From positions 55,570,873-55,634,872 of the forward strand of contig OZ022257.1 of assembly GCA_963978905.1 (NCBI GenBank): 64,000 nucleotides of DNA, given 5' to 3'. Of this stretch, positions 1-64,000 are shown piece after piece. Positions within the stretch are counted from its first letter, which is position 1. The number at the start of each line of letters is the position of its first letter. The position numbers were made by a program, and so were the translations under genes. The notes beneath the pieces were generated by a model, which saw only the letters and a list, made by a program, of their open reading frames with translations, was not told the DNA's origin and searched no databases. The DNA comes from Trichostrongylus colubriformis (lineage: Eukaryota; Nematoda; Chromadorea; Rhabditida; Trichostrongylidae).

Positions 1-282
1 TATTTGCAACAGAACATTCGAGTATCATAATTTCTAAAAAGTGATAGGTGCCGTATAGGTCATATCACTTTTTATAAGGAAGCAACGGAGCTGGTGCAAA
101 GAGTCGCGCATAATACGGTGCGTACTTTATTGCGAAACGAGGTATATGTATAGGTAGTGATAGAGGAGCTTTTCACCACTCATCATGTGTTCTGCGTAAA
201 CGGATGTGCCTGAGAAACTGGTTAGAGTGAACTTTACCAGACAATGAAAATACTATGTGAATCGATCCAGCATTTCTTTCAG

Positions 283-1381
283 GGCGACAGTGGAGATTCG
301 CTTATTCAGGAGAACGAAAAGGGTAAAATGGTTCAGATAGGGACAACGTCATTTGGCAACTCTTGCAAGAACAGTGGGTTTTTGTTTTGAAGTGATGTTG
401 GATTTGCAAAAAACTAGTTAGTTCTCTTCTCTATCGCATCACGCGCTTCTTCTCGTGGCTGGACTTGCGCAATAGGTTTTTTCTTGAACGAGTTTTACTT
501 GCACGTTGCAATGATCATTACTTGGAAAAGTATAAAAAAACAAGTTATATGCAGTAATTTGCTGCTAACGCCGTCACAGCGACTTTGCCACTGATTTCGA
601 ACACACCTGGAGGAGTTGCAGACTTGAAACTGCCTATATTGAAAGCTGTAACTAGGTTTAGACTTATAAAAGTCTGCGAAGTTTGAAAAGGTTCGAAGAG
701 CGTCGTGGAGCGTCGCGGTGCAATCTACGACGTTGCATATTATCCTACGCTTAAGCCACTGTAGTCGCTGCAGCACCGATTCACCGCTTATGAAGAAGGG
801 GTCTGCACAGTTATAACAAATTTCCTCTCTGCGAGGTCGCGCTCGCGGCGCTGCCAGCAGAACTTGCCACGGTCGGTTGGAATTCCGCTCAGAACGCAAG
901 GGTCTAGTACCATGGAGGTCCTTAAAGGAGTAGCTGTTTATAACGTCATTACCTAGAATACAATCACTTTTGTGCCCTTAAAGGACAAAGTAGTGACATT
1001 AGAAGTAAAAAAAACGATAGCACCACATGATAACAATCCAATTAAGAAATAATGAATTCGTGCGTAAAACTAAAGGGAGTGTTGCAATGTACGCATGCAC
1101 ACGCGATGAAATCCGGAGCGCCGCTCGCCGCGCAAAAATGTGTCACAAGTGTACACACCCATGAAGAAGTAGTTATAATGTAATAGATCTTCCTTTGAAA
1201 TATATAATGGGGGAGTAACAAGACTTTACAAAAAACCAGTTACGTTCCAGACTTCAACCATACGTTTTGCGACGCTGAAGAAATCGGCTATTACGGTTCA
1301 GAAGATTATTTCACAGATATGCGTCATGATTTAGATTGGATTTGTGATAAAACAGGTGAGACAACGGCAGTACGTATGTAA
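283..1381 (+). CDS. S1-family serine protease, upstream tandem copy (3' end only)
   Basis: The last two coding exons of a chymotrypsin-fold serine protease. Exon 283-373 follows TTTCAG and encodes the nucleophile loop and the next strand (QENEKGKMVQIGTTSFGNSC). Exon 1251-1381 encodes the C-terminal helix (DMRHDLDWICDKTG) and ends with TAA at 1379-1381. Both align with exons 7 and 8 of the complete copy at 7757-22583, so the two genes are tandem duplicates; earlier exons must lie upstream of the window. The nucleophile motif reads GDSGDS where the family has GDSGGP: Ser195 is kept but Gly197 and Pro198 (chymotrypsin numbering) are changed, so activity or specificity may differ. The donor at 373/374 (GTGGGT) was chosen for phase and is uncertain. 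Confidence 0.72.
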
Positions 1382-1583
1382 AGCAGCAGGAGCAATACAC
1401 ATTACATAGCTGAAAATGCAATTTTATAGGAGTGTGTTCTGAGGATATGCAGAAAGAAAAGGCACGTAAAAAGAAGAGAAATAGATCATCTGCCGTATTT
1501 TCAGCTGAGATTCGCAAATTCCTCTGATGAGACCCAGCATTCCTATTTCAGTAAATCTTGACTATGAACAAAAGTTGCATTAA

Positions 1584-1589
1584 AATAAA
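1584..1589 (+). promoter_or_regulatory. Possible poly(A) signal AATAAA after upstream protease copy
   Basis: AATAAA lies about 200 bp after the stop codon, in a block (about 1556-1640) that is clearly similar to 23640-23720, downstream of the second protease copy. The same hexamer is conserved there at 23680-23685. The conserved position supports a 3' end signal but does not prove it. Confidence 0.35.
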
Positions 1590-1960
1590 TGCATTGGTAG
1601 AACAGCTTCCTACAGAGTCGTCGCTGCCCTGCCGAACATTTTTTGTCATATCAGTATGTTTATCCACAAAATATTGAGGCCATTACAACATTCTTGACCT
1701 TTCTAGAATATGTAGAAGTCAAAGTTTTCAGAAACTATCAAGAGTTCAGGTAACAAGGGATGGTATAATTTCCTCTTTTGACTGATTCGAACAACCACAC
1801 TAATATGGTCTGTTCTGCTCCTCGGTTTGATGTTTGATGCAGGTTCTCTAAACGCTCTCAGAAGCCGGTGTTTGGCGATTAGATTGCAACAAGCTCGCAC
1901 AGGGGTTATCAGTGATCGTACATCACAATGGGATGGAATGAGCTCATGGAAAGCTCCGAT

Positions 1961-2392
1961 TTAAAGGAATCGTCCACGGAAAATGAGTTTTTGTGTTACC
2001 CATATATTTATGTTGTATTTGCCTAATGTTGGCCACATGCAAAATTTCACGCGAAAAAATGTGAATCTGGCTGAGATACAGCACCACAAAGTGCGGTCCC
2101 AGTGGGCGGGGCCTCCGTGTAAAAGCCTCGTACCGCGTCCGCCGTGGTCTGAGACGCATTAAAGGAGCAGAACGTTTCGTAAACAGTCCCATTCTCCGTT
2201 CCCAACGGCGGCGGAAGCCAGGACGAGGCTTCTACACGGAGGCCCCGCCCACTGGGACCGCACTTTGTGGTGCTGTATCTCAGCGAGATTCAAATTTTTT
2301 CGCGTGAAATTTTGCATGAGGCCAACATTAGCACATACAACATAAATATATGGGTGACACAAAAACTCATTTTCCGTGGACGATTCCTTTAA
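1961..2392. mobile_element. Foldback element with TTAA ends (copy 1)
   Basis: About 430 bp that form one long inverted repeat. The ends are TTAAAGGAATCGTCCACGG and its reverse complement; each arm is about 190 bp and the centre is GC-rich. No coding capacity is seen. The TTAA at both edges would fit a piggyBac-type target site. A diverged relative is at 24509-25000. Confidence 0.75.
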
Positions 2393-2489
2393 GTCTCAAC
2401 TGTGTATGCTTCTTCTTTAGCACGAGCAGTCGTCACCTTCGTCTCCTCAATGGCTTATTGTAGAGTAAGCCCTAGGTGAGTGGAAATTC

Positions 2490-2870
2490 TGAAATCATCG
2501 GAAGGGGTAAATTTGGCAGGCTGTGGAATATGATAGTAGGGTGGAACAGTAGAGAAAGTAGAGAAAGAACGAGACATAACCGCGAAAACTTATGAACTAG
2601 GAACCCGGAAACTGTTTCTCTCGTACATTCTGCGTCACTAGCCGGGAAAGACTGCGGACGGGCGGAAAGACTTAATGAGCGTCACAAACTGTCCCGCCTT
2701 CCGCGGCAACTCTCCCGTTTGCAGGATTGCAGTACGACACACCGTGCTGCGAAGTAGTGTTAAGACCTTCAAGGCACACCTCGCGAAACATTGTGGGAGC
2801 TTTCGCGAGTGTTACAGGATGTAGAGGCCCTGCTTCACCCACCAGTAAAGAAAAATGAATCAAAAGCCCT
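2490..2870. repeat. Dispersed repeat family R1, copy 1
   Basis: Shares a recognisable order of motifs (AGAAAGAACGAGACATAA, CTGCGTCACTAGCCGGG, AGACTGCGGACGGGC) with 7900-8470 and 37834-38463, and more weakly with 24160-24330. The best preserved copy ends in tRNA-like inverted repeats. Noncoding; open frames here are by-products. Confidence 0.55.
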
Positions 2871-3985
2871 CACAACCACCGAAAATGAAGCCCCCTGCCC
2901 TCAGTCCTCCTACGAGTATGGAAGATTAGAAATGACTTTTGCTCGATGATATCGCGCAAAATGCTACGATTTCACCTGTTCTCCCTGTTGAAGCTACCTT
3001 CGCCATTGATATCGCTGCCTTATCTTGTCTAATCGCAAATTTCCCTCTCGTCTAAGGCGAGTGTGATCGGCTCGATGGGCTCAACTCGGCTCACTTCGAC
3101 CAGGCCGAGCGCGGCGGGGGTGAGCCGTGGCGTCGCGAGAAGGGTGCAATCTTTACAACTATCCAAGGGTCTACCTGCCCTGAGAAGGTGAGAACCACTT
3201 TGATTATCGCGTGGTGTGCCTTTAAGCCGCCGTTTCCAATGCGAGTTTCGCCACAGATCACCTCATCTGGAATAAAAGTTTGCTTCCAGAGGATGTGTAT
3301 TCACAGTTTAAAGTTTCCCCACCCCTTCCGGTTCCTTCTTCGGTTGATCCAGTGGTGGTGTTTTAACAGATCAGTGACTAGGTCTCAGAACAACTCCCAT
3401 AGAGAGTGTCGAAGCTTACGTACTTCTGAAGTGAGCGCATTGGTAGCGGACAACTGATCACGAGTAGTCGCCACCCTCGTCTGAGAATATGAAAATGTTC
3501 CCTCATACAGCGCGCATGATAAGTATAAGCCGGTTTCCAGCCAGCCATTCCATTCAAGTGCGATTCTGATACCTCAAAGGCACATTCTAGGAATATTGGA
3601 GTACCAGTCGAATCGCCTAGCTGCCGCCGGGCGCCCCTCCTTCTCAAAGGCCCGGCTTCGCCGGTTCCTCCTAGCATCTCATTTTGTCTGTGAATGCGTT
3701 TTAGGAAATCTCTGCATACGTCAGCGGTTATTACTGGTATGGATTGAATATTAGCGCTCGTTGATAAAGGTTTTAGGATGATGTGGCAGTTGTTGGGCGC
3801 TCACTGAGCAAGATGGGAGAAGCGCATACCTTCCTGAAAGACTTCACTCAATCCGATCCGATTGTAGTGGGCGCTAGAGACTGAAGAAGTTGATTTACCT
3901 CTTTTTACCGTAATACGGTGGTGGTTCAGTGGTATTTTGCTGAATAATAGCAATATAGTAGAGCAGCACAGAGAACAGCTAGTAG
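2871..3985. other. No gene recognised
   Basis: Short frames at 3188-3457 (+) and 3378-3677 (-) overlap one another and lack splice context or a recognisable motif. Nothing else was seen. Confidence 0.4.
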
Positions 3986-4227
3986 AACGCCTTTATTGTG
4001 TGCGTTACAGGACAAGGTATGAGGCTTGGCCTCCCGGTCCGCCATACAGTTTATGCCCCGCCCCCGCCAGACGCAGGTTGTGAGAAATCATCGCACACCT
4101 GGCGATGATAAACGCCTTTATTGTGTGCGTTACAGGACAAGGTATGAGGCCCGGTCCGCCATACAGTTTATGCCCCGCCCCCGCCAGACGCAGGTTGTGA
4201 GAAATCATCGCACACCTGGCGATGATA
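3986..4227. repeat. Two-copy tandem duplication, GC-rich unit
   Basis: Copies at about 3986-4110 and 4111-4227, each starting AACGCCTTTATTGTGTGCG and ending TGGCGATGATA. The first copy carries a few extra bases near TTGGCCTC. The units are otherwise nearly identical, so the duplication is recent. Confidence 0.85.
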
Positions 4228-4848
4228 CGATAGGTACAAATGTTTTATCAAGGTGAATTCAACGACACATCGTCTCATTCTCCTGGTATCCTCAAAAGGC
4301 AACTTCTTCCTGCACTTTTAAAGCAGCGGTGATAGTAGCTTTCCGAATTAGACAGGAGATTGGAACGGATGACTGTTCAGGGCGATAGATTGGGAGTGGC
4401 AGTACTGTCTGCTTTTCCGATGGGCACATAATCCACAGCAGGCATGACTCCGCAAAGGATTCTGATCAGATCTGATCATCAAGCCTCATGTGTCGATAGA
4501 CACGGAAGCAAACCCATATAGTTCTGGTACAGCCAGTACTATAATCTCAAAGAGAGGAGCACTGGAGTAGAGTAATAACTACTGACGCCCTATATGTACA
4601 GAGTGAGTAACATTCATAGAAAAATGACATTGAAGGGGTAGCGAAGTCGGCTCTCCTAAGATGGAGAAGCGGCCAACGGTGACTGGCCATCCGACAAGTA
4701 TCCATACGATAATGTTAACAGGAGCTGTTCAGCTATGTGTATTGCAGGGATCACAGTATAATATTGTTGAATTCACGCTTACCCGCACATGCATCGGTGC
4801 CACCCTCCGTAGAATAGAAATCATTACGTATCTAATACTTCTCTTCGG

Positions 4849-5281
4849 ATCCCACAATTCTGCATTTTCTAAGTTCCGCAAATTCCGCAATTCTCCCAAT
4901 CGATACGTATTATATCCCTTTTCGCGGATTCCATGTCCGTGAATTCCACAGCTCTGCATTTCCACGAATCCGCAAATTCCACAATTCTCCCTCGATACGT
5001 ACCTTATCCCTTTACACAACTCTGCGTTCCCGAAAATTCCACGATTACGGAGATTCCACAATTCCGCACTTACCATTCCTCTCCTTTCTATCCTCTCGGC
5101 TCTTCGATACCAATCTTATCCCTTTCCCCAGATTTCACGATTTCGCAAATCCCACAATTCTGCATTTCCACGCTTCCGCAAATCCCGTAATTCTCCAGAT
5201 CAATACGTATTTTATCACTTTCCGCAGGTTCCACGTCCGCGAATCCCACAATTCCGCATTTCCTAAGTTCCGCAAACTCAC
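4849..5281. repeat. Degenerate minisatellite (CACAATTCTGCATTTCC-type units)
   Basis: Repeating variants of CCGCAAATTCCACAATTC and GCATTTCC, punctuated by CGATACGTATTATATCCC-like segments roughly every 100-120 bp. Open frames on both strands arise from the repeat and are not genes. Confidence 0.7.
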
Positions 5282-5419
5282 TACCGCAACGCTTGAGCAT
5301 GCGTCGCGTCTCGTCGTCAGTGGGCACAGGCTTTCTCACGTTTCGTCGCTCCGTCTGCGCACTCCGCGTAAGAGAGAGCACGTGGCGAGATACCTGTAGA
5401 GTGTGCTACGCATTATTGG

Positions 5420-5591
5420 TAAGGCAGTGTTCATAGTTCACGATTCAGGCGATCACGCTATTCAGGCGGAAGGAAAAAGATACATATTGATTGGGTGATT
5501 CAGGCGATCACGCGATCGCGTAAAGCACGCGATCCACGCGATCGCGTAGATCGCGCGATCGCCTGAATCGTGAACTATGAACACTGCCTAA
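5420..5591. mobile_element. Small foldback MITE with GCGATC-rich core
   Basis: Terminal inverted repeats of about 38 bp (TAAGGCAGTGTTCATAGTTC at the left, its complement at the right) flank a core built from CGCGATCGCG palindromes. Related ends are seen near 41401-41538 and 17590-17690. Confidence 0.7.
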
Positions 5592-7756
5592 GGAAGCCAA
5601 CGTTGATCTCATGGGTCAGTTCGACGAAAATGGAAGATGCTATGGGGCAGCGGTGAAGTAGAGGAGGATGGGCCGTTGCCATTAGAATTGGGATTCTAAA
5701 TCGCAAATTTAGTTGCGGCGGGAGCCCTTTGTTCATATTGTTGTAGGGTTGGAGCGCTTTAGCGGCGAGTTAAGAGTTGCTTTCTTCTCACCGATGTTAC
5801 AGGCTCAACAACGATATTTGGCGACACCTCATATTAGCCACCACGTCGGGGCTTCCTTCCCTTCCAGGCTTAGGTAAAAATATACACTGGAGTATACATT
5901 CTGTGATGACTGGAGTCGCTTTGTTCTCACCGATGTCATAAGCACAACAACGATATTAGCCCCCACGTCGGGGCATCCTTCCCTTGCAAGGCGCGAAGCG
6001 CGCGCGACTCTTGGCCACCGCTTTAGCGGTGAGTTAGGAGTCACTCTCGTACACACACCGTAGTAGTCGAAGATCTCATGTGCTGCTCACGAAGAGCCTT
6101 GCCCGATGAGATAAGAAAACCTAAAGCTCATAAGCAAGCATACCAGCGCGTCTCATGATGGAGGCCGCGACGCGCGAGCTCATGCGTCGCGGTAATGCGT
6201 CCCTCTGCACACTTGTCCGTTCACCGGCAGTCTGTCATGCCATGCAGTGGTTCAAGTTACATGCAGTTTCCCATACTGTTAACCGTTTTACCATAACCGT
6301 ATTGCTAACCTTCATATCCAAACACCATCCTACTGTACTGACACCTTGACACCTTTGTCGCGTCAGCACACTGCAGAATGGCAGCGAGTAGGCAGGTGCT
6401 TATATTAGTGACAAGGGCTATCACAACGATAACATGGTCTTAGATTGATAGTCCACAGCACCGAACAGTTTTCTCCTACATTGAGTGGTGGGTTTCCTCT
6501 ATCATCCCATATCACAACCACTAACCTGCGGTTGGACAGACATAGATAGACCGGCGAACTGAGAAAAAACTGACTTACAAAGAAAGGGGTCTATATAACA
6601 GAGGGATCCCATCTAGTGACACGTAAAGACTGTCTTTGCTGGAAATTTAGCAAGTTCACCATGTCCACGTTAGTTGTCAAATACAACAAGCTACCCTATC
6701 TTTTATCCCACTGATACGCCTTGATAAAAGATCGCCGAATTGTGGGTTGTGGGTAGATGATGGGGTAGTTCATTCATTAATCCATCCAGTCGCAGAAGGC
6801 GGTGAGTCTCATTTGGGGTACAGCACCTGCGCAGCTGCAACAGTAACACATAGTAGATGTTGTTTGATTGAAATGAGACGAAATGTCAGCATGCTTGATG
6901 TGTGCAATGTTAGGTCAGAACGGCAGGAGAGAAAACAGAAGGTTCGCCAAGGAAGAGCACCAGCGCCGCACAGCGCTAGCTGCTTCAACCACTGCTTCTA
7001 GGCTGCCAATTTAGGTGGCATTCTGAGTTTGTGATTCGAGGCTGACAGTACCAACGCGCGTCTGTGCACAGGGGCGGTAATACTTGCTCTCTGATCATTG
7101 AAGTATTCGATGTCCATCGTTTTTGATCATTCCTGGACATAGCGTTGTCTCGTCTCCCTTACTGACACTTCCTCGAGATATCATGTTGGGACTCACTGAT
7201 CTAGCGAAGTTACCTTTCCAGTTGGGCTACCTTACAGTACCGTGCAAACATAGAGATTATGAAGTGTGGAAACGGCCGACATTGACTAAACGATGTCGGA
7301 AAAGTGCATAGCGCTTACTTGCACACATTGATAAGCGTAGTATTGTGTGCTAGTCCAGCTGGTATCTCCATATCTATCACTTCCAAATAACACGTAGATT
7401 AGCGGTTGAAAAATTTCACTGCTGCCGATATCGAAGTAAGAAGTATGTTCCCGTGCTGAAGAGTTAACCTTCTTGATAACTCAATCGCGCCCCTGCATAT
7501 CAGACCTCTTTCTTGAAGACTGGATGGTGTTACGGTCAATACTTTTCGTGACAACTGATATCGGATCAGGAACGAAATTTGATGACCCTTGAATCATTTG
7601 ACATTTGAGCTACACTCAAAGTATCGCAGCAGCAAGCAGTGTATTGTATTCCATCACACTCGGTTGCTACTATATTAGCTCCAATGTGTAACGACGAGAC
7701 GACGATAACGATTATTTCAGTTTGTTAGCAGAAACCTCTTCAAATACGTTGTTTAG
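5592..7756. other. Upstream region of the complete protease gene, no gene recognised
   Basis: About 2.2 kb with a direct repeat: CACGTCGGGGC(T/A)TCCTTCCCTT occurs near 5842 and 5963 in similar context. No exon could be supported. The promoter of the protease gene should lie in the last part, but no clear element was identified. Confidence 0.35.
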
Positions 7757-10700
7757 ATGAAAATCTGGCTTTTGTTGTTTCTTCTCCATCACGCGTATCC
7801 CGAAAAGTCCTATAAACTAACCCCAGAGGAGAATGCAAAACTCGCGAGAACATGTGGAGACAAAGTCCTCAGTAAGTCCACACGCTAAAGAAATGACATT
7901 AGTTAAAGACACCGGGAGGGGTGAATTGGCAAATTGGGTGTTACGAAAGCAGAACTGCTCAGCAATATAAAAGTAGAGAAAGAACGACATAAAACTGTGG
8001 AAAAGCGATGAATAGGAACCCTAAAATCTCCCTTCCCTCTCGCGTCCCTCTGTTCACCAGCCGGGGTAGACTGCAGACAGGCCAGAGGCTGAATTAGCCG
8101 TCTGCGATCGTCTTCCCGCCCCTCGACGGCGATTCCCCCGGGCGCATGACCGCATGACGGCATGCCAAGCTGCGCGATCACCATAAGACCCCCAGCCGCA
8201 TTTTTACTGCGATTTTCACCACACGTGACCTATTCTAAAGTAGAAGGTTTGCTTCAGTGAACCTCTACTTCCAGATCTCACTTTTCCCTTACCTCTAGTG
8301 GTGCCTTTAATGTGAGTGGCTGAGGGTGCTAGCAGATAAAGTGCCTTTGCCTATCTGTATAGAACTCACTCGATTCAGTTCTAGATCTTGCAAGGCCTAA
8401 CAAGTGATATGACCAGTGAGTGAGTGATACCCGCCCTATAAAAACTGGTTCCGTCCGTGGATGAGTATTAAAATCGAATCATAGCAGCCACCGTATTTGA
8501 GAGGATAGGAGGTTTGGAACAGCACTACTTCAAAGATTCCGCAAAAAAATTCGTACTTTGAACATTACTCTCAAAGGAAGCTATTTTCTTTTCAGAATTT
8601 GGTTACGTCAACAAAGCATTCGGAGCGACAAAAGTCAAGATCAACGAATATCCGTGGCTGGCCACTGTCACATTGGATGGTTATTAGTTCAATATTATCG
8701 TTTTCATTAGTAGTGTCAACGTTTTCAATGCTTTCCAATTGAACAGGCGGACTAAGTATGAACACGATGTGTGCCGACCTGGAGGTCGGTTCGTCGACCC
8801 TATTAGGTCCGGGTGGGAGTGACGATCGATATTTGCTTGTGCTGCGTCACATTACAGAAGAAGGGAGCTTGGCGTATGAGAATCACGTGGTATCGCAAAA
8901 ATTGTAGTTGAACCCCTGTGTGGCGGATTTATTGTATCCAGCCACAGGAAATTTATGTTATTTCCTTTGCAATAGTGGTTCAGTGGTTTTTAGATATTTA
9001 TTAATAAATACAAACGGGTGGCAAAATACGACAATGGGTGGATGAGAAAGGCGGCTACTCGCCGCACGATCCCAAAGCTTTCTGCCTTTCTCGCCGTGGC
9101 GAGGAAAGGCGGACCCAGCGGACATGTGGTGTCCACCTGGGTGGTACAATGGAACAAAAGGGGGTCGCGTGAAGTGCGCGACACTCCAGGCGCCCGAAAG
9201 ATATTTTTTGAAGTTCTTCTTTATTGTAGTTGTTGAAGGTGGTGGAGTCGTGGTGGAGACGTTGTGGGGGAGGCGTGGATGAGGTGTTGAGCGAAGTGTT
9301 GAGCAATTGTTGGCGTTGTAAACTTCTGAATTAAGTTGGTTATTATAGGGAGGCAACATAATAATGAATAACTGGCGAAGAGAACTTGCTTTTTAGAACT
9401 TTCTCTTCTTTATGAAAGCATTTGCTTTACTGGGGCACAGCAGTGCGTTGTGAGGTTGGCGGCATACGCCGCACATGACCTTGCACACCGCATCGTGTGC
9501 GGGTTTCAAGCACTGTCCGCAAAGCCCCATTTTCGACACCTGGAAGGTGCGAGCATATGTATTGGGGAAGCGCGGACAGCGCCCACTTGGATGAGAATCT
9601 TCGTTCTCCTCCAAGGTGCAGAATATGCACGCCGACCGCGGTGTAGTGCGTTCGGCCAGCTTCTCTAGAGCCGGCTTGAAGCTGCTCAATTCTTCTAGCG
9701 ACTGATGAATGGACGACAGTTTGACGATGGTTGCTTCGAATTGCTCGATCCGGGCGGTGATTGCGGAAGCGAATTCGTCGAACTTGAGACGAATCAGATC
9801 GCTTTTGTGGTCGAGCGTTTTTAGAAGCTCCGTCTGGAGAAGTTCGTCGTCGAGCAGAGGTTCGTATTGAGCCATTTTTAGTACTTGGTTGCTCATATCG
9901 GCCTTTTATACGGATATCACTTTGTTTATAATTTCTGTACACGCCTGGTACACTGGAGCTCCGCCCATTTGGGTTGAGATGATTGTGGATATTTATACAC
10001 TGAATTTGAATATCTTGGAGTATTGAAGGAGATCAAATTATTCAAAATCATTCGTGAGCGATCAGTTTTGATATTGATCCGTGTAATTCCTCACATATCG
10101 TATTGCTGATATAACGAGGCCACAGGTCGCCCAGATCGCCTTCAGAGTGCCAATGGCGAATTTCGTCGCCTAGATCGCGATAACTGGGAGTGTTCTTATC
10201 AACATTAGAACGAGTAACGGGCCGAATACATATGTTGCGGCCACTGCTATCGTTACCATTGTTACTGATATCAGTGTTATGTTCCAGTATTTCTTTATAA
10301 TGTTGAGAAGTGGTCTGATATCCGGTATTCTCAAGCTTTGCAACCAGTGGATAGGTTGCGATACGAAAGTATCTGTCTCATCAAATATTGAGTTATTATC
10401 TCTTATTTCATGGAAGACTAGGATTCCTTCCATAGGTATATTTATTTCTTTGTCGTCGCAAACTGTGTGGCAGTTCTTTTGAATCACTGCGTAGTTGAAA
10501 TTGAGGTCCACAGCGGTTGTTTCGTTTCTTGGACCACACGCAACTGAGAATGTTTGCTCCTCACACTGTACTGTGATCCAGGACGACATCTCGGTTTTGC
10601 ATGAAACTTGGATCTGGGCCCCTTCCATGCAGCCATAGCAACCTGAAACTTTTCCGAACTGGATTTCACATGGTTGCTTGATAACATATTCATTAGCATT

Positions 10701-13700
10701 GATTAGTGCATTAGATTGAAGCAAGAGGATCACTTCTGCTTCGGTTGAAGATAAGATTATCTCTTTATTTTTTGTGTTAACCTGTGCTGTCGGTGTGAAT
10801 ATAGGAAGGGTATCAATCAATTTCGACTTGATATCCGATATCGATTCCACAGGACATCGGCAGCCTGTTTTCGACCGCGAATCATGGCAGATACACTCAA
10901 AATGAGCCGTGCAATTGCCAAAGTTGTTGATGGCAACATGTTCACTTGCACATTCTACAGGAATTCTGTAGTCTTCGGGAACCATTACAGCATCATTTGA
11001 GCTGATGGCGAATCTTCTATTCATCAGAGGTGACGCTGGTGTTTCCGTATTGAAATTACGGTCATTTTCAGGTCACCAGCTGTGTGCTCAGCATAGGGTT
11101 CTAGCTCATAACGGCTCTTTTTGGCAGTGTTGAAGAGCGTTGTCTGAACTGCTACTGTGATCCTAGGTTTCCATTCCAAGCAGTCTACTATTTCATAAAC
11201 GGCTTCGGATTTAGGTTCGTGTACGAACCTATAAAATGAACACGAGGGTAGAGGTAATAAGCATCCGCAAGAAAGTCCTCCACATGCCGAAGCGCATGTG
11301 GAATATCCTGGATATATCGCTGATTCGCTTAATTCCGGAATGACCTCGTTTCTGTGGAATTCACTGCACCTATCATCGTAGCATGATCCCATTTGTGGGC
11401 ATCGTAGCGAATGATATATATTTGGTACTGAATCTCTTGTGAAGAAACGAGTTATTTTGCTACATGTGAGCTTTACCGGAAAATGGTGTAGCTTGATTAG
11501 TCCCACGGTTTTGTTTCCGTGGTTGACTTGTATGCACAAGTTTGAGTCGAGTCTATTGAAATTAATCTCCTCGCTGTACTCATATGCGCAGTTGTCTCGT
11601 TGCGTGCAAACGAGGTTGACTGAGTGGCGCATGTAGCCGAGCTGGCAGGCTGACACCTTTTGTAATGAGGCAATAATGCAACATACTGTAATCAATATCT
11701 GCTTGCCTAACGGTGTAGGATTGAATGTCAGAAGTGGGATACTTCTTGACTCATTGATAGTGGCCGACTCTTTTACTCTGGGAACCGCGGTGTTTCTTCG
11801 TTTCACCTTGCTGCAGATGAGAGTCGTTGTTAGGACTATGACCCCTAGGATAAGATATAGTATCAAGAAGGCTGATATAATGGCGCCTTCTGGCCAGCAA
11901 TGTGGATTTCCCAGTAACTCTTTGGAGAGGAATTTCTGAGCATAAACACAGAAATCCGGGGGTGAACATTGCACGGATTTGGTTGACATTTTGTCACTTG
12001 CAAACGATTTCAAGGTTACAGTAGTATTCTTGTTCAGAGGAGATACTGGCAAGTATACCAGAACGTCTTCTGTTCTGTTTGCGTATTCTTTACAGGCATT
12101 TTCAAGGCAAACTTCGAAAAGGCTCTGACTTTTCGGAGGTGCTATTCTTACAATACCTTGGTGGCATTTTATGCGTCCTCCAGAATACGTGTATGTCAGC
12201 GCAGGTTGTATTGCGCAAGCAATAGCTAGCATCATCGCTAGAACAGCATTACTGTAAGAGGGTCTTCGGCATGGTGTCCTCGTCTTATAATCAATGTGAT
12301 TATGGTTGAGGCTCGTTGATGAATCACTTTCGTCAGAACTTTCTAAACCCTCTTCGAACTCCCTAATAACTTTGTAGGCCAATGTTTTTGCCTTCCGCTT
12401 AGGTATTGTTCTTATGGGCACATTTTGGGGTTCTTCATTGTTTCCCTCTTCCGAAGTCTGATCGATACTATCCGCAAAACTTCTTATTTCCATTGGATAT
12501 AGTTTGCACACTGGTTTTTGTAGGACCTTCTGGTTTGGCATCCGTACTTTTACCGTGCGAATTTGTCCATCATGGCTAAGGATCACCTCTTCGACCTTTC
12601 CGTAAACCCAGTTTCCGCGAGGAATCATCTCTTGTTCTATGAGCACGATTTCTCCGAGTTGCGGGAAAGAGCGTGTCACTCCTCTTCTTTGTTTCCTCTT
12701 ATTTGTCTGAGTATCTCGGAGCGCTGTGAGGTAATCGAGGTTCCACTTCTCCCAAAATTTGGAGGCCATATTCTCCGAACTTTCGAGCGCTTCTTTGACT
12801 TGAGCCGTTGTTTGAGGAAGTTCAGGATCGTAATCGGGATCCGCAACTTCGCCGGCTGTTTGAGCGTCTGGCACTGAGAATTTAGTGTTTCCGCATAGGA
12901 AATCAATAGGCCTTAATGGTATAATGCCTAAATCCGTAGTGTTTACTTTAGTAATCGGACGGCTATTAAGGATGGCCTCTATCCTTGTCATTACCGTACA
13001 AAGTTGGATGAAAGTCATTCTTTTTCTACCAACTGTTTTTTGGAGTGCTCGCTTTACGGAGCCGACCAATCTTTCCCAGACACCTCCCATCCAGGGAGCG
13101 TTTGGTGGATTGAAAATCCAGTGAATTCCTTCTGTCGCACAGTAGGACATTATCGAATTGTCGCTATTTTCATCGTTTTCGAATAATTTCTCTATGACCT
13201 TTTGGCCAAGTCTGAAGTTAGTTCCACAGTCTGATCTGACATATTTTGGAACCCCTCTTCTAGAAATGAAACGGATGAAGCTGTTTAGAAATGCACCTGC
13301 ACTCAGATTTTCGACAACTTCGAGATGTACTGCTCTCGTCGTAAGACACGTGTACAAGCAAACGTGCATTTTCTCGAGCGTCGAGCTTTCTATTGGACCT
13401 AGGAAGTCACATCCGACCCTTTCGAAAGTTCTTGCCTCAATTACTCTGTCTTCCGGTAACGGTGGCATTTCCGGTGAACGGAATGGTAAACCGTGGCATT
13501 TTCGGCAAGTCACACAATGTTTTATCTGGTTTTTGATCAACGATGATGGTCGAGGAATCCAGAACCTTTGCCTCAACATTGTTAACATTTGTTCTCTGCC
13601 GCAATGAGCATTTTTACTGTGAATATTAGTCACAATTAATCTCGCAAGATCCGATTTACACGGTATGTATATGGGCGATTTCGTATCTTCAGGCACGCAG

Positions 13701-16700
13701 GCGTTTTGCAGCCTTGATAGGTACCGAATGACACCGAAACTATCTGTCTGTAGCTTTTTCTGTGGGTGCCTCTTCTGAAGATCTTTGATGTCACAAGCAC
13801 TTTGCTCTTGCAGGATTATAATGCGCTCGGCTACAGCGGTATCATTAGCATTAATTTGATCCGCAACATCGAACTGATCGATAATAATTGCTCTAATGGT
13901 AGTGTTACGATTAGTATTGGCCTTCATGATCCATTGTTTGAGCCCTTTGCCGACTCTGGCCATAGTTCTAATTGCTTTGGAAAGTCGAGAGAATCTGCTC
14001 AAATCTATGACCCTTATGGATTCTTTCGAGGCGGAGTTTTCCTCTATTTCCACATTTACCAGTGAAGTCTCAGCAGCGACTTCTTCTATGGTTTCATCTG
14101 CGATACCATTGATTGATGAAAGAGGCCATTCGTTTTGGCTGTGTGCCAACCATTTTGGACCTCTGATCCAGCTATGGGAGCTCATGTTTGTACCAGACAG
14201 TCCTCTTGTTCCAGCATCTGCCGGATTCTCTGCTGTAGGTACATAGTAAAAGTTCACAGTGATTTCTTTCAATCTGAACTGATTTACTAGCTTCGTTATT
14301 CGGTCTCTCTGATTGGACACGAATATAGGTAGTTTTCGTGCAGTTTTGATCCATGCAAGCGCTACCTTTGAATCTGTAACAATGTTGGCCTCTTTAATGA
14401 TGCCCGGGATACTGTTACTAATGTTCGTGCTGAGCCTTATTCCCATAAGTACGGCTAGCAATTCGAGTCTTGGAATTGTTTGTTTGTTTTTCTTTGGCGC
14501 GAGTTTGGTTTTTCCGCTAACCAAAGAACTTATTTTAGCCATGGTATTTGACCGTAAATATGAACAGGTCGCCATGGCTATCTCGCTGGCGTCGCAAAAT
14601 GTCCAGAGGCTATATGACTGCGCGCCATTGGCATTAGGTTGCACGGCGCGAGGTATGCTTGCGGAAATGTTATTGATATCGTGGCATGCCTTAGCCCATT
14701 GCCTGCTGAGGTCAAGCGGTATGTCATCTTTCCAATCCAGATTACATCCATAAATTTCCCTCATTAGATGCTTGAGTTTTATAAGTAGTGGTGCAGCTAG
14801 ACCTAGTGGATCATATATAGAGTTTAGCTGACTGACTATATCGCGTTTTGCCAACCTTTCTTTCGTGCGGAACTTTATTCCCACGGAGAATTCATCGGAC
14901 TCGGTGTCGTAGGGAACTCCTAGGAACTTGATCTTTCCAGTCGGTCCTTTGTCCTCTTCTGGAATAGCTTCGTTAACTGACTCGTTATTCGACACATATT
15001 CTCTGAGGTTCATCCCGATTTTGGCAAATAGCTCTTTCGATTTCTTATATTTCGCTATGGCCTCTGCCACAGTAGACGCTGACAGCAGTATGTTGTCCAC
15101 GTAAAGATTTCTAGCAATTTCATCTGCTAGTTCATCATTTATGGCCATGAGGTATTTCATTATCGCCATGTTCAATATGCTTGGTGAAGCATTTATCCCA
15201 AATGGTAGCCTCTTGAAGCGATATTCCTTTATATTGTTCTTCGTGGCGGGACGTGTATTGAATAGAAGTGAGGACGTTTTTCACGATGTTGTATGGAAAT
15301 TTGTCAAGAATTTTCTCTGTCCATAGTGCGTCTTGTACTACGCGAATATCTTGACCGGCTGAAACCATTTGATTGATCAGCATTCTTATTTTGTCGTAAA
15401 CTGCTACGCAACTCTCCGCTGAGTTGTTTGCTGCCCGCATGTCTATGAGTTTCTGGACAATTTTTGCCCTGTTGGCAGGTTTGTTGCCAAACTTCCTTTT
15501 TAACTCTTCTGTCATCCACTTATAATTCTGTGGAATGAGTTGGATTCCTTTTATTGCCATTTCGGCTCTTCCTCTGAGGGAATCCTTCAGTAGGAGCATT
15601 TTTTCAACTGTATTAAGTACCTTGTTTCCATTCACAAGGGTTTCAAAAACTGCCCAGTATTCAGGGAATTCCTCTTCATCTCCGTAGAAGCGAGGTAATT
15701 GGAGTTGCTTGGGCTTCAGTGCGCGACAGGCGCTCTCTTCTCTATCTGTAGAGCTATCTGTCAAGTCATCCGATAGCCATTGCGCAAGTTCGGGATCTAG
15801 CGACTCTTGGCTACTATCCTTTTTCTTGCCGCGTGAGTCCGCAGTTGTAGCGCTTAGATAGCTTTTATGCGGATCTATCGAGAGTTTCAGGGCTAATTTG
15901 TGCACCTTATCTCGATATTCATTAATTCGTGCTTCTAGGACGAATATTATTTGGTCAGCATTTGCTATTTTCTCACTAAATTGACAATCTTGATCAATTT
16001 CTTCGATTTCGTTCACGAGGTCCTTTTTATTCGCTTTGGATGTGGCTTCCTCGTATGCTTTTTCAAGTTTATCCACCAAGTGTTGAAGGTTTTCTTGGCT
16101 GGACTTGATAATTTTTATTCCGCCTGTTATGAGGTTGATCGCAGTACAGTACTCTTCATATCGAGTACTGTCCTCCCCCACCGGCTTGATTTCTTCAGTG
16201 TACGGCTGGTACTTTAATACCAGCGTCTGCAGTGTATTTGCACTGAATTTGATTGGCTTTCTATGGAAAGTCAGTGACATTCTTGTCTTTTCCTGGCTTT
16301 GACGGGTTTTTCCGTGAAGCGGGAAGTGCTGTATTATTTCACAGCTTTTTTGAGTCTTTGCTCAGATTGGTATGTCCAGGCCTCTTTGGAGACGGGACTG
16401 TATCGGTTTAGCCGATGCACCAAAATTTGTGGCGGATTTATTGTATCCAGCCACAGGAAATTTATGTTATTTCCTTTGCAATAGTGGTTCAGTGGTTTTT
16501 AGATATTTATTAATAAATACAAACGGGTGGCAAAATACGACAATGGGTGGATGAGAAAGGCGGCTACTCGCCGCACGATCCCAAAGCTTTCTGCCTTTCT
16601 CGCCGTGGCGAGGAAAGGCGGACCCAGCGGACATGTGGTGTCCACCTGGGTGGTACAATGGAAGAAAAGGGGGTCGCGTGAAGTGCGCGACACCCTGACT

Positions 16701-19700
16701 AGCGGGTGGTTAGGTGCAGACGCACAAAGACGAGACGTTCGTGTATGACGCGCCATTGTTTTACACATTGAACAGTATTAAATAGGCCAGCCAGGACTTT
16801 ATTTAGCGATGAATATTTTTCCGCATACACTCCGAATTGCGTATTTTCCTGGTTCCACATTACCTCTAGGCTTTGACTAACATCAAAACGTGTCAATCTC
16901 TCCACGGGGGGCGATTCCCTTTCAGTAGCTCTGGTGGCTCACTGTTTCCCTAAGCGCATCTGCCTATCATCACATTCTATGATACCCTATCCTCTATGTA
17001 AGGCTGCGTTCATACCAAATTGAATGAGAGTTTTGGCGCATTCGCGTCATGCATGAGATACGATCGATCAGAAAATGAGAATATTGGCGCATCGGCGCAT
17101 TGGCGTATCGGCGCATTCGCGTCATGCATAAGATACGTATCGATCTAGAAAATGAGAGTATTGGCGCATCGACGCATCGGCGCATTGGCGTATCGGCGCA
17201 TCGGCGCATCCGCGATTTGAGAGAATTGGCGCATTCGCGTGATTGATAACATACATATCGATCGAAAAAGTGAGAGTATTGGCGCATCGCGCATTGGCGT
17301 ATCGGCGCATCCGCGCATCCGCGATTTGAGAGAATTGGCGCATTCGCGTGATGGATAGGATACATACCGATTGAAAAATGAGAGTATTGGCGCATCCGCG
17401 ATTTTGGATATTTGCCATAACAGAAAAAGATCAAGAAATGAAAAGAGAAGAAAAGAAATCAACCGCACGTCGGCACGTGCCGCGTTCAAAAGGGTGACGT
17501 GGCACGCCAATTCTCTCGAATCGCGGATGCGCCGATGCGCCGATGCGCCAAAACTCTCATTCCATTTGGTGTGAACGCAACCTAAGGCGTAATTAGAAGT
17601 TCGTGGTCCGGGCGATCGAACGAGTCGTATCATTCACCCTATCGATACGTATCTTAACTATTCCGCTTCAACTGCGAACTATGAAAAATACTTACAAGTG
17701 ACAAAAGGAAGCAATAGCAAATGGCAATAAACGCTCGATCTAAGGCCTAAGCACTCCTTTTCTCTTCCTCCCATCACCACTTGTCATTACACCATATTCC
17801 TCTTCAAGAAGTTAAATTAATTCTGAGCTATCCAATGTACCATGCGCGCAGCTCGAAACTAAAGAACGAGCTACGCATGAGACATTTAGAAAAGGAGGTG
17901 CCCACCGAATGGTGCGGAAATTCATGAGCGATAAAGAAGGATACAATCAGCAGAATTGACGCCATGATCTAGCTTTTATGATCAGTTGCAGGCGCTCCAT
18001 GCAGTGGATCACTCATTTCACGTCGTCATGTGCTCACTGCTGCCCATTGCCTCTTCTATACCCCTAAATCGACGAAAAGTAAAGAAGAATGCGGGGATCA
18101 GGGGACCAGGTACTATTCCAGTATATGCAATTCATTATGTGCGTGTGAGTCACCCGAAAATCCAAAATGGCGGATACGCGGTTACACACTTTGACTCGAT
18201 CTATGTGGTTTTTCTTGGCGATAAAATACCAGAAATCTCATTGAGTTGAGTATGAACGCAGTCTAAGGAAACTTGAATCACCTAAACAACTGATAAAGTC
18301 TGATAAGGATCATCGAAGGCAACTGCCACGATTCTGTTGCGCACTTCAGATTCACTACATTGCGTTTGCACTGATAGGCATTACACCAGCTGAACAGAGA
18401 CATTTACGATGGGTGATAAAGAATGATAACTACTGATGAAGGGTTATTAGAGATGTCGTAACACAAATGTCTGTAGATTGATTGCGCAACGCAAGCTAGT
18501 GCTGACTCATTGATGGGGGGCATGAAGTTGTGGTAATAGTGAGCGACGACTTCTGGTAGAGTCTGAGAAGAGCCGCTTCAAGCGAATTTGACGGAGGAGA
18601 CTGCTTTCATGCGAAGGCTATAGCCCAAAGCTGAGCAGTGGATGAGCAGCTATCGGTCCAGCTCTCAAATCGCTTGTAGCAAAAGCATTGTATCATAAAC
18701 CATCTACTTTTCTGAATTGGCCTTTCTGCAGTGATATGAGAAGCAGTGCACCGATCCACGACCCATCTATCAGTGACTTGAACTAACTTAAGTATGAGGT
18801 GTTTAGTAAGTGAACATGTCCTCGCTTACCAGTTAAGCATGATATTTCTCGCGTCGCTAGGAACACAACGTGAGTAAGCCGATAGGCCGCGTTCATACTC
18901 TGCGTTGCCGATGGGAGGGCGAGATTGCGTGTCTCTTCTCTCCATGATGCCTCCCTGCCTCGTTATGTCGTCTCTGCACTGCCACTCTGCCTCGCTACTT
19001 GTGAATGCAGCCACGCCTGTATGGCTTCATTCCGTGATCTGATATTCCTTCAATCGTTAGGAACACAACGTATCGGGGCTAAGGGAACGAGCTTCCAGAG
19101 AGCGGTGGGTTTTCATCTCCCTAATCACACGATTTGAGCACAGTACCACTTGTGGAACGTGCTTAGTCCCATTGATATTTAGTCAAAATCAACGTCACGT
19201 AGGCCCTTTGTGCGGTGAGAGCAATATTATGCAATAGTCAAGGTGATAGGGATAAACGTCGCAAGAGGATGCGGCTGATCCAGTGCATACTGGCCAACCA
19301 TCATATATCCAATGCGCCCCAGACAGACCACTCATACAGCATCTAATGCAATCTACACCTTTACCATACCTGAGATGATATAGCGAACAAATTTTCAATA
19401 TTCCTGATGACACTCTTTTGAGCAGACGTCGCCGAATGACAAAAAGATGGAAGATGCAGATCGGTACCCGATGCCCTAATCCTTCAAGTCCCAAGTGCCA
19501 GTTCTGGATTATGAAACCGACTAAGGTTTGTGCAACGACACAGAGCACCTTGCTGCATTTGATGGCAAAGTCGTTCTGATTACTTTTTAGGCGTACTTTC
19601 GCGATGATTTCGACACGTGCACTGGAGAGAACGACATAGCAATATTGGAATACAACCAAAACATTCCAGCTTACATGGCAACACCAATTTGTTTGCCTCC

Positions 19701-22583
19701 AAGGAACTTTGAAATTTCTCTTAATCTCAGCTCAGCAGGGTCCGGTTGGATGGGGCGTGAGTTTCTGTGTATTATGCCTACCACTCAGCTGAGGGAGGAG
19801 CCCACTCACAATCCTAACGAATTTCTTGATTGTGTGTGTTGGTTTCAAAAATCACATTAGAATCCCATCATCCTAACTTCATCAAAGAAAGCTGGATATC
19901 ACTGAAATAAAAGTCTAATTTTCAAAGTTAGTTTTATGCGGATGTACATACGAGAAAGTGAAAAGAAAGTATGGATGTGTACATGTTCAGTGCCAGCAGG
20001 GGTGACTGCATTCACAGGCAGTGAGACTGAGTAGCACGTGGAAGTACAGAGGTGACGCATGCAACGAGGCATGGGTGGTATGAGTGGAGACGAAGAGACA
20101 CGCAGCCAAGACCTGCCGCATACAGTGAGATTATGAACGCTGCATGACCTGCTTAGATCCAGAAATATCACTGTTTCCATCCGGTAATATCACGTGATGT
20201 TAGAGTACGCAAGTAGTCTTTGCACTAGTCAGTAGCCCTTGCAATGAGACTCTTTTTCACGGTCGTATAAAAAAGGAAGTTTTTGTGGGAAACGGCTCAT
20301 AAGTGCTAACTTGAACAAAATGCCACCAATCTGCCTATCACTTCCAGGATTCTTTGCTTTTGACATTTCAGCGGGTTACAAACCTGAATATCGTCCAATA
20401 GGGTACCAGTCCCTCGGAAACCCTCTTGAAGTGGACGCGGACAAAAAACTCATTCGTGTAATGGCTCCTTTAGGAAAAGGACGTTGTGCTGTAAGTTGTC
20501 GTTATAGTTATTAAAGGAATACCAATCGATGAAACCTGCTTTCTCACTAAATAGAATCCGCTTGCACTGTATGTGCGTCCATTTGCTTGTGTCACGTAAT
20601 CGTATCCCTCTTCGCAGACTTCTCGCAACTGTGGTAACCTGAGGTTCATAAAAATTCGCTGATCTTTTCACGTTGACCGGTGAACGCTGACACCCATGCA
20701 TACCCGCAGGATGGCACGGGTCAGTCTAGATGTATGAAAATGGTCGGAACTGATACGGGCTGCCAAGGTGCATCAGAATCGAAACCCTCACCGGATGCGT
20801 CTTGTTTTTCGAGTTTACAGCAGGCGCTGACACATAATAAGACATTTGGGGAGGTACGGGGCATCAATTAACAACTAGTAAAGGCTGTTGAGAACAGATC
20901 ACAAGTGAACATGACGGAAATCTGTGCACCGCTCACTACCACATTACGACTACATTCCCCATGTAATAGATGGTCGGTGGAATATTATGGAGATTTAAAC
21001 TTGGCAAGTGGGCTGCACTGCGCCTGCCGAACTGTAGACCGGGCTTTATATGGATCGAGGTCTATGAATCTTAATTAACAGGGATCACTAGATTTTGCCG
21101 CGCACCACGGGCTGCATTCAAACTTGTGTCGCGATGTATGCCACAAGGACAGAAACTCGCTTTGCTGCGGTCGGTGTGCGGCGATGGTGCGAGCTATCGC
21201 CTCATACTGGATTGAGTCCTGGGGCGATGGCGGTGCCCTACGCCTCATTTTAGGGTGATCGCTTGAAGACTAACCAATACGGAGCCCATAGCTCGCACCA
21301 TCACGCCGCGCGCTAACGCGGCCCCGCCCATCCCCTGTCCTGCATGCACACCTTTTGCGTTGGCAGGGGTGGCTGCTTCCATAGTGAGCGAGGCAGAATG
21401 GCATGGGAGTGGTGTAGATGACGCAGACAACGAGACAGAGTGGCACAGGCGGAGACGCAGAGACCTGCAGCCACGCACTACCACCTGCACCACAAAGCAT
21501 GAACTCTGCCTCTATTAATCTCTCTCCTGCGGCCATGCAACACATAAATCCAACGTATAGTTGATGCAGTTCAATACGGCATTTAAACTAAGCTGATTTA
21601 ATCCATTCTTTCAGGGCGATAGTGGAGGTCCACTGTATCAGGAGAACAAAGAGGGAAAAATCGTTCAAGTAGGGTTATTGTCCTTCGGCAGCTCGTGCGG
21701 TTTCAGTACGTTGTCGTTATTGTAGCGCTATTACATTTAGAAAAAATGATCCTGTGAATTTCGGTAGGTGGAATTCCATTCACGCACTGCGAGATGGATG
21801 GTAGTGACTAAAACATATAATCTAATAGGGATAAATGCTTGCTGCACTGCGAGTGCGAACGTGCAGCTGTTGTAGCCACCCTTTCGCAGTCACGTATCGA
21901 ACGGAGGATATAATTAAAATTCGGAGCCCGGGGGGGGGGCTTTGGAGATGGTGCTGAGCTGAGTGCGGCTGCCTCTCGGAAAAATGATGTGAACGCGACT
22001 GTTTCGGGTCGCCTAGTAGTACACAATGTAACGCGGCGGTAGATGAAAGAATAAACTGGATGAACGGTTCTGCATTAGCGGACCTACACTTGGGAGCTAA
22101 CAGATGGGAAAGGAAGAGTATTGGAAACTTAGGAAACTTATGTAAATAAGCCTTCATAGTGAGTAGTCGCTGTCGTTGTACTTGTATTATCATAGCATAT
22201 TGGGTTGAAGATTTATGGTTGGAAATGAAATAAACTCAGAGTGACTGGTTTGACAGAAAAGCGATTCACCATTTTGAGACCGTGATGCAGTCTTTTAAGG
22301 TTAGGTCCAGTTTCAGTAGGAGTAGTGGGAAAAGGCTGGAGGAGTTGGTAAGTGGTGCGGGGTGCAACCATTGCAATGATGCTTTGTAACCTTCGTCGAA
22401 GCGATGGTCAGCTTGAACCGAGAGTTTCACAAAACATTAAACTATGAACATCCAGATTTTAATCAAACGATGGATGACGCTGAGGACCTTGGTTATGAAG
22501 GACAAGATGATTTTTTCACAGACTTACGTGCGCATGTGGATTGGATTTGTGAAAAGACAGGTAAGACAGTGGCAAATACGTAA
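7757..22583 (+). CDS. Secreted S1-family serine protease, complete eight-exon gene
   Basis: Exons: 7757-7871, 8596-8679, 17992-18142, 19426-19525, 19591-19756, 20372-20490, 21615-21699, 22456-22583. They chain in phase (1,1,2,0,1,0,1) into 316 codons with the stop. Exon 1 gives a signal peptide (MKIWLLLFLLHHAYP) and a Cys-containing propeptide. Exon 2 has the mature N-terminal region (AFGATKVKINEYPWLATV). Exon 3 has the catalytic His in SGSLISRRHVLTAAHC. Exon 5 has the catalytic Asp in ENDIAILEY and a GW motif. Exons 6-7 join to CAGDSGGPLY with the catalytic Ser. Exon 8 is the C-terminal helix (LRAHVDWICEKTG). Residue 189 reads as Gly, not Asp, so the S1 pocket looks chymotrypsin/elastase-like. 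The usual IVGG start is replaced by AFGA. Exon 3's donor (GTGTGA) is the weakest; a stronger GTGAGT 2 bp downstream breaks phase. Intron 2 holds an antisense BEL element. Confidence 0.83.
7900..8470. repeat. Dispersed repeat family R1, copy 2 (in intron 1)
   Basis: Closely similar to 37940-38400: shared AGAACGACATAAAACTGTGG, CTCGCGTCCCTCTG, GGGTAGACTGCAGACAGGC and CGTCTTCCCGCCCCTC in the same order. It begins in intron 1 just after the first protease exon. Noncoding. Confidence 0.65.
8914..8918. other. BEL element target-site duplication (left)
   Basis: CCCTG immediately before the left LTR is matched by CCCTG at 16693-16697 immediately after the right LTR. A 5-bp duplication is typical of BEL/Pao integration. 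Confidence 0.85.
8919..9183 (-). repeat. BEL 3' LTR
   Basis: 265 bp, same length as the right LTR with one substitution seen. TG...CA termini on the - strand. Confidence 0.92.
9393..9896 (-). CDS. Zinc-knuckle ORF downstream of the BEL envelope region
   Basis: A 167-residue ORF between the envelope region and the 3' LTR. The N-terminal half is probably helical (repeated Leu/Glu/Lys, residues 15-80). The C-terminal half has cysteine clusters: CIFC with a following H and C near residues 90-110, CGQCLKPAHDAVC (CX2CX4HX3C) and CGVCRQPHNALLC (CX2CX3HX4C). These resemble the zinc knuckles normally found at the end of BEL gag, which are missing from the gag ORF of this copy. The start (MSNQVLKMAQ) is the first ATG; MAQ ten residues in is an alternative. 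It may be a nucleocapsid-like accessory protein expressed from a spliced RNA. Confidence 0.7.
   Translation of the reverse strand: MSNQVLKMAQYEPLLDDELLQTELLKTLDHKSDLIRLKFDEFASAITARIEQFEATIVKLSSIHQSLEELSSFKPALEKLAERTTPRSACIFCTLEENEDSHPSGRCPRFPNTYARTFQVSKMGLCGQCLKPAHDAVCKVMCGVCRQPHNALLCPSKANAFIKKRKF
10170..12270 (-). pseudogene. env: BEL envelope-like glycoprotein region, phlebovirus G2/Gc type, frame-broken
   Basis: Follows pol without its own separate frame. A hydrophobic leader (NAVLAMMLAIACA) is followed by a Cys-rich ectodomain, an internal hydrophobic segment (ILYLILGVIVLTTTLICSKV), and a second Cys-rich part with GLSCGCLLPLPSC, the kind of cysteine pattern seen in phlebovirus Gc fusion proteins. 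Near 11024 the frame changes; the remaining 284 residues continue in another frame with GCYGCMEG-type cysteines and a C-terminal membrane span (TLISVTMVTIAVAATYVFG). The two-frame state means a break in this copy. Phlebovirus-like envelopes in nematode BEL elements are established; the assignment here is by pattern only. Confidence 0.72.
12270..15253 (-). CDS. pol: BEL pol remnant: RT C-terminal part, RNase H, integrase
   Basis: Starts inside RT with FKRLPFGINAS followed by the catalytic-site relative NLYVDNILLSA; the RT N-terminal part and protease are deleted. RNase H-like residues follow (LWTFCDASEIAMAT, VTDSKVALAWI, ENPADAGTRG). Then come an H2C2 zinc region (HCGREQM...CVTCRKCHG) and integrase with Asp in GCDFLGP, Asp in VRSDCGTNF and Glu in MGGVWERLVGS, i.e. 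an intact DDE set. A basic C-terminal domain of the DUF5641 type (FPQLGEIVLIEQE) follows, then the reading frame runs straight into the envelope-like region. No frameshift is seen from about 15250 to 11024. The exact pol/envelope boundary is not defined by the sequence. Confidence 0.85.
15135..16280 (-). CDS. gag: BEL gag (DUF1759-type), fused by deletion to RT in a wrong frame
   Basis: 381 codons. The N-terminal half is coiled-coil-like and charged. LPRFYGDEEEFPEYWAVFET and LLKDSLRGRAEMAIKGI are typical BEL gag segments. After DKFPYNIVKNVLTSIQ the sequence changes to RT DNA read in another frame, so the last 35 or so residues are not gag. The junction lies near 15250. The zinc knuckles expected after this point are absent. 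The start at 16280 is the first ATG after the primer site. Confidence 0.82.
   Translation of the reverse strand: MSLTFHRKPIKFSANTLQTLVLKYQPYTEEIKPVGEDSTRYEEYCTAINLITGGIKIIKSSQENLQHLVDKLEKAYEEATSKANKKDLVNEIEEIDQDCQFSEKIANADQIIFVLEARINEYRDKVHKLALKLSIDPHKSYLSATTADSRGKKKDSSQESLDPELAQWLSDDLTDSSTDREESACRALKPKQLQLPRFYGDEEEFPEYWAVFETLVNGNKVLNTVEKMLLLKDSLRGRAEMAIKGIQLIPQNYKWMTEELKRKFGNKPANRAKIVQKLIDMRAANNSAESCVAVYDKIRMLINQMVSAGQDIRVVQDALWTEKILDKFPYNIVKNVLTSIQYTSRHEEQYKGISLQEATIWDKCFTKHIEHGDNEIPHGHK
16403..16422 (-). promoter_or_regulatory. BEL primer binding site candidate
   Basis: On the - strand TGGTGCATCGGCTAAACCGA begins 5 nt after the 5' LTR end. The TGG would pair with a tRNA 3' CCA. The tRNA was not identified. 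Confidence 0.6.
16428..16692 (-). repeat. BEL 5' LTR
   Basis: 265 bp, partner of 8919-9183, followed by the CCCTG target duplication at 16693-16697. As the 5' LTR it should carry the element's promoter. Confidence 0.92.
16999..17586. mobile_element. Foldback element filled with TGGCGCATC-type satellite
   Basis: Ends form inverted repeats of about 45 bp (AAGGCTGCGTTCATACCAAA at the left; its complement with small changes at the right). The interior is a degenerate tandem array of GGCGCATCGGCGCATTGG units with interspersed GAGAGTATTGGCGCAT and CGATACGTATC segments. Intronic. Frames on the - strand (repeats of NAPI, RMR, QYSHF) are translations of satellite. Confidence 0.75.
18885..19115. repeat. 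Dispersed GC-rich repeat family R2, copy 1
   Basis: The reverse strand contains GGCAGAGTGGCAGTGCAGAG and GACGACATAACGAGGCAGG, matching the motif order of copies near 19975-20150, 21350-21545, 55858-56060 and 63285-63425. Intronic, noncoding. Confidence 0.5.
19975..20150. repeat. Dispersed repeat family R2, copy 2
   Basis: Shares CAGAGGTGACGCATGCAACG and GGAGACG...ACGCAGCC with the other copies. Lies between protease exons 5 and 6. Confidence 0.5.
21350..21545. repeat. Dispersed repeat family R2, copy 3
   Basis: GATGACGCAGACAACGAGAC and AGAGTGGCACAGGCGGAGAC are shared with the other copies. Lies between protease exons 6 and 7. Confidence 0.5.
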
Positions 22584-22601
22584 AGCAGCAAGTAGTAGGT
22601 A

Positions 22602-23472
22602 TTAGGTTAAGTCGATATGAATCGGACAAATGGTAATGATGACTTCCAGAGATCATAACTCAGCAATCAATTAACAAAAATGGATGCGCGAGGCACCTTT
22701 GGAATGAGTATAAAAAGCTCTTCAAAATGCAGTTAAACAAGCACTCCAAACTAGTTTCATTACGCCTCCATGCGCAAAATTTCAAGCTGTCCAGAAACCA
22801 CATCCATGACGTCATACTCTTTCTATCGCTATGTGGCCAGGAACCAGCGAACATTGAAAGACCACAAGGAGCATGCCCCCGCTAGAAGTACAGTGTACTC
22901 GTGGCATTCAAAGTTTGCATGGGCGAATATTCCACCGAAGACGAAGACCGCATTCGGTGGATCATACACGGCAAGGAGTACTGGGAGCTGCTCGATGAAG
23001 GTACGACAGTATCCGCCGACGTCTACATTCTTCGATTACGAAGTGAAAGCAAATGTCCAGAATTCGCAACGGCTACGATCACATGTCTACTTTGAGCACG
23101 GCAGCGCGAGATTGCACATTGCAAGATTGACCAAGGCCGAGCTGCTCTCGTACAGTTGCTCCGTGCTTCCACACCTACCGTACTTCCCAAGCCTGGCCCC
23201 TTCGGATTTCCACCTTCCTTCTACCTCCAATGCCACCTGGACGGCCAAGACTTAAAAACTCGCGACGACTTCAAGATGGTACTCGAGGACTTCTTTGAGG
23301 CCCAGCCCCCGGCCTTCTGGAGCAAGGGCACTCACGATCTGCGTAACTGTTAACAGAAGGTCATCGATAAAGATAGAGCACATTACAAGTAAATCCCAGT
23401 TGTCTTTAAAAAGTTTTACGATAAAGAGGAAATTTTGTCGATTTGTCTGATTCATATCGACTCAACCTAATA
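22602..23472 (+). mobile_element. Degenerate mariner transposon 20 bp after the protease stop codon
   Basis: Terminal inverted repeats TTAGGTTAAGTCGATATGAA at the left and the near complement at the right, at TA. The interior on the + strand carries decayed mariner transposase: EYWELLDEGTTVSADVY, ARLHIARLTKAELL, a LPHLPYFPSLAPSDFHL segment (the PDLAPSD signature altered) and DDFKMVLEDFFEAQ, in different frames. It separates the protease stop codon from sequence that matches the 3' flank of the upstream copy. Confidence 0.85.
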
Positions 23473-23499
23473 TCCTAATATTACATATCACCAGATGAA

Positions 23500-23505
23500 A
23501 ATAAA
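23500..23505 (+). promoter_or_regulatory. Possible poly(A) signal for protease gene 2
   Basis: AATAAA just past the mariner right end, in the block homologous to the 3' flank of the first copy; a second AATAAA at 23680-23685 is the one conserved with the first copy (1584-1589). Confidence 0.3.
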
Positions 23506-23639
23506 GTCTTGTAGGAGTGTGTCCACAGGACGAGCCGAAACGGAAAGATCGTCGAATGACGAGTGAAACTGGAAAGGAAATACATGCCTAGAATCACTTA
23601 TAATCCAACAAAGTCTCATTAATATCTGAAGCGCTTATG

Positions 23640-23990
23640 TTTATCGGTAAATCTTGACTATGAACATAGGTTGCATCTAAATAAATGCATCTATGAAACA
23701 CCTCTCCACAAGATCATCGCTGTCCTACATGACAGCAAGTAAGGTGTTCAATGGACCCGTATGTTTGACCAAAAAATGAACCCATCATTACACTCGTCAC
23801 CTTTAATAGTTCGAAAACCAGCACGAGTAGAAGTCACAGAATGCGGAATGATTCCCGTTATGGATGTCCCTCCTGGACTGTGCACTAACAAGTATACCAA
23901 TATGGTACACTTTCCTCATGCCCTCAGTAGATAGGTTCGAAATGCTTCTGCCATAAAGAACATCGACACATCCATCTGCTTTTACGGGCA
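23640..23990. other. 3' flank conserved with upstream protease copy
   Basis: Similar to about 1556-1900 (shared GTAAATCTTGACTATGAACA, AATAAATGCAT, TAGAAGTCA). Both blocks also contain - strand frames ending in DFY plus a few residues and a stop, with loose similarity (SNL/SNI, HIGILV/HISVVV). Either this is non-coding flank carried with the duplication or it is the last exon of a convergent gene. Confidence 0.4.
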
Positions 23991-24159
23991 AAAACAATAA
24001 GGTGTTAATTATTAGGTCAAAACTTTTTACCGTTTAAAGATAAAATCATATTTATAAGCGCGCCAACCTAGATCAACTTACTTAATGTGCTCCTCAGATA
24101 GTCAAAATTACTCTTTTAGAGCTATCCTCATTACCTCATGAAGACTCATCATTATGACG

Positions 24160-24330
24160 GACGAAATACGACCCCTTTGTCAAGGATTCCTCAACGGAGG
24201 ATTGACCCTGGTTAGAGAGCAGACGGGCGCAGGGGGTTAAATCAGCCGGCTGCGAGCGTTGCCCCGTGTTTGGCGGAAAGTTGCCCGGCTGCAGGACCAG
24301 GACGATACGTCCTAATGCGGATCCGTAATA
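24160..24330. repeat. Dispersed repeat family R1, fragment
   Basis: GGCGCAGGGGGTTAAATCAG, CCGGCTGCGAGCG and neighbouring bases follow the R1 pattern seen at 8060-8180 and 38120-38230. Confidence 0.35.
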
Positions 24331-24508
24331 AGACCTTGAGCGGCACGTTTTCAACGCAAGTATCAGAAATATCACTTATTCCAAAGGAGAATGTTCGTTC
24401 TCAGAGATAATATACCCAAAGTTCAAAATTTCTACTACCTCTCCCTACCCTTTTGTGTGGTTCATGTTTGCAAGCACCGCAGGCTCCGCTTGCCTCGAAA
24501 ACTCTCCT

Positions 24509-25000
24509 TACAGGAATCGTCTACGGAAAAAAAAGAGTTTCTTTGTACTCGTATATTTTTGATCTTTCTGCTTACTTAGAGCCGCATGTAATGTTTCCCG
24601 CGGCGAAAAGAATTACGATCCGGCTGAGATATGGTTCCTCTAAGTCTGAGGCCGACTGGGTGTGACGTCCAGGTGGGTGTCGGTTATAGAGAGCTGAGGA
24701 GCAAATGCGCGATCCAGGACGGCGGTTGAAGACGCAGACGGAGGAACGCGCCCAATTGCTGTCTGCGTTTCTCCCACCGTCAAGAAACTATTTGCCCATC
24801 GGTGACTGCTGCAGGATCTTTTGGCGGGAATTCAAACAAGCTGCATCTTCTTCATATTTTAAAGCTTTTAATCAAAACAAAAACAGAATCAGAACAAAAG
24901 GAGTTTTCCACTCTTTTTATGTTTTCCTTGAAGTATTTTATTTAATACACTGATTCTGAAGAGAATCAGAATAACGAAATTCCCGTGGACGATTCCTTTA
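24509..25000. mobile_element. Foldback/MITE related to the 1961-2392 element
   Basis: Left end ACAGGAATCGTCTACGGAAA and right end CCCGTGGACGATTCCTTTA match the termini of the 1961-2392 foldback. The arms are more diverged and the interior is different. Confidence 0.6.
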
Positions 25001-26126
25001 GTCGTGATGTGGAGACCACCCTGTAGTGTGGGTCGATTCATTTTGTACATGCGAAAAAGTGGAATACTCCAGGTTACGTTAACTGTGGCCCTTGAGTTCC
25101 ACTTTCAAAACAAAACGTCAGCAATAGCAACACAACAAAACATTCAGACAGGTAAATTGATACTGACGTATCGGAATAGACGCACCACAATAGAATAACA
25201 TCCAATCTCGTCGTAATCTGAATGAGATAACAAGGAAGAAAGCTATAGAGAGACCTCAAATTTTCTGAAAATCTAGTTTCATGTGGGGAACTTGTGCAAT
25301 CCGGGGGGATATCGCAGAATTGGTAGCATTATATCGCATTTGACAAGAGTACGGACGGAAGGCTTTCAGAAATAAATGTCGCAGTGAAAGAGCCGATTAG
25401 CAGCGCATAATGGCAGACGACGGTGGCCCACGACGAGCTGCTGCGATGCCAACGTATTTAGCCTAACCGAATGAAGGATTTCTATTCAACGGACGATCCC
25501 CGTTAAGAAGCCCCGGTCCGTCGACGAGACACTGAGCTCGCTGAAGAGCGTGCAGCCTGCTGGTCACTCGAGACGTCTACGCCTTCCGAACGTCCTTCCT
25601 GCAACTGATTGCTCGAACCGAATGCAAATTAGTAATTAGCTTGCGGTTCCATTGTAGATTCTGATAAATCGGCAGGACTGAGGGGCGAACGTGTGTCGAG
25701 TTCCCTTGGGAATTCGAAATGAGCTAACATGGATGAGTGGCTCTTTTGATGGTAATCATCGCGATTATCACTTAAGTGGAGAGTGTTGGCGAAGCAATCT
25801 GGAGAAATCTTATAATTCATGAAAAATTGTAAATATTTAATTCGCTTCGCAAAAAAAAAGAATCGTGACCACCCCGATCCTATGTAGTGCAAAAGGGTGA
25901 CATCGAGCGGTTGGTAGTATTTTGGAACGACGACGTCGAACTAATTTCGGCTTTAAGTTCCTTACGATTAGAGGTGGCAACATACCTTGGTTACTATTTT
26001 CTAGATAGCAACAAGTAAGTCACTGTCACTTATCAACAAAGATATCAAATGATATCAAAATTTCACCATACCTCAACGGCACGATAACGAGTTATAGGGA
26101 TGGAAGTGGATATTAGCATACTACAC
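25001..26126. other. No gene recognised
   Basis: AT-rich intergenic sequence with a partial TTCAACGGACGATCCCCGTT segment (25487) resembling the foldback ends. No exon or RNA gene could be supported. Confidence 0.35.
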
Positions 26127-26474
26127 GGGATGCCAAAAAAGTAATTTTGCTCTTGGCCCACATCGGCCTATAATACAAAACATAGAGAAACGAAAGAGAT
26201 AAAAGTATTGAGACAAAATATTCCCGAAATGTTCTACTAGAAGCAGGAACAAACTGTCGCTCCATACATTCACCTTCATAAAAATATGGAGCCTGCAGTG
26301 AGCGCAGTTGGACTTCAAAACACCTACGCTATCAAGCTCCGCTCAAAACAGTGAAGCCACGTTCCATGGTATTAGGTCTTTTGTGGGAAGCTTCCTAAGG
26401 ATTGGTTCATCGGTTTGTGGGAGTCGCGAACCTTTGCTGCTTGGACAACGCTGCTATGATCCGAAGTACCATTT

Positions 26475-29000
26475 TTGAGGCCTCAAAAAATACAAACAGT
26501 TGGACTAGAAATCGCTACAAACCACGAAAAAATCCTTATTGTTCTTGTTTATCGCAGCCCTTCATGCACCTCATCAGCTTTTTCGGATTTTATTAGCTTT
26601 CTTAGCGAATTTTTCGTAGAATGGGATAATTCAATCATCCTTCTGGGTGATTTCAACTTTCCTCTTATAAATTGGGATACAATGACCCATAGGGGGGATG
26701 TTTCCACTGCATTATCAAGGGCTTTTGTCTCCTTCGCCAATTCGTTCAGTCTCAAGCAAGTGGTTAGGGACCCAACGCATGGGCTTAACATACTGGACAT
26801 TATTTTGGTTTCTGACCCACAGATAATTGAAGACCTTTGCGTGCTCCCACCATTCAGCACATCCGATCACAAGTGTATAGCCTTCAATGTTTCTGAGCAT
26901 CCTTCTTCCCCTTCCCGCGAAAAAATATCATATAGGTGTTTCTCACAAGGTGATTACGATTCCATTATCCTAGAGCTTGCGACAGTAGACTGGGTTGCGC
27001 TGAGCAATTCTTCCAGGAATTCCGATACCTTCTATTCAAAATTCCTCGACATTTGCCATCGACTAATAAGTAGATACGTGCCTATAAAGCAGCGCGATGT
27101 CGAAGTGGCTAAATATCCGAAGCGAGTTCATTTCATGATGAACAAAATTAAGCAGCTACACTCGTCACCGTTCACACAGTTTCCCAAGTATCATACATAC
27201 TGCCGGAGACTAAGGCGAGCCCTCCTTCGTCACCAACTACTCGAAGAAAAGAGACTAGCGTTATCCAAAAACAGCAAGCGCTTTTTCAACTATTGTAAAA
27301 GAAAGCTTAAGTTGGCTGATTATATCCCGAATATCATCACATCTGAAGGAATGGTTATCGAAGACGATTTTGGTAAAGCCAATCTCTTTGCCGAGTACTT
27401 CCAGTCCGTGTATAGGAGGTCTTGTTCTACTGACGCCACCCTGTCCACAGTAACATCCGAGGTCCTGGATTGGGTGCACATGTCTAGCGATATCATTTAT
27501 AGCACTTTGCGCAAACTCCCTAATAGAGTTTCCACTTCTCCAGACAATATCCCATACATTTTCCTGAAAAAAGCTGCTCTCGGAATTTCCGCCCCCTTGT
27601 CGATACTTTTTAATAGAATCTTACTGCATGGCGACGTCCCGAAGCTGTGGAAGATCGGACTTGTTAAACCTATTTTCAAAAAAGGAGATAGAAATAGCGT
27701 TTTGAACTATAGACCCATATGTTTAACTAGCTCCATCAGCAAGGTCATGGAGCGCTTGGTGTGCAGGAAAATTACCAGTTTCTTAATCGAAAGAGGTCTA
27801 CTTCATAAAAATCAACATGGCTTTCTGAGGCGAAGATCTACCACATCGGCCTTACTATCAACAATCCCCTTATGGCATAAAGAAATCGACAAAGGACATT
27901 TCGTTTCAGTTTGTTATATAGACTACGCCAAGGCCTTTGACTCAATATCTATACCGCTACTGCTAAATAAGATAGCGGCTTATGGCATCAAGGGTCGTCT
28001 TCTCTCCTTCCTGAGATCCTTTCTAAGTGGCAGAGAACAATCAGTTCTCATAAACGGGGCCCGCTCCTACTCTTATCCTACACCCAGCGGAGTTCCTCAA
28101 GGCACATGCATCGGACCTCTCATGTTCATTTTATACGTTAACGATTTATACGACTCTATTCCACAAGGTGCTTTTTGTAGCCTGTACGCCGACGACTCAA
28201 AAATTTTCACTATTAACGACTGCGATAAACTCCAGACAGCTTTGGATTGTGTTTCGGCTTGGTCGAAAAAGTGGAGTTTAGATATCTCTCTCCAAAAGAC
28301 GACCATTATGGGTTTAGGGAAAAACCACCCAAGTTTCACATTCACTATTGGTGACAATCAGCTTATTCGTGTGGATAAAGTCCGAGACCTTGGCGTTCTA
28401 TACAGTGACAAACTTGATTTTGAAATTTTTATCCATGACAGAGTAACCATCGCCAAAGCGAGGTCTAATTTCATTTTCAGAGCGTTTAAAATGCGTGATC
28501 CGGATCTGCTCTTTCGTCTCTTTAATCTTTATGTCAGGCCAATTCTAGAATACTGTTCACCTATATGGTCGCCATACAAAAAGCATCTGATAGACGAAAT
28601 TGAGAAAGTACAGAAAAGTTTCACGTATCGCTGCTTCATGCGAAAAGGAATTACTTCTCTATCATATGAAGACAGACTCAGAAAGCTTGGTGGAGAAACG
28701 CTTGAGTTCAGACGTAAGTTAATCGATTTTGGGCTAATGTACAAACTAATTACAGGTGAAATGGATTTAAAATTAAGTGATATTTTCGAGATGTCTCCAT
28801 CCATTGGAGTATCGAGAGGACATCCCTTCCGCCTACGGCCAGACAAACCTAACACTCGTGCTTATGAAGGATCTTTCACTGTTAGAGTAGTATCGATTTG
28901 GAATAAGCTCGAATGCGATTATTTCAAATGGAGACATTCACGAAGTTTTCAGAACGAGCTAGCCAACTACCTTAAGCATCAAATCAATAATGCCGACTGA
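26475..29000 (+). CDS. LINE ORF2: endonuclease (partial) and reverse transcriptase
   Basis: 841 codons without interruption. Residues 1-160 are the C-terminal part of an apurinic-type endonuclease (LLGDFNFPLINWD, then SDHKCIAF with the catalytic Asp/His). The RT domain follows: PIFKKGDRNSVLNYRPICLT, GFLRRRSTTSALL, SVCYIDYAKAFDSI, SGVPQGTCIGPLMFILYVND and CSLYADDSKIF with the catalytic YADD. The C-terminal domain has RPILEYCSPIWSPY and ends YLKHQINNAD. The start codon listed is only the first in frame; the true N-terminus with the rest of the endonuclease is missing through 5' truncation. The intact frame suggests a recent insertion. Confidence 0.92.
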   Translation: MRPQKIQTVGLEIATNHEKILIVLVYRSPSCTSSAFSDFISFLSEFFVEWDNSIILLGDFNFPLINWDTMTHRGDVSTALSRAFVSFANSFSLKQVVRDPTHGLNILDIILVSDPQIIEDLCVLPPFSTSDHKCIAFNVSEHPSSPSREKISYRCFSQGDYDSIILELATVDWVALSNSSRNSDTFYSKFLDICHRLISRYVPIKQRDVEVAKYPKRVHFMMNKIKQLHSSPFTQFPKYHTYCRRLRRALLRHQLLEEKRLALSKNSKRFFNYCKRKLKLADYIPNIITSEGMVIEDDFGKANLFAEYFQSVYRRSCSTDATLSTVTSEVLDWVHMSSDIIYSTLRKLPNRVSTSPDNIPYIFLKKAALGISAPLSILFNRILLHGDVPKLWKIGLVKPIFKKGDRNSVLNYRPICLTSSISKVMERLVCRKITSFLIERGLLHKNQHGFLRRRSTTSALLSTIPLWHKEIDKGHFVSVCYIDYAKAFDSISIPLLLNKIAAYGIKGRLLSFLRSFLSGREQSVLINGARSYSYPTPSGVPQGTCIGPLMFILYVNDLYDSIPQGAFCSLYADDSKIFTINDCDKLQTALDCVSAWSKKWSLDISLQKTTIMGLGKNHPSFTFTIGDNQLIRVDKVRDLGVLYSDKLDFEIFIHDRVTIAKARSNFIFRAFKMRDPDLLFRLFNLYVRPILEYCSPIWSPYKKHLIDEIEKVQKSFTYRCFMRKGITSLSYEDRLRKLGGETLEFRRKLIDFGLMYKLITGEMDLKLSDIFEMSPSIGVSRGHPFRLRPDKPNTRAYEGSFTVRVVSIWNKLECDYFKWRHSRSFQNELANYLKHQINNAD

Positions 29001-29277
29001 GGTGTGGTTGTATTAAAAGGTTTAGTGCGTCATTGATGTCTGCTTTCATTGCCCGCACATGCGCATTGATTGTAACCTCTCGATGGCGCAAGGCGTGTGC
29101 TCGCTACTCGCCCAAGCACAAAGACAGGATCGAATCCCTCGGCGTCTAAGTAGTTTGCTAGCCCTCATTTGATTGATTTCATTGATTTCTCATTGCTGCT
29201 GATAGCGCACTTTGCTCCCCAACGCCATTCATTGGTTGCCTTATGCAACGCATTCGCTGAGATCCCCTTATCAACAG

Positions 29278-29298
29278 GGTGCACCCCCCCCCCCCTCT
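29278..29298. repeat. Poly-C tract in LINE 3' region
   Basis: A run of about a dozen C residues interrupts the sequence; length is likely variable. Confidence 0.6.
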
Positions 29299-30153
29299 CC
29301 CTACTCAGTTTGGAATGATGTCCAAATCTTGAATCTTGGAGTATCACTATTAAAGCAATGGTGAGTCATTTAGATTGATCTGCTCTTCCATTTGAACCAA
29401 TATTGTTGATGTAAAAAAAAGTCCCATCTTTTCAGCAACGGCATTTCAGTATACTACATTTCTGCACTGACAGTGACCTTTTCCCATGTTCCTATTCCTT
29501 CCCATGTTGTAAACGTATCTCCGTTTTTACTATTTCTTACTCTCTCATTTTACGCAAACTAAGTCACATGTTGTGAAAGTATTTTTCCTTTCCTGTCTTC
29601 TCTGTTCATGCTTAAGGGCGCAAGCCATTAATTCATTTTTAATTCATTTTTATTGTACCTATTTTTTTTTCTCTACTTAATTACCGTTCCCTATTGTCAA
29701 GTAGTCCTCATTCTGACACGGCACTGGCACGGCACCACTTTGTACAATAGTCTCAAATAAATAAATAAATAAAAACCTGCCCCCGGAGGGGTTTCAGTGA
29801 TAATGGCACTTTCTGGCTTTCGGAAACGAAGGGCGTTGGGAACGCGCAAAAAACAGAGTGTTTTAGAACACCACTCAATATGAATCCGCTTAGGTACCCA
29901 GGATGAACGGACTGCAGCAAGGTTGTGAGCAAGGGCGACGAAGTTTCGGATTTTGCCCAGCTGAAGTGACACATCTTGTTCACTCGGAACAAGCAAGCGT
30001 TCCTGCTCGTGCAGAAGGCTGTAACGGAGAATAGTGATAGAGTGAGGTCTGCTCTTTACTTTAGGGATGAAAATACCTCGTCGGAATTTGCCGAAGATCG
30101 ACTAATGTGCGGTTGAAAGTGGACAACAAAAATTACTTTTTTTTGGCACCCTC

Positions 30154-30954
30154 TGTATGAACGGTTAAGATGACATACAAGAAGCGCTTGCTCCGTTTGT
30201 TAATTCCAAGTACTGTACTCTTGAAACTCTGAAGTGCAGCTTCTGGCCAACAAACACGGCTTTCGAGACTTCATCCCTGTATTATTAGGTTGTAAAGGAA
30301 ATTGTGACCGGTTTTTGCGAGCTAAAAAGGTCGACCTAACATTCAACGTAGATCATTTTACACAATGGGATCCTCAAAAGACAAGAAGTAGCTCTTTCTA
30401 CATGAATATGTTTCTTGGAATTTCATGAGGTTTTTGAATTATTAGAAATAGGAATTTTGAAGTACTGCACAAGAAGTTCATTGGATGAGAGCACTTTGTA
30501 GTTCTTGTTTGACTGAGAGCCACGCAACCTACAACAAAAATGAGACCTGCAAAGGGTGGAGGCATTGCGCTAGATGAAACAACTTGTCTCTGGTTCTTGA
30601 AGCACAGGAAAGAGAGCGAGTTGTTCGAATTTGCAGTTCGTCAAAGCGTTTCAACTAAAAACAACAGACCTCAGACAGCTCTAATTCGCTAAAACTCAAC
30701 GAATGGGTGGCGTGCTACCGCATTCTTCGCAGATCGTCTTCCAGAAATTGGAGGAATTTCTGAATGAGGTCTTCAGTCGTCCGTCATACTCATCGAATAT
30801 GCATCAATTTGGCAAAAGAATTGAATGATGCTCAACCATTTGAAAAATGATGTAGTCTGAGCCAATGTATGGTTGTCTGAACATGAAGCTGCAAAAACCG
30901 ATTGAAACTTCCCTGACGACATAGTATATTGTTGAATTGACTGGTACCCAATAA
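30154..30954. other. No gene recognised
   Basis: AT-rich sequence without splice-supported exons or RNA genes. Confidence 0.35.
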
Positions 30955-31080
30955 AGAAATAATAGTAATAGTGATAGTAATAGTAATAGTAATAGTAATA
31001 GTAATAGTAATAGTAATAGTAATAGTGATAGTAATAGTAATAGTAATAGTGATGGTAATAGTAATAGTAATAAGTAATAA
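30955..31080. repeat. TAATAG hexanucleotide microsatellite
   Basis: About 20 units of AGTAAT/AGTGAT over 125 bp. The long Tyr-rich and Ile-Thr frames on the - strand are translations of this repeat. Confidence 0.95.
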
Positions 31081-32253
31081 ATCCAAAAATGTAATGAGTA
31101 GAACGGAAGTCATGAGTCAATGGAATATGTAGTAGCTCGGCAGCATACCCATGAGATACGGGAAGAATCAAGTGAAGTATGAACATTAGTTAGCAATAGA
31201 GATAACAGACAGAAATTTGAGGGGCTGCGTGGCCGCGAGGAAAAGCAGTAGGTTCGATGTGGATATATAAAAGCATATCCAAACGTATCCAAATGAGCCA
31301 CGTTAATTCAACAGAAGATCCTCATTAAGAAGAACGCTCGCCCATGACCTAGTCAGCACACAGCTTGCGGTCACTGTAATAGCGGGCAACCGCCTCTCCT
31401 TTCTGGTCATGCTTACTGCCTCCGCATCAACAAAGGAGGAGGAAGAAGCAGATGGGTAGCCAAGGCTGCTACTTTTCCTATTTTCAGAAAGGTCAAAAAA
31501 GAAAATAGATTTGACAATGTCAAACAATGTTTCGCGATTCACCTAATATTTGACCTTTTCCAAAAGGAATCTCTCGGTACTTCTATGTTTTCTGAAACAG
31601 GCTACTACATCAGCATCTCAGCGAACATCCCAGACTAACTGTCCCAATTACTTGCCACCGGAAAATTGGTAAGGTCGGCATAACATTGGTGATGCTTATA
31701 CCGTGATAATATAGCTGCAGGATTTTACATTTTACTGTGCGCCAGATAACCTTGTCCGAGGTAGCATCAGAAAATGTTCAGTGTTCACACAACGTCTAGT
31801 TCGAAAAGGTATTGAGCATTTTCGCTGCGCCGGCAAAGTTCCTCACTCTGTAAAAAATTTTCTTCTATTTTCTTCTATTTTACATAGCAACACAGCGATA
31901 TTCTGTACATTCATGACGAAAGAAAGTGTCATGTTGTACCTTCGGAATCGACAGAGCCCTTCTTATAACATTAACAACTACCTGATTTGCTCAGGTTCCT
32001 GAACTTCATACTCAATGTAGAGAATTCCGACCATTGAATTTGCTTAAATGACAGGAAGTTACCGTGGATGTGATTGAAAATGTATAATTACAGATTTCTC
32101 TACACTACGCTCGACATTTTTCCTAGAATTTTCAACTAACAAAAGTTTGTCGGGGTTTTCAGGTGAATGTGCTCTTTATCGACCAATCCGTCTGTGATTC
32201 GCCAGACATCAGACTCACAGATACATCTGCATACAGACACTTAAGGGAGTGTA
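31081..32253. other. No gene recognised
   Basis: Contains a tRNA-like fragment near 31225-31265 (GCGTGGCCGCGAGGAAAAGC, GTAGGTTCGATGTGG) without paired arms, and otherwise only short frames. Confidence 0.35.
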
Positions 32254-33122
32254 TTAGGTTGTCCCAAAAGTCTTGTAGGATTTTTTTCGATTGTCACTTT
32301 TTATTTTTTTCGTCCAACAAATAACAATTAGGCAACAACGTATTGACCATTGTTATCGGCAACCCTCTGCCACTTTATAGGAAAATCATTGATTCCCTTC
32401 TCCCAGAACTCTGGGTTCTGAGAGTCGAAGAAGACAGCGATCGCCTTCGCGAGCAAGTCATAATCAACGACTTTTCTCTTGGCCAGGAAGGATTCAAAAG
32501 GATGGGTGAGGTGATAGCCAGAAGGGGCAATGTCTAGAGAGAATGGCGGGTGGGGCAGGACATCCCAGCCGAGCTCCTATAACTTAGCCTGGGTACTTTT
32601 CGCGAAATGGGAGCGTACGTCGTCATGAAGAAGGGTGACCGCGGACCTTTTCCGGCACTTTTCTCGAACAGCGACGGCGAGCTAGGTGCATACGGCAGCG
32701 ATGACTGTCTCGCCTTGTACCAGCACCTCGCGGAAAAGCATTCCTTCTGCGTCCAGAACCAGTACAGTCTGAAGCGTGGTTTGTCTTTCACGTCAATCTC
32801 GCCGTTGCTGAAGCTGATGAACCAGCGGCGCACGGTCACGTAGCTCACACATCCCTTACCTAATGCAGCGCTGATGGAGTGGCAAGCTTCCGTCGTTTTG
32901 GTGGCACAAGACAGCTCATAATAGATGACACCGCGAGCTGGGTGGGTATCGACAACGGGCATTGTAGCTCTCTCCACGGGATTTAGTGGGTCAATATATA
33001 TTTTTCTAGAAAGCTTGGGAACCTTCTACCATATTCCTGAACAGCCTGGACCTGCCTCGAAGTGAACAAGAGTTACTGATTTTTTTTCGAAAAATACTAC
33101 AAGACTTTTGGGGCAACCTAAT
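32254..33122 (-). mobile_element. Internally deleted mariner transposon
   Basis: Terminal inverted repeats TTAGGTTGTCCCAAAAGTCT and complement at TA sites, 869 bp. The - strand begins with the transposase helix-turn-helix part (GVIYYELSCATKTTEACHSI, YVTVRRWFISFSNGEIDVKD) and ends with the C-terminal part read in a shifted frame (a LPHPPFSLDIAPSGYHLT-like segment and KRKVVDYDLLAKAI). The centre of the catalytic domain is deleted. A solo end of the same family is at 36717-36850. Confidence 0.85.
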
Positions 33123-34985
33123 ACTTGCGTGTTTCCCATCTCCCTCGTGTATGTGGCTTTACTGACAGTCCACCGAAGAATGCTAGGTAGGGGCGGCCGA
33201 AAGAGCTCGTTGCTGATTTGATTGAATTCGCGGTCTTCTGTCAGGCTCCTTCGTCCGTCATTACGAAAGCTATTGTGTAATTCCACGAGTAGTGTCGCTT
33301 TTTTCGAACAAAAATTTTTTCACATGAAAATACAAACTCGTGTCGTATTTCATACATCATTCGTAAGAGATTTTGTTGCTCTGTGAAAGACATGTTTAGC
33401 TCTTTTGTTCATCATAAAGAAAAGCTAATCTTCAAGTTGGCGAAGTGGTTGCTTCAGTCCACAAAAATTTACCAAACTGGCAATTAAATAAAACACTACC
33501 TTTTACTCCTGAAAGAACCGACCAATCTGTGACACCATTTTGGCCCCGACCTTTTCTATAACCAATCGGTGAAACTTCTCTACAAGTTTCACCGATTGGT
33601 GGCTTGAAGAGTCGCGTCACTCTTTTTACAAATATGGTTTTTTCGTCGCAACTCGGCTACTTTTAACAATTTCTTCGAATGAAACAGAAGAATTTTCTCA
33701 ACAAATCAGTCGAAAGGGTGGTGAAACGTGAAGTGGAACTAAGGAGTAGGGAAGAGGAAACATTATTGGCCGGATTCCTTAATTATCTGTTGAAAAAATA
33801 AATTGTGAAGCGATGTCACCTGAGCCGCTATCACATAGTTCTGAAATTTAACCTGATTCGCGGCTAAAATTAAATCGAAACATGTTTTTGATAGAGCAGA
33901 GAGAATCCTTCCGAATGGCAATGCCGAACATGGAAAGCTGAAGGGAAATCTCTTTTAGATAGTTGTGTGCTTCCGGAAAAAGGAATTCAGAAAAAGAACG
34001 ATGTGTGTACTCGGTTTGAATAATGTTTCAAATAATTGCCGGCTTGTCAATTTCTGCCAACTGAACCTATCCCTTCGTCAGCCTAAAAATCAGCCCCATT
34101 TTTCAATGTCTGGAATTATACAAACTACTTATAGAGCAAAAAAATCGCTTCCGAACGATGTATAAAATGCTCCAAAAACTTGCAAATTTTACAGAATAAT
34201 TTTCTTTAGAGAAAAAAACCACATTACACATGGAATGACCCAATATATTGCTTATATCACCACACTGTGCCTGATAATGTGTATACAGCATGAGATATCT
34301 TATCTACGAAGTGCCCGGGGAATGATTGGGCTCACGTCAGTGGTGAAGTATCATTCACAACAGTGCGTTAACCCGAGATGGTTAAGAAAGCGTCATCAGG
34401 TGCGTCAAATCACCTCTTATCACCTGCTTCATAGCATCCTTGTAGCACCACTATAAGATCTCCAGTTTCCAAGGGCTCAGGACAATTCGTGACTACCAGC
34501 TGAACTAAGTGGATTACATCCAAAGAAGAAGTTAAATCCTAGATGGGACACCTGCATCAGCAGTACGGAAGACGAATCCTGTGTGTCAGGGAGAATGGAT
34601 CCGCGTATGGGGACGGGAAACGCCGTTATTTTTCAAGGTTACTGCCACTTGAAATATCCTCCCGCTCGCGCGCATTCAAATGTGACTCAACGTAAGAATT
34701 GCTATCATGAGAGAGGCAATTAAATGAACACGAAAAAGCTTGCATAACTGACATTCGGGAGTTTTAGAGTTTGATAACAACATATACATACATATATGCA
34801 TAACTATAGGAGTGACAGGGAACGACTCGAATTTTTTTCCAGTGCTGGTGCTATTCTTTGCGTATATGGGGGTGTACACTTGCGGATATTCAATGATAAC
34901 GGCAGATAAGGAACATCAGAATGTGGGTGACATCAGATACGCTGTGCTTTTCGAAATAGTGGCGAAGGGTTGACCCTCGTATACG
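33123..34985. other. No gene established; possible signal-peptide exon near 34235
   Basis: ATG at 34235 opens MTQYIAYITTLCLIMCIQHE, which looks like a signal peptide and could be a 5' exon for the micro-exon gene downstream. No donor giving the needed phase 1 was found, so no exon is annotated. Confidence 0.2.
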
Positions 34986-35137
34986 TACAGCCCGTTTCAC
35001 AGCACTAGGTAGGGGGTGGCCCATGTGGCAGGAGTCAGAGTGTGTGGCGAGAGTGAAAGTGTGTGGCAGGGTGAGTTTGACACACTCTCACCCAAGTCCG
35101 TAAGCGACGCCCATCAGGCGCTTCGAAATGGACTGTA
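34986..35137. mobile_element. MITE with ACAGTCCATTTC-type ends, copy 1
   Basis: Ends TACAGCCCGTTTCACAG and GAAATGGACTGTA; interior shares CACCCAAGTCCGTA with copies at 40782-40908 and 47090-47243. Confidence 0.55.
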
Positions 35138-35556
35138 TATAAGATGTCGTAAAACGGGAGATTGATGGGGATGGTTGGTGATCGAAAGTGATATCGCGGG
35201 AGAAGAGTGTACAAGGAGGCAGACGTCAAGTACCACCAAGCTAGTTATGTTTCACAGGTTGGATGCAAAGCTTTGACACCAATTAGTTTATCTGGGATGG
35301 AGAGTAGACATTATAGGTGGGAGATGATAGCGACTGATAAGGTTTAATAAGAACCTATGATGAACTTATACGTGGTCATGACTTCATTTCGTCCTGTTCC
35401 GATATAGAAGTGGCGAAGTGCTTCAACCGCTTAGAAATAGATCGTTGTATCACTTGCCGCTACCGTCGCTCGCTCTAACTTGTGCCACGCGGTTTTTCTC
35501 TTAACGGTGCTAAAGCAAGTAATACAGCCGTTTATTGGAAAATACACGGAATCTGA

Positions 35557-35739
35557 CGCACACGAATATCACTGAACCCCAATCTTGTGCCTGGAGAGCC
35601 GCCAGATCCTTTATTGAACAACGCAGGCGAAGGAGACGATCCGTTTCTTGTCAGCACAGCAGAATCACCAACAGACGTGGAAGAGCCCTGCTCGCTCGGT
35701 CGTGCCTTCCGTACCCGACGGCCTCGAAATCGGAATGTA
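35557..35739 (+). other. Possible coding exon of unknown gene
   Basis: An open stretch reading GEGDDPFLVSTAESPTDVEE then RAFRTRRPRNRN, ending at a good donor GTAAGC (35740). The acid-then-basic composition recalls the modules at 36363 onward. There is no convincing acceptor and the phase (0 at the donor) does not match the phase-1 array. Both strands are open here. Confidence 0.25.
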
Positions 35740-36362
35740 AGCATCGCCTGTAAATGCACCAGATCAACCAACCAATATGAAATCAAGAGAATAATATTGA
35801 TTAACTGAAAGACTTATAATAAATGGATAATAAATGTAAAATTAAGTGAGTAAACCTCTAAATCTGCCGTAGCGCTAGCTATAATCGTGACAAGGAGTGG
35901 AGGGCGCTCATAGAGATTTGATAGGTAAAGAAGGATTATCTCATCAGCGACTATTGCAGCCTGTACTCTGTCAGTGGGCACGTTTCACTGTTACCTTCTA
36001 TCCACAGACATCTATCCACCGCTTGAGTATCTCAGTTTCCAAAAAGTGATGGATATCTGTATCAGACCAGGTCATTACACTTCATAACTCGAATATTGTC
36101 GGGTTCTACGACAGATTGGCGTGGGAGCTCGAAACACTGTAAACAACTGGATTAGCTTCTTGTAGAAAGGAGCAGAGCATTCGACAGCCAGCTGTTGCCC
36201 AAGCTATCACATGAAATCACTTGCTATTACTACCTACTACCCTACCAAAACCAATCGGTGCCTGTCTTACGATCAACACAGGTGTCTTCAGTCAGATCGA
36301 AGCAAAGGAATAAATCATGCATATCAATTTTTTCTACATTAAGGATTTCCTGTATCATTTAG

Positions 36363-36461
36363 AAGAGGTCACTCAGGAAGATGAAAAGCAGGAAAAGCGC
36401 GTCAAAAAGAAAAAACAACGGCACCGTACACCAAAGCGTCGTTCAAGAGAAACTCTTTCAG
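36363..36461 (+). CDS. Micro-exon 1 (99 nt)
   Basis: After TATCATTTAG; donor GTAACC. Reads EVTQEDEKQEKRVKKKKQRH and on to RRSRETLS, acidic then strongly basic. Phase 1 both sides. Confidence 0.6.
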
Positions 36462-39400
36462 GTAACCATTACGGTATTTCTCCACCAATAGTAAAGCAGA
36501 CAACACCTTGGAGAGAAACATTCCAGTTTACAAACGTTCACAGGGCTCAGTGGGAGATTATAAAGTGGAAAACTATAACGAAAAAGAAAGGTGTGGTAAA
36601 AACAGTCCAAATTTAAAAGTTTTTCTTTCAGTGGAAACTACGGAAGCCGAAACAGTAAGGAAGAAAGCACACCCTCGAGCTGGCTCACGTGAGTATCTTC
36701 TTCGTGCCACTAGTAGTAGGTTGTCCCAAAGTCTTGCAGGAGTTTTTTTGATCATCATTTTTTATGATTATTTCTTTCAACAAACAACAAATAGGCAACA
36801 ACGTATCCACCATTATTATCGACAACACTCTGCCACCTCATAGGTAAATCTCTCAAGCTCCCTAGTTAACTGTGGCACTACGGGTATTAGCCAAGTCAGG
36901 CACACATATACGGCATGTTGCTGCTTTCTGTCACTGATGCTACCACCGCCCCCGCCCTCACCCCCCTCCTGACCTTCGAGATGGAAGAGCTCGCAAACCT
37001 CTCATGAGGGTTGGTGGAAATTTATAGTGAAGAAGAAAGTTGCAATAAAATGGATGCCTGCTTTCGAATCCCTCATTAAAGGCACTTTCCGCGATAAACG
37101 CACCAGGAATTTACGCTGCCGCAGCCGATAGACCTCCGCGTAAATGTCGTGGCTGTACGCCCAGAACGGCGCCACGAGCCGTCCTGGCAGCGCAAAGCCC
37201 GCGGGAGGCAACTGGGACCCCGCCCACCAATTGGCGACCCCACCCGGCATTGGACGAAGTTTTTTCCAACGTGGCGTTCACGTAGGCCTGTGATTCTACG
37301 ATAAGATAAGATAAAGAAGAAATTTCAGTAGTTAATGAAACATTCACTTGGGGAAACAGGTAATATCCCGAGGTTCCTCATGGTACCATCCAACGAGAAC
37401 TGATTCGAAGGTTCGTTTCCACGCAGTAATCTCGTACAAGGCCAGATGTCAGGAGGCCTCATTTTTGTCATTTTCGGGGGCTTCTTTCGGATTTTTCTTT
37501 CTCGGTGTATTCTTCAGCAGCCCTTATTTCACAATTCAGCTCTCAAACCCGTTAGAGGTAATCGCGAAAAGTGCCTTTAAATCAAAACTGCGGAAGGCGA
37601 AACGAGAAAGAAAAAAAGTCCAAAGAATACACTTGATAGTTTATGTTACGTACAGTTTATGTCGTGCTAGTCTAGCAACGCCACATTCATTAATAAATTA
37701 TAAGTTGAGGATGTTAAAGTGGTATATGAGAATCCCAACTATTTCTATGATTTTGATATATTTGGTTGTTGATAGCTGCTGATTTTCGCCGTAGCCCGCG
37801 ATGCGAAAGTTGTTACAAGTATGCTGATTTATGGGCAAAAGCTTCTATCTCGGACGGACCCGAACTCACACTCCTTGCTTCCCGGGCATATGTGTTAATG
37901 ACGTGTGCGAGTGCTGAAGAGCTATGGTAAATACGTTCAGAAGCTTTGTTAGAGACCCGGAAGGGGTATATTTGGCAATTTGGGGAATCATAAAAGTATT
38001 CATAATAGAAGTGTTTGGCAATATAAGAGTGGAGACAGAACGACATAAAACTGTGGAAAACCGATGAAGGAACCCGAAAATCCCCCTTTCCTCTCGCGTC
38101 CCTCTGCGTCACTAGCGGGGGTAGACTGCAGACAGGCTAGAGGCCGAATTAGCCGGCCGCAATCGTCTTCCCGCCCCTCCACGGCGACTTGCGCGGCCGC
38201 AGGACCGCAGGACGACGTGCCGTACTGTGTGGTCGTCAAAAGACCCCGCGCTGCGTTTTCTCTGCAACTTTCGCCACATATTACCTCTTTTGCAGTATAA
38301 GGTTCGTGAAAACATGTACTCCCAGATCTCAGTTTTCTCTTAGCTCTACTGGTGCCTCTAAGGTGAAAGGAGTCTCGGTAGTGCAGTGGATTAGCACATA
38401 TGCACGAAAAGCATCAAGAGCGGTTCGAGTCCCGTCCGAGACCGAAGCTTTTGCTAATAACCCAATATATGTACTTGTAACAACTATTTCTATAATTATT
38501 TGATCAGCTGCGACGCAAAATGAATTTGACTCCGCAATCAAGAACTGAATTTGTTATAAGATTGTCTTCAATGCTAGAAGTGTAAAGTCAGTAAAAAATG
38601 GATTCGAGAGGAGTCAATATTTGATCATTGTTTAGGTGAAGGTTCTGCAGAGACACCTGGTGGAAAGAAGAAATCACGGGTCACCGGTTCACGTAAGAGA
38701 TTTTTCCTGATGTAAAACAAGGTTTGAGTATAGAGCCTTGGTGGTGTGGGGTCCAGTCGCCCATGTGCAGGATCTCCTTTTGTGTTTCCTTGACCCGTGA
38801 TCTGGCACATTTTTACGTCACACTAAATAGGGCAAGGGAATGATAAATTGCATGACTTTAAAAAATGAAAAAAAAAGTGCAAATGAAAAAAAGTGGTGTT
38901 GCTGTGAAGAGAAAACGAAACGTAGTGGGTAAATATTCAAAAAATCGATCCCTGTATCTCGTGCTTATTTGATCATTATTTAGATGAAGGTTCTGCAGAG
39001 ACACTTGGTGAAAAGAAGAAATCACGGGTCACCGGTTCACGTAAGAGATTTTTCCTGATGTAAAACAAGGTTTGAGTATAGAGCCTTCCAATGGGTGGTG
39101 TAGGGTCAAGTCGCCCATGTGCAGGATCTCCTTTTGTGTTTCCTTGACCCGTGATCTGGCACATTTTTACGTCACACTAAATAGGGCAAGGGAATGATAA
39201 ATTGCATGACTTTCAAAAAATGAAAAAAATGCAAATGAAAAAAGGGGTGTTGCTATGAAGAGAAAACGAAAAGTAATGGGTAAATATTCGAAAAATCGAT
39301 CCCTGTATCTCGTGCTAGTAGTTACAGCCGCACGCACTCACTGACATATCGATTGAAGCTGCGTGGGTCTGTGCTGTGTGACGGTGCTACGCAGCATGTG

Positions 39401-42400
39401 ACGTGTTATCCTCGGACAGCGTAGCCGGTAACAGAGGAGGCTGGGAGAAGGCCGCGCCGCACAGGATTTTCGTTGAAATCGCTTTTGGGGACGTCGACGC
39501 TACGGAAACCTTCCACTCAAACCACACAAACTCTATCGTTCATTTGTCACGGAAATACTTTTCCCTCCTGCACACTACATGGCCGTCACTCAGTTCAACC
39601 GCTTGAATTACTTGTAAGCATCCCGAAAACTGTGCAGTTGCAGGTGAAGGCTCTGCTGAACGAATTCAAGAAAAGAAGAAAAATCTTTCGGGTTCGCGTG
39701 AGTAAATTTGAGAGCTGTGGTACTACTGTAAAACCTAAATAGCTAAATTTTGTCCAGCTTTAGGCGTTCTAACGGGTTCATGAAGTGTGGCGAAGTCGGA
39801 GCAACTGCTCACTGGGTCGTAGGTATCGTTTGACGGGAGACCCCACCCCCTAGTTCTCTCCGTAGTTACAATTTTTCTTGAATTATTCAAGTCGATATGA
39901 AACACAGTCAGTTGTACCAGTCGGATTGGACGGCTGACGCCGGTCAATCCGACTGGTCAGTTGTATCTTTGTCCTCTTACAAGCATCCCAGGGAATTGCT
40001 ACTTTTTCTTACGACTGAATTTTCATTAATTTCTTCTTCCATTGTCTTCGCCTCTCTAAAGACAGTGATAGGGATAATGTGGGTAATGAGACATCATGGA
40101 ATGGGTTACGCAAATGAAAGCAAAGGATCAGACGATATTTGGCGAAATTTACAGTAGAAGGGGCCCCCGAGCTTGATGTGAGCCATCGTCTTCAATAGGT
40201 ATCACTTGTTTTATCCCAACCCGCCTCTTTCAAGAATAAGTGGTGGAGAGGTGGTCTTATTTCTCAGGTTTTTAGTCGTTTCAATCTCAACCTTTATATC
40301 TGATGATCTTTCAATATTTGGCCCAAATTCCCTCTATCACTGCCTTTATGTCCTACGCAGCTATTTGATCCAGTTCAAAACTCTTGTAAATGGGTTGATA
40401 TTTCAGATGAAGGATCCGCTGAAACAGTCAGAGACAAAAATAATGCAAGCAAACCCGGTTCAAGTAGGTCACTCTTTGTGTTTGGGAAAATTTGCAGCGA
40501 AAATGATTAAGTACAGTTTTTGATCCTCTCCTGAACTTTTTACCACAAGAGATTGGAGGGAGGGGGGGGGGGGGCGAAAAGCCGTACAGCCATCAAAGAA
40601 AATTTTCCGAATGCGCAAGCGGCGCAGCATCAGAATGACGGAGAGCCTTTCGTTCAACATCCAAACCCCTTAGAGAGCGCTCTTTGAGGTTTATTGCTAT
40701 AGCGTTTCTAGAATTCTGGAATTATAAAGGATAAAATTTTTTGACGTTTATCGATCCTTCACTGGGATGCACCGCACATTCTACAGTCCATTTCCCGACG
40801 GCTTTCAGGGCGAGGCCTACGGACTTGTATCGATCTCTCTCGTCCCGCCACACACCTTCACCCAAGTCTGTAGGCCACGCCCTGCCACCCTTCGGGTACT
40901 GGACTGTAGTTCCATTTAGAATCGTGGTGGCTGGTGAATATGATGTGGTCTATACAATTACCATAATTGGCCGGACGATGTACAAGTCATTGCTTTTATC
41001 CTCCGAGACCAGTCTGGTATAAATTTGCCGACCGCGGAGGGCTTGAAGTCTTGGTTGGCCTGGGCGGGCGTTGATGCGGGATTCAATCCCCGTACCATGA
41101 AAGTGGGTTGTGCGCCACTTAACACTTCACCACCTCCTCCCTTTTGCGAATGAAATGATTGATATTCTTCTCACTTAATCAACAGTACGCGATGCTGGTA
41201 TTTTCCCTTGGTCTTGTTAAGTATTTAATCCATCACCAAATACTGGTAACAGCGCAGAAAGTATGAGCAGACCCCCACATTGCGCATTTCTTACTGGAGA
41301 CTCCTCCTTATCTTGCCAATTCTTTAAGGGCAAAGAAACGAATAGCACTAAAACCAGATGATGTGATCACGCCCACATGCCTCCCGTTTCGCTACCATTA
41401 GGCATTGTTCGGGGTTCGCGATTCAGGCGTATCATTCACCTAGTCGATACGTAACTTATCCATTCCGCCCAAACTACTTGATCGACGTATTGTTCGATTT
41501 TTTTCTTCCGACCCAATCGCTAACTCTGAACAGTGCTTTACTGGAGGGGGGGGGACGGGGGGTGGACGGATATACTCTCACAAGAGATCCATTCATTCAC
41601 ACTGGAAGCGAAAGACGCTTATTTAGCTAGGAAATATTATACGTGCTATAGAAGCCACCGTTCAGAGGAATCCATTGGCAAAGATAAGAAGGAGAAGATT
41701 TTACGTCATTCTGCAGAAGCTGGTTCGAGTAAGTGACATTCCCTTATTAATTTTTGGGAGGTTTGCATGGCTATGGCAGCACCTTGTAAGGGGCACACAC
41801 AGATTCCATGTCCAGTTCGGCATTTACTCATTATTACAGGCTAATCAGCAACCTTTTGAATCCCCCCTACCCCTCATAATGCTAATTCAGTTCTCCACTT
41901 TGCTTAAGTCGATGATAGCTGGAATGGGACGATGAGAACATTGACGTTAGCGCAGCTTGGTTGTCATAACACATACCCTATCAAATACCCCGTGATTCGC
42001 GGCTGATGTCGACAGCGGTGGGCACTCTGTTCAATGGAATGAATAAATCCGTTGTTTAGAAGAAGATGATAAGAAAGGAAAGAGATCACAATTAAAACCA
42101 TCTGGATCGCGTAGGTGTTCTACCTATTTTATTCATAGGTTGAAGTAAAAATAATACTCTGGCTTTTTTATTTACTGGAACAAAAATGGCCAGTTCCACC
42201 TGTTTATGCTTTAGAAGAACCTGCTTCTACCGAAAAAGACAAGAAGGAAAAGAAGTTACCAGCAACGTCAGAGTCCACCTCAAGTTGGTGCTCCTTAATT
42301 GATTTGGTTCTTCCGTGCAGAATTCAGAATTTCATGATTTGAGGGCAAACTATTATAGATCAACATATGTAAGGATAACGAAGAAAGGAAATAGTCCCTG

Positions 42401-45400
42401 AATATTCATGTCATAAGGGAAAGGGAACTAAGAACAAATCAATTAAATGGATAAGTATACGTGATTTTCAGAGGAGTCTGTCGAAGCTGATAAGAAGGGA
42501 ACGACTATTCGCACTACTTCGAGTAAGAGCCTTGTCTTCTAAATAACATTTCCACGTAATATAAAGAATATACTTGGCAGGGATTTACGGCTCAGGAACC
42601 AGCATTTCCCATTGTGCCATGAGGAACACTACTATAATGACCAACATCTTAGCACAAGCGCAGGATTAAAGACCCCTAATAGGGTCTGTATCGTTAGAAC
42701 CTAACAGGAAGTGTGCCTTTAGCACAGGATTTCGCAACGTCAAGTGATCCAGTTGGGTCCTGGCGATTGCTGCTTCCACGATAAAATAGAGCCCCAAGGC
42801 ACGCCAATTGCTTTTGATTTACTATTATACTATGACACCTCCAGCTTCCACGCAATACACCGCACTCGGCACTCGGACTTCGCAACACCGCAGGCAGTTG
42901 CGAAGTCCTGTCATAGCGTTACACACCTCTAATGGATACTGTAATCTTGTGTACGTATTTGGCGACTTGACCCAGCGCAGTTGTTCAAAAGTTACATTCG
43001 CTAGTCCAAAACGAGGTCCGTGGATGCATTAGACGAACTAAAAGCTGAAGGGAAACTGAGCAAATCACCGTTTGTGCCTTCACCGCTAAATGGATAGCGC
43101 GAGGAGAAATTTACTTCTCAAGGGCGCGCCATGATTATCTTAGGTCAGGCCACTAGCGAACTGTTACCTTCACAGGTACAATGATGGATTTGACAGGGAG
43201 AGTTACATAAAATTGATCGCAATCGCAATATAAAATTGAAGTTAGAGATCCCGCTGGCGGTAAGTCGAAGAATAGGTGTTCTCAGATCTTCTAGTTAGTG
43301 TTCTTCTAGACTTAGCCTCATCAATTCCTTCTAAAGTTCGATAGCAACGAATCCGAATGCAAAATTCTTTTATATCACGTGAACCGTAACCGATGTGATT
43401 TACGCACAGCAAAATAATTTTAGAAGACTCTACACATCACGCCTAAAAATGATATACTAAGGATTGAGAGCTGCTGCAATGGTCTGGGGGTGGAAACAGC
43501 GCCGATAGTTTGGAGTTGAAACCCGCGACATAGGGCATGCCGGAAGGGTCCCGGGACGGTAGCCGCGACAACAGTTAAGACAGGACGCCGTGGCAGAAGT
43601 ACGGCTCAAACGTCACCCAAATATAGCGCCAAGGCGCCATTTGCAACACCTTTTGGGAGCTACACGTCGAAATGGCATCTTCAGTGAATTTTTTCAGGTG
43701 TGGACACTTCTCAGCTTACAGCTGTCGAGAAAACACAACTAGTGAACATTTCGCGTAAGTGGTCACTTTGTAGAGTAGCCATAAGTGGAGTCTTCTTGTA
43801 TGAATGTCGAGCAACGCATGGAAAGCATTCGCCGGAAGATCGGGTAGAATTTCATGGTCATCGTTGAAAAGGCATTGGGAAGGGCAAGTCGACCACATTG
43901 TTTTGCACGCCAGGGAGCGTGGCGCATCTCCCAGATATTCGAACTTGGCTACTGCGCGCTACGGCTGCCTTACTGCTGCTGCCTTTATGAATTTTTTGCG
44001 TGCGGAATGGCGTGACCGCTGCAATCAGTGGCCATCATCTTCGACCTCTCCTCATGGTGAATGCGGAGTATGCTTTTGAAAAATTGTGTATTATTTTCAG
44101 TGACAGCGGCAGCGCCAAAAAAAGTCGGTGAAATCTACCATGAAATAAAAATACCTACCCATCGTCGAAAAACCGTAACCGGTGAGCATAAGCTCATGTT
44201 TCAGAAAATGCTTCCGGTGATTTTGAAACAGTGAAATGTATTGATAGATTGCAATAGATTGCTTACTACTATTTGTAAAACGCTTCGTCCGTTCATCCGT
44301 CCCTTTATCGAACACGAAACTAGAAATTGCAAGAAAAAGAACCTGTGGAGATGGGGTCAATTTTGGGATGGGTAGGACATGTGGCATTAAATGAAAAGCA
44401 CACCAGCTTCTTAAAGACATCATAAGGGAGTAATTTTGGCTTACGGTAGAACAGACGTAGTGTGGACGAGTTCAAGTGCCCGCCATTGCACAAACTCGCC
44501 AATTTGACGTCTTGGCATGGTGCCAAGAGAAGATGTTTCCATTATAAAGTTGTTCATTCTTTTTACCTTCTCCTTTGTTCTTTCTTATATTGTTTCTAGA
44601 TGTACTTACATGAATGTTAATGTAGTTGGGAATGGCCGCTCCACTACGCTAGGAGTCAGGTGCTACAAATAAAGTTGGCCCGCGGCCGTCTCCTACAGCG
44701 GACAACTCGGAACGCCAGCGCGATGATGCGAATGAGGCGCGAATACACACCGCAGCGATGCACTTTTGAGTTCGGGTTTTTTCATCGATTATCGCTTCTA
44801 AATTTCTGCGTTCGTTACGAAATGCTCATTTCTTTGTATGTTTCTCTTGTTTCGGTTCCCTTTCCGGTTCCTTTAATTCCTGGCCCTAGCTCCGCCCATG
44901 GTGTGTGGAGCATGCGCCGTGCTACCCGGTCCTCGGACCGAAAGTTGTTGAATGGGCTGCAAACTGGTAAACGTGGAGAAAAGACGGGTTCAAGACAGCG
45001 ATGAACTTCTGAAAGACATGAGAGAAGTTTTTTTCACCTCCTTCTCATGTAAGCCAGAAAAAATCCCGGCTTATATTAGAGGGAGGTAACGAATACTAGA
45101 CTACACCAATCGATGAACACAGTTGGTCAGAGCAAGCTCTAGGGACCGTGAGTATCGATGATATCGATCGAAATTATTGGCTTTAGTGTAAAGGACGAGA
45201 AATGGTTGATGAACCATTCTAATGGATGGGTGATGCTGCAGTGGCGAAAACCCCATAGAGTAACGTACCAAAATGATAAGCAGTGATGAGCAGTGATTTT
45301 CACTTGTAATAGATATGTACTTAGTGGTATACACTGCGGTGCATAATGATAAAGCCACTCATAAATTGTTCTATACTTTCATAGTAAGATGTTTCTGGGA

Positions 45401-47464
45401 AACTTCTCAGGTATAGATTGTAGCAAATTTAATCGCGCATCTACACATAACACCAAACTTGAGCTTGAAATAACAGAACAAATTTATCTTCATTTTTTCA
45501 AAAAAATGCAGCTTTTCCGATGGTGCAAAATGATAAAGCCACCCTAAGTTATTCCGTCGCTTCTCATCTGTATTTGCTGAGACGTTTTGCTGCGGTAATG
45601 TTTTTCTTTTTCAGGTAATGGGGATAGGAAAACCCCTATCTGATTTCGAAAAAAGCCAAATTGTCGCAAAAAAAAAGCGGAGGGATAGTCAAATCGTCAA
45701 TTGCGCAAGAATTTAACCGCAGCCACACAGTTGTCGACAACTTTCTCAAGGATCCTGAACTGAGAAGAGTTCTGGGCGATCTCCTTCACTTTCCGAGAAG
45801 GATAAGCGCCGCATTCTCAGAAAAAGTATCGAATTTCACCAAGTCAAGCTCCGATACCAGGTCTTCTTTGGAGCTAAACGTCTCTAAAACAACTGTTTTG
45901 CGGGTTCTGAAAAAAAGTGCAAGTTTATCTCGCGACAGAAAATGAGGAAAGCACCATTCATGACACGAGAACACCGCAAAAATCGAGTGCAGTTCGTCAA
46001 AACATGCAGCCGAGGGTCTGGAGTAAGGTAGGGTATTAGGTCGTAGAATCCTTCTTGCTTTCATATGATGTTTTTCCTCTCCAGATTGTTTTGTAAGGCT
46101 GAAGGAGACACTCCGATATTACTGGCATGATCTAAGAAAGGACAAGCTACGATTTTTTAGAAGGAATTTCAAAGGAGGGGGCGTTGTGGTGTGGGCCGCC
46201 ATTTCATCGAAGAAACGTCCGAAGTTATGTTTTGTTCCTAAAAAGATGAGTTCCCCCGGTTACCAAGTGGTCATGCGCCGTGCACTTATCCCGTTCTGGC
46301 GTGAAAATCGAAGCTGAAATCTTGTTTTCATGCAAGATAAGGGCACAGCCAGAGCACAATTGCATGGTTCAGCCGTCATTGAATAAGGCTCCTGCGCTGG
46401 CCGGCAAATAGCCCAGGCCTTAATCCGATGGAAAATGTATGGCGCTTCATGGTGCGACGGATTTATGCAGATAACAGGGAAATCCAAGGAGTTAAGGAGC
46501 TCAAAAAGGCTATAATCCACGCGTGGCACCAAGTGGACCAAGATCTTATTAATAATCTTTACATGAGTCTAGACAATCGGATTTTTCAGGTTATTCGGAG
46601 AGAAGGAAGGCCAACGGATTATTAGAGTAGCGTATTGTCCCTCTGTTGTTTACGAGTTGTTAAAATTCCTTACTGGCTTTATCATTTTGCACCATCGGAA
46701 AAGCTGCATTTTTTGAAAAAATGAAGATAAATTTGTTCTGTTATTTCAAGCTCAAGTTTGGTATTGATGTGTAGATGCGCGATCAAATTTGCTACAATCT
46801 ATACCTGAGAGGTTTCCCAGAAACATCTTACTATGAAAGTTTATGAACAATTTATGAGTGGCTTTATCATTATGCACCGCAGTGTATACAGAAGTTCCGT
46901 TTGAGAGCAGTTCCGTTTGGCCTACTGATGCCCATCGTATGATGCAGTGGTGGTGTGTGCGAGCCAATTCGAGAAAGGTTGCTGAATCAAGGCAACAGGA
47001 ATAACAAATCGAATATTCAAGGAGATGCCCTGAAAAAGCCAAAACACCATGTGTTGCACAACTCGCGGTGAAAAAAGGCACTTCAACTTTACAGTCCATT
47101 TCTCACGGCCTGTCAGGTGGTGGCCTACGGTCTTCGATGAACGTGTATCAAAGTCTCTCACCCCGCCACACACCCTCACTCTCGCCACGTACTCCCTCAA
47201 CCAAGTCCATGGGCCACGTCCTGCCAGTGGGAAGTGAACTGTAGGCGTAGCTTTGTACCAGTCTGTTGACTCCATAGTCAAGCTTTCCCAGAATTATACC
47301 TGCTCGAAAGTCAGTCTACAAGGGATAATATGAAGCATCTGCATTCACTTTCAGAAGAGTTCTCAACGACTCAGGTATCGGATGAATACAAGACAAGAAG
47401 AGCTAAACAACTAGAGGAAGTAGAAAAGCAGCAAGTACAGAAACCTGAAAAATCTTTGAAGTAG
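36363..47464 (+). CDS. Micro-exon gene: tandem phase-1 exons encoding Lys-rich modules
   Basis: Fourteen exons: 36363-36461, 36527-36595, 36632-36688, 38636-38692, 38984-39040, 39644-39697, 40407-40463, 41666-41728, 42060-42110, 42215-42283, 42472-42522, 43698-43754, 44101-44181, 47355-47464. The first thirteen are 51-99 nt, all multiples of three, all in phase 1 on both sides; the last ends in TAG. The modules are related: an acidic/small start (EGSAET, EESIG, EEDDK), a Lys run, and Gly-Ser-Arg/Ser at the junction, e.g. EGSAETPGGKKKSRVTGSR. The predicted polypeptide is at least 309 residues, hydrophilic, low complexity and strongly basic; no known domain is recognised. Symmetric exons allow any exon to be skipped without a frame change. 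The 5' exon and start codon were not found. Function unknown; architecture recalls micro-exon genes of schistosomes, which is an analogy only. Confidence 0.68.
36527..36595 (+). CDS. Micro-exon 2 (69 nt)
   Basis: After ACATTCCAG; donor GTAAAA. Reads YKRSQGSVGDYKVENYNEKE then RC. Only 36 nt separate it from the next exon, and those 36 nt are an open frame in phase, so the intron may be retained. Confidence 0.45.
36632..36688 (+). CDS. Micro-exon 3 (57 nt)
   Basis: After TTTCTTTCAG; donor GTGAGT. Reads ETTEAETVRKKAHPRAGS with Arg completed at the junction. Phase 1 both sides. Confidence 0.65.
36717..36850. mobile_element. Mariner terminal fragment
   Basis: TAGGTTGTCCCAAAGTCTTG and the following 120 bp match the left end of the mariner at 32254-33122 (shared AGGCAACAACGTAT, CTCTGCCAC). 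Lies in the intron after micro-exon 3. Confidence 0.75.
37078..37300. repeat. GC-rich dispersed repeat fragment
   Basis: Starts TTAAAGGCACTTTCCGCG, which resembles foldback ends, and contains AACTGGGACCCCGCCCACCA similar in style to the core of 1961-2392. Frames on the - strand lack gene features. Confidence 0.35.
37590..37660 (+). other. Possible decayed micro-exon unit
   Basis: GAAGGCGAAACGAGAAAGAA reads EGETRKKKSPKNT, similar to the EGSAET...KKKS modules, but no acceptor and donor give phase 1 on both sides. May be a dead copy in the array. Confidence 0.25.
37834..38463. mobile_element. Repeat family R1 copy bounded by tRNA-like inverted ends
   Basis: About 630 bp. The right end (38372-38463) and the reverse complement of the left end (37834-37920) align: ATTAGCACATATGC versus ATTAACACATATGC, then GTTCGAGTCCCGTCCGAGA versus GTTCGGGTCCGTCCGAGA, then GAAGCTTTTGC in both. 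The interior is R1 sequence also present at 7900-8470. Confidence 0.6.
38372..38442 (+). other. tRNA-like sequence (probably transposon-derived pseudogene)
   Basis: A perfect 7-bp acceptor stem (GTCTCGG with CCGAGAC), a 4-bp D stem (GTGC/GCAC), an ATGC/GCAT anticodon stem with loop ACGAAAA, and a TTCGAGT T-loop whose stem is only partly paired. GAA in the anticodon position would be Phe, but position 33 is C instead of U. Its place as the end of a repeat argues against a working tRNA gene. Confidence 0.35.
38636..38692 (+). CDS. Micro-exon 4 (57 nt)
   Basis: After TTGTTTAG; donor GTAAGA. Reads EGSAETPGGKKKSRVTGS with Arg completed at each junction. Confidence 0.7.
38984..39040 (+). CDS. Micro-exon 5 (57 nt)
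   Basis: Recent duplicate of micro-exon 4: EGSAETLGEKKKSRVTGS. Acceptor TTATTTAG, donor GTAAGA. Confidence 0.7.
39644..39697 (+). CDS. Micro-exon 6 (54 nt)
   Basis: After AGTTGCAG; donor GTGAGT. Reads EGSAERIQEKKKNLSGS, clearly related to micro-exons 4 and 5. Confidence 0.7.
40407..40463 (+). CDS. Micro-exon 7 (57 nt)
   Basis: After GATATTTCAG; donor GTAGGT. Reads EGSAETVRDKNNASKPGS; starts and ends like micro-exons 4-6. Confidence 0.7.
40782..40908. mobile_element. MITE with ACAGTCCATTTC-type ends, copy 2
   Basis: Starts TACAGTCCATTTCCCGACG, ends GTACTGGACTGTA, and shares CGCCACACACC and CACCCAAGTC with the copies at 47090-47243 and 34986-35137. Intronic. Confidence 0.7.
41401..41538. mobile_element. 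Small MITE related to 5420-5591
   Basis: GGCATTGTTCGGGGTTCGCG with GATTCAGGCG at the left and TGAACAGTGCTT at the right repeat the end motifs of the 5420-5591 foldback. Confidence 0.45.
41666..41728 (+). CDS. Micro-exon 8 (63 nt)
   Basis: After ACCGTTCAG; donor GTAAGT. Reads ESIGKDKKEKILRHSAEAGS. Phase 1 both sides. Confidence 0.65.
42060..42110 (+). CDS. Micro-exon 9 (51 nt)
   Basis: After TTGTTTAG; donor GTAGGT. Reads EDDKKGKRSQLKPSGS with Arg at the junction. Confidence 0.65.
42215..42283 (+). CDS. Micro-exon 10 (69 nt)
   Basis: After ATGCTTTAG; weak donor GTTGGT. Reads EPASTEKDKKEKKLPATSES then TS. Phase 1 both sides. Confidence 0.55.
42472..42522 (+). CDS. Micro-exon 11 (51 nt)
   Basis: After GATTTTCAG; donor GTAAGA. 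Reads ESVEADKKGTTIRTTS. Confidence 0.65.
43698..43754 (+). CDS. Micro-exon 12 (57 nt)
   Basis: After TTTTTTCAG; donor GTAAGT. Reads VDTSQLTAVEKTQLVNIS with Arg at the junction; less Lys-rich than the others. Confidence 0.6.
44101..44181 (+). CDS. Micro-exon 13 (81 nt)
   Basis: After TTATTTTCAG; donor GTGAGC. Reads TAAAPKKVGEIYHEIKIPTH then RRKTVT; basic. Confidence 0.6.
44182..45328. other. Intron sequence with GC-rich repeat; no exon seen
   Basis: Around 44660-45000 is a GC-rich dispersed-repeat-like stretch. The frame near 44962 reads TGKRGEKTGSR, similar to module ends, but has no GT donor (GGTTCAAGA) and no acceptor, so it may be a decayed unit. Confidence 0.25.
45329..46888 (+). mobile_element. 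Tc1-family transposon with 213-bp terminal inverted repeats, decayed
   Basis: TIRs at 45329-45541 and 46674-46888, starting TATACACTGCGGTGCATAAT. They are nearly identical to each other. The interior on the + strand encodes a broken Tc1 transposase: a helix-turn-helix part (KPLSDFEKSQIVAKKK; SSIAQEFNRSHTVVDNFLKD) at about 45620-45945 and a C-terminal part (WPANSPGLNPMENVWRFMVR) at about 46400-46625, with frameshifts and stops between. It sits in the intron before the last exon of the micro-exon gene. Confidence 0.88.
45620..46625 (+). pseudogene. Tc1 transposase pseudogene
   Basis: DNA-binding half and the NSPGLNPMENVW catalytic-Glu region are recognisable (the family has D-D-E with SPDLNPIE). 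Several frameshifts and stops between about 45945 and 46390 make it non-functional. Confidence 0.8.
47090..47243. mobile_element. MITE with ACAGTCCATTTC-type ends, copy 3
   Basis: TACAGTCCATTTCTCACGG at the left, GAAGTGAACTGTA at the right, with CCGCCACACACCC and CCAAGTCCATGGGCCACG inside. Confidence 0.7.
47355..47464 (+). CDS. Last exon of the micro-exon gene
   Basis: After CACTTTCAG. In the phase-1 frame it reads EFSTTQVSDEYKTRRAKQLE then a Gln/Glu/Lys-rich helix-like tail ending EKSLK and TAG at 47462-47464. The sequence over the stop (GTAGGTTTT) could alternatively be a donor at 47461, in phase 2; the stop is preferred because phase 2 breaks the pattern. Confidence 0.55.
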
Positions 47465-47507
47465 GTTTTGCCATGAAGGAGCTAAATTTTAGTCTCATAA
47501 CGAAAGT

Positions 47508-48438
47508 ACAGGGCGGGGCAAAATTATGAAAACTATATTGATGCCACCCAAAAACTTTATTTCAGCTTGGACAAAAAAGTAATCATCATCGATTTAATCC
47601 TCAGAAAAAACAGAACAAAACCACACCTCTTTTTTTTCAAAACAAGCCGATTTACTTCGACACAGGCTCTAAGACGCTCCGGAAACGCGTTGACCGTGGC
47701 GTGGAGGTAGTCTTCGTCCTACTCATCCCATGCTTTCCCCAGTGCTGCCTCCAGAGAATTGAGGTCGTGATGAGGTTTCAGCATGCTTTTGACTCGAGGA
47801 CGCTCCATACAGAGAAATCGAGTGGGGTAAGGTCCGGCGAACTGGGATGCCGTTCATCAAAAGCGATAGAATCAGGGAAATTTTCCTTGCACCGCTCATG
47901 GACATCTTGGCCTCGTGAGCAGGGGAACTGTCTTGTTGATGGCACCCTTTCTTATATCCAAAGGCCTCTGGGCCCACAGTAGGACTTCGTCCTTCAGAAT
48001 GTCCAAATAGTGTTCGCGTTGACCTTGACTCCCTGTGGAACGAAGACCAGCGGTGAACGAAGACCACGCAGATGATCGCGCATCTTCTTGATTTTCGCCT
48101 GCCTTGGTCGTCACAGAAGTCGGTCTCCCACGTCCTGGTCGGTCGGAAAGGTTTCCTGATTCTGTAAACATTGCGATTGTTCTCGCAACAAGACTTCTTG
48201 GTACCTTCAGCCGGCGGGAGATGTCAACTGCTTGGAGTCCTTGAAGGTGCAGGTCGATGATGGAAGTCCGGTGAAGGGATGGCCTTGTCATTTTAGATCA
48301 AATATGAAATTTTCGTGTTGGTTAGTAGAGAAGGTTGCGCTGAATCGAATAAAAACAAGCAAGAGCTTTTCAAATGCGGAAAGCGCCTCCGGGGTCGCTG
48401 CCGCGCCTAGTTTCCGTAATTTTACCCCACCCGTACTG
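47508..48438 (-). mobile_element. Internally deleted Tc1/mariner element
   Basis: Inverted ends ACAGGGCGGGGCAAAATTAT and, from the right, CAGTACGGGTGGGGTAAAAT. On the - strand an HTH domain starts at about 48291 (TSIIDLHLQGLQAVDISRRL, VPRSLVARTIAMFTESG, RPGRGRPTSV) and is joined directly to a late catalytic segment (REHYLDILKDEVLLWAQ, then KKGCHQQDSSPAHEAKM and a SPDLTPLDFSVWS-like segment in shifted frames). The middle including the first catalytic Asp is missing. It lies 43 bp after the stop of the micro-exon gene. Confidence 0.82.
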
Positions 48439-49530
48439 CTACAACACTATCATCGGGAGTCTATTCTCTCTTTATTCACATTTTACGATATATTTTAATT
48501 AAATTACATTTGCAACAGTAACGACCCAATAAAATTCAAGGCCACTTCTCGCTATGGCATTTGTGGGTGCAGCGGTTGTCATCATTTTGCATTTCATACT
48601 TATGCACATTCTTGCTACCATACCAGATGTCCAGGTATGCACTTTTTTCCTCCGATTTACCAAACAAGTAAACTGCACGGAACCCAGAGGTACATACAAA
48701 CTGGGCAGATTACAGTAATCCATGTGTGCGTAGCAACCATAAGCATCACATCACAGATTTACGTGGTTTTTGCGTGTTTATTTGTGGACAAAGCACAGTC
48801 AAATGGGAGAGGGGCACATCATGTATGAAGCTTGCCGCTGCCTTCGCGTTGCCACATAAATTATTGAGAAAGAAATCATCTTACCTTATTCAATGAACCT
48901 TCAGATTATTCGAAATAAGATTCCATGTCGTCAAACAACACGCAAAAGGTTGCAGGTTATGACAGAAAATATAGATTGCTCTCTGATGATCAAGTTAGTT
49001 AGCATCACTTTTTTATTTACCTGGGATCAGTAATCTGTACACATTATTCGACGTCTGATGTTGATTACATCAAGTTCGAGGTCGTGTTAAGGGATCTAGG
49101 ACTACCGTATGGCATGCGGACATGCTGTATTAATGCGCATTGTTTCTTGTCTGCACAAGAGTAACACAGGATTTGGAGAGGAGAAGGGGATGAAGCATCA
49201 CCGCGCCGTTTGGGTTCGCGTTCATCAGAATACGTTAAGCTAGTGAGAACATATACGGTAATCCACTGCTACACTTTGCCATCGATCCTCCATGTACTCC
49301 CTGTACCCCACCACATGAGAATGTGTAAGGATTTAACATATACAATTACAACAAGGTCACAATCCATTACAAGTCCAGACACGATGCTATGTGAAGCGCA
49401 TTGAATGAGTTTCGGTGGAGGAAAAATTTCCTGTATCATATAACTACTAGAATGCTCTGTATAATGACAAAGCACCCCTGAAATCTGAAAAACTCCTCGT
49501 GAAATACAATTTTCCTGATATGCTAGCGAG
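48439..49530. other. No gene recognised
   Basis: AT-rich intergenic sequence; short frames only. Confidence 0.35.
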
Positions 49531-49790
49531 GTTGTTAGGTGGAACATTTATCGACGGCCTCACGTCTCGACCAGATCGTTTTTCTCGAAGGCGAAAATGT
49601 GGCTCAAGTTTTGGGATTTTATCCACTACACCAAAGGCTTTATCTCCTTAGCGTTTCTGATGGAACATCAGAGAAACCGTCAAAGAGACCCTGTACGAGA
49701 GAACAGAACTCACTCATTCTACCACCGCGAAAGCGGAACGCCGCCACTACGTGTCAGTTATTGTCAGTGAATGAGAGATGCCGTATTATC
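49530..49790 (+). mobile_element. Penelope-like retroelement fragment 1
   Basis: AAACCGTCAAAGAGACCCTG, TACGAGAGAACAG and GTCAGTTATTGTCAGTGAAT match, in order, the reverse strand of 51560-51650, which leads into a GIY-YIG endonuclease remnant. Reads SEKPSKRPCTREQ in one frame. Only a piece is left. Confidence 0.5.
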
Positions 49791-49899
49791 CTTATACATC
49801 CAACTATATATAATCTGTTTGTCTGTCTGTGTGTATGTTCGTCGGTATGTTTGTCACGAAATCATACCTTGCATCGTAGCGAAGTGGGATTCTGAGCTT

Positions 49900-50330
49900 T
49901 GCAAGTGATATAGGAGGTGCTAAGGGAAGCCCATCGCTGTAAGACCGAAAGTGATAGCAGCTGATAAGGGCTTATAAGAGGCCTAGAAAGGCGAATGTCA
50001 TCAAAGTGTTTCGCCTTCCCCTTTGACCCTAGAGCGTAAGCCTTCATAGCTGTTGTGCGGGGTCGGACGTGGACATCAAGGGTGGGTGATCCGCATTGAT
50101 AATGGTTGATAAGATTCTATAAGGCCAGTGAACACAGGTCTCATGCGAAGTGGGACGGTGGTGGGTGATCCAGCTTGATGATGCAGCTGATAAGATCTAA
50201 TATGAGGCGTGTTGTAGTAGGTGATACGGAGACCTTAACGTGTCGGATTGAATCTGATAACGACTGCTCATTGCTGATAAGAGCCGTTGGGAAGGGATCG
50301 GATCGGGTAAAATCCAGTACACCGCTGACT
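49900..50330. repeat. Degenerate tandem repeat (GCTGATAAGGNTTATAAG-type)
   Basis: Repeated variants of GGGTGATCCGCATTGATAAT and CTGATAAGA(T/G)(C/T)TAATA about every 60-100 bp. Related single units occur near 18280-18470 and 35310-35350. Confidence 0.5.
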
Positions 50331-50775
50331 GCTACTGCACGACCGCTACAATAGAAGCGTCTGATGAGCAGCATCATTGTGTGAACATATTTTGGTTATG
50401 TTGTTATATCTGTTGCCGTTGTATCGACCGCCAAATTGCCTAGCGTTTCGAATAATGGTGGATATCCTTTGATAATACGATATACTACATGGATGATCAA
50501 CACACGATCTAGATTTGTGATAAAACATTTTGACCGCGACTGTTTTGATTCAGTGGCAGTTTATCGTACGATTCTCAGTTTAATTCCTTTATTATACAAC
50601 AGGATTATACACAAGTTAACTATTTTACAATAATAGCTACATCCAATTCGTATTACTTGTTAACATTGTTCGTTGTCGTGTAGATTTGTAGGTTGTGGAC
50701 AGGTGGCAGGTCCACCGGCGTGTTCTTGTCTTGTCTTGTGCGGCAAGGCCGCTTGTCGGGCAAAGAGCCTGAACA

Positions 50776-50901
50776 GGGAGAGAGAGAGACAGAGAGACAG
50801 AGAGAGACAGAGAGAGGGAGAGAGGAGAAGTCACTCACCGGTAAGTCCGACACTGACTGAATTGAACTGAACTGAACTGAACAGAACTGAACTAAACTGA
50901 C
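50776..50901. repeat. Simple repeats: GAGACA purine tract and GAACT repeat
   Basis: 50776-50829 is a GA-rich tract (GAGAGAGACAGAGAGACAG); 50853-50901 is a run of TGAACTGAACTGAACTGAAC. The Ser-Leu-rich frames here are by-products. Confidence 0.9.
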
Positions 50902-51334
50902 TTGCACCTCCCCCGAACGCGGTATTTGTACCCCCATGTGGGCGGTACAAACCTTGTCTCAGGTGGCCATAAAAGTATCTGCTTGACCATTGAACGCTTA
51001 CTGCGTGTATGCTGGCGTTGAGAGATGCAGGTACCAAGAGGCACCTAGCCGCTTCCTCGTGATCATGACTGCAGAGTCATGACAGCGACTGAACATACTT
51101 CGTTATCCAAAGAATATAAACGGAAACCATACGACGGCTAAACCACGTGAAAATCCAAATAGTGACAGGCCTACGCAGGAAGACGAGTTGAGCAAGCGCT
51201 CAGTACTGCGCTTAGCACGACGTGAAGTCATGCGATGCGGATTTCTTCAACATCGGTTGATCATTATCATCTTGCCATTCGCGCAGTACTGTGCGATATA
51301 GTGTAATAGGGACATGCATGTCTCCGCCCTTACA

Positions 51335-51785
51335 TCAGTGGCTCGCAATGTGACGCAAATGGCAAGAGATCAATCGTAATGAATAAGCACTCATTTTAGT
51401 TCTCATACTTGGCTTTCTTGCCAAAATCCAAAACGTTTCAAGCGCTTTCGTGGCAAAAATCTCAGTCTCGCATTCCAGAATTCTGCACATGACATCAAAG
51501 TCCTTTCCGCCATGCTCCTCGGTCATGTGCTCTCCCAGAGGTTTCTTGTCCTATTCTCTCATTCACTGACAATAACTGTAACGAAGTGTCGGCGCTCCGC
51601 CTTCGCATCGTCCCCTCGTACAGGGTCTCTTCGGCGGTTTCCTCGATGTTCGGCGGTTCTCTCGCAAATTCTCGTCAGAAAAAGGCTCACACTTCCGCAG
51701 GATCACGCAGACAGTCCTCGTCGTCACATTAAGTTCCAATGGACTTCCTGCGATCTTAAGATCCTGCTGCCGAACAAGACCCAGT
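51335..51785 (-). mobile_element. Penelope-like retroelement fragment 2 (GIY-YIG endonuclease end)
   Basis: On the - strand, HGGKDFDVMCRILECETEIF and KALETFWILARKPSM match the C-terminal part of the GIY-YIG endonuclease of Penelope-like elements (pattern FDV.V.IL..E.....K.LE.FWI....P.M). The upstream 250 bp (RKPPKRPCTRG) matches fragment 1. Frames are broken. Confidence 0.6.
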
Positions 51786-52022
51786 AGAAATTGACACTGC
51801 GCTTATGTCTATCGGGAAGCAAAGGACTTCACTCACTGCCTCCACTCTCCAATCAAACTGGTGAAGCCGCTGCAACTTTCGCGACATAAGGCAATTCCTC
51901 GAATTCACCTCAAGATAAGGGCAGGAGAATCCGTTTCTTGGATATATGAACTAAATAGTTAGAAGTATTAATGAGAAAAAAATCCAAAAGTGCGTGTATA
52001 TAAGGGCAGCCGTTCTTTTCAG

Positions 52023-55000
52023 GGAGCTCAGTATTAGAGGTGTGAGCAACGACAAAATCATCATTCATACTATAGCATGCCTCTCAGTGGTGGCACCTTA
52101 CTCCGTTTCAAACAAATCTTCAGTATCAGCACTTTTTCATTACTATCAAAATCGTGAAGAACGGGTAAGCATATAGTTCGTAACAATACTATTGGTTGAG
52201 ATATACATACTACTTACTGATTGTAAAGTAATCATACGCCCGCACGCTTGCACCCTCAGTACTCCCTTGATAAACAAGGGAGTGCTGAGGGTGCAAGCGT
52301 GCGAGCGTACGATTACTTAAGAGTCCATTTGACACATAGGAACAGGAAAGAAGCGGAAAACGGCTGTCTCACAAATTACGCAAAATACTTCAGGCGAGAA
52401 ATTACGCCGACGGATTCCTTCGCAAGAATTGCAAAAAACAGCACTGCTCGATACAGTGAGTTGTTCTTTCAAAATACTGGATAGTCTAAAAAGTCTTTTG
52501 GTATTTTTAATTACCGCTTTTTCCCTCAAAACTGCTTTCCAGAAATTTTCCTCTGTACATATATATGTAGTACAAGTTCTCACGCATCTATAGGTATTAT
52601 TGTCTTCCATCTCCCGGATAACCCTTTTCGGCCAAATAAAAATATCAAAAGTCACCTCATTTTCAGTTCCAATTTTTTTCTTTGAATGGCGTTAGACAGG
52701 GAAAGGAAAAGGTGATAATCCGATGGAGCAAGATCAGGGCTATAAGGCAGCGATTTCTATCCAAGCTCGAAAATTTAAAAAAAAAAATTCAAAAAATTCT
52801 TACTTTTGAAAAAATGACTCGCTAAAAAATTCTCGAGCTTGGATAAAAATTGCTACCCCATCCACCTTATAGCCCTGATCTTGCTCCGTCGGATTATCAC
52901 CTTTTCCTTTCCCTGTCTAAGCCATTCAAAGAAAAAAAAATTGGAATTGAAAATGAGGTTGACCTTTGATATGTTTATTTTGCCAAAAAAGGTTATCCAG
53001 GAGATGGAAGACAATAATACCTATAGATGCGTATGGACTTGTACTACATGTGTATGTCTAGAAGAGATTGCTGGAAAGCAGTTTGGAGGGAAAAAGCGGT
53101 ATTTAAAAATACGAAAAGTTTTTTTCACTTACAGTGAGAGCACCAGCTGAAGAGAGCGACGACCTGGTCTTGGAAGCAACAGAAGGGACAGTCCAGAAAA
53201 GCCGTGAACTCCACGATTTTCTGGATTAGTGTCCAGAAAAGCCTAAAAAGTTTGTCATTCGTGAAGGAAAGCCGATTGCTCAATGAGACGGGTTCAAGGC
53301 CCCTTAGGAAGCTCTATACATAGTAGCCCACGACCACCTTCCCTTCGACCCTTCCCCACAAATAAGCACCCTTCAGATGTGGATCTGTGATGTGCTGCGT
53401 GCGACCGTCCTACATCACAGATCCACGTGGCTATAGTCGACGCAACAATGAAGCGGCGTGTCGGGAAACTGGTATGCCGAGAAGGGGTAGAATGCGACTT
53501 TCGGTGTCACGATTTTCGGTCATTTCATCACATCTTCCAACAATTGATCAAACTGTCCCTCCTGCTACTTCTGACTCACAATTCAGCCAAATTTTCTGGT
53601 CCTCTTTAAGGTAACCATAGCATAAATAGAAAGATATGACTCAATTAACTATCGTAAAGGATAGTGGTAGAATTCGACTACCAGCGTGCTTAAAAAAAAT
53701 TCAGGATGCTACTGTTTCGTTCCAGGGACTATATTTCGTACGTTAGCGGATTAGTCGATTCAACATTGCGTTCTATGCCAAAGGAAGTTCGTAAATTTCT
53801 GAATGTACCAACTATGAGCATTGAGGAACTTGAGAAACATTGGCTGAAAGTGAAATTTTCGTCCGAAGGCAATCCTGATTATTATATTGAAGAGGTTAGA
53901 AAGAATACGTCTGTGTACACTATTAGTGCAATACGCAGTAACAACTACTACGGTATCCTCGAGAATCTTTCGAGAAGAGGGGTGGGAGGTGTTCCGCGCA
54001 GAGACAGTAATCGCCTTAGGACCGAGCCATTATGGCGTCCCTGGCTACGGAGCAAGCCGCACACAAAGCTGCGAAATCCTGTACTAAAGACAAGTACCGG
54101 GTGACCCGAGCGCAGTGCAAGCTGTCGGTTGGATCCGCGCCAAGCCTTGATAGTGCACCGGGAACAGATCCATCTATGACGAAGAAGGGTACCACGCAGA
54201 TTCACCCACAAGTTTCGCGTGTTTCCTTCAGCATTTTGCGAATACCCTTCGCTATCGCAATTTCGTCACAATCTGTTCAATCCTCATATCTCTCAAAAGC
54301 AATAGCATTCTCAACGCATTATATGGTAAAACCTGTTTTTTTTTTCTAAATTCTGTCTTCTACCTGCTCGGATTTCAGCGCGTGTTCGAAATGCCCACCA
54401 AATTAACCACATCTATGGCTGCAATGGAGAAAAATGCGAAATCGAGAGCTGACATCATTGCTGAGGAGCGAGGTTTTGGGTAAAGCAGTCAGATCACGAT
54501 ATTTCGATTTCCAAGAAATTCCGCTACTTGGTAGACTTCAGCAGTTCTGATCATATGCGTGAAAATGATCGGATCACCCTGAAAAGATCACATGCTTCAA
54601 AGATACACGCAGCTATTTTCGGAAATCAGGCGCTGCAAAACGACTACACCAGTGAAGGTCTGTTAGACTAGTTTGTTGGGGCGAAGGCCGATTGGTTCGA
54701 TTTTCGCTTCGCGGCTTCGCACTCGCGGCGCCATCATATGAGTCGTTTGGATAACGCTCAAAACGCAGTAGGCTGGTACCACGAAAGATCTGCGTAGATT
54801 GCAGTTTGAAATCTTCGGAAATTCGCCTATGTTGTTGCTGATGTTACACAGATAAAGCTGCAAACGACTCGCACTTGCCACGCCGCTCGTTGCGGGCGGC
54901 TGCGTGAAAATTCGACCAAACCACCCTCACCCGTTTCATTGTGATTATAACATTTCCCAAAACATTACCAAAAAAAATCGATACACAACCGAGTAGACTT

Positions 55001-58000
55001 TCTAGTGGGTGACAAGTATCACTATCTCATATTGATGAAAATTACCATTGCGACTGGAGAAGCTTGATTATACATCAATTTTCAGGCTATGGCGTGAAAT
55101 ATACGCTTGAGATACCTCTGCCAAAGATCAACAACGATGAACAAGAGCGTTTTGTTTACATACCGTATCGAGAACAACAAATAACTTCATCGATTTTCAC
55201 TGCATTTATAATTTATACAACCTACAGTGAGCAGTACTTTATGTTGGTTAACTATCCTTTGGAATCAATGGCCCACAAGCCATTGTTGTCTAAAAGCCCA
55301 CAAGCCATTGTTGTCTAAAAGCAGATGGTATGAGCATGAGCGTTCAGCATTGAAAGGAATGCTATCTAGTACCCTCCTACATGCAGTCCGCCCTCCTATT
55401 TACGTCCTATAATTTTTACTTACGGCCTAATCTTTATTTGGGTCGTAAACAAAAATTCCGCCCTACAACCTCATTGGCATATCAAAGAAAAGTAATCGAC
55501 TAGAAATTTTTTCATGCAAAATGTTGCGATCCTGCTCAAAAACAAGCGATTACTTCCATAACAAGCGATTACATAATGCCACACAAGAAGTATTCTTGTA
55601 TTGAGGTGTGATGTTTAAACTTGATGCTCATGATGAATTGACATTAAACGATGTAATGCGACGATCTCAGCGTCTTGCCTACAGTTTTTTTGCGGATTCA
55701 AGAGAATGGAGAGGTGACCGAAAGGTAAGTGCGCCTTTCTGAAGAGGTGAACTCTTCAAGATTTGTCCACTATAGGAAGTACTCTCTGAAATCAGTATGA
55801 GAGATGGTATAAGTTACTGGAAAGGGATCTACATATGTACTTATGTATGGGTGAGGCTACTTACGCCGGGAAATCGCGCGGCCGCCCGCGACGAGCGGCG
55901 CGGCGGGTGCAGTGGCAGGGCATGGCAACGTTCAAGCGAGGCAGTGTGGCATGGGTGGAAGCGCAGAGGTGACGCAACCACGCTCTGCCGTGCTTCCAAG
56001 GGCGATGGATCCGCAAGTCGTACTGGTGGCGCCGCGAAGGGGTAAGTGGCCTCACCCCTTATGTACATAATGGATAATTCGAGAAGAAGCCAAAGAATGA
56101 TGTTGAATGTCGGAAGGCTTCATAAATCCCAGTCCTGTCTTCAACTATCCCACAGTACCCAAACACTGAGCTATGGAGCGCCATGCGCGCGTGATTGAGT
56201 CAGAATCGCTCATCTGATAGAGAGATCATGGATCTCCTACATATCTGAGTTTTACGCCACACACACACAGACATTCGCGGCAATGGACCTGATTAGAAGG
56301 TCATGGTCTATTTACATATACAAAAGTTACGCCTATCGTATGGAAGATTTTCACGATAGTCTTGTGGGAAAAGAATTACATTCATTCGATTCCTGAATGG
56401 CAGTAAGAGGAACAATAACGCCTCGAAGCAGTTTTTAATGGTGATTTGCGACTGCACCCGCCTCATTGCTTACCTGTTCCAGAAAGTGAGCTTATCACAC
56501 ATTGCTATGACCTCTACACACAGGAGGTTCAGCTTATTATTGCGATTCGGTTAGAAACGAGTGCGATGAGGTGCATCGCAAACATGTTGGCGCTGGAAAG
56601 TAATGGAGGGATTGGCAAGGTTGTGCTACTTTGCAACTCTCACATCCAGTGGTCGGCGGTGTTATTGCATTTGGGTACCTTTCATAGAGCTCATCTTTTG
56701 GAATAACATGAAACCAACCCCTCACAATCTTTGGTTTCAGTTTGGAACATCTGAAATAAAGCAGATTGGTATAATAGAAGCCGGTCTTTTTTCCATGTTT
56801 TAGAAAGAGTCATTACTGAGTGGAACGATGCTGAGGAAGGCCGTTAGACTTCTCTACAGCCGTTCTGATGATCAGATACCAAATCATGTCAGAAGAGTAA
56901 GTGCAATTCTGAATCCTGAAAGTAACTGCAATGCAAACTCGGCGCACAAATGGCACCATACCAAAAAGTGAAGGCATATCCATGATCAGAAAAAAATAAT
57001 GTCTATAGTGGGAAGTACCCCACCCTCCTTGCAGTAGCACTCATAAAATAAATACCCTAAAACCGGTAGATAAGTCCGCTCTGTCGCGGCGTCGTGCGCG
57101 GCAGACGCAGGCGCAGTCTTCGAAGAACTCAGGATTGCGATGCACCATTTAGTCTCAAAAACGACAGAATTGTAGAAAATGTTTATTCAACCTTATTTCT
57201 AATACCTAAAAATACCACGTATCAAAATGTTGGCATAAACCCTTGTAACAATGACCATTCACCTCAAACTTTCTAACCAAACACCATTTTATCGTCACAG
57301 ACATTCAAACATGAAAACCTCTCACTCGAGTCAATTTTATTAATCCTCCCACATAGTGCTGACCGAAAGTTGTTCGGGTACTTCAAGGGGCTCTATGACT
57401 GGAAGGAGGGTCTACATCAGGTGCAAAAAGTTGACGCAACAAGGAGAAGGGGAAATTAAGATGAAAGACGCATGTTTGCGAGGCTTTGTACACCATCATC
57501 ATAGCAGAAATAAGAAAATGATCTTATTAAACCGCTATTTGATCGCCAAAATCTCGTTGCATTGAAACCCCCGTTGAACAACGATTCTCTCCTCACTCGT
57601 TCGCTCTCCTCTGCCAACTGTGAAGTTTCTGGATTCTTCTCTCGTACGACCCCACCCAAACTCTACTTGCTACTCTCTTTCAACAACTCGCAAATCACAG
57701 CTTCCCCCATTTCCTCCATCTTTGGTTTACTGAAGACTGCGGCTGCTTGTGCCGCGCGCGACAGCGCCTGAGAGCGGACTTACCTATCAGACTTTATGAT
57801 AAGTGTGATTTTTCAGAATCATCCAGATCGCGTTTCCTCAATTATCTACTGGCATAGGAACTCGAGTGATTATTTTACGATATTGGATATTGGCTTACCC
57901 CGACCGTGAGTTATAAGAGGTAGACTATGCACCCGAAAGCGCTAGAAGTCGATTCACATTTCTTTGTGAACCCTTTGAGCCGTACCTTGGGCGAAACCAA

Positions 58001-61000
58001 GGAGTTACGCAGTGAAGAGGCAGTGGGTATAAGCAGAGAAAAGATGTTGGGCTGATTTACTAAGCACCATCGCATTTTATCACCGGGTATCTTCACCTAA
58101 AGTGTCCTCGTAGTCCACCTATGTTTCGAAGCCTGGTGACAGCCACAGAGATAATTTGATCAGCTGTTGTAAACGAGTGTAGAAAAGCTGGTGCGATAGA
58201 GAAGAGACAAAATACACGGCCAAAATCCGCAGAAATAACACTCATGCTTTTGACGGCGAATGCGTCCTATGGCACGCCCCATTGCTGACGCATTGATTAA
58301 AGCTAAGTGAATCTGCGATGTGTGGCGACAGTGAACAACTTTACGCACTCATTTATGGAAAAAGATAGTGAGGTGAGTGGCCTGCTGGGTGATATGGGCC
58401 TTATGAGAAACATGAGTTAAGCCTTTCGCGTAAATCGCGCCACACACTCTCTCTTTTAAGTCCTGGATTACTTCATACTTAAAAGTGGTTTCTTCTTAAT
58501 ACTAAAATTATCTCTAAAGCTGTATCGAGACTGACGTTAAATGAGCCACATGTCTTGTATACGAACAAAAGAGCCTCCAAGCATTTATATTATACCGCAG
58601 CATTTATTAATAGTACCGTAGGTTGAAAAAGGATATCAAAAACCAATTGAAAATCAGTGTAGAAATGATTCCAACTTAGAAACCGATGCTCATTGGCGAA
58701 TTTCCCACAGACGGAATGTCGAGTTCTGTCGGTGGCACCACAACACATAGCCATGATCACCAACTTTGCATAATACCATTCCTCAGAAACCCTCTAAATT
58801 TTCAGCTATTAAATTTCTACGACATTCAGGTCCAAAGCTGATCCAAATCATGATGCCATATCCTCGTTCTATATAGCAGAAAGCTCAGATAGAAGTGATC
58901 CGGTATCTTCCTCAGCCGCTGCGCTTATAATGCGTAAGAAATTCTATGGAGCACCTTCGCAGGTACATACATACAGTGCGTTTCATAAGTATAGACGCAC
59001 CCATGAAAATACCATAACTGAGCTTTGTGGAGGTCGCTGACAAAAGGTCTTGTTTCTATCAGAATCAGCATGCTCAATAACCTTTACAAAGCAGCTCATA
59101 TGCAAAATGAAAAGAAATAGGCCATTTTTGAACAATTGTCTGCTATATGCACCGTTTCATAAGTATATAGACGCATTGGGAGCTCCAATAATTTTATTAT
59201 GAGAACCAGATACGAAAAACTGTTTGGTAGTTGCTCGGTCCTCTATGACTCAAGACAGGTTTGAAAAGGCAATTTGGCATGGTGTCAGCAGCTTATTAAT
59301 CAGTTTTGGATTGAACTGTTTACAAGCCTGAGCAGTCACTGCTTTCATATGGTGGAAGTCCTTCTCCGTTGATTTCGCCAGAATGAAACATCCTAGATGT
59401 TCTCCATGGGGCTTGCATCAGGTGAGCAAGCAAACAATTCCATGGCAGTTACATTTGCCTCCTTTAACCTTGCCTTTGTGGAGTGGCTCCTGTGGGTGGC
59501 AGCGTTGTCCTGCTGGGAGGTGGAGGCTCCTTCGATGTCATTCGCCAGAAAAGGTAACAAGTGGGGCTCGATTAGGTTCTAATAATCCGACGAGTTTATC
59601 CAATAGGATGCGCATGCTCTCTTGAGCTTTTCCCGTTGGTGGGATCCTACTCAAATCATAATACTGCATCCACCGAAGATGCGCTCCACTGAAGTACTTC
59701 TGATCCTTGCGAATACGTGTTCAGCAATGAGCGTAATCATCCGGACCGTCCTAGTTGAACTTGCACTCGTTGGAAAATACCATCCAAACGTGGTATTTCG
59801 ACGTAGGAAGCTTTGTAAGAAGGCTGCATACCTGCGACCAATTTGTGTTCATGTTACACCTGGCAAAGTGAAGCCGAGCTCCTTTTTGAAGCCCTATGAA
59901 ATGAGAAGCTGCACCGAAATGGTATCGCACGACATTGCTGTTTTGTTTGGCTGTCCTGCAGACCACTGCTTTCGAAATGTAAGCCATTAACTGGTCTGGA
60001 CTCCACCACAGTTGATTGATGGGCCCGATACAAGTTGCCCAATCTGACCTTCTTTTTTTTGGTGTAAACTTTATTAATGTAGTATGTATCTTCTCTTGGT
60101 TGTATGATAATCGAAACATGTTAAAAATGACAAACAACCCGCTCTAAAGGGCACAGTTAGCAAGAAATTCTACGATGACCCAAACCTGCCGTGTGCAGGG
60201 CGCAAGCTGGGGTCTGGCTGGCTCCGAAAGGGAGCGAACTTCGTGGCATTCACCAATAAGATGTAGAATGTCGTTAATGTTTACTGCTTCTCGGTACGAC
60301 ATTTTCCTTGTTGAAACATCCTTGTTTTATCCAAATTTCTGAAGTGCGTCTATACTTATGAAACGGTGCATATGATAGCCAAATGCTAGAAAATGGCCGA
60401 TTTAATCCGAATATAAGGTCGCAGGGTGATTCTTAGAAACTTGAAAGTAAGCACAGATCGTTGGTCAGGCACAGAAATGGTCCCCACAGCCTGTTGGTAG
60501 AGCTCTCGCACTGGTAGGCATACAAAGTTATATGCAATGAAATGAAAATAGGATAAAAGATCAATGTGTGCAGACTAATATGTGAGATTGATGAAAAGGG
60601 ATGGCTCAATGGAATCGGTTGCCATATAGGTAGCGTTTGTGATTCAAACATGGGAAAAAAGCAAAAACAAAAAATCAAAGCAATAAGAAAAGAGAAAGAT
60701 TTGGAATAAGAACAGAGCTAGATGATCCAAGAACACCATGAAGACAAGGCTCTATGCAGGAGTAGAAAGGAAGGGACAACGGAATAAAATTCCTTGATAC
60801 TTTGTGACGACTACATCCTAACAGGATACGCGATCAAAACAAAAATCTGCTTTTCATCGGACCAATAACCCTTTACGAGCTAGTGAAGACCGGTATCAAT
60901 CAACTGCTTCCAACTTCCCCTCGGAAAGGTTGAAATCCGATTGATAACTTAAGAGCCTTACTCATGCAACCATCAGTAGGCTCATCGAAGCGTAGGCATG

Positions 61001-61751
61001 CTCATTTAAGCCTGTCACACATGACTAGGAGTAATTACTACTTGTGCAATTTTGATGATTTCCACCTGGAGTCGCCTTTGTCCATTCGAAATTCCAGCTG
61101 ATTATGGCAGCAACGGCATCTGGATCGCTCCGTACGGTCGAAGCTGTCTCCACAGCTATTCTGCGTATGCTGTGGTTCGATGAGGATCCTGGTGCAGCGG
61201 TTTGTGCATCGTCGGTTTTTCATGACTATCGCAATGGAATCTGCTACTGTGATAAAGGATGTGAGGTGAGATTTAGGCATTCACATTACTTCAGAGGCAA
61301 GCGAGGCAACCGTGCATAGGGTGTAATGAGGGGGAACCGCAACGGTGCTAACAGTCACCATTTATAACTCCAGATTCAAGGAAATAAGCACGTTGGACAA
61401 GTGGTTGTAAAGACGGCGGGCATTCAAGCTGCCCGTGGAAGAATCCTACGTTCAGGGGAGACGGAAAGGAGTCGCGCAACACCCGATGTCCCTCCACCCA
61501 CTTTTCCAACTTGTCCATTACCTCCAAATTGTTGTATGGCATGGTCATCTCTGGAAAACCGTAAAGACCACGCCAGCGGTAAATAAGTATTGCTTTTCCA
61601 GCAGAGATTAGGCTGTGCGACCGTAGAAAGTGGAGATTTGGAAGCTCAAGATCGTATAGCCATGGCTATCAGACGTCGATCACTGGATGGCGATTTGATA
61701 GCCGCTACAGACGATCGTGATCCTGATTTCAACTACGCCGTCGGTTATTAG
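52023..61751 (+). CDS. Divergent gamma-glutamyltransferase-like protein, multi-exon
   Basis: Exons follow the GGT order. 52023-52164: RGVSNDKIIIHTIACLSVVA (GG-AVDAAIA region). 52346-52455: YFRREITPTDSFA (ARE-AP region). 53705-about 53988. 54232-54325. 54379-54657: FEMPTKLTTSMAAMEKN. 55086-55226: EIPLPKINNDE. 55606-55724: MRRSQRLAYSFFADSREWRG (EA..AYA.R..LGD). 55776-55851. 56804-56896. 57817-57905: NHPDRVSSIIYW. 58830-58962: DPVSSSAAALIM. 61098-61265: LIMAATASGSLRTVEAVSTA and MLWFDED. 61374-61406. 61602-61751: LIAATDDR...AVGY, stop. From 54657 on all phases chain. Two of the N-terminal joins do not, and 54379-54657 needs one frame change near 54480, so the gene may be damaged there. GGT normally cleaves gamma-glutamyl bonds outside the cell. 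Here the GIGGG loop, the catalytic Thr of HGT(S/T)H (Asp here) and GASGG are not conserved. The N-terminal anchor exon was not found. Confidence 0.62.
52226..52318. repeat. Near-perfect hairpin, 44-bp arms, 5-nt loop
   Basis: Arms 52226-52269 and 52275-52318 around ATAAA; three mismatches in 44 positions, one of them a possible G-U pair. It makes up half of the 181-bp gap between the first two GGT-like exons. Could be a small foldback MITE or, if transcribed, a long stem-loop RNA. Confidence 0.85.
52481..53128. mobile_element. Foldback built from two inverted copies of a mariner 3' part
   Basis: Two arms of about 300 bp in inverted orientation meet near 52790 in an AT-rich centre. The right arm reads YSPDLAPSDYHLF, the mariner transposase catalytic-Asp segment, in the + frame around 52870; the left arm has the same on the - strand. 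Ends AGTCTAAAAAGTCTTTTGGT and its complement. Lies in an intron of the GGT-like gene. Confidence 0.75.
53135..53203 (+). CDS. Possible phase-1 micro-exon within the GGT-like locus
   Basis: After TTTCACTTACAG; donor GTGAAC. 69 nt, phase 1 both sides, reads RAPAEESDDLVLEATEGTVQ then KS with Arg completed at the junction, like the modules at 36-44 kb. It would join in phase to the exon ending at 52455, but not to the next exon at 53705. Either an extra GGT-like exon or a stray micro-exon unit. Confidence 0.4.
53204..53700. other. Intron or unplaced exon sequence
   Basis: GTCCAGAAAAGCC is repeated at 53191 and 53232. A frame ending SQFSQIFWSSLR before a GTAACC donor at 53610 (phase 2) would join the exon at 53705 in phase, but no acceptor of the right phase was found. 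Confidence 0.3.
55858..56060. repeat. Dispersed repeat family R2, copy 4
   Basis: AGGGCATGGCAACGTTCAAG, GCGCAGAGGTGACGCAACCA and neighbours match the R2 copies at 19975, 21350 and 63285. Intronic; the Arg/Ala-rich frames are by-products. Confidence 0.5.
57357..57420 (+). other. Possible alternative exon in the GGT-like gene
   Basis: After CACATAG; followed by GTGCAA. One frame reads LTESCSGTSRGSMTGRRVYI, which contains Gly-Thr-Ser like the GGT nucleophile motif, but its phases (1 in, 2 out) do not fit the neighbouring exons, which join in phase without it. Confidence 0.2.
58971..60372 (-). mobile_element. Tc1-like transposon remnant in GGT-like intron
   Basis: Ends CAGTGCGTTTCATAAGTATA at the left (58974) with a second inner copy at 59148-59176, and the inverted counterpart GTGCGTCTATACTTATGAAA at about 60344-60364. 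The - strand retains transposase pieces (SKYHVWMVFSNECKFN, close to the Tc1 W..V.FSDE.. motif, and SPDANPMENI-like sequence in a broken frame near 59400). Decayed. Confidence 0.8.
60373..61097. other. Remaining intron of the GGT-like gene
   Basis: AT-rich; no exon or RNA gene seen. Confidence 0.4.
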
Positions 61752-61808
61752 TGTTATCCGTTGTTTTGTGACTAAACGAAAAATACCGTATCATTTTCCA
61801 ATGAGTTT

Positions 61809-61814
61809 AATAAA
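61809..61814 (+). promoter_or_regulatory. Poly(A) signal of the GGT-like gene
   Basis: AATAAA 58 nt after the stop codon, a normal nematode spacing. Confidence 0.6.
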
Positions 61815-63105
61815 AAATTAACGAAGAAATTGTGCGGTCTCTGCAATATTCACTTTAACTATGCACACCTTTAGGTGAGGGTACTAATCATCGAAACGAA
61901 TCCTGCGAGCGATAACTGAGGGTAATTATGAATTTCAATGAATAAATGGAAAGCATAAAAGGATGAAGGGATCTTCGTGGAATATGTGCAGCATGGTTTG
62001 ATCGGGAGGCTGAGGAAGAACTCCTTGCGAAACTTCCTTCCTTCCTTTTTTTCAAGTTCCAATGTAATGTGAGTGGCACGATTTCTCAAGTCCCAGCTAG
62101 CCAGTTCACTGTAGACCTCGTTGCTGGTGGACTAAAAGGACTCGCCGAGGCAGTGAACGCACCCGTTGCATCATTGTTCAAAAACTATAATTCAGGAAAT
62201 TAGGCGATCAGGCGAAAAGCAAAAGATACCCATCGTTTGGACGAGCGAGCGCTATCATGCAGCCATCCAATCGCCTGATCTCCTAATCAGTCTGCATCTC
62301 AAAGGAATAGTCTATGGAAGTTCCATGATTCTAACTCATTTCAAGTAGAGTAAATGAAGGAAAAGAGAAACAGAAACATGACAAGAACCAAGAAATTTTC
62401 CCAGTTCCGATTCAGAAATCGAAAAACTGGAAGAACGCATTCCATTTCAATTTCCTCCGAGCAACATTTCAACAGCTGTCGACGGAAACAGCGTAGTTCA
62501 AAAATTTCCACCAGGTGTTGATTTGCATCCTACTCTGCAACTCTTTACGGGGAACCATCGCTTCTCTGCTCCCCGCAGCCCGCCTTGACGGTAGGCTCCA
62601 TCTCGTCGCACATTCATTTGACCAGCTTCTTCTCAGCCTCTTGGTTTCACGCGTGAACTGCATTCTACCCGAAGCATGCAAATACAGCACAAAATTTATA
62701 GGTAATAAGAGATCTCAGGCTTTCGTGAACGATTCCTTCAATAATGTGTTCCTATCGTCCTATCGCCACATAGCCTAGCTTGCATATGCGATCGCCAACT
62801 CCAAACACTATGTCAACTTCACAACGTGAGAAAGGGGAACGATACCCTTTGATGATATCGTATCTCTATCTAGTGATATTTTCATGATCATGGGTATCAC
62901 AGGGGTTTGCTATCCGGGTAAGCTGCACTGACAACACGGTATCGATCAAGGAAAGGTGAGTAAGCTCTTCACAGTCTGAAAAATCATGTCGGTGCAGGAA
63001 CACCTTCCACACTTCTGATTCACCAAGCAAGACCACTTTCACCGACTTTCAGCGTGCACTCGAAACTTGTCATATTTCAGATAAATGTTATAATCGAGTA
63101 TAGAT
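61815..63105. other. Intergenic; short inverted repeat at 62200-62290
   Basis: TTAGGCGATCAGGCG near 62200 and CGCCTGATCTCCTAA near 62273 form inverted ends of a small MITE-like piece. No gene recognised. Confidence 0.35.
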
Positions 63106-63160
63106 ATGTTGAACAGAGTCGCCTCAAGTGAGGAAGCCGCTGCCAAACTAGGACAACTGC
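63106..63160 (+). CDS. Possible first exon of an unrecognised gene
   Basis: A TTTCAG at 63075-63080 could be a cis- or trans-splice acceptor. The ATG at 63106 opens MLNRVASSEEAAAKLGQL and a strong GTGAGT donor follows in phase 1. An in-frame stop lies just upstream of the ATG, which supports it as the start. No family recognised. Confidence 0.4.
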
Positions 63161-63284
63161 GTGAGTATAATATACATAGATTCGCCAACTGGAATCACAG
63201 CTTTCAAATGAGAAATGAGAGGACACCCTACGCCTGAAGGCATCAAATGTCTTGGTAACCCTGTTTCAAACCCAGGGATCCCTT

Positions 63285-63425
63285 GCTCTGGACCGCGTTC
63301 ATACTTTGCACCAACAGGGCGTGGCTGCGTCCAGAAGCAGCGAAGCACAATGCTATGGAGGAGGTGCAGAGACGACGCAGGCAATGAGACAAGGTGATAC
63401 AGACGGAGACGCAGAACCAGTGTGT
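63285..63425. repeat. Dispersed repeat family R2, copy 5
   Basis: AGAGACGACGCAGGCAATGA and ACAGACGGAGACGCAGAACC match the other R2 copies. It begins CCGCGTTCATACTTTGC, as copy 1 does (CCGCGTTCATACTCTGC). Confidence 0.55.
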
Positions 63426-63438
63426 TTTTCGTGTTCAG

Positions 63439-63618
63439 GGAATAAAATTATCCCAAGGAAGAGGTTTTCAGCCAATTCGAGAACTTGACCGAATTTCGGA
63501 AAAATTCATGGGCTATTGGTTGGCAGCCCATTCAGCGAAGGAGAAGTCGTTGACCCTTGCCGGGAAAATGCCCTTATATGACGCCTGTTACGCCCATATT
63601 TGTCATGAACATCTGTAA
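63439..63618 (+). CDS. Possible last exon of an unrecognised gene
   Basis: After TTTTTCGTGTTCAG, 60 codons to TAA: begins GIKLSQGRGFQPIRELDRIS, has FMGYWLAAHSAKEKSL and ends DACYAHICHEHL. Codon use and the clean frame look coding. Entry phase is 0, whereas the exon at 63106-63160 leaves in phase 1, so at least one exon between them is missing or they are separate genes. No domain recognised. Confidence 0.45.
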   Translation, partial: GIKLSQGRGFQPIRELDRISEKFMGYWLAAHSAKEKSLTLAGKMPLYDACYAHICHEHL

Positions 63619-64000
63619 TAGATGTGTCTAGATTGTCATTGTTCAGGTTGCATGATTTTTTGTAGAAAAAAATTCAAAAACTACTACTTATCCCCTCGGC
63701 ACCCCCAATTTTCCGAAGTTGGGCCAAAAACTCGATTTGGCTGAAAATTTGCACAGAGGGGTAATTCGGGCCCCTGAACACGAATATCATAGTCATCTTA
63801 CGCAACAACGCCAAATTCCCCACAATCGAAGAACAATAGGGTAAAAAAGATGGGCAGAATGTTCAATTATCCAGGAAAGAACCAATAACAGATTACTCAT
63901 TAGTGGGGGGCACGGGATGCTTTGATGAAGCGTAAAAGCGTTTTGCAAGCGTTTAGAAAACACTCAAAGCAGAAGCAAAATTAGCACATGCATCAAGGAT
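63619..64000. other. No gene recognised
   Basis: AT-rich 3' flank; nothing supported. Confidence 0.35.

Follow-up and report, generated by a model that had tools for sequence, protein, structure and literature searches.

In the stretch of DNA analysed here (the window, 64,000 nucleotides of the Trichostrongylus colubriformis genome), 12 predicted, splice-bounded internal exons of 51-99 nt, each a multiple of three in length and each in phase 1, lie on the + strand at 36363-44181 and are followed by a stop-bearing exon at 47355-47464. We lean towards the view that these exons (E1-E13) make up the 3' portion of a gene of this nematode, and that their joined product would be a Lys/Glu-rich, probably disordered chain, variable in length due to exon skipping. 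The array is well above chance, is smaller than first claimed, and looks protein-coding. The splice signals, the common phase, the Glu at the start of E1-E10, the kinship within E3-E6 and among E7, E9 and E10, and the duplication of E3/E4 as exon plus intron are read directly from the sequence. As to the mechanism, E1-E13 would be transcribed and spliced together into one chain, subsets of the 12 symmetric exons would be skipped to give chains of different length, and the product would be cysteine-free, Lys/Glu-rich and probably disordered. As the carrier, we slightly favour a separate gene, whose first exon would lie between approximately 23.7 and 36.36 kb.

Layout of the exon array and its comparison with chance

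The internal exons, all on the + strand, are, in order, E1 (36363-36461, 99 nt, EVTQEDEKQEKRVKKKKQRHRTPKRRSRETLS), the most basic module with a net charge of +7; E2 (36632-36688, 57 nt, ETTEAETVRKKAHPRAGS); E3 (38636-38692, 57 nt, EGSAETPGGKKKSRVTGS) and its tandem duplicate E4 (38984-39040, 57 nt, EGSAETLGEKKKSRVTGS); E5 (39644-39697, 54 nt, EGSAERIQEKKKNLSGS); E6 (40407-40463, 57 nt, EGSAETVRDKNNASKPGS); E7 (41666-41728, 63 nt, ESIGKDKKEKILRHSAEAGS); E8 (42060-42110, 51 nt, EDDKKGKRSQLKPSGS); E9 (42215-42283, 69 nt, EPASTEKDKKEKKLPATSESTS); E10 (42472-42522, 51 nt, ESVEADKKGTTIRTTS); E11 (43698-43754, 57 nt, VDTSQLTAVEKTQLVNIS); and E12 (44101-44181, 81 nt, TAAAPKKVGEIYHEIKIPTHRRKTVT). The terminal exon E13 (EFSTTQVSDEYKTRRAKQLEEVEKQQVQKPEKSLK*) closes the array as had been predicted, and E1-E13, when joined, form one open frame of 286 codons. 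The original prediction counted thirteen symmetric phase-1 exons of 51-99 nt ahead of the stop exon; this holds for 12 of them, the number 13 being reached only with the stop exon included, and further candidates for a thirteenth internal exon (e.g. 37453-37557) are unlike the modules. A possible poly-A signal, AATAAA, is located downstream at 48528-48533 (+). Transposon-like insertions are present in the last intron and between the stop codon and this signal, the latter element (approximately 47507-48434) being one that we take to be mariner-like. Related, module-like exons also occur past the end of the window, at 66-68 kb, outside the view of the original prediction; three of them (D1-D3) were compared with the array.

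The splice model was a generic consensus, with no training on T. colubriformis. The blind phase-1 exon-chain score of the array was 75.4, with a best chain of 13 exons; none of 270 other trials over 8-kb windows and phases, covering both strands, exceeded 31.9, and the highest value among 400 Markov shuffles was 24.0. Fifteen symmetric exons were open in phase 1, whereas 300 shuffles averaged 2.2 and never gave more than 8. When the same interval was read in phase 0, the chain score was still 52.7; 12 symmetric exons were open in phase 0 and three in phase 2. This openness of many short exons in phase 0 speaks against our preferred explanation. In a frame-blind count under four increasingly strict thresholds, strong acceptor/donor pairs were distributed by length modulo 3 as 20/12/12, 18/8/6, 12/4/0, and 10/2/0; the excess is only modestly significant by Fisher's test (p=0.057 and p=0.014 at two of the four), which likewise counts against that explanation. 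Since all 12 internal exons are symmetric and in phase 1, any subset of them could be skipped without a change of frame, as was originally argued.

Composition and kinship of the modules

In ten consecutive exons, E1-E10, Glu directly follows the split codon. Over 194 kb, this signature was found at 14 exon starts on the + strand (E1-E10, D1, and three others) and in 10 entries on the - strand. The Gly-Ser module ends that had been described are present, together with the split codon, in 7 of the 12 modules (E2-E8), while E9 and E10 end in Thr-Ser. The joined chain has a pI of 9.87, in agreement with the predicted basic product, and contains neither Cys nor Trp.

Pairwise comparison of 18 exons (E1-E13, D1-D3, and two protease tail exons) gave 14 of 153 pairs at p<=0.01 (200 shuffles). 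The modules had been proposed to be related acidic/Lys-rich units; this composition is supported, and most of the relationship as well, since it is retained for two kin groups, E3-E6 and E7/E9/E10, but not for E11, which matches no other compared exon at p<=0.01, or for E12, whose only match is D1 beyond the window. The gapless comparison of E4 with E6 revealed 6, 1, and 12 differences at the first, second, and third codon positions, i.e., a coding pattern, and all four differences in the EGSAET block are silent. E3 and E4 belong to a 348-bp tandem duplication of exon plus intron with 11 differences per 339 aligned bases, and are the only two of the 13 exons located in a repeat that is shared within the 194 kb. 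The pair bears no sign of purifying selection, since the rate of change in the exon is no lower than that around it (3/57 vs. 8/282) and all three exon differences alter amino acids; this is a further point against the preferred explanation.

Database searches, of limited sensitivity, failed to identify relatives of the modules. No Pfam family matched the joined modules at E<=1, leaving them without a known protein domain, and no relative was found in the PDB. The originally proposed search of proteins for the modules was run on a database that includes T. colubriformis proteins, and it likewise found no relative: the joined array had no homologue at E<=1 among candidates of approximately 157-500 aa; the protease end joined to E1, E2, E3, and E5 had no module homologue at E<=10 at approximately 85-270 aa; and the protease joined to E1-E8 (approximately 231-735 aa, 1709 matches) retrieved no module-bearing protein among the 12 sequences examined of the 120 listed. 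Because a module-bearing protein was not found in the database at the lengths searched, the present annotation seems to miss the gene of the array. In the whole-genome search with the joined chain, 13 of the 14 matches were the array locus itself, and the fourteenth, located elsewhere, contained three stops (E=0.095); thus, no second array was found in the genome with this search of limited sensitivity. D1, a relative of E12, was not reported by it, so diverged copies elsewhere could have escaped. The nematode origin assumed at the outset is supported, and a match in 200 of 205 residues makes T. colubriformis very probable as the source.

The 5' end and the possible carrier of the array

The beginning of E1, with a split codon followed by Glu, exactly matches those of its neighbours, for which reason its acceptor looks real and a phase-1 exon upstream is suggested. 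An alternative start at ATG 36318, inside an extended E1, was set aside on the same grounds. First-exon scans upstream of E1 identified no start exon. One candidate, 34590-34691 (splice sum 16.3), was rejected, as 56 of 500 shuffles hold one as good; another, 25049-25151, has a weak hydrophobic start and a donor of 9.4. The check for an upstream signal-peptide exon, recommended in the original prediction, produced no convincing candidate with a phase-1 donor that could be tied to the array at 23.5-36.5 kb. The lack of a first exon and a signal peptide in these scans, as well as of a module-bearing protein in the database, counts against the preferred reading.

Upstream on the same strand lies a complete gene of a DUF316 trypsin-like protease (7757-23591, +), with an intron phase matching that of the array, which the original prediction did not mention. 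It comprises a signal-peptide-like start exon (7757-7871), a penultimate exon (22456-22560), and a terminal exon (23515-23591) followed by AATAAA at 23680. Its joined exons match PF03761 (E=3.9e-15) and PF00089 (E=2.1e-15), the stretches of the His-Asp-Ser triad align with a solved protease, and the protein belongs to the DUF316/trypsin family. A whole-genome search with one exon as the query gave 26 matches; the PF03761 whole-genome family search gave none here and in 14 control genomes alike, and is uninformative.

It is possible, though rather doubtful, that this protease uses the array as an alternative C-terminal tail. The donor at 22560 would then have two partners, the short terminal exon (23515) and E1 (36363), and splicing to E1 would yield a secreted protease whose basic tail varies in length. 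The donor is strong (11.2) and in phase 1, as is the array, the protease exons are the nearest recognised non-transposon coding exons upstream on the same strand, and no other start exon was found for the array; the protease, however, is complete without it. E1 matches the tail exon of an upstream partial protease copy in 9 of 18 residues (17 of 20,000 shuffles as good), although one of 211 other Lys/Arg-rich windows equals this tail exon in its match to E1, and the protease's own terminal exon does not match E1 (3732 of 20,000 shuffles as good). Like the array modules, the tails of some members of the family (P0005 and P0006 among the 12 sequences examined of the 120 listed) are Lys-rich, but splicing to E1 would lose the cysteine of the GVC motif, present in 6 of these 12. 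Finally, neither the 5-12 kb viewed behind three neighbouring paralogues nor the 3 kb viewed behind the C1 paralogue showed an array, with the reservation that the array here starts 14 kb past the last shared protease exon. The paralogue with a terminal exon at 186234-186304 ends in one short exon; the C8 locus has no protease-family exons downstream and is uninformative on the array. On the whole, a gene of its own appears somewhat more likely than the protease tail. That the array is a decaying or untranscribed remnant of a gene that has lost its 5' end and is now inactive we consider improbable, since, despite the missing start exon, the transposon-like insertions, the unconstrained E3/E4 pair and the missing database protein, a single frame runs open through all 13 exons, which have splice signals, and modules as strongly diverged as these would, without constraint, be expected to have acquired stops or frameshifts.

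Comparison with known systems

In the PEVK region of titin, many short symmetric phase-1 exons follow one another; they encode Lys/Glu-rich disordered modules and are spliced in different numbers. The array shares with it the runs of short symmetric phase-1 exons and the Lys/Glu-rich modules; unlike those of titin, its modules have no Pfam match, often end in Gly-Ser, and are not rich in Pro and Val.

The micro-exons of schistosome micro-exon genes (MEGs) have a size limit of approximately 36 nt. The proposed resemblance of the array to these genes extends to the symmetry of all 12 internal exons but not to their size, as none of the 12 is at or below that limit. Like schistosome MEGs, as they are described in PMC4350168 and PMC4413821, the array has serial small symmetric exons that keep the frame on skipping, a product without a known domain, and a parasitic worm as the host of the genome. 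Unlike them, it belongs to a nematode, whereas MEGs are stated to be restricted to platyhelminths (PMC4350168); its exons are not very small, its modules are visibly interrelated, no signal peptide was found for it at 23.5-36.5 kb, and its skipping is a prediction. Since MEG families diverge strongly, the missing homologue is weak evidence against MEG homology, and membership of the array among schistosome MEGs is not established. In excerpts of nematode genomics texts matching 'microexon', the word denotes a read-mapper option only.

The DUF316 trypsin-6-like proteases (PF03761) are linked to the array by the member upstream on the same strand, the last donor of which is in the phase of the array; unlike this locus, the paralogue stretches inspected show no symmetric exon array. 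Quite tentatively, and with more doubt than trust, an independent nematode counterpart of MEGs may be envisaged here, namely a secreted trypsin-like protease with a basic C-terminus, either short and fixed or modular and skippable, and with at least two alternative ends (at 47 kb and 68 kb). If so, a single protease gene would supply the host interface with many enzymes that differ in their tails. According to a review (PMC4413821), classical antigenic variation is apparently absent in parasitic worms, and MEGs are among the few candidates for variable antigens, whether on their surface or secreted. The occurrence of a symmetric-exon array in a strongylid nematode would suggest that splicing-based protein diversification arose again, and the present array is a concrete locus for testing this in a nematode.

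Symmetric exons and chance expectation

The array appears to be an unannotated symmetric-exon array in a strongylid nematode, and it includes a tandem exon duplication. Its twelve internal exons, predicted on the + strand of the window (C3:55570873-55634872 in an assembly of 331 Mb and 52 contigs), lie at 36363-36461 (E1), 36632-36688 (E2), 38636-38692 (E3), 38984-39040 (E4), 39644-39697 (E5), 40407-40463 (E6), 41666-41728 (E7), 42060-42110 (E8), 42215-42283 (E9), 42472-42522 (E10), 43698-43754 (E11) and 44101-44181 (E12). All 12 have lengths that are multiples of three, all junctions are phase 1, and the joined frame stays open over 286 codons up to the stop in the terminal + strand exon E13 (47355-47464), which ends with TAG. 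The thirteen symmetric exons of the original prediction are reached only by counting the stop exon. Further exon candidates within the array interval were rejected as not module-like.

Since the array exons had initially been chosen with the frame in mind, tests independent of them were run. A chain score was computed by dynamic programming over symmetric exons of 45-105 nt, with a generic nematode splice consensus. In phase 1, the 8 kb of the array scored 75.4, against maxima of 31.9 elsewhere (270 other window/phase trials on both strands of 194 kb) and 24.0 in Markov shuffles (n=400); the phase-0 score of the same interval was 52.7, because many of the short array exons are open in phase 0 too. 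The interval contains 15 symmetric exons open in phase 1, whereas 300 shuffles averaged 2.2 and never exceeded 8. When strong acceptor/donor pairs were counted frame-blind by length modulo 3, four thresholds gave 20/12/12, 18/8/6, 12/4/0 and 10/2/0, an excess that is modest by Fisher tests at two of them (p=0.057 and p=0.014). The clearest signature of the array is the Glu-first exon start (acceptor, two bases, GAA/GAG and a donor, the exon being open, 36-120 nt long and divisible by three): the + strand of the 194 kb holds 14 such starts, namely E1-E10, the module-like exon D1 at 66099, beyond the window end, and three others, and the - strand returned 10 rows.

Modules, duplication and predicted product

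The motif EGSAE(T/R) is common to E3-E6, and a Lys-rich core to E7, E9 and E10. Among 18 exons compared pairwise (E1-E13, the module-like exons D1-D3 beyond the window end and two protease tail exons), 14 of 153 pairs reached p<=0.01 with 200 shuffles each. E4 and E6 align without gaps and differ at 6 first, 1 second and 12 third codon positions, all four differences in their EGSAET block being silent; the remaining codon-position pairs were given no weight, because protein-based alignment biases towards third positions. The E3/E4 duplicate, a 348-bp unit with 11 differences over 339 aligned bases, shows a route of array growth, an exon copied along with its intron. Of these changes, 3 fall within the 57 bases of the exon and 8 within the other 282, the exonic ones altering the amino acid in three cases of three; for this pair, comparison of exon and surrounding changes gave no sign of purifying selection.

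The predicted 286-residue chain (49 Lys, 21 Arg, 38 Glu, 9 Asp, no Cys, no Trp; pI 9.87) is probably disordered, judging from its composition. It has no Pfam match and no PDB relative at E<=1, and no relative turned up among the protein-database candidates scored. As T. colubriformis proteins are present in that database, it probably lacks an annotation of this gene over the range of lengths searched. A search with the joined array against the genome it comes from yielded 14 matches, 13 of them the locus itself; the remaining one lies elsewhere and carries three stops (E=0.095), and since this search also missed D1, strongly diverged copies could be overlooked.

Two elements lie near the 3' end. 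The one in the last array intron (45327-46889) has inverted ends of ~215 bp and is presumably Tc1-like; the other (47507-48434), TA-flanked and taken by us to be mariner-like, separates the E13 stop codon from an AATAAA at 48528, which without it would lie roughly 135 nt past the stop.

The possible carrier of the array

E1 begins like the other modules, which makes a phase-1 exon upstream of it probable. With the transposon ORF set aside, the only recognised coding exons there are those of a complete DUF316 (PF03761) trypsin-like protease on the same strand (+, 7757-23591). It comprises a signal-peptide-like start exon (from 7757), His, Asp and GDSGGP exons, a penultimate exon (22456-22560) ending ...DWICEKTG at a strong phase-1 donor (11.2), a terminal exon (23515-23591; GVCPQDEPKRKDRRMTSETGKEIHA and stop) and an AATAAA at 23680. 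Over five stretches compared, 200 of 205 residues agree with the database protein P0001 (T. colubriformis GCK32_008579); judging from this one protein, the genome very probably belongs to T. colubriformis or to a very close relative. The His-Asp-Ser triad is present, and the S1-pocket residue is Gly, as against Asp in the aligned solved protease. One protease intron holds a - strand ORF block (~10.2-16.4 kb), presumably retroelement-like; tandem repeats of the GGCGCATC type, their periods ranging from 8 to 109 bases, occupy 17035-17400. Between protease and array lies an 846-codon reverse-transcriptase-like ORF (26460-28997, +), which we assume to be a LINE.

We lean towards the array being its own gene with an unrecognised first exon, and take this as the default ahead of an alternative protease tail, because the protease already has its own 3' end and splicing it to E1 would lose the GVC cysteine, seen in 6 of 12 family sequences read. 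The tail reading is possible though rather doubtful: E1 shares 9 of 18 residues with the Lys-rich tail exon (1430-1527) of a partial protease copy (last three exons, 226-1527, +), a match equalled by 17 of 20000 shuffles, but 1 of 211 other Lys/Arg-rich windows matches E1 equally well, and between E1 and the tail exon of the complete protease there is no match (equalled by 3732 of 20000 shuffles). N-terminal exons of the partial copy were not found in the 90 kb upstream. That the array is a remnant we consider improbable. The original prediction had called for a search for an upstream signal-peptide exon; no convincing first exon, whether of signal-peptide or spliced-leader type, came out of the searches made.

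DUF316 exons on the same strand also occur at ~152-186 kb in window coordinates, three of which have 50-56% identity with a single window exon; they make up a cluster of roughly three protease genes and a fragment near 180 kb. No module array was seen behind these genes (5-12 kb in view) or behind one paralogue on contig C1 (3 kb in view); a locus on contig C8, downstream of which no additional family exons were seen, gives no information on array presence.

Exons beyond the window and known systems

Further module-like exons lie at 66099-67703: D1, a symmetric phase-1 exon (EPQLGKKKAGKIYHKDELRKRRGS; 2099-2173 in L012, the DNA beyond the window end) that starts with Glu and is related to E12 (a match equalled by 7 of 20000 shuffles), another symmetric phase-1 exon (SYEGYTSLSHDRGDRR, L012:2820-2870) and a stop exon in the phase of these two (L012:3603-3703). 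Judged by sequence, they could provide the array with another 3' end, 22 kb farther downstream; alternatively, they may belong to a second, shorter relative.

Schistosome micro-exon genes (MEGs) are described as flatworm-restricted, with a signal peptide, alternative splicing and a coding sequence mostly in very small symmetric exons (PMC4350168; PMC4413821). Among the open-access papers listed by searches for a nematode counterpart, titles and abstract starts named none, two nematode 'microexon' matches being rejected as concerning a read-mapper option. The likeness to MEGs originally noted holds in part: the array fits their way of working, with skippable symmetric modules, whereas its exons are larger and its host is a nematode, not a flatworm, and it is not established as a schistosome-type MEG. 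The PEVK exons of titin provide a second working analogy for the array.
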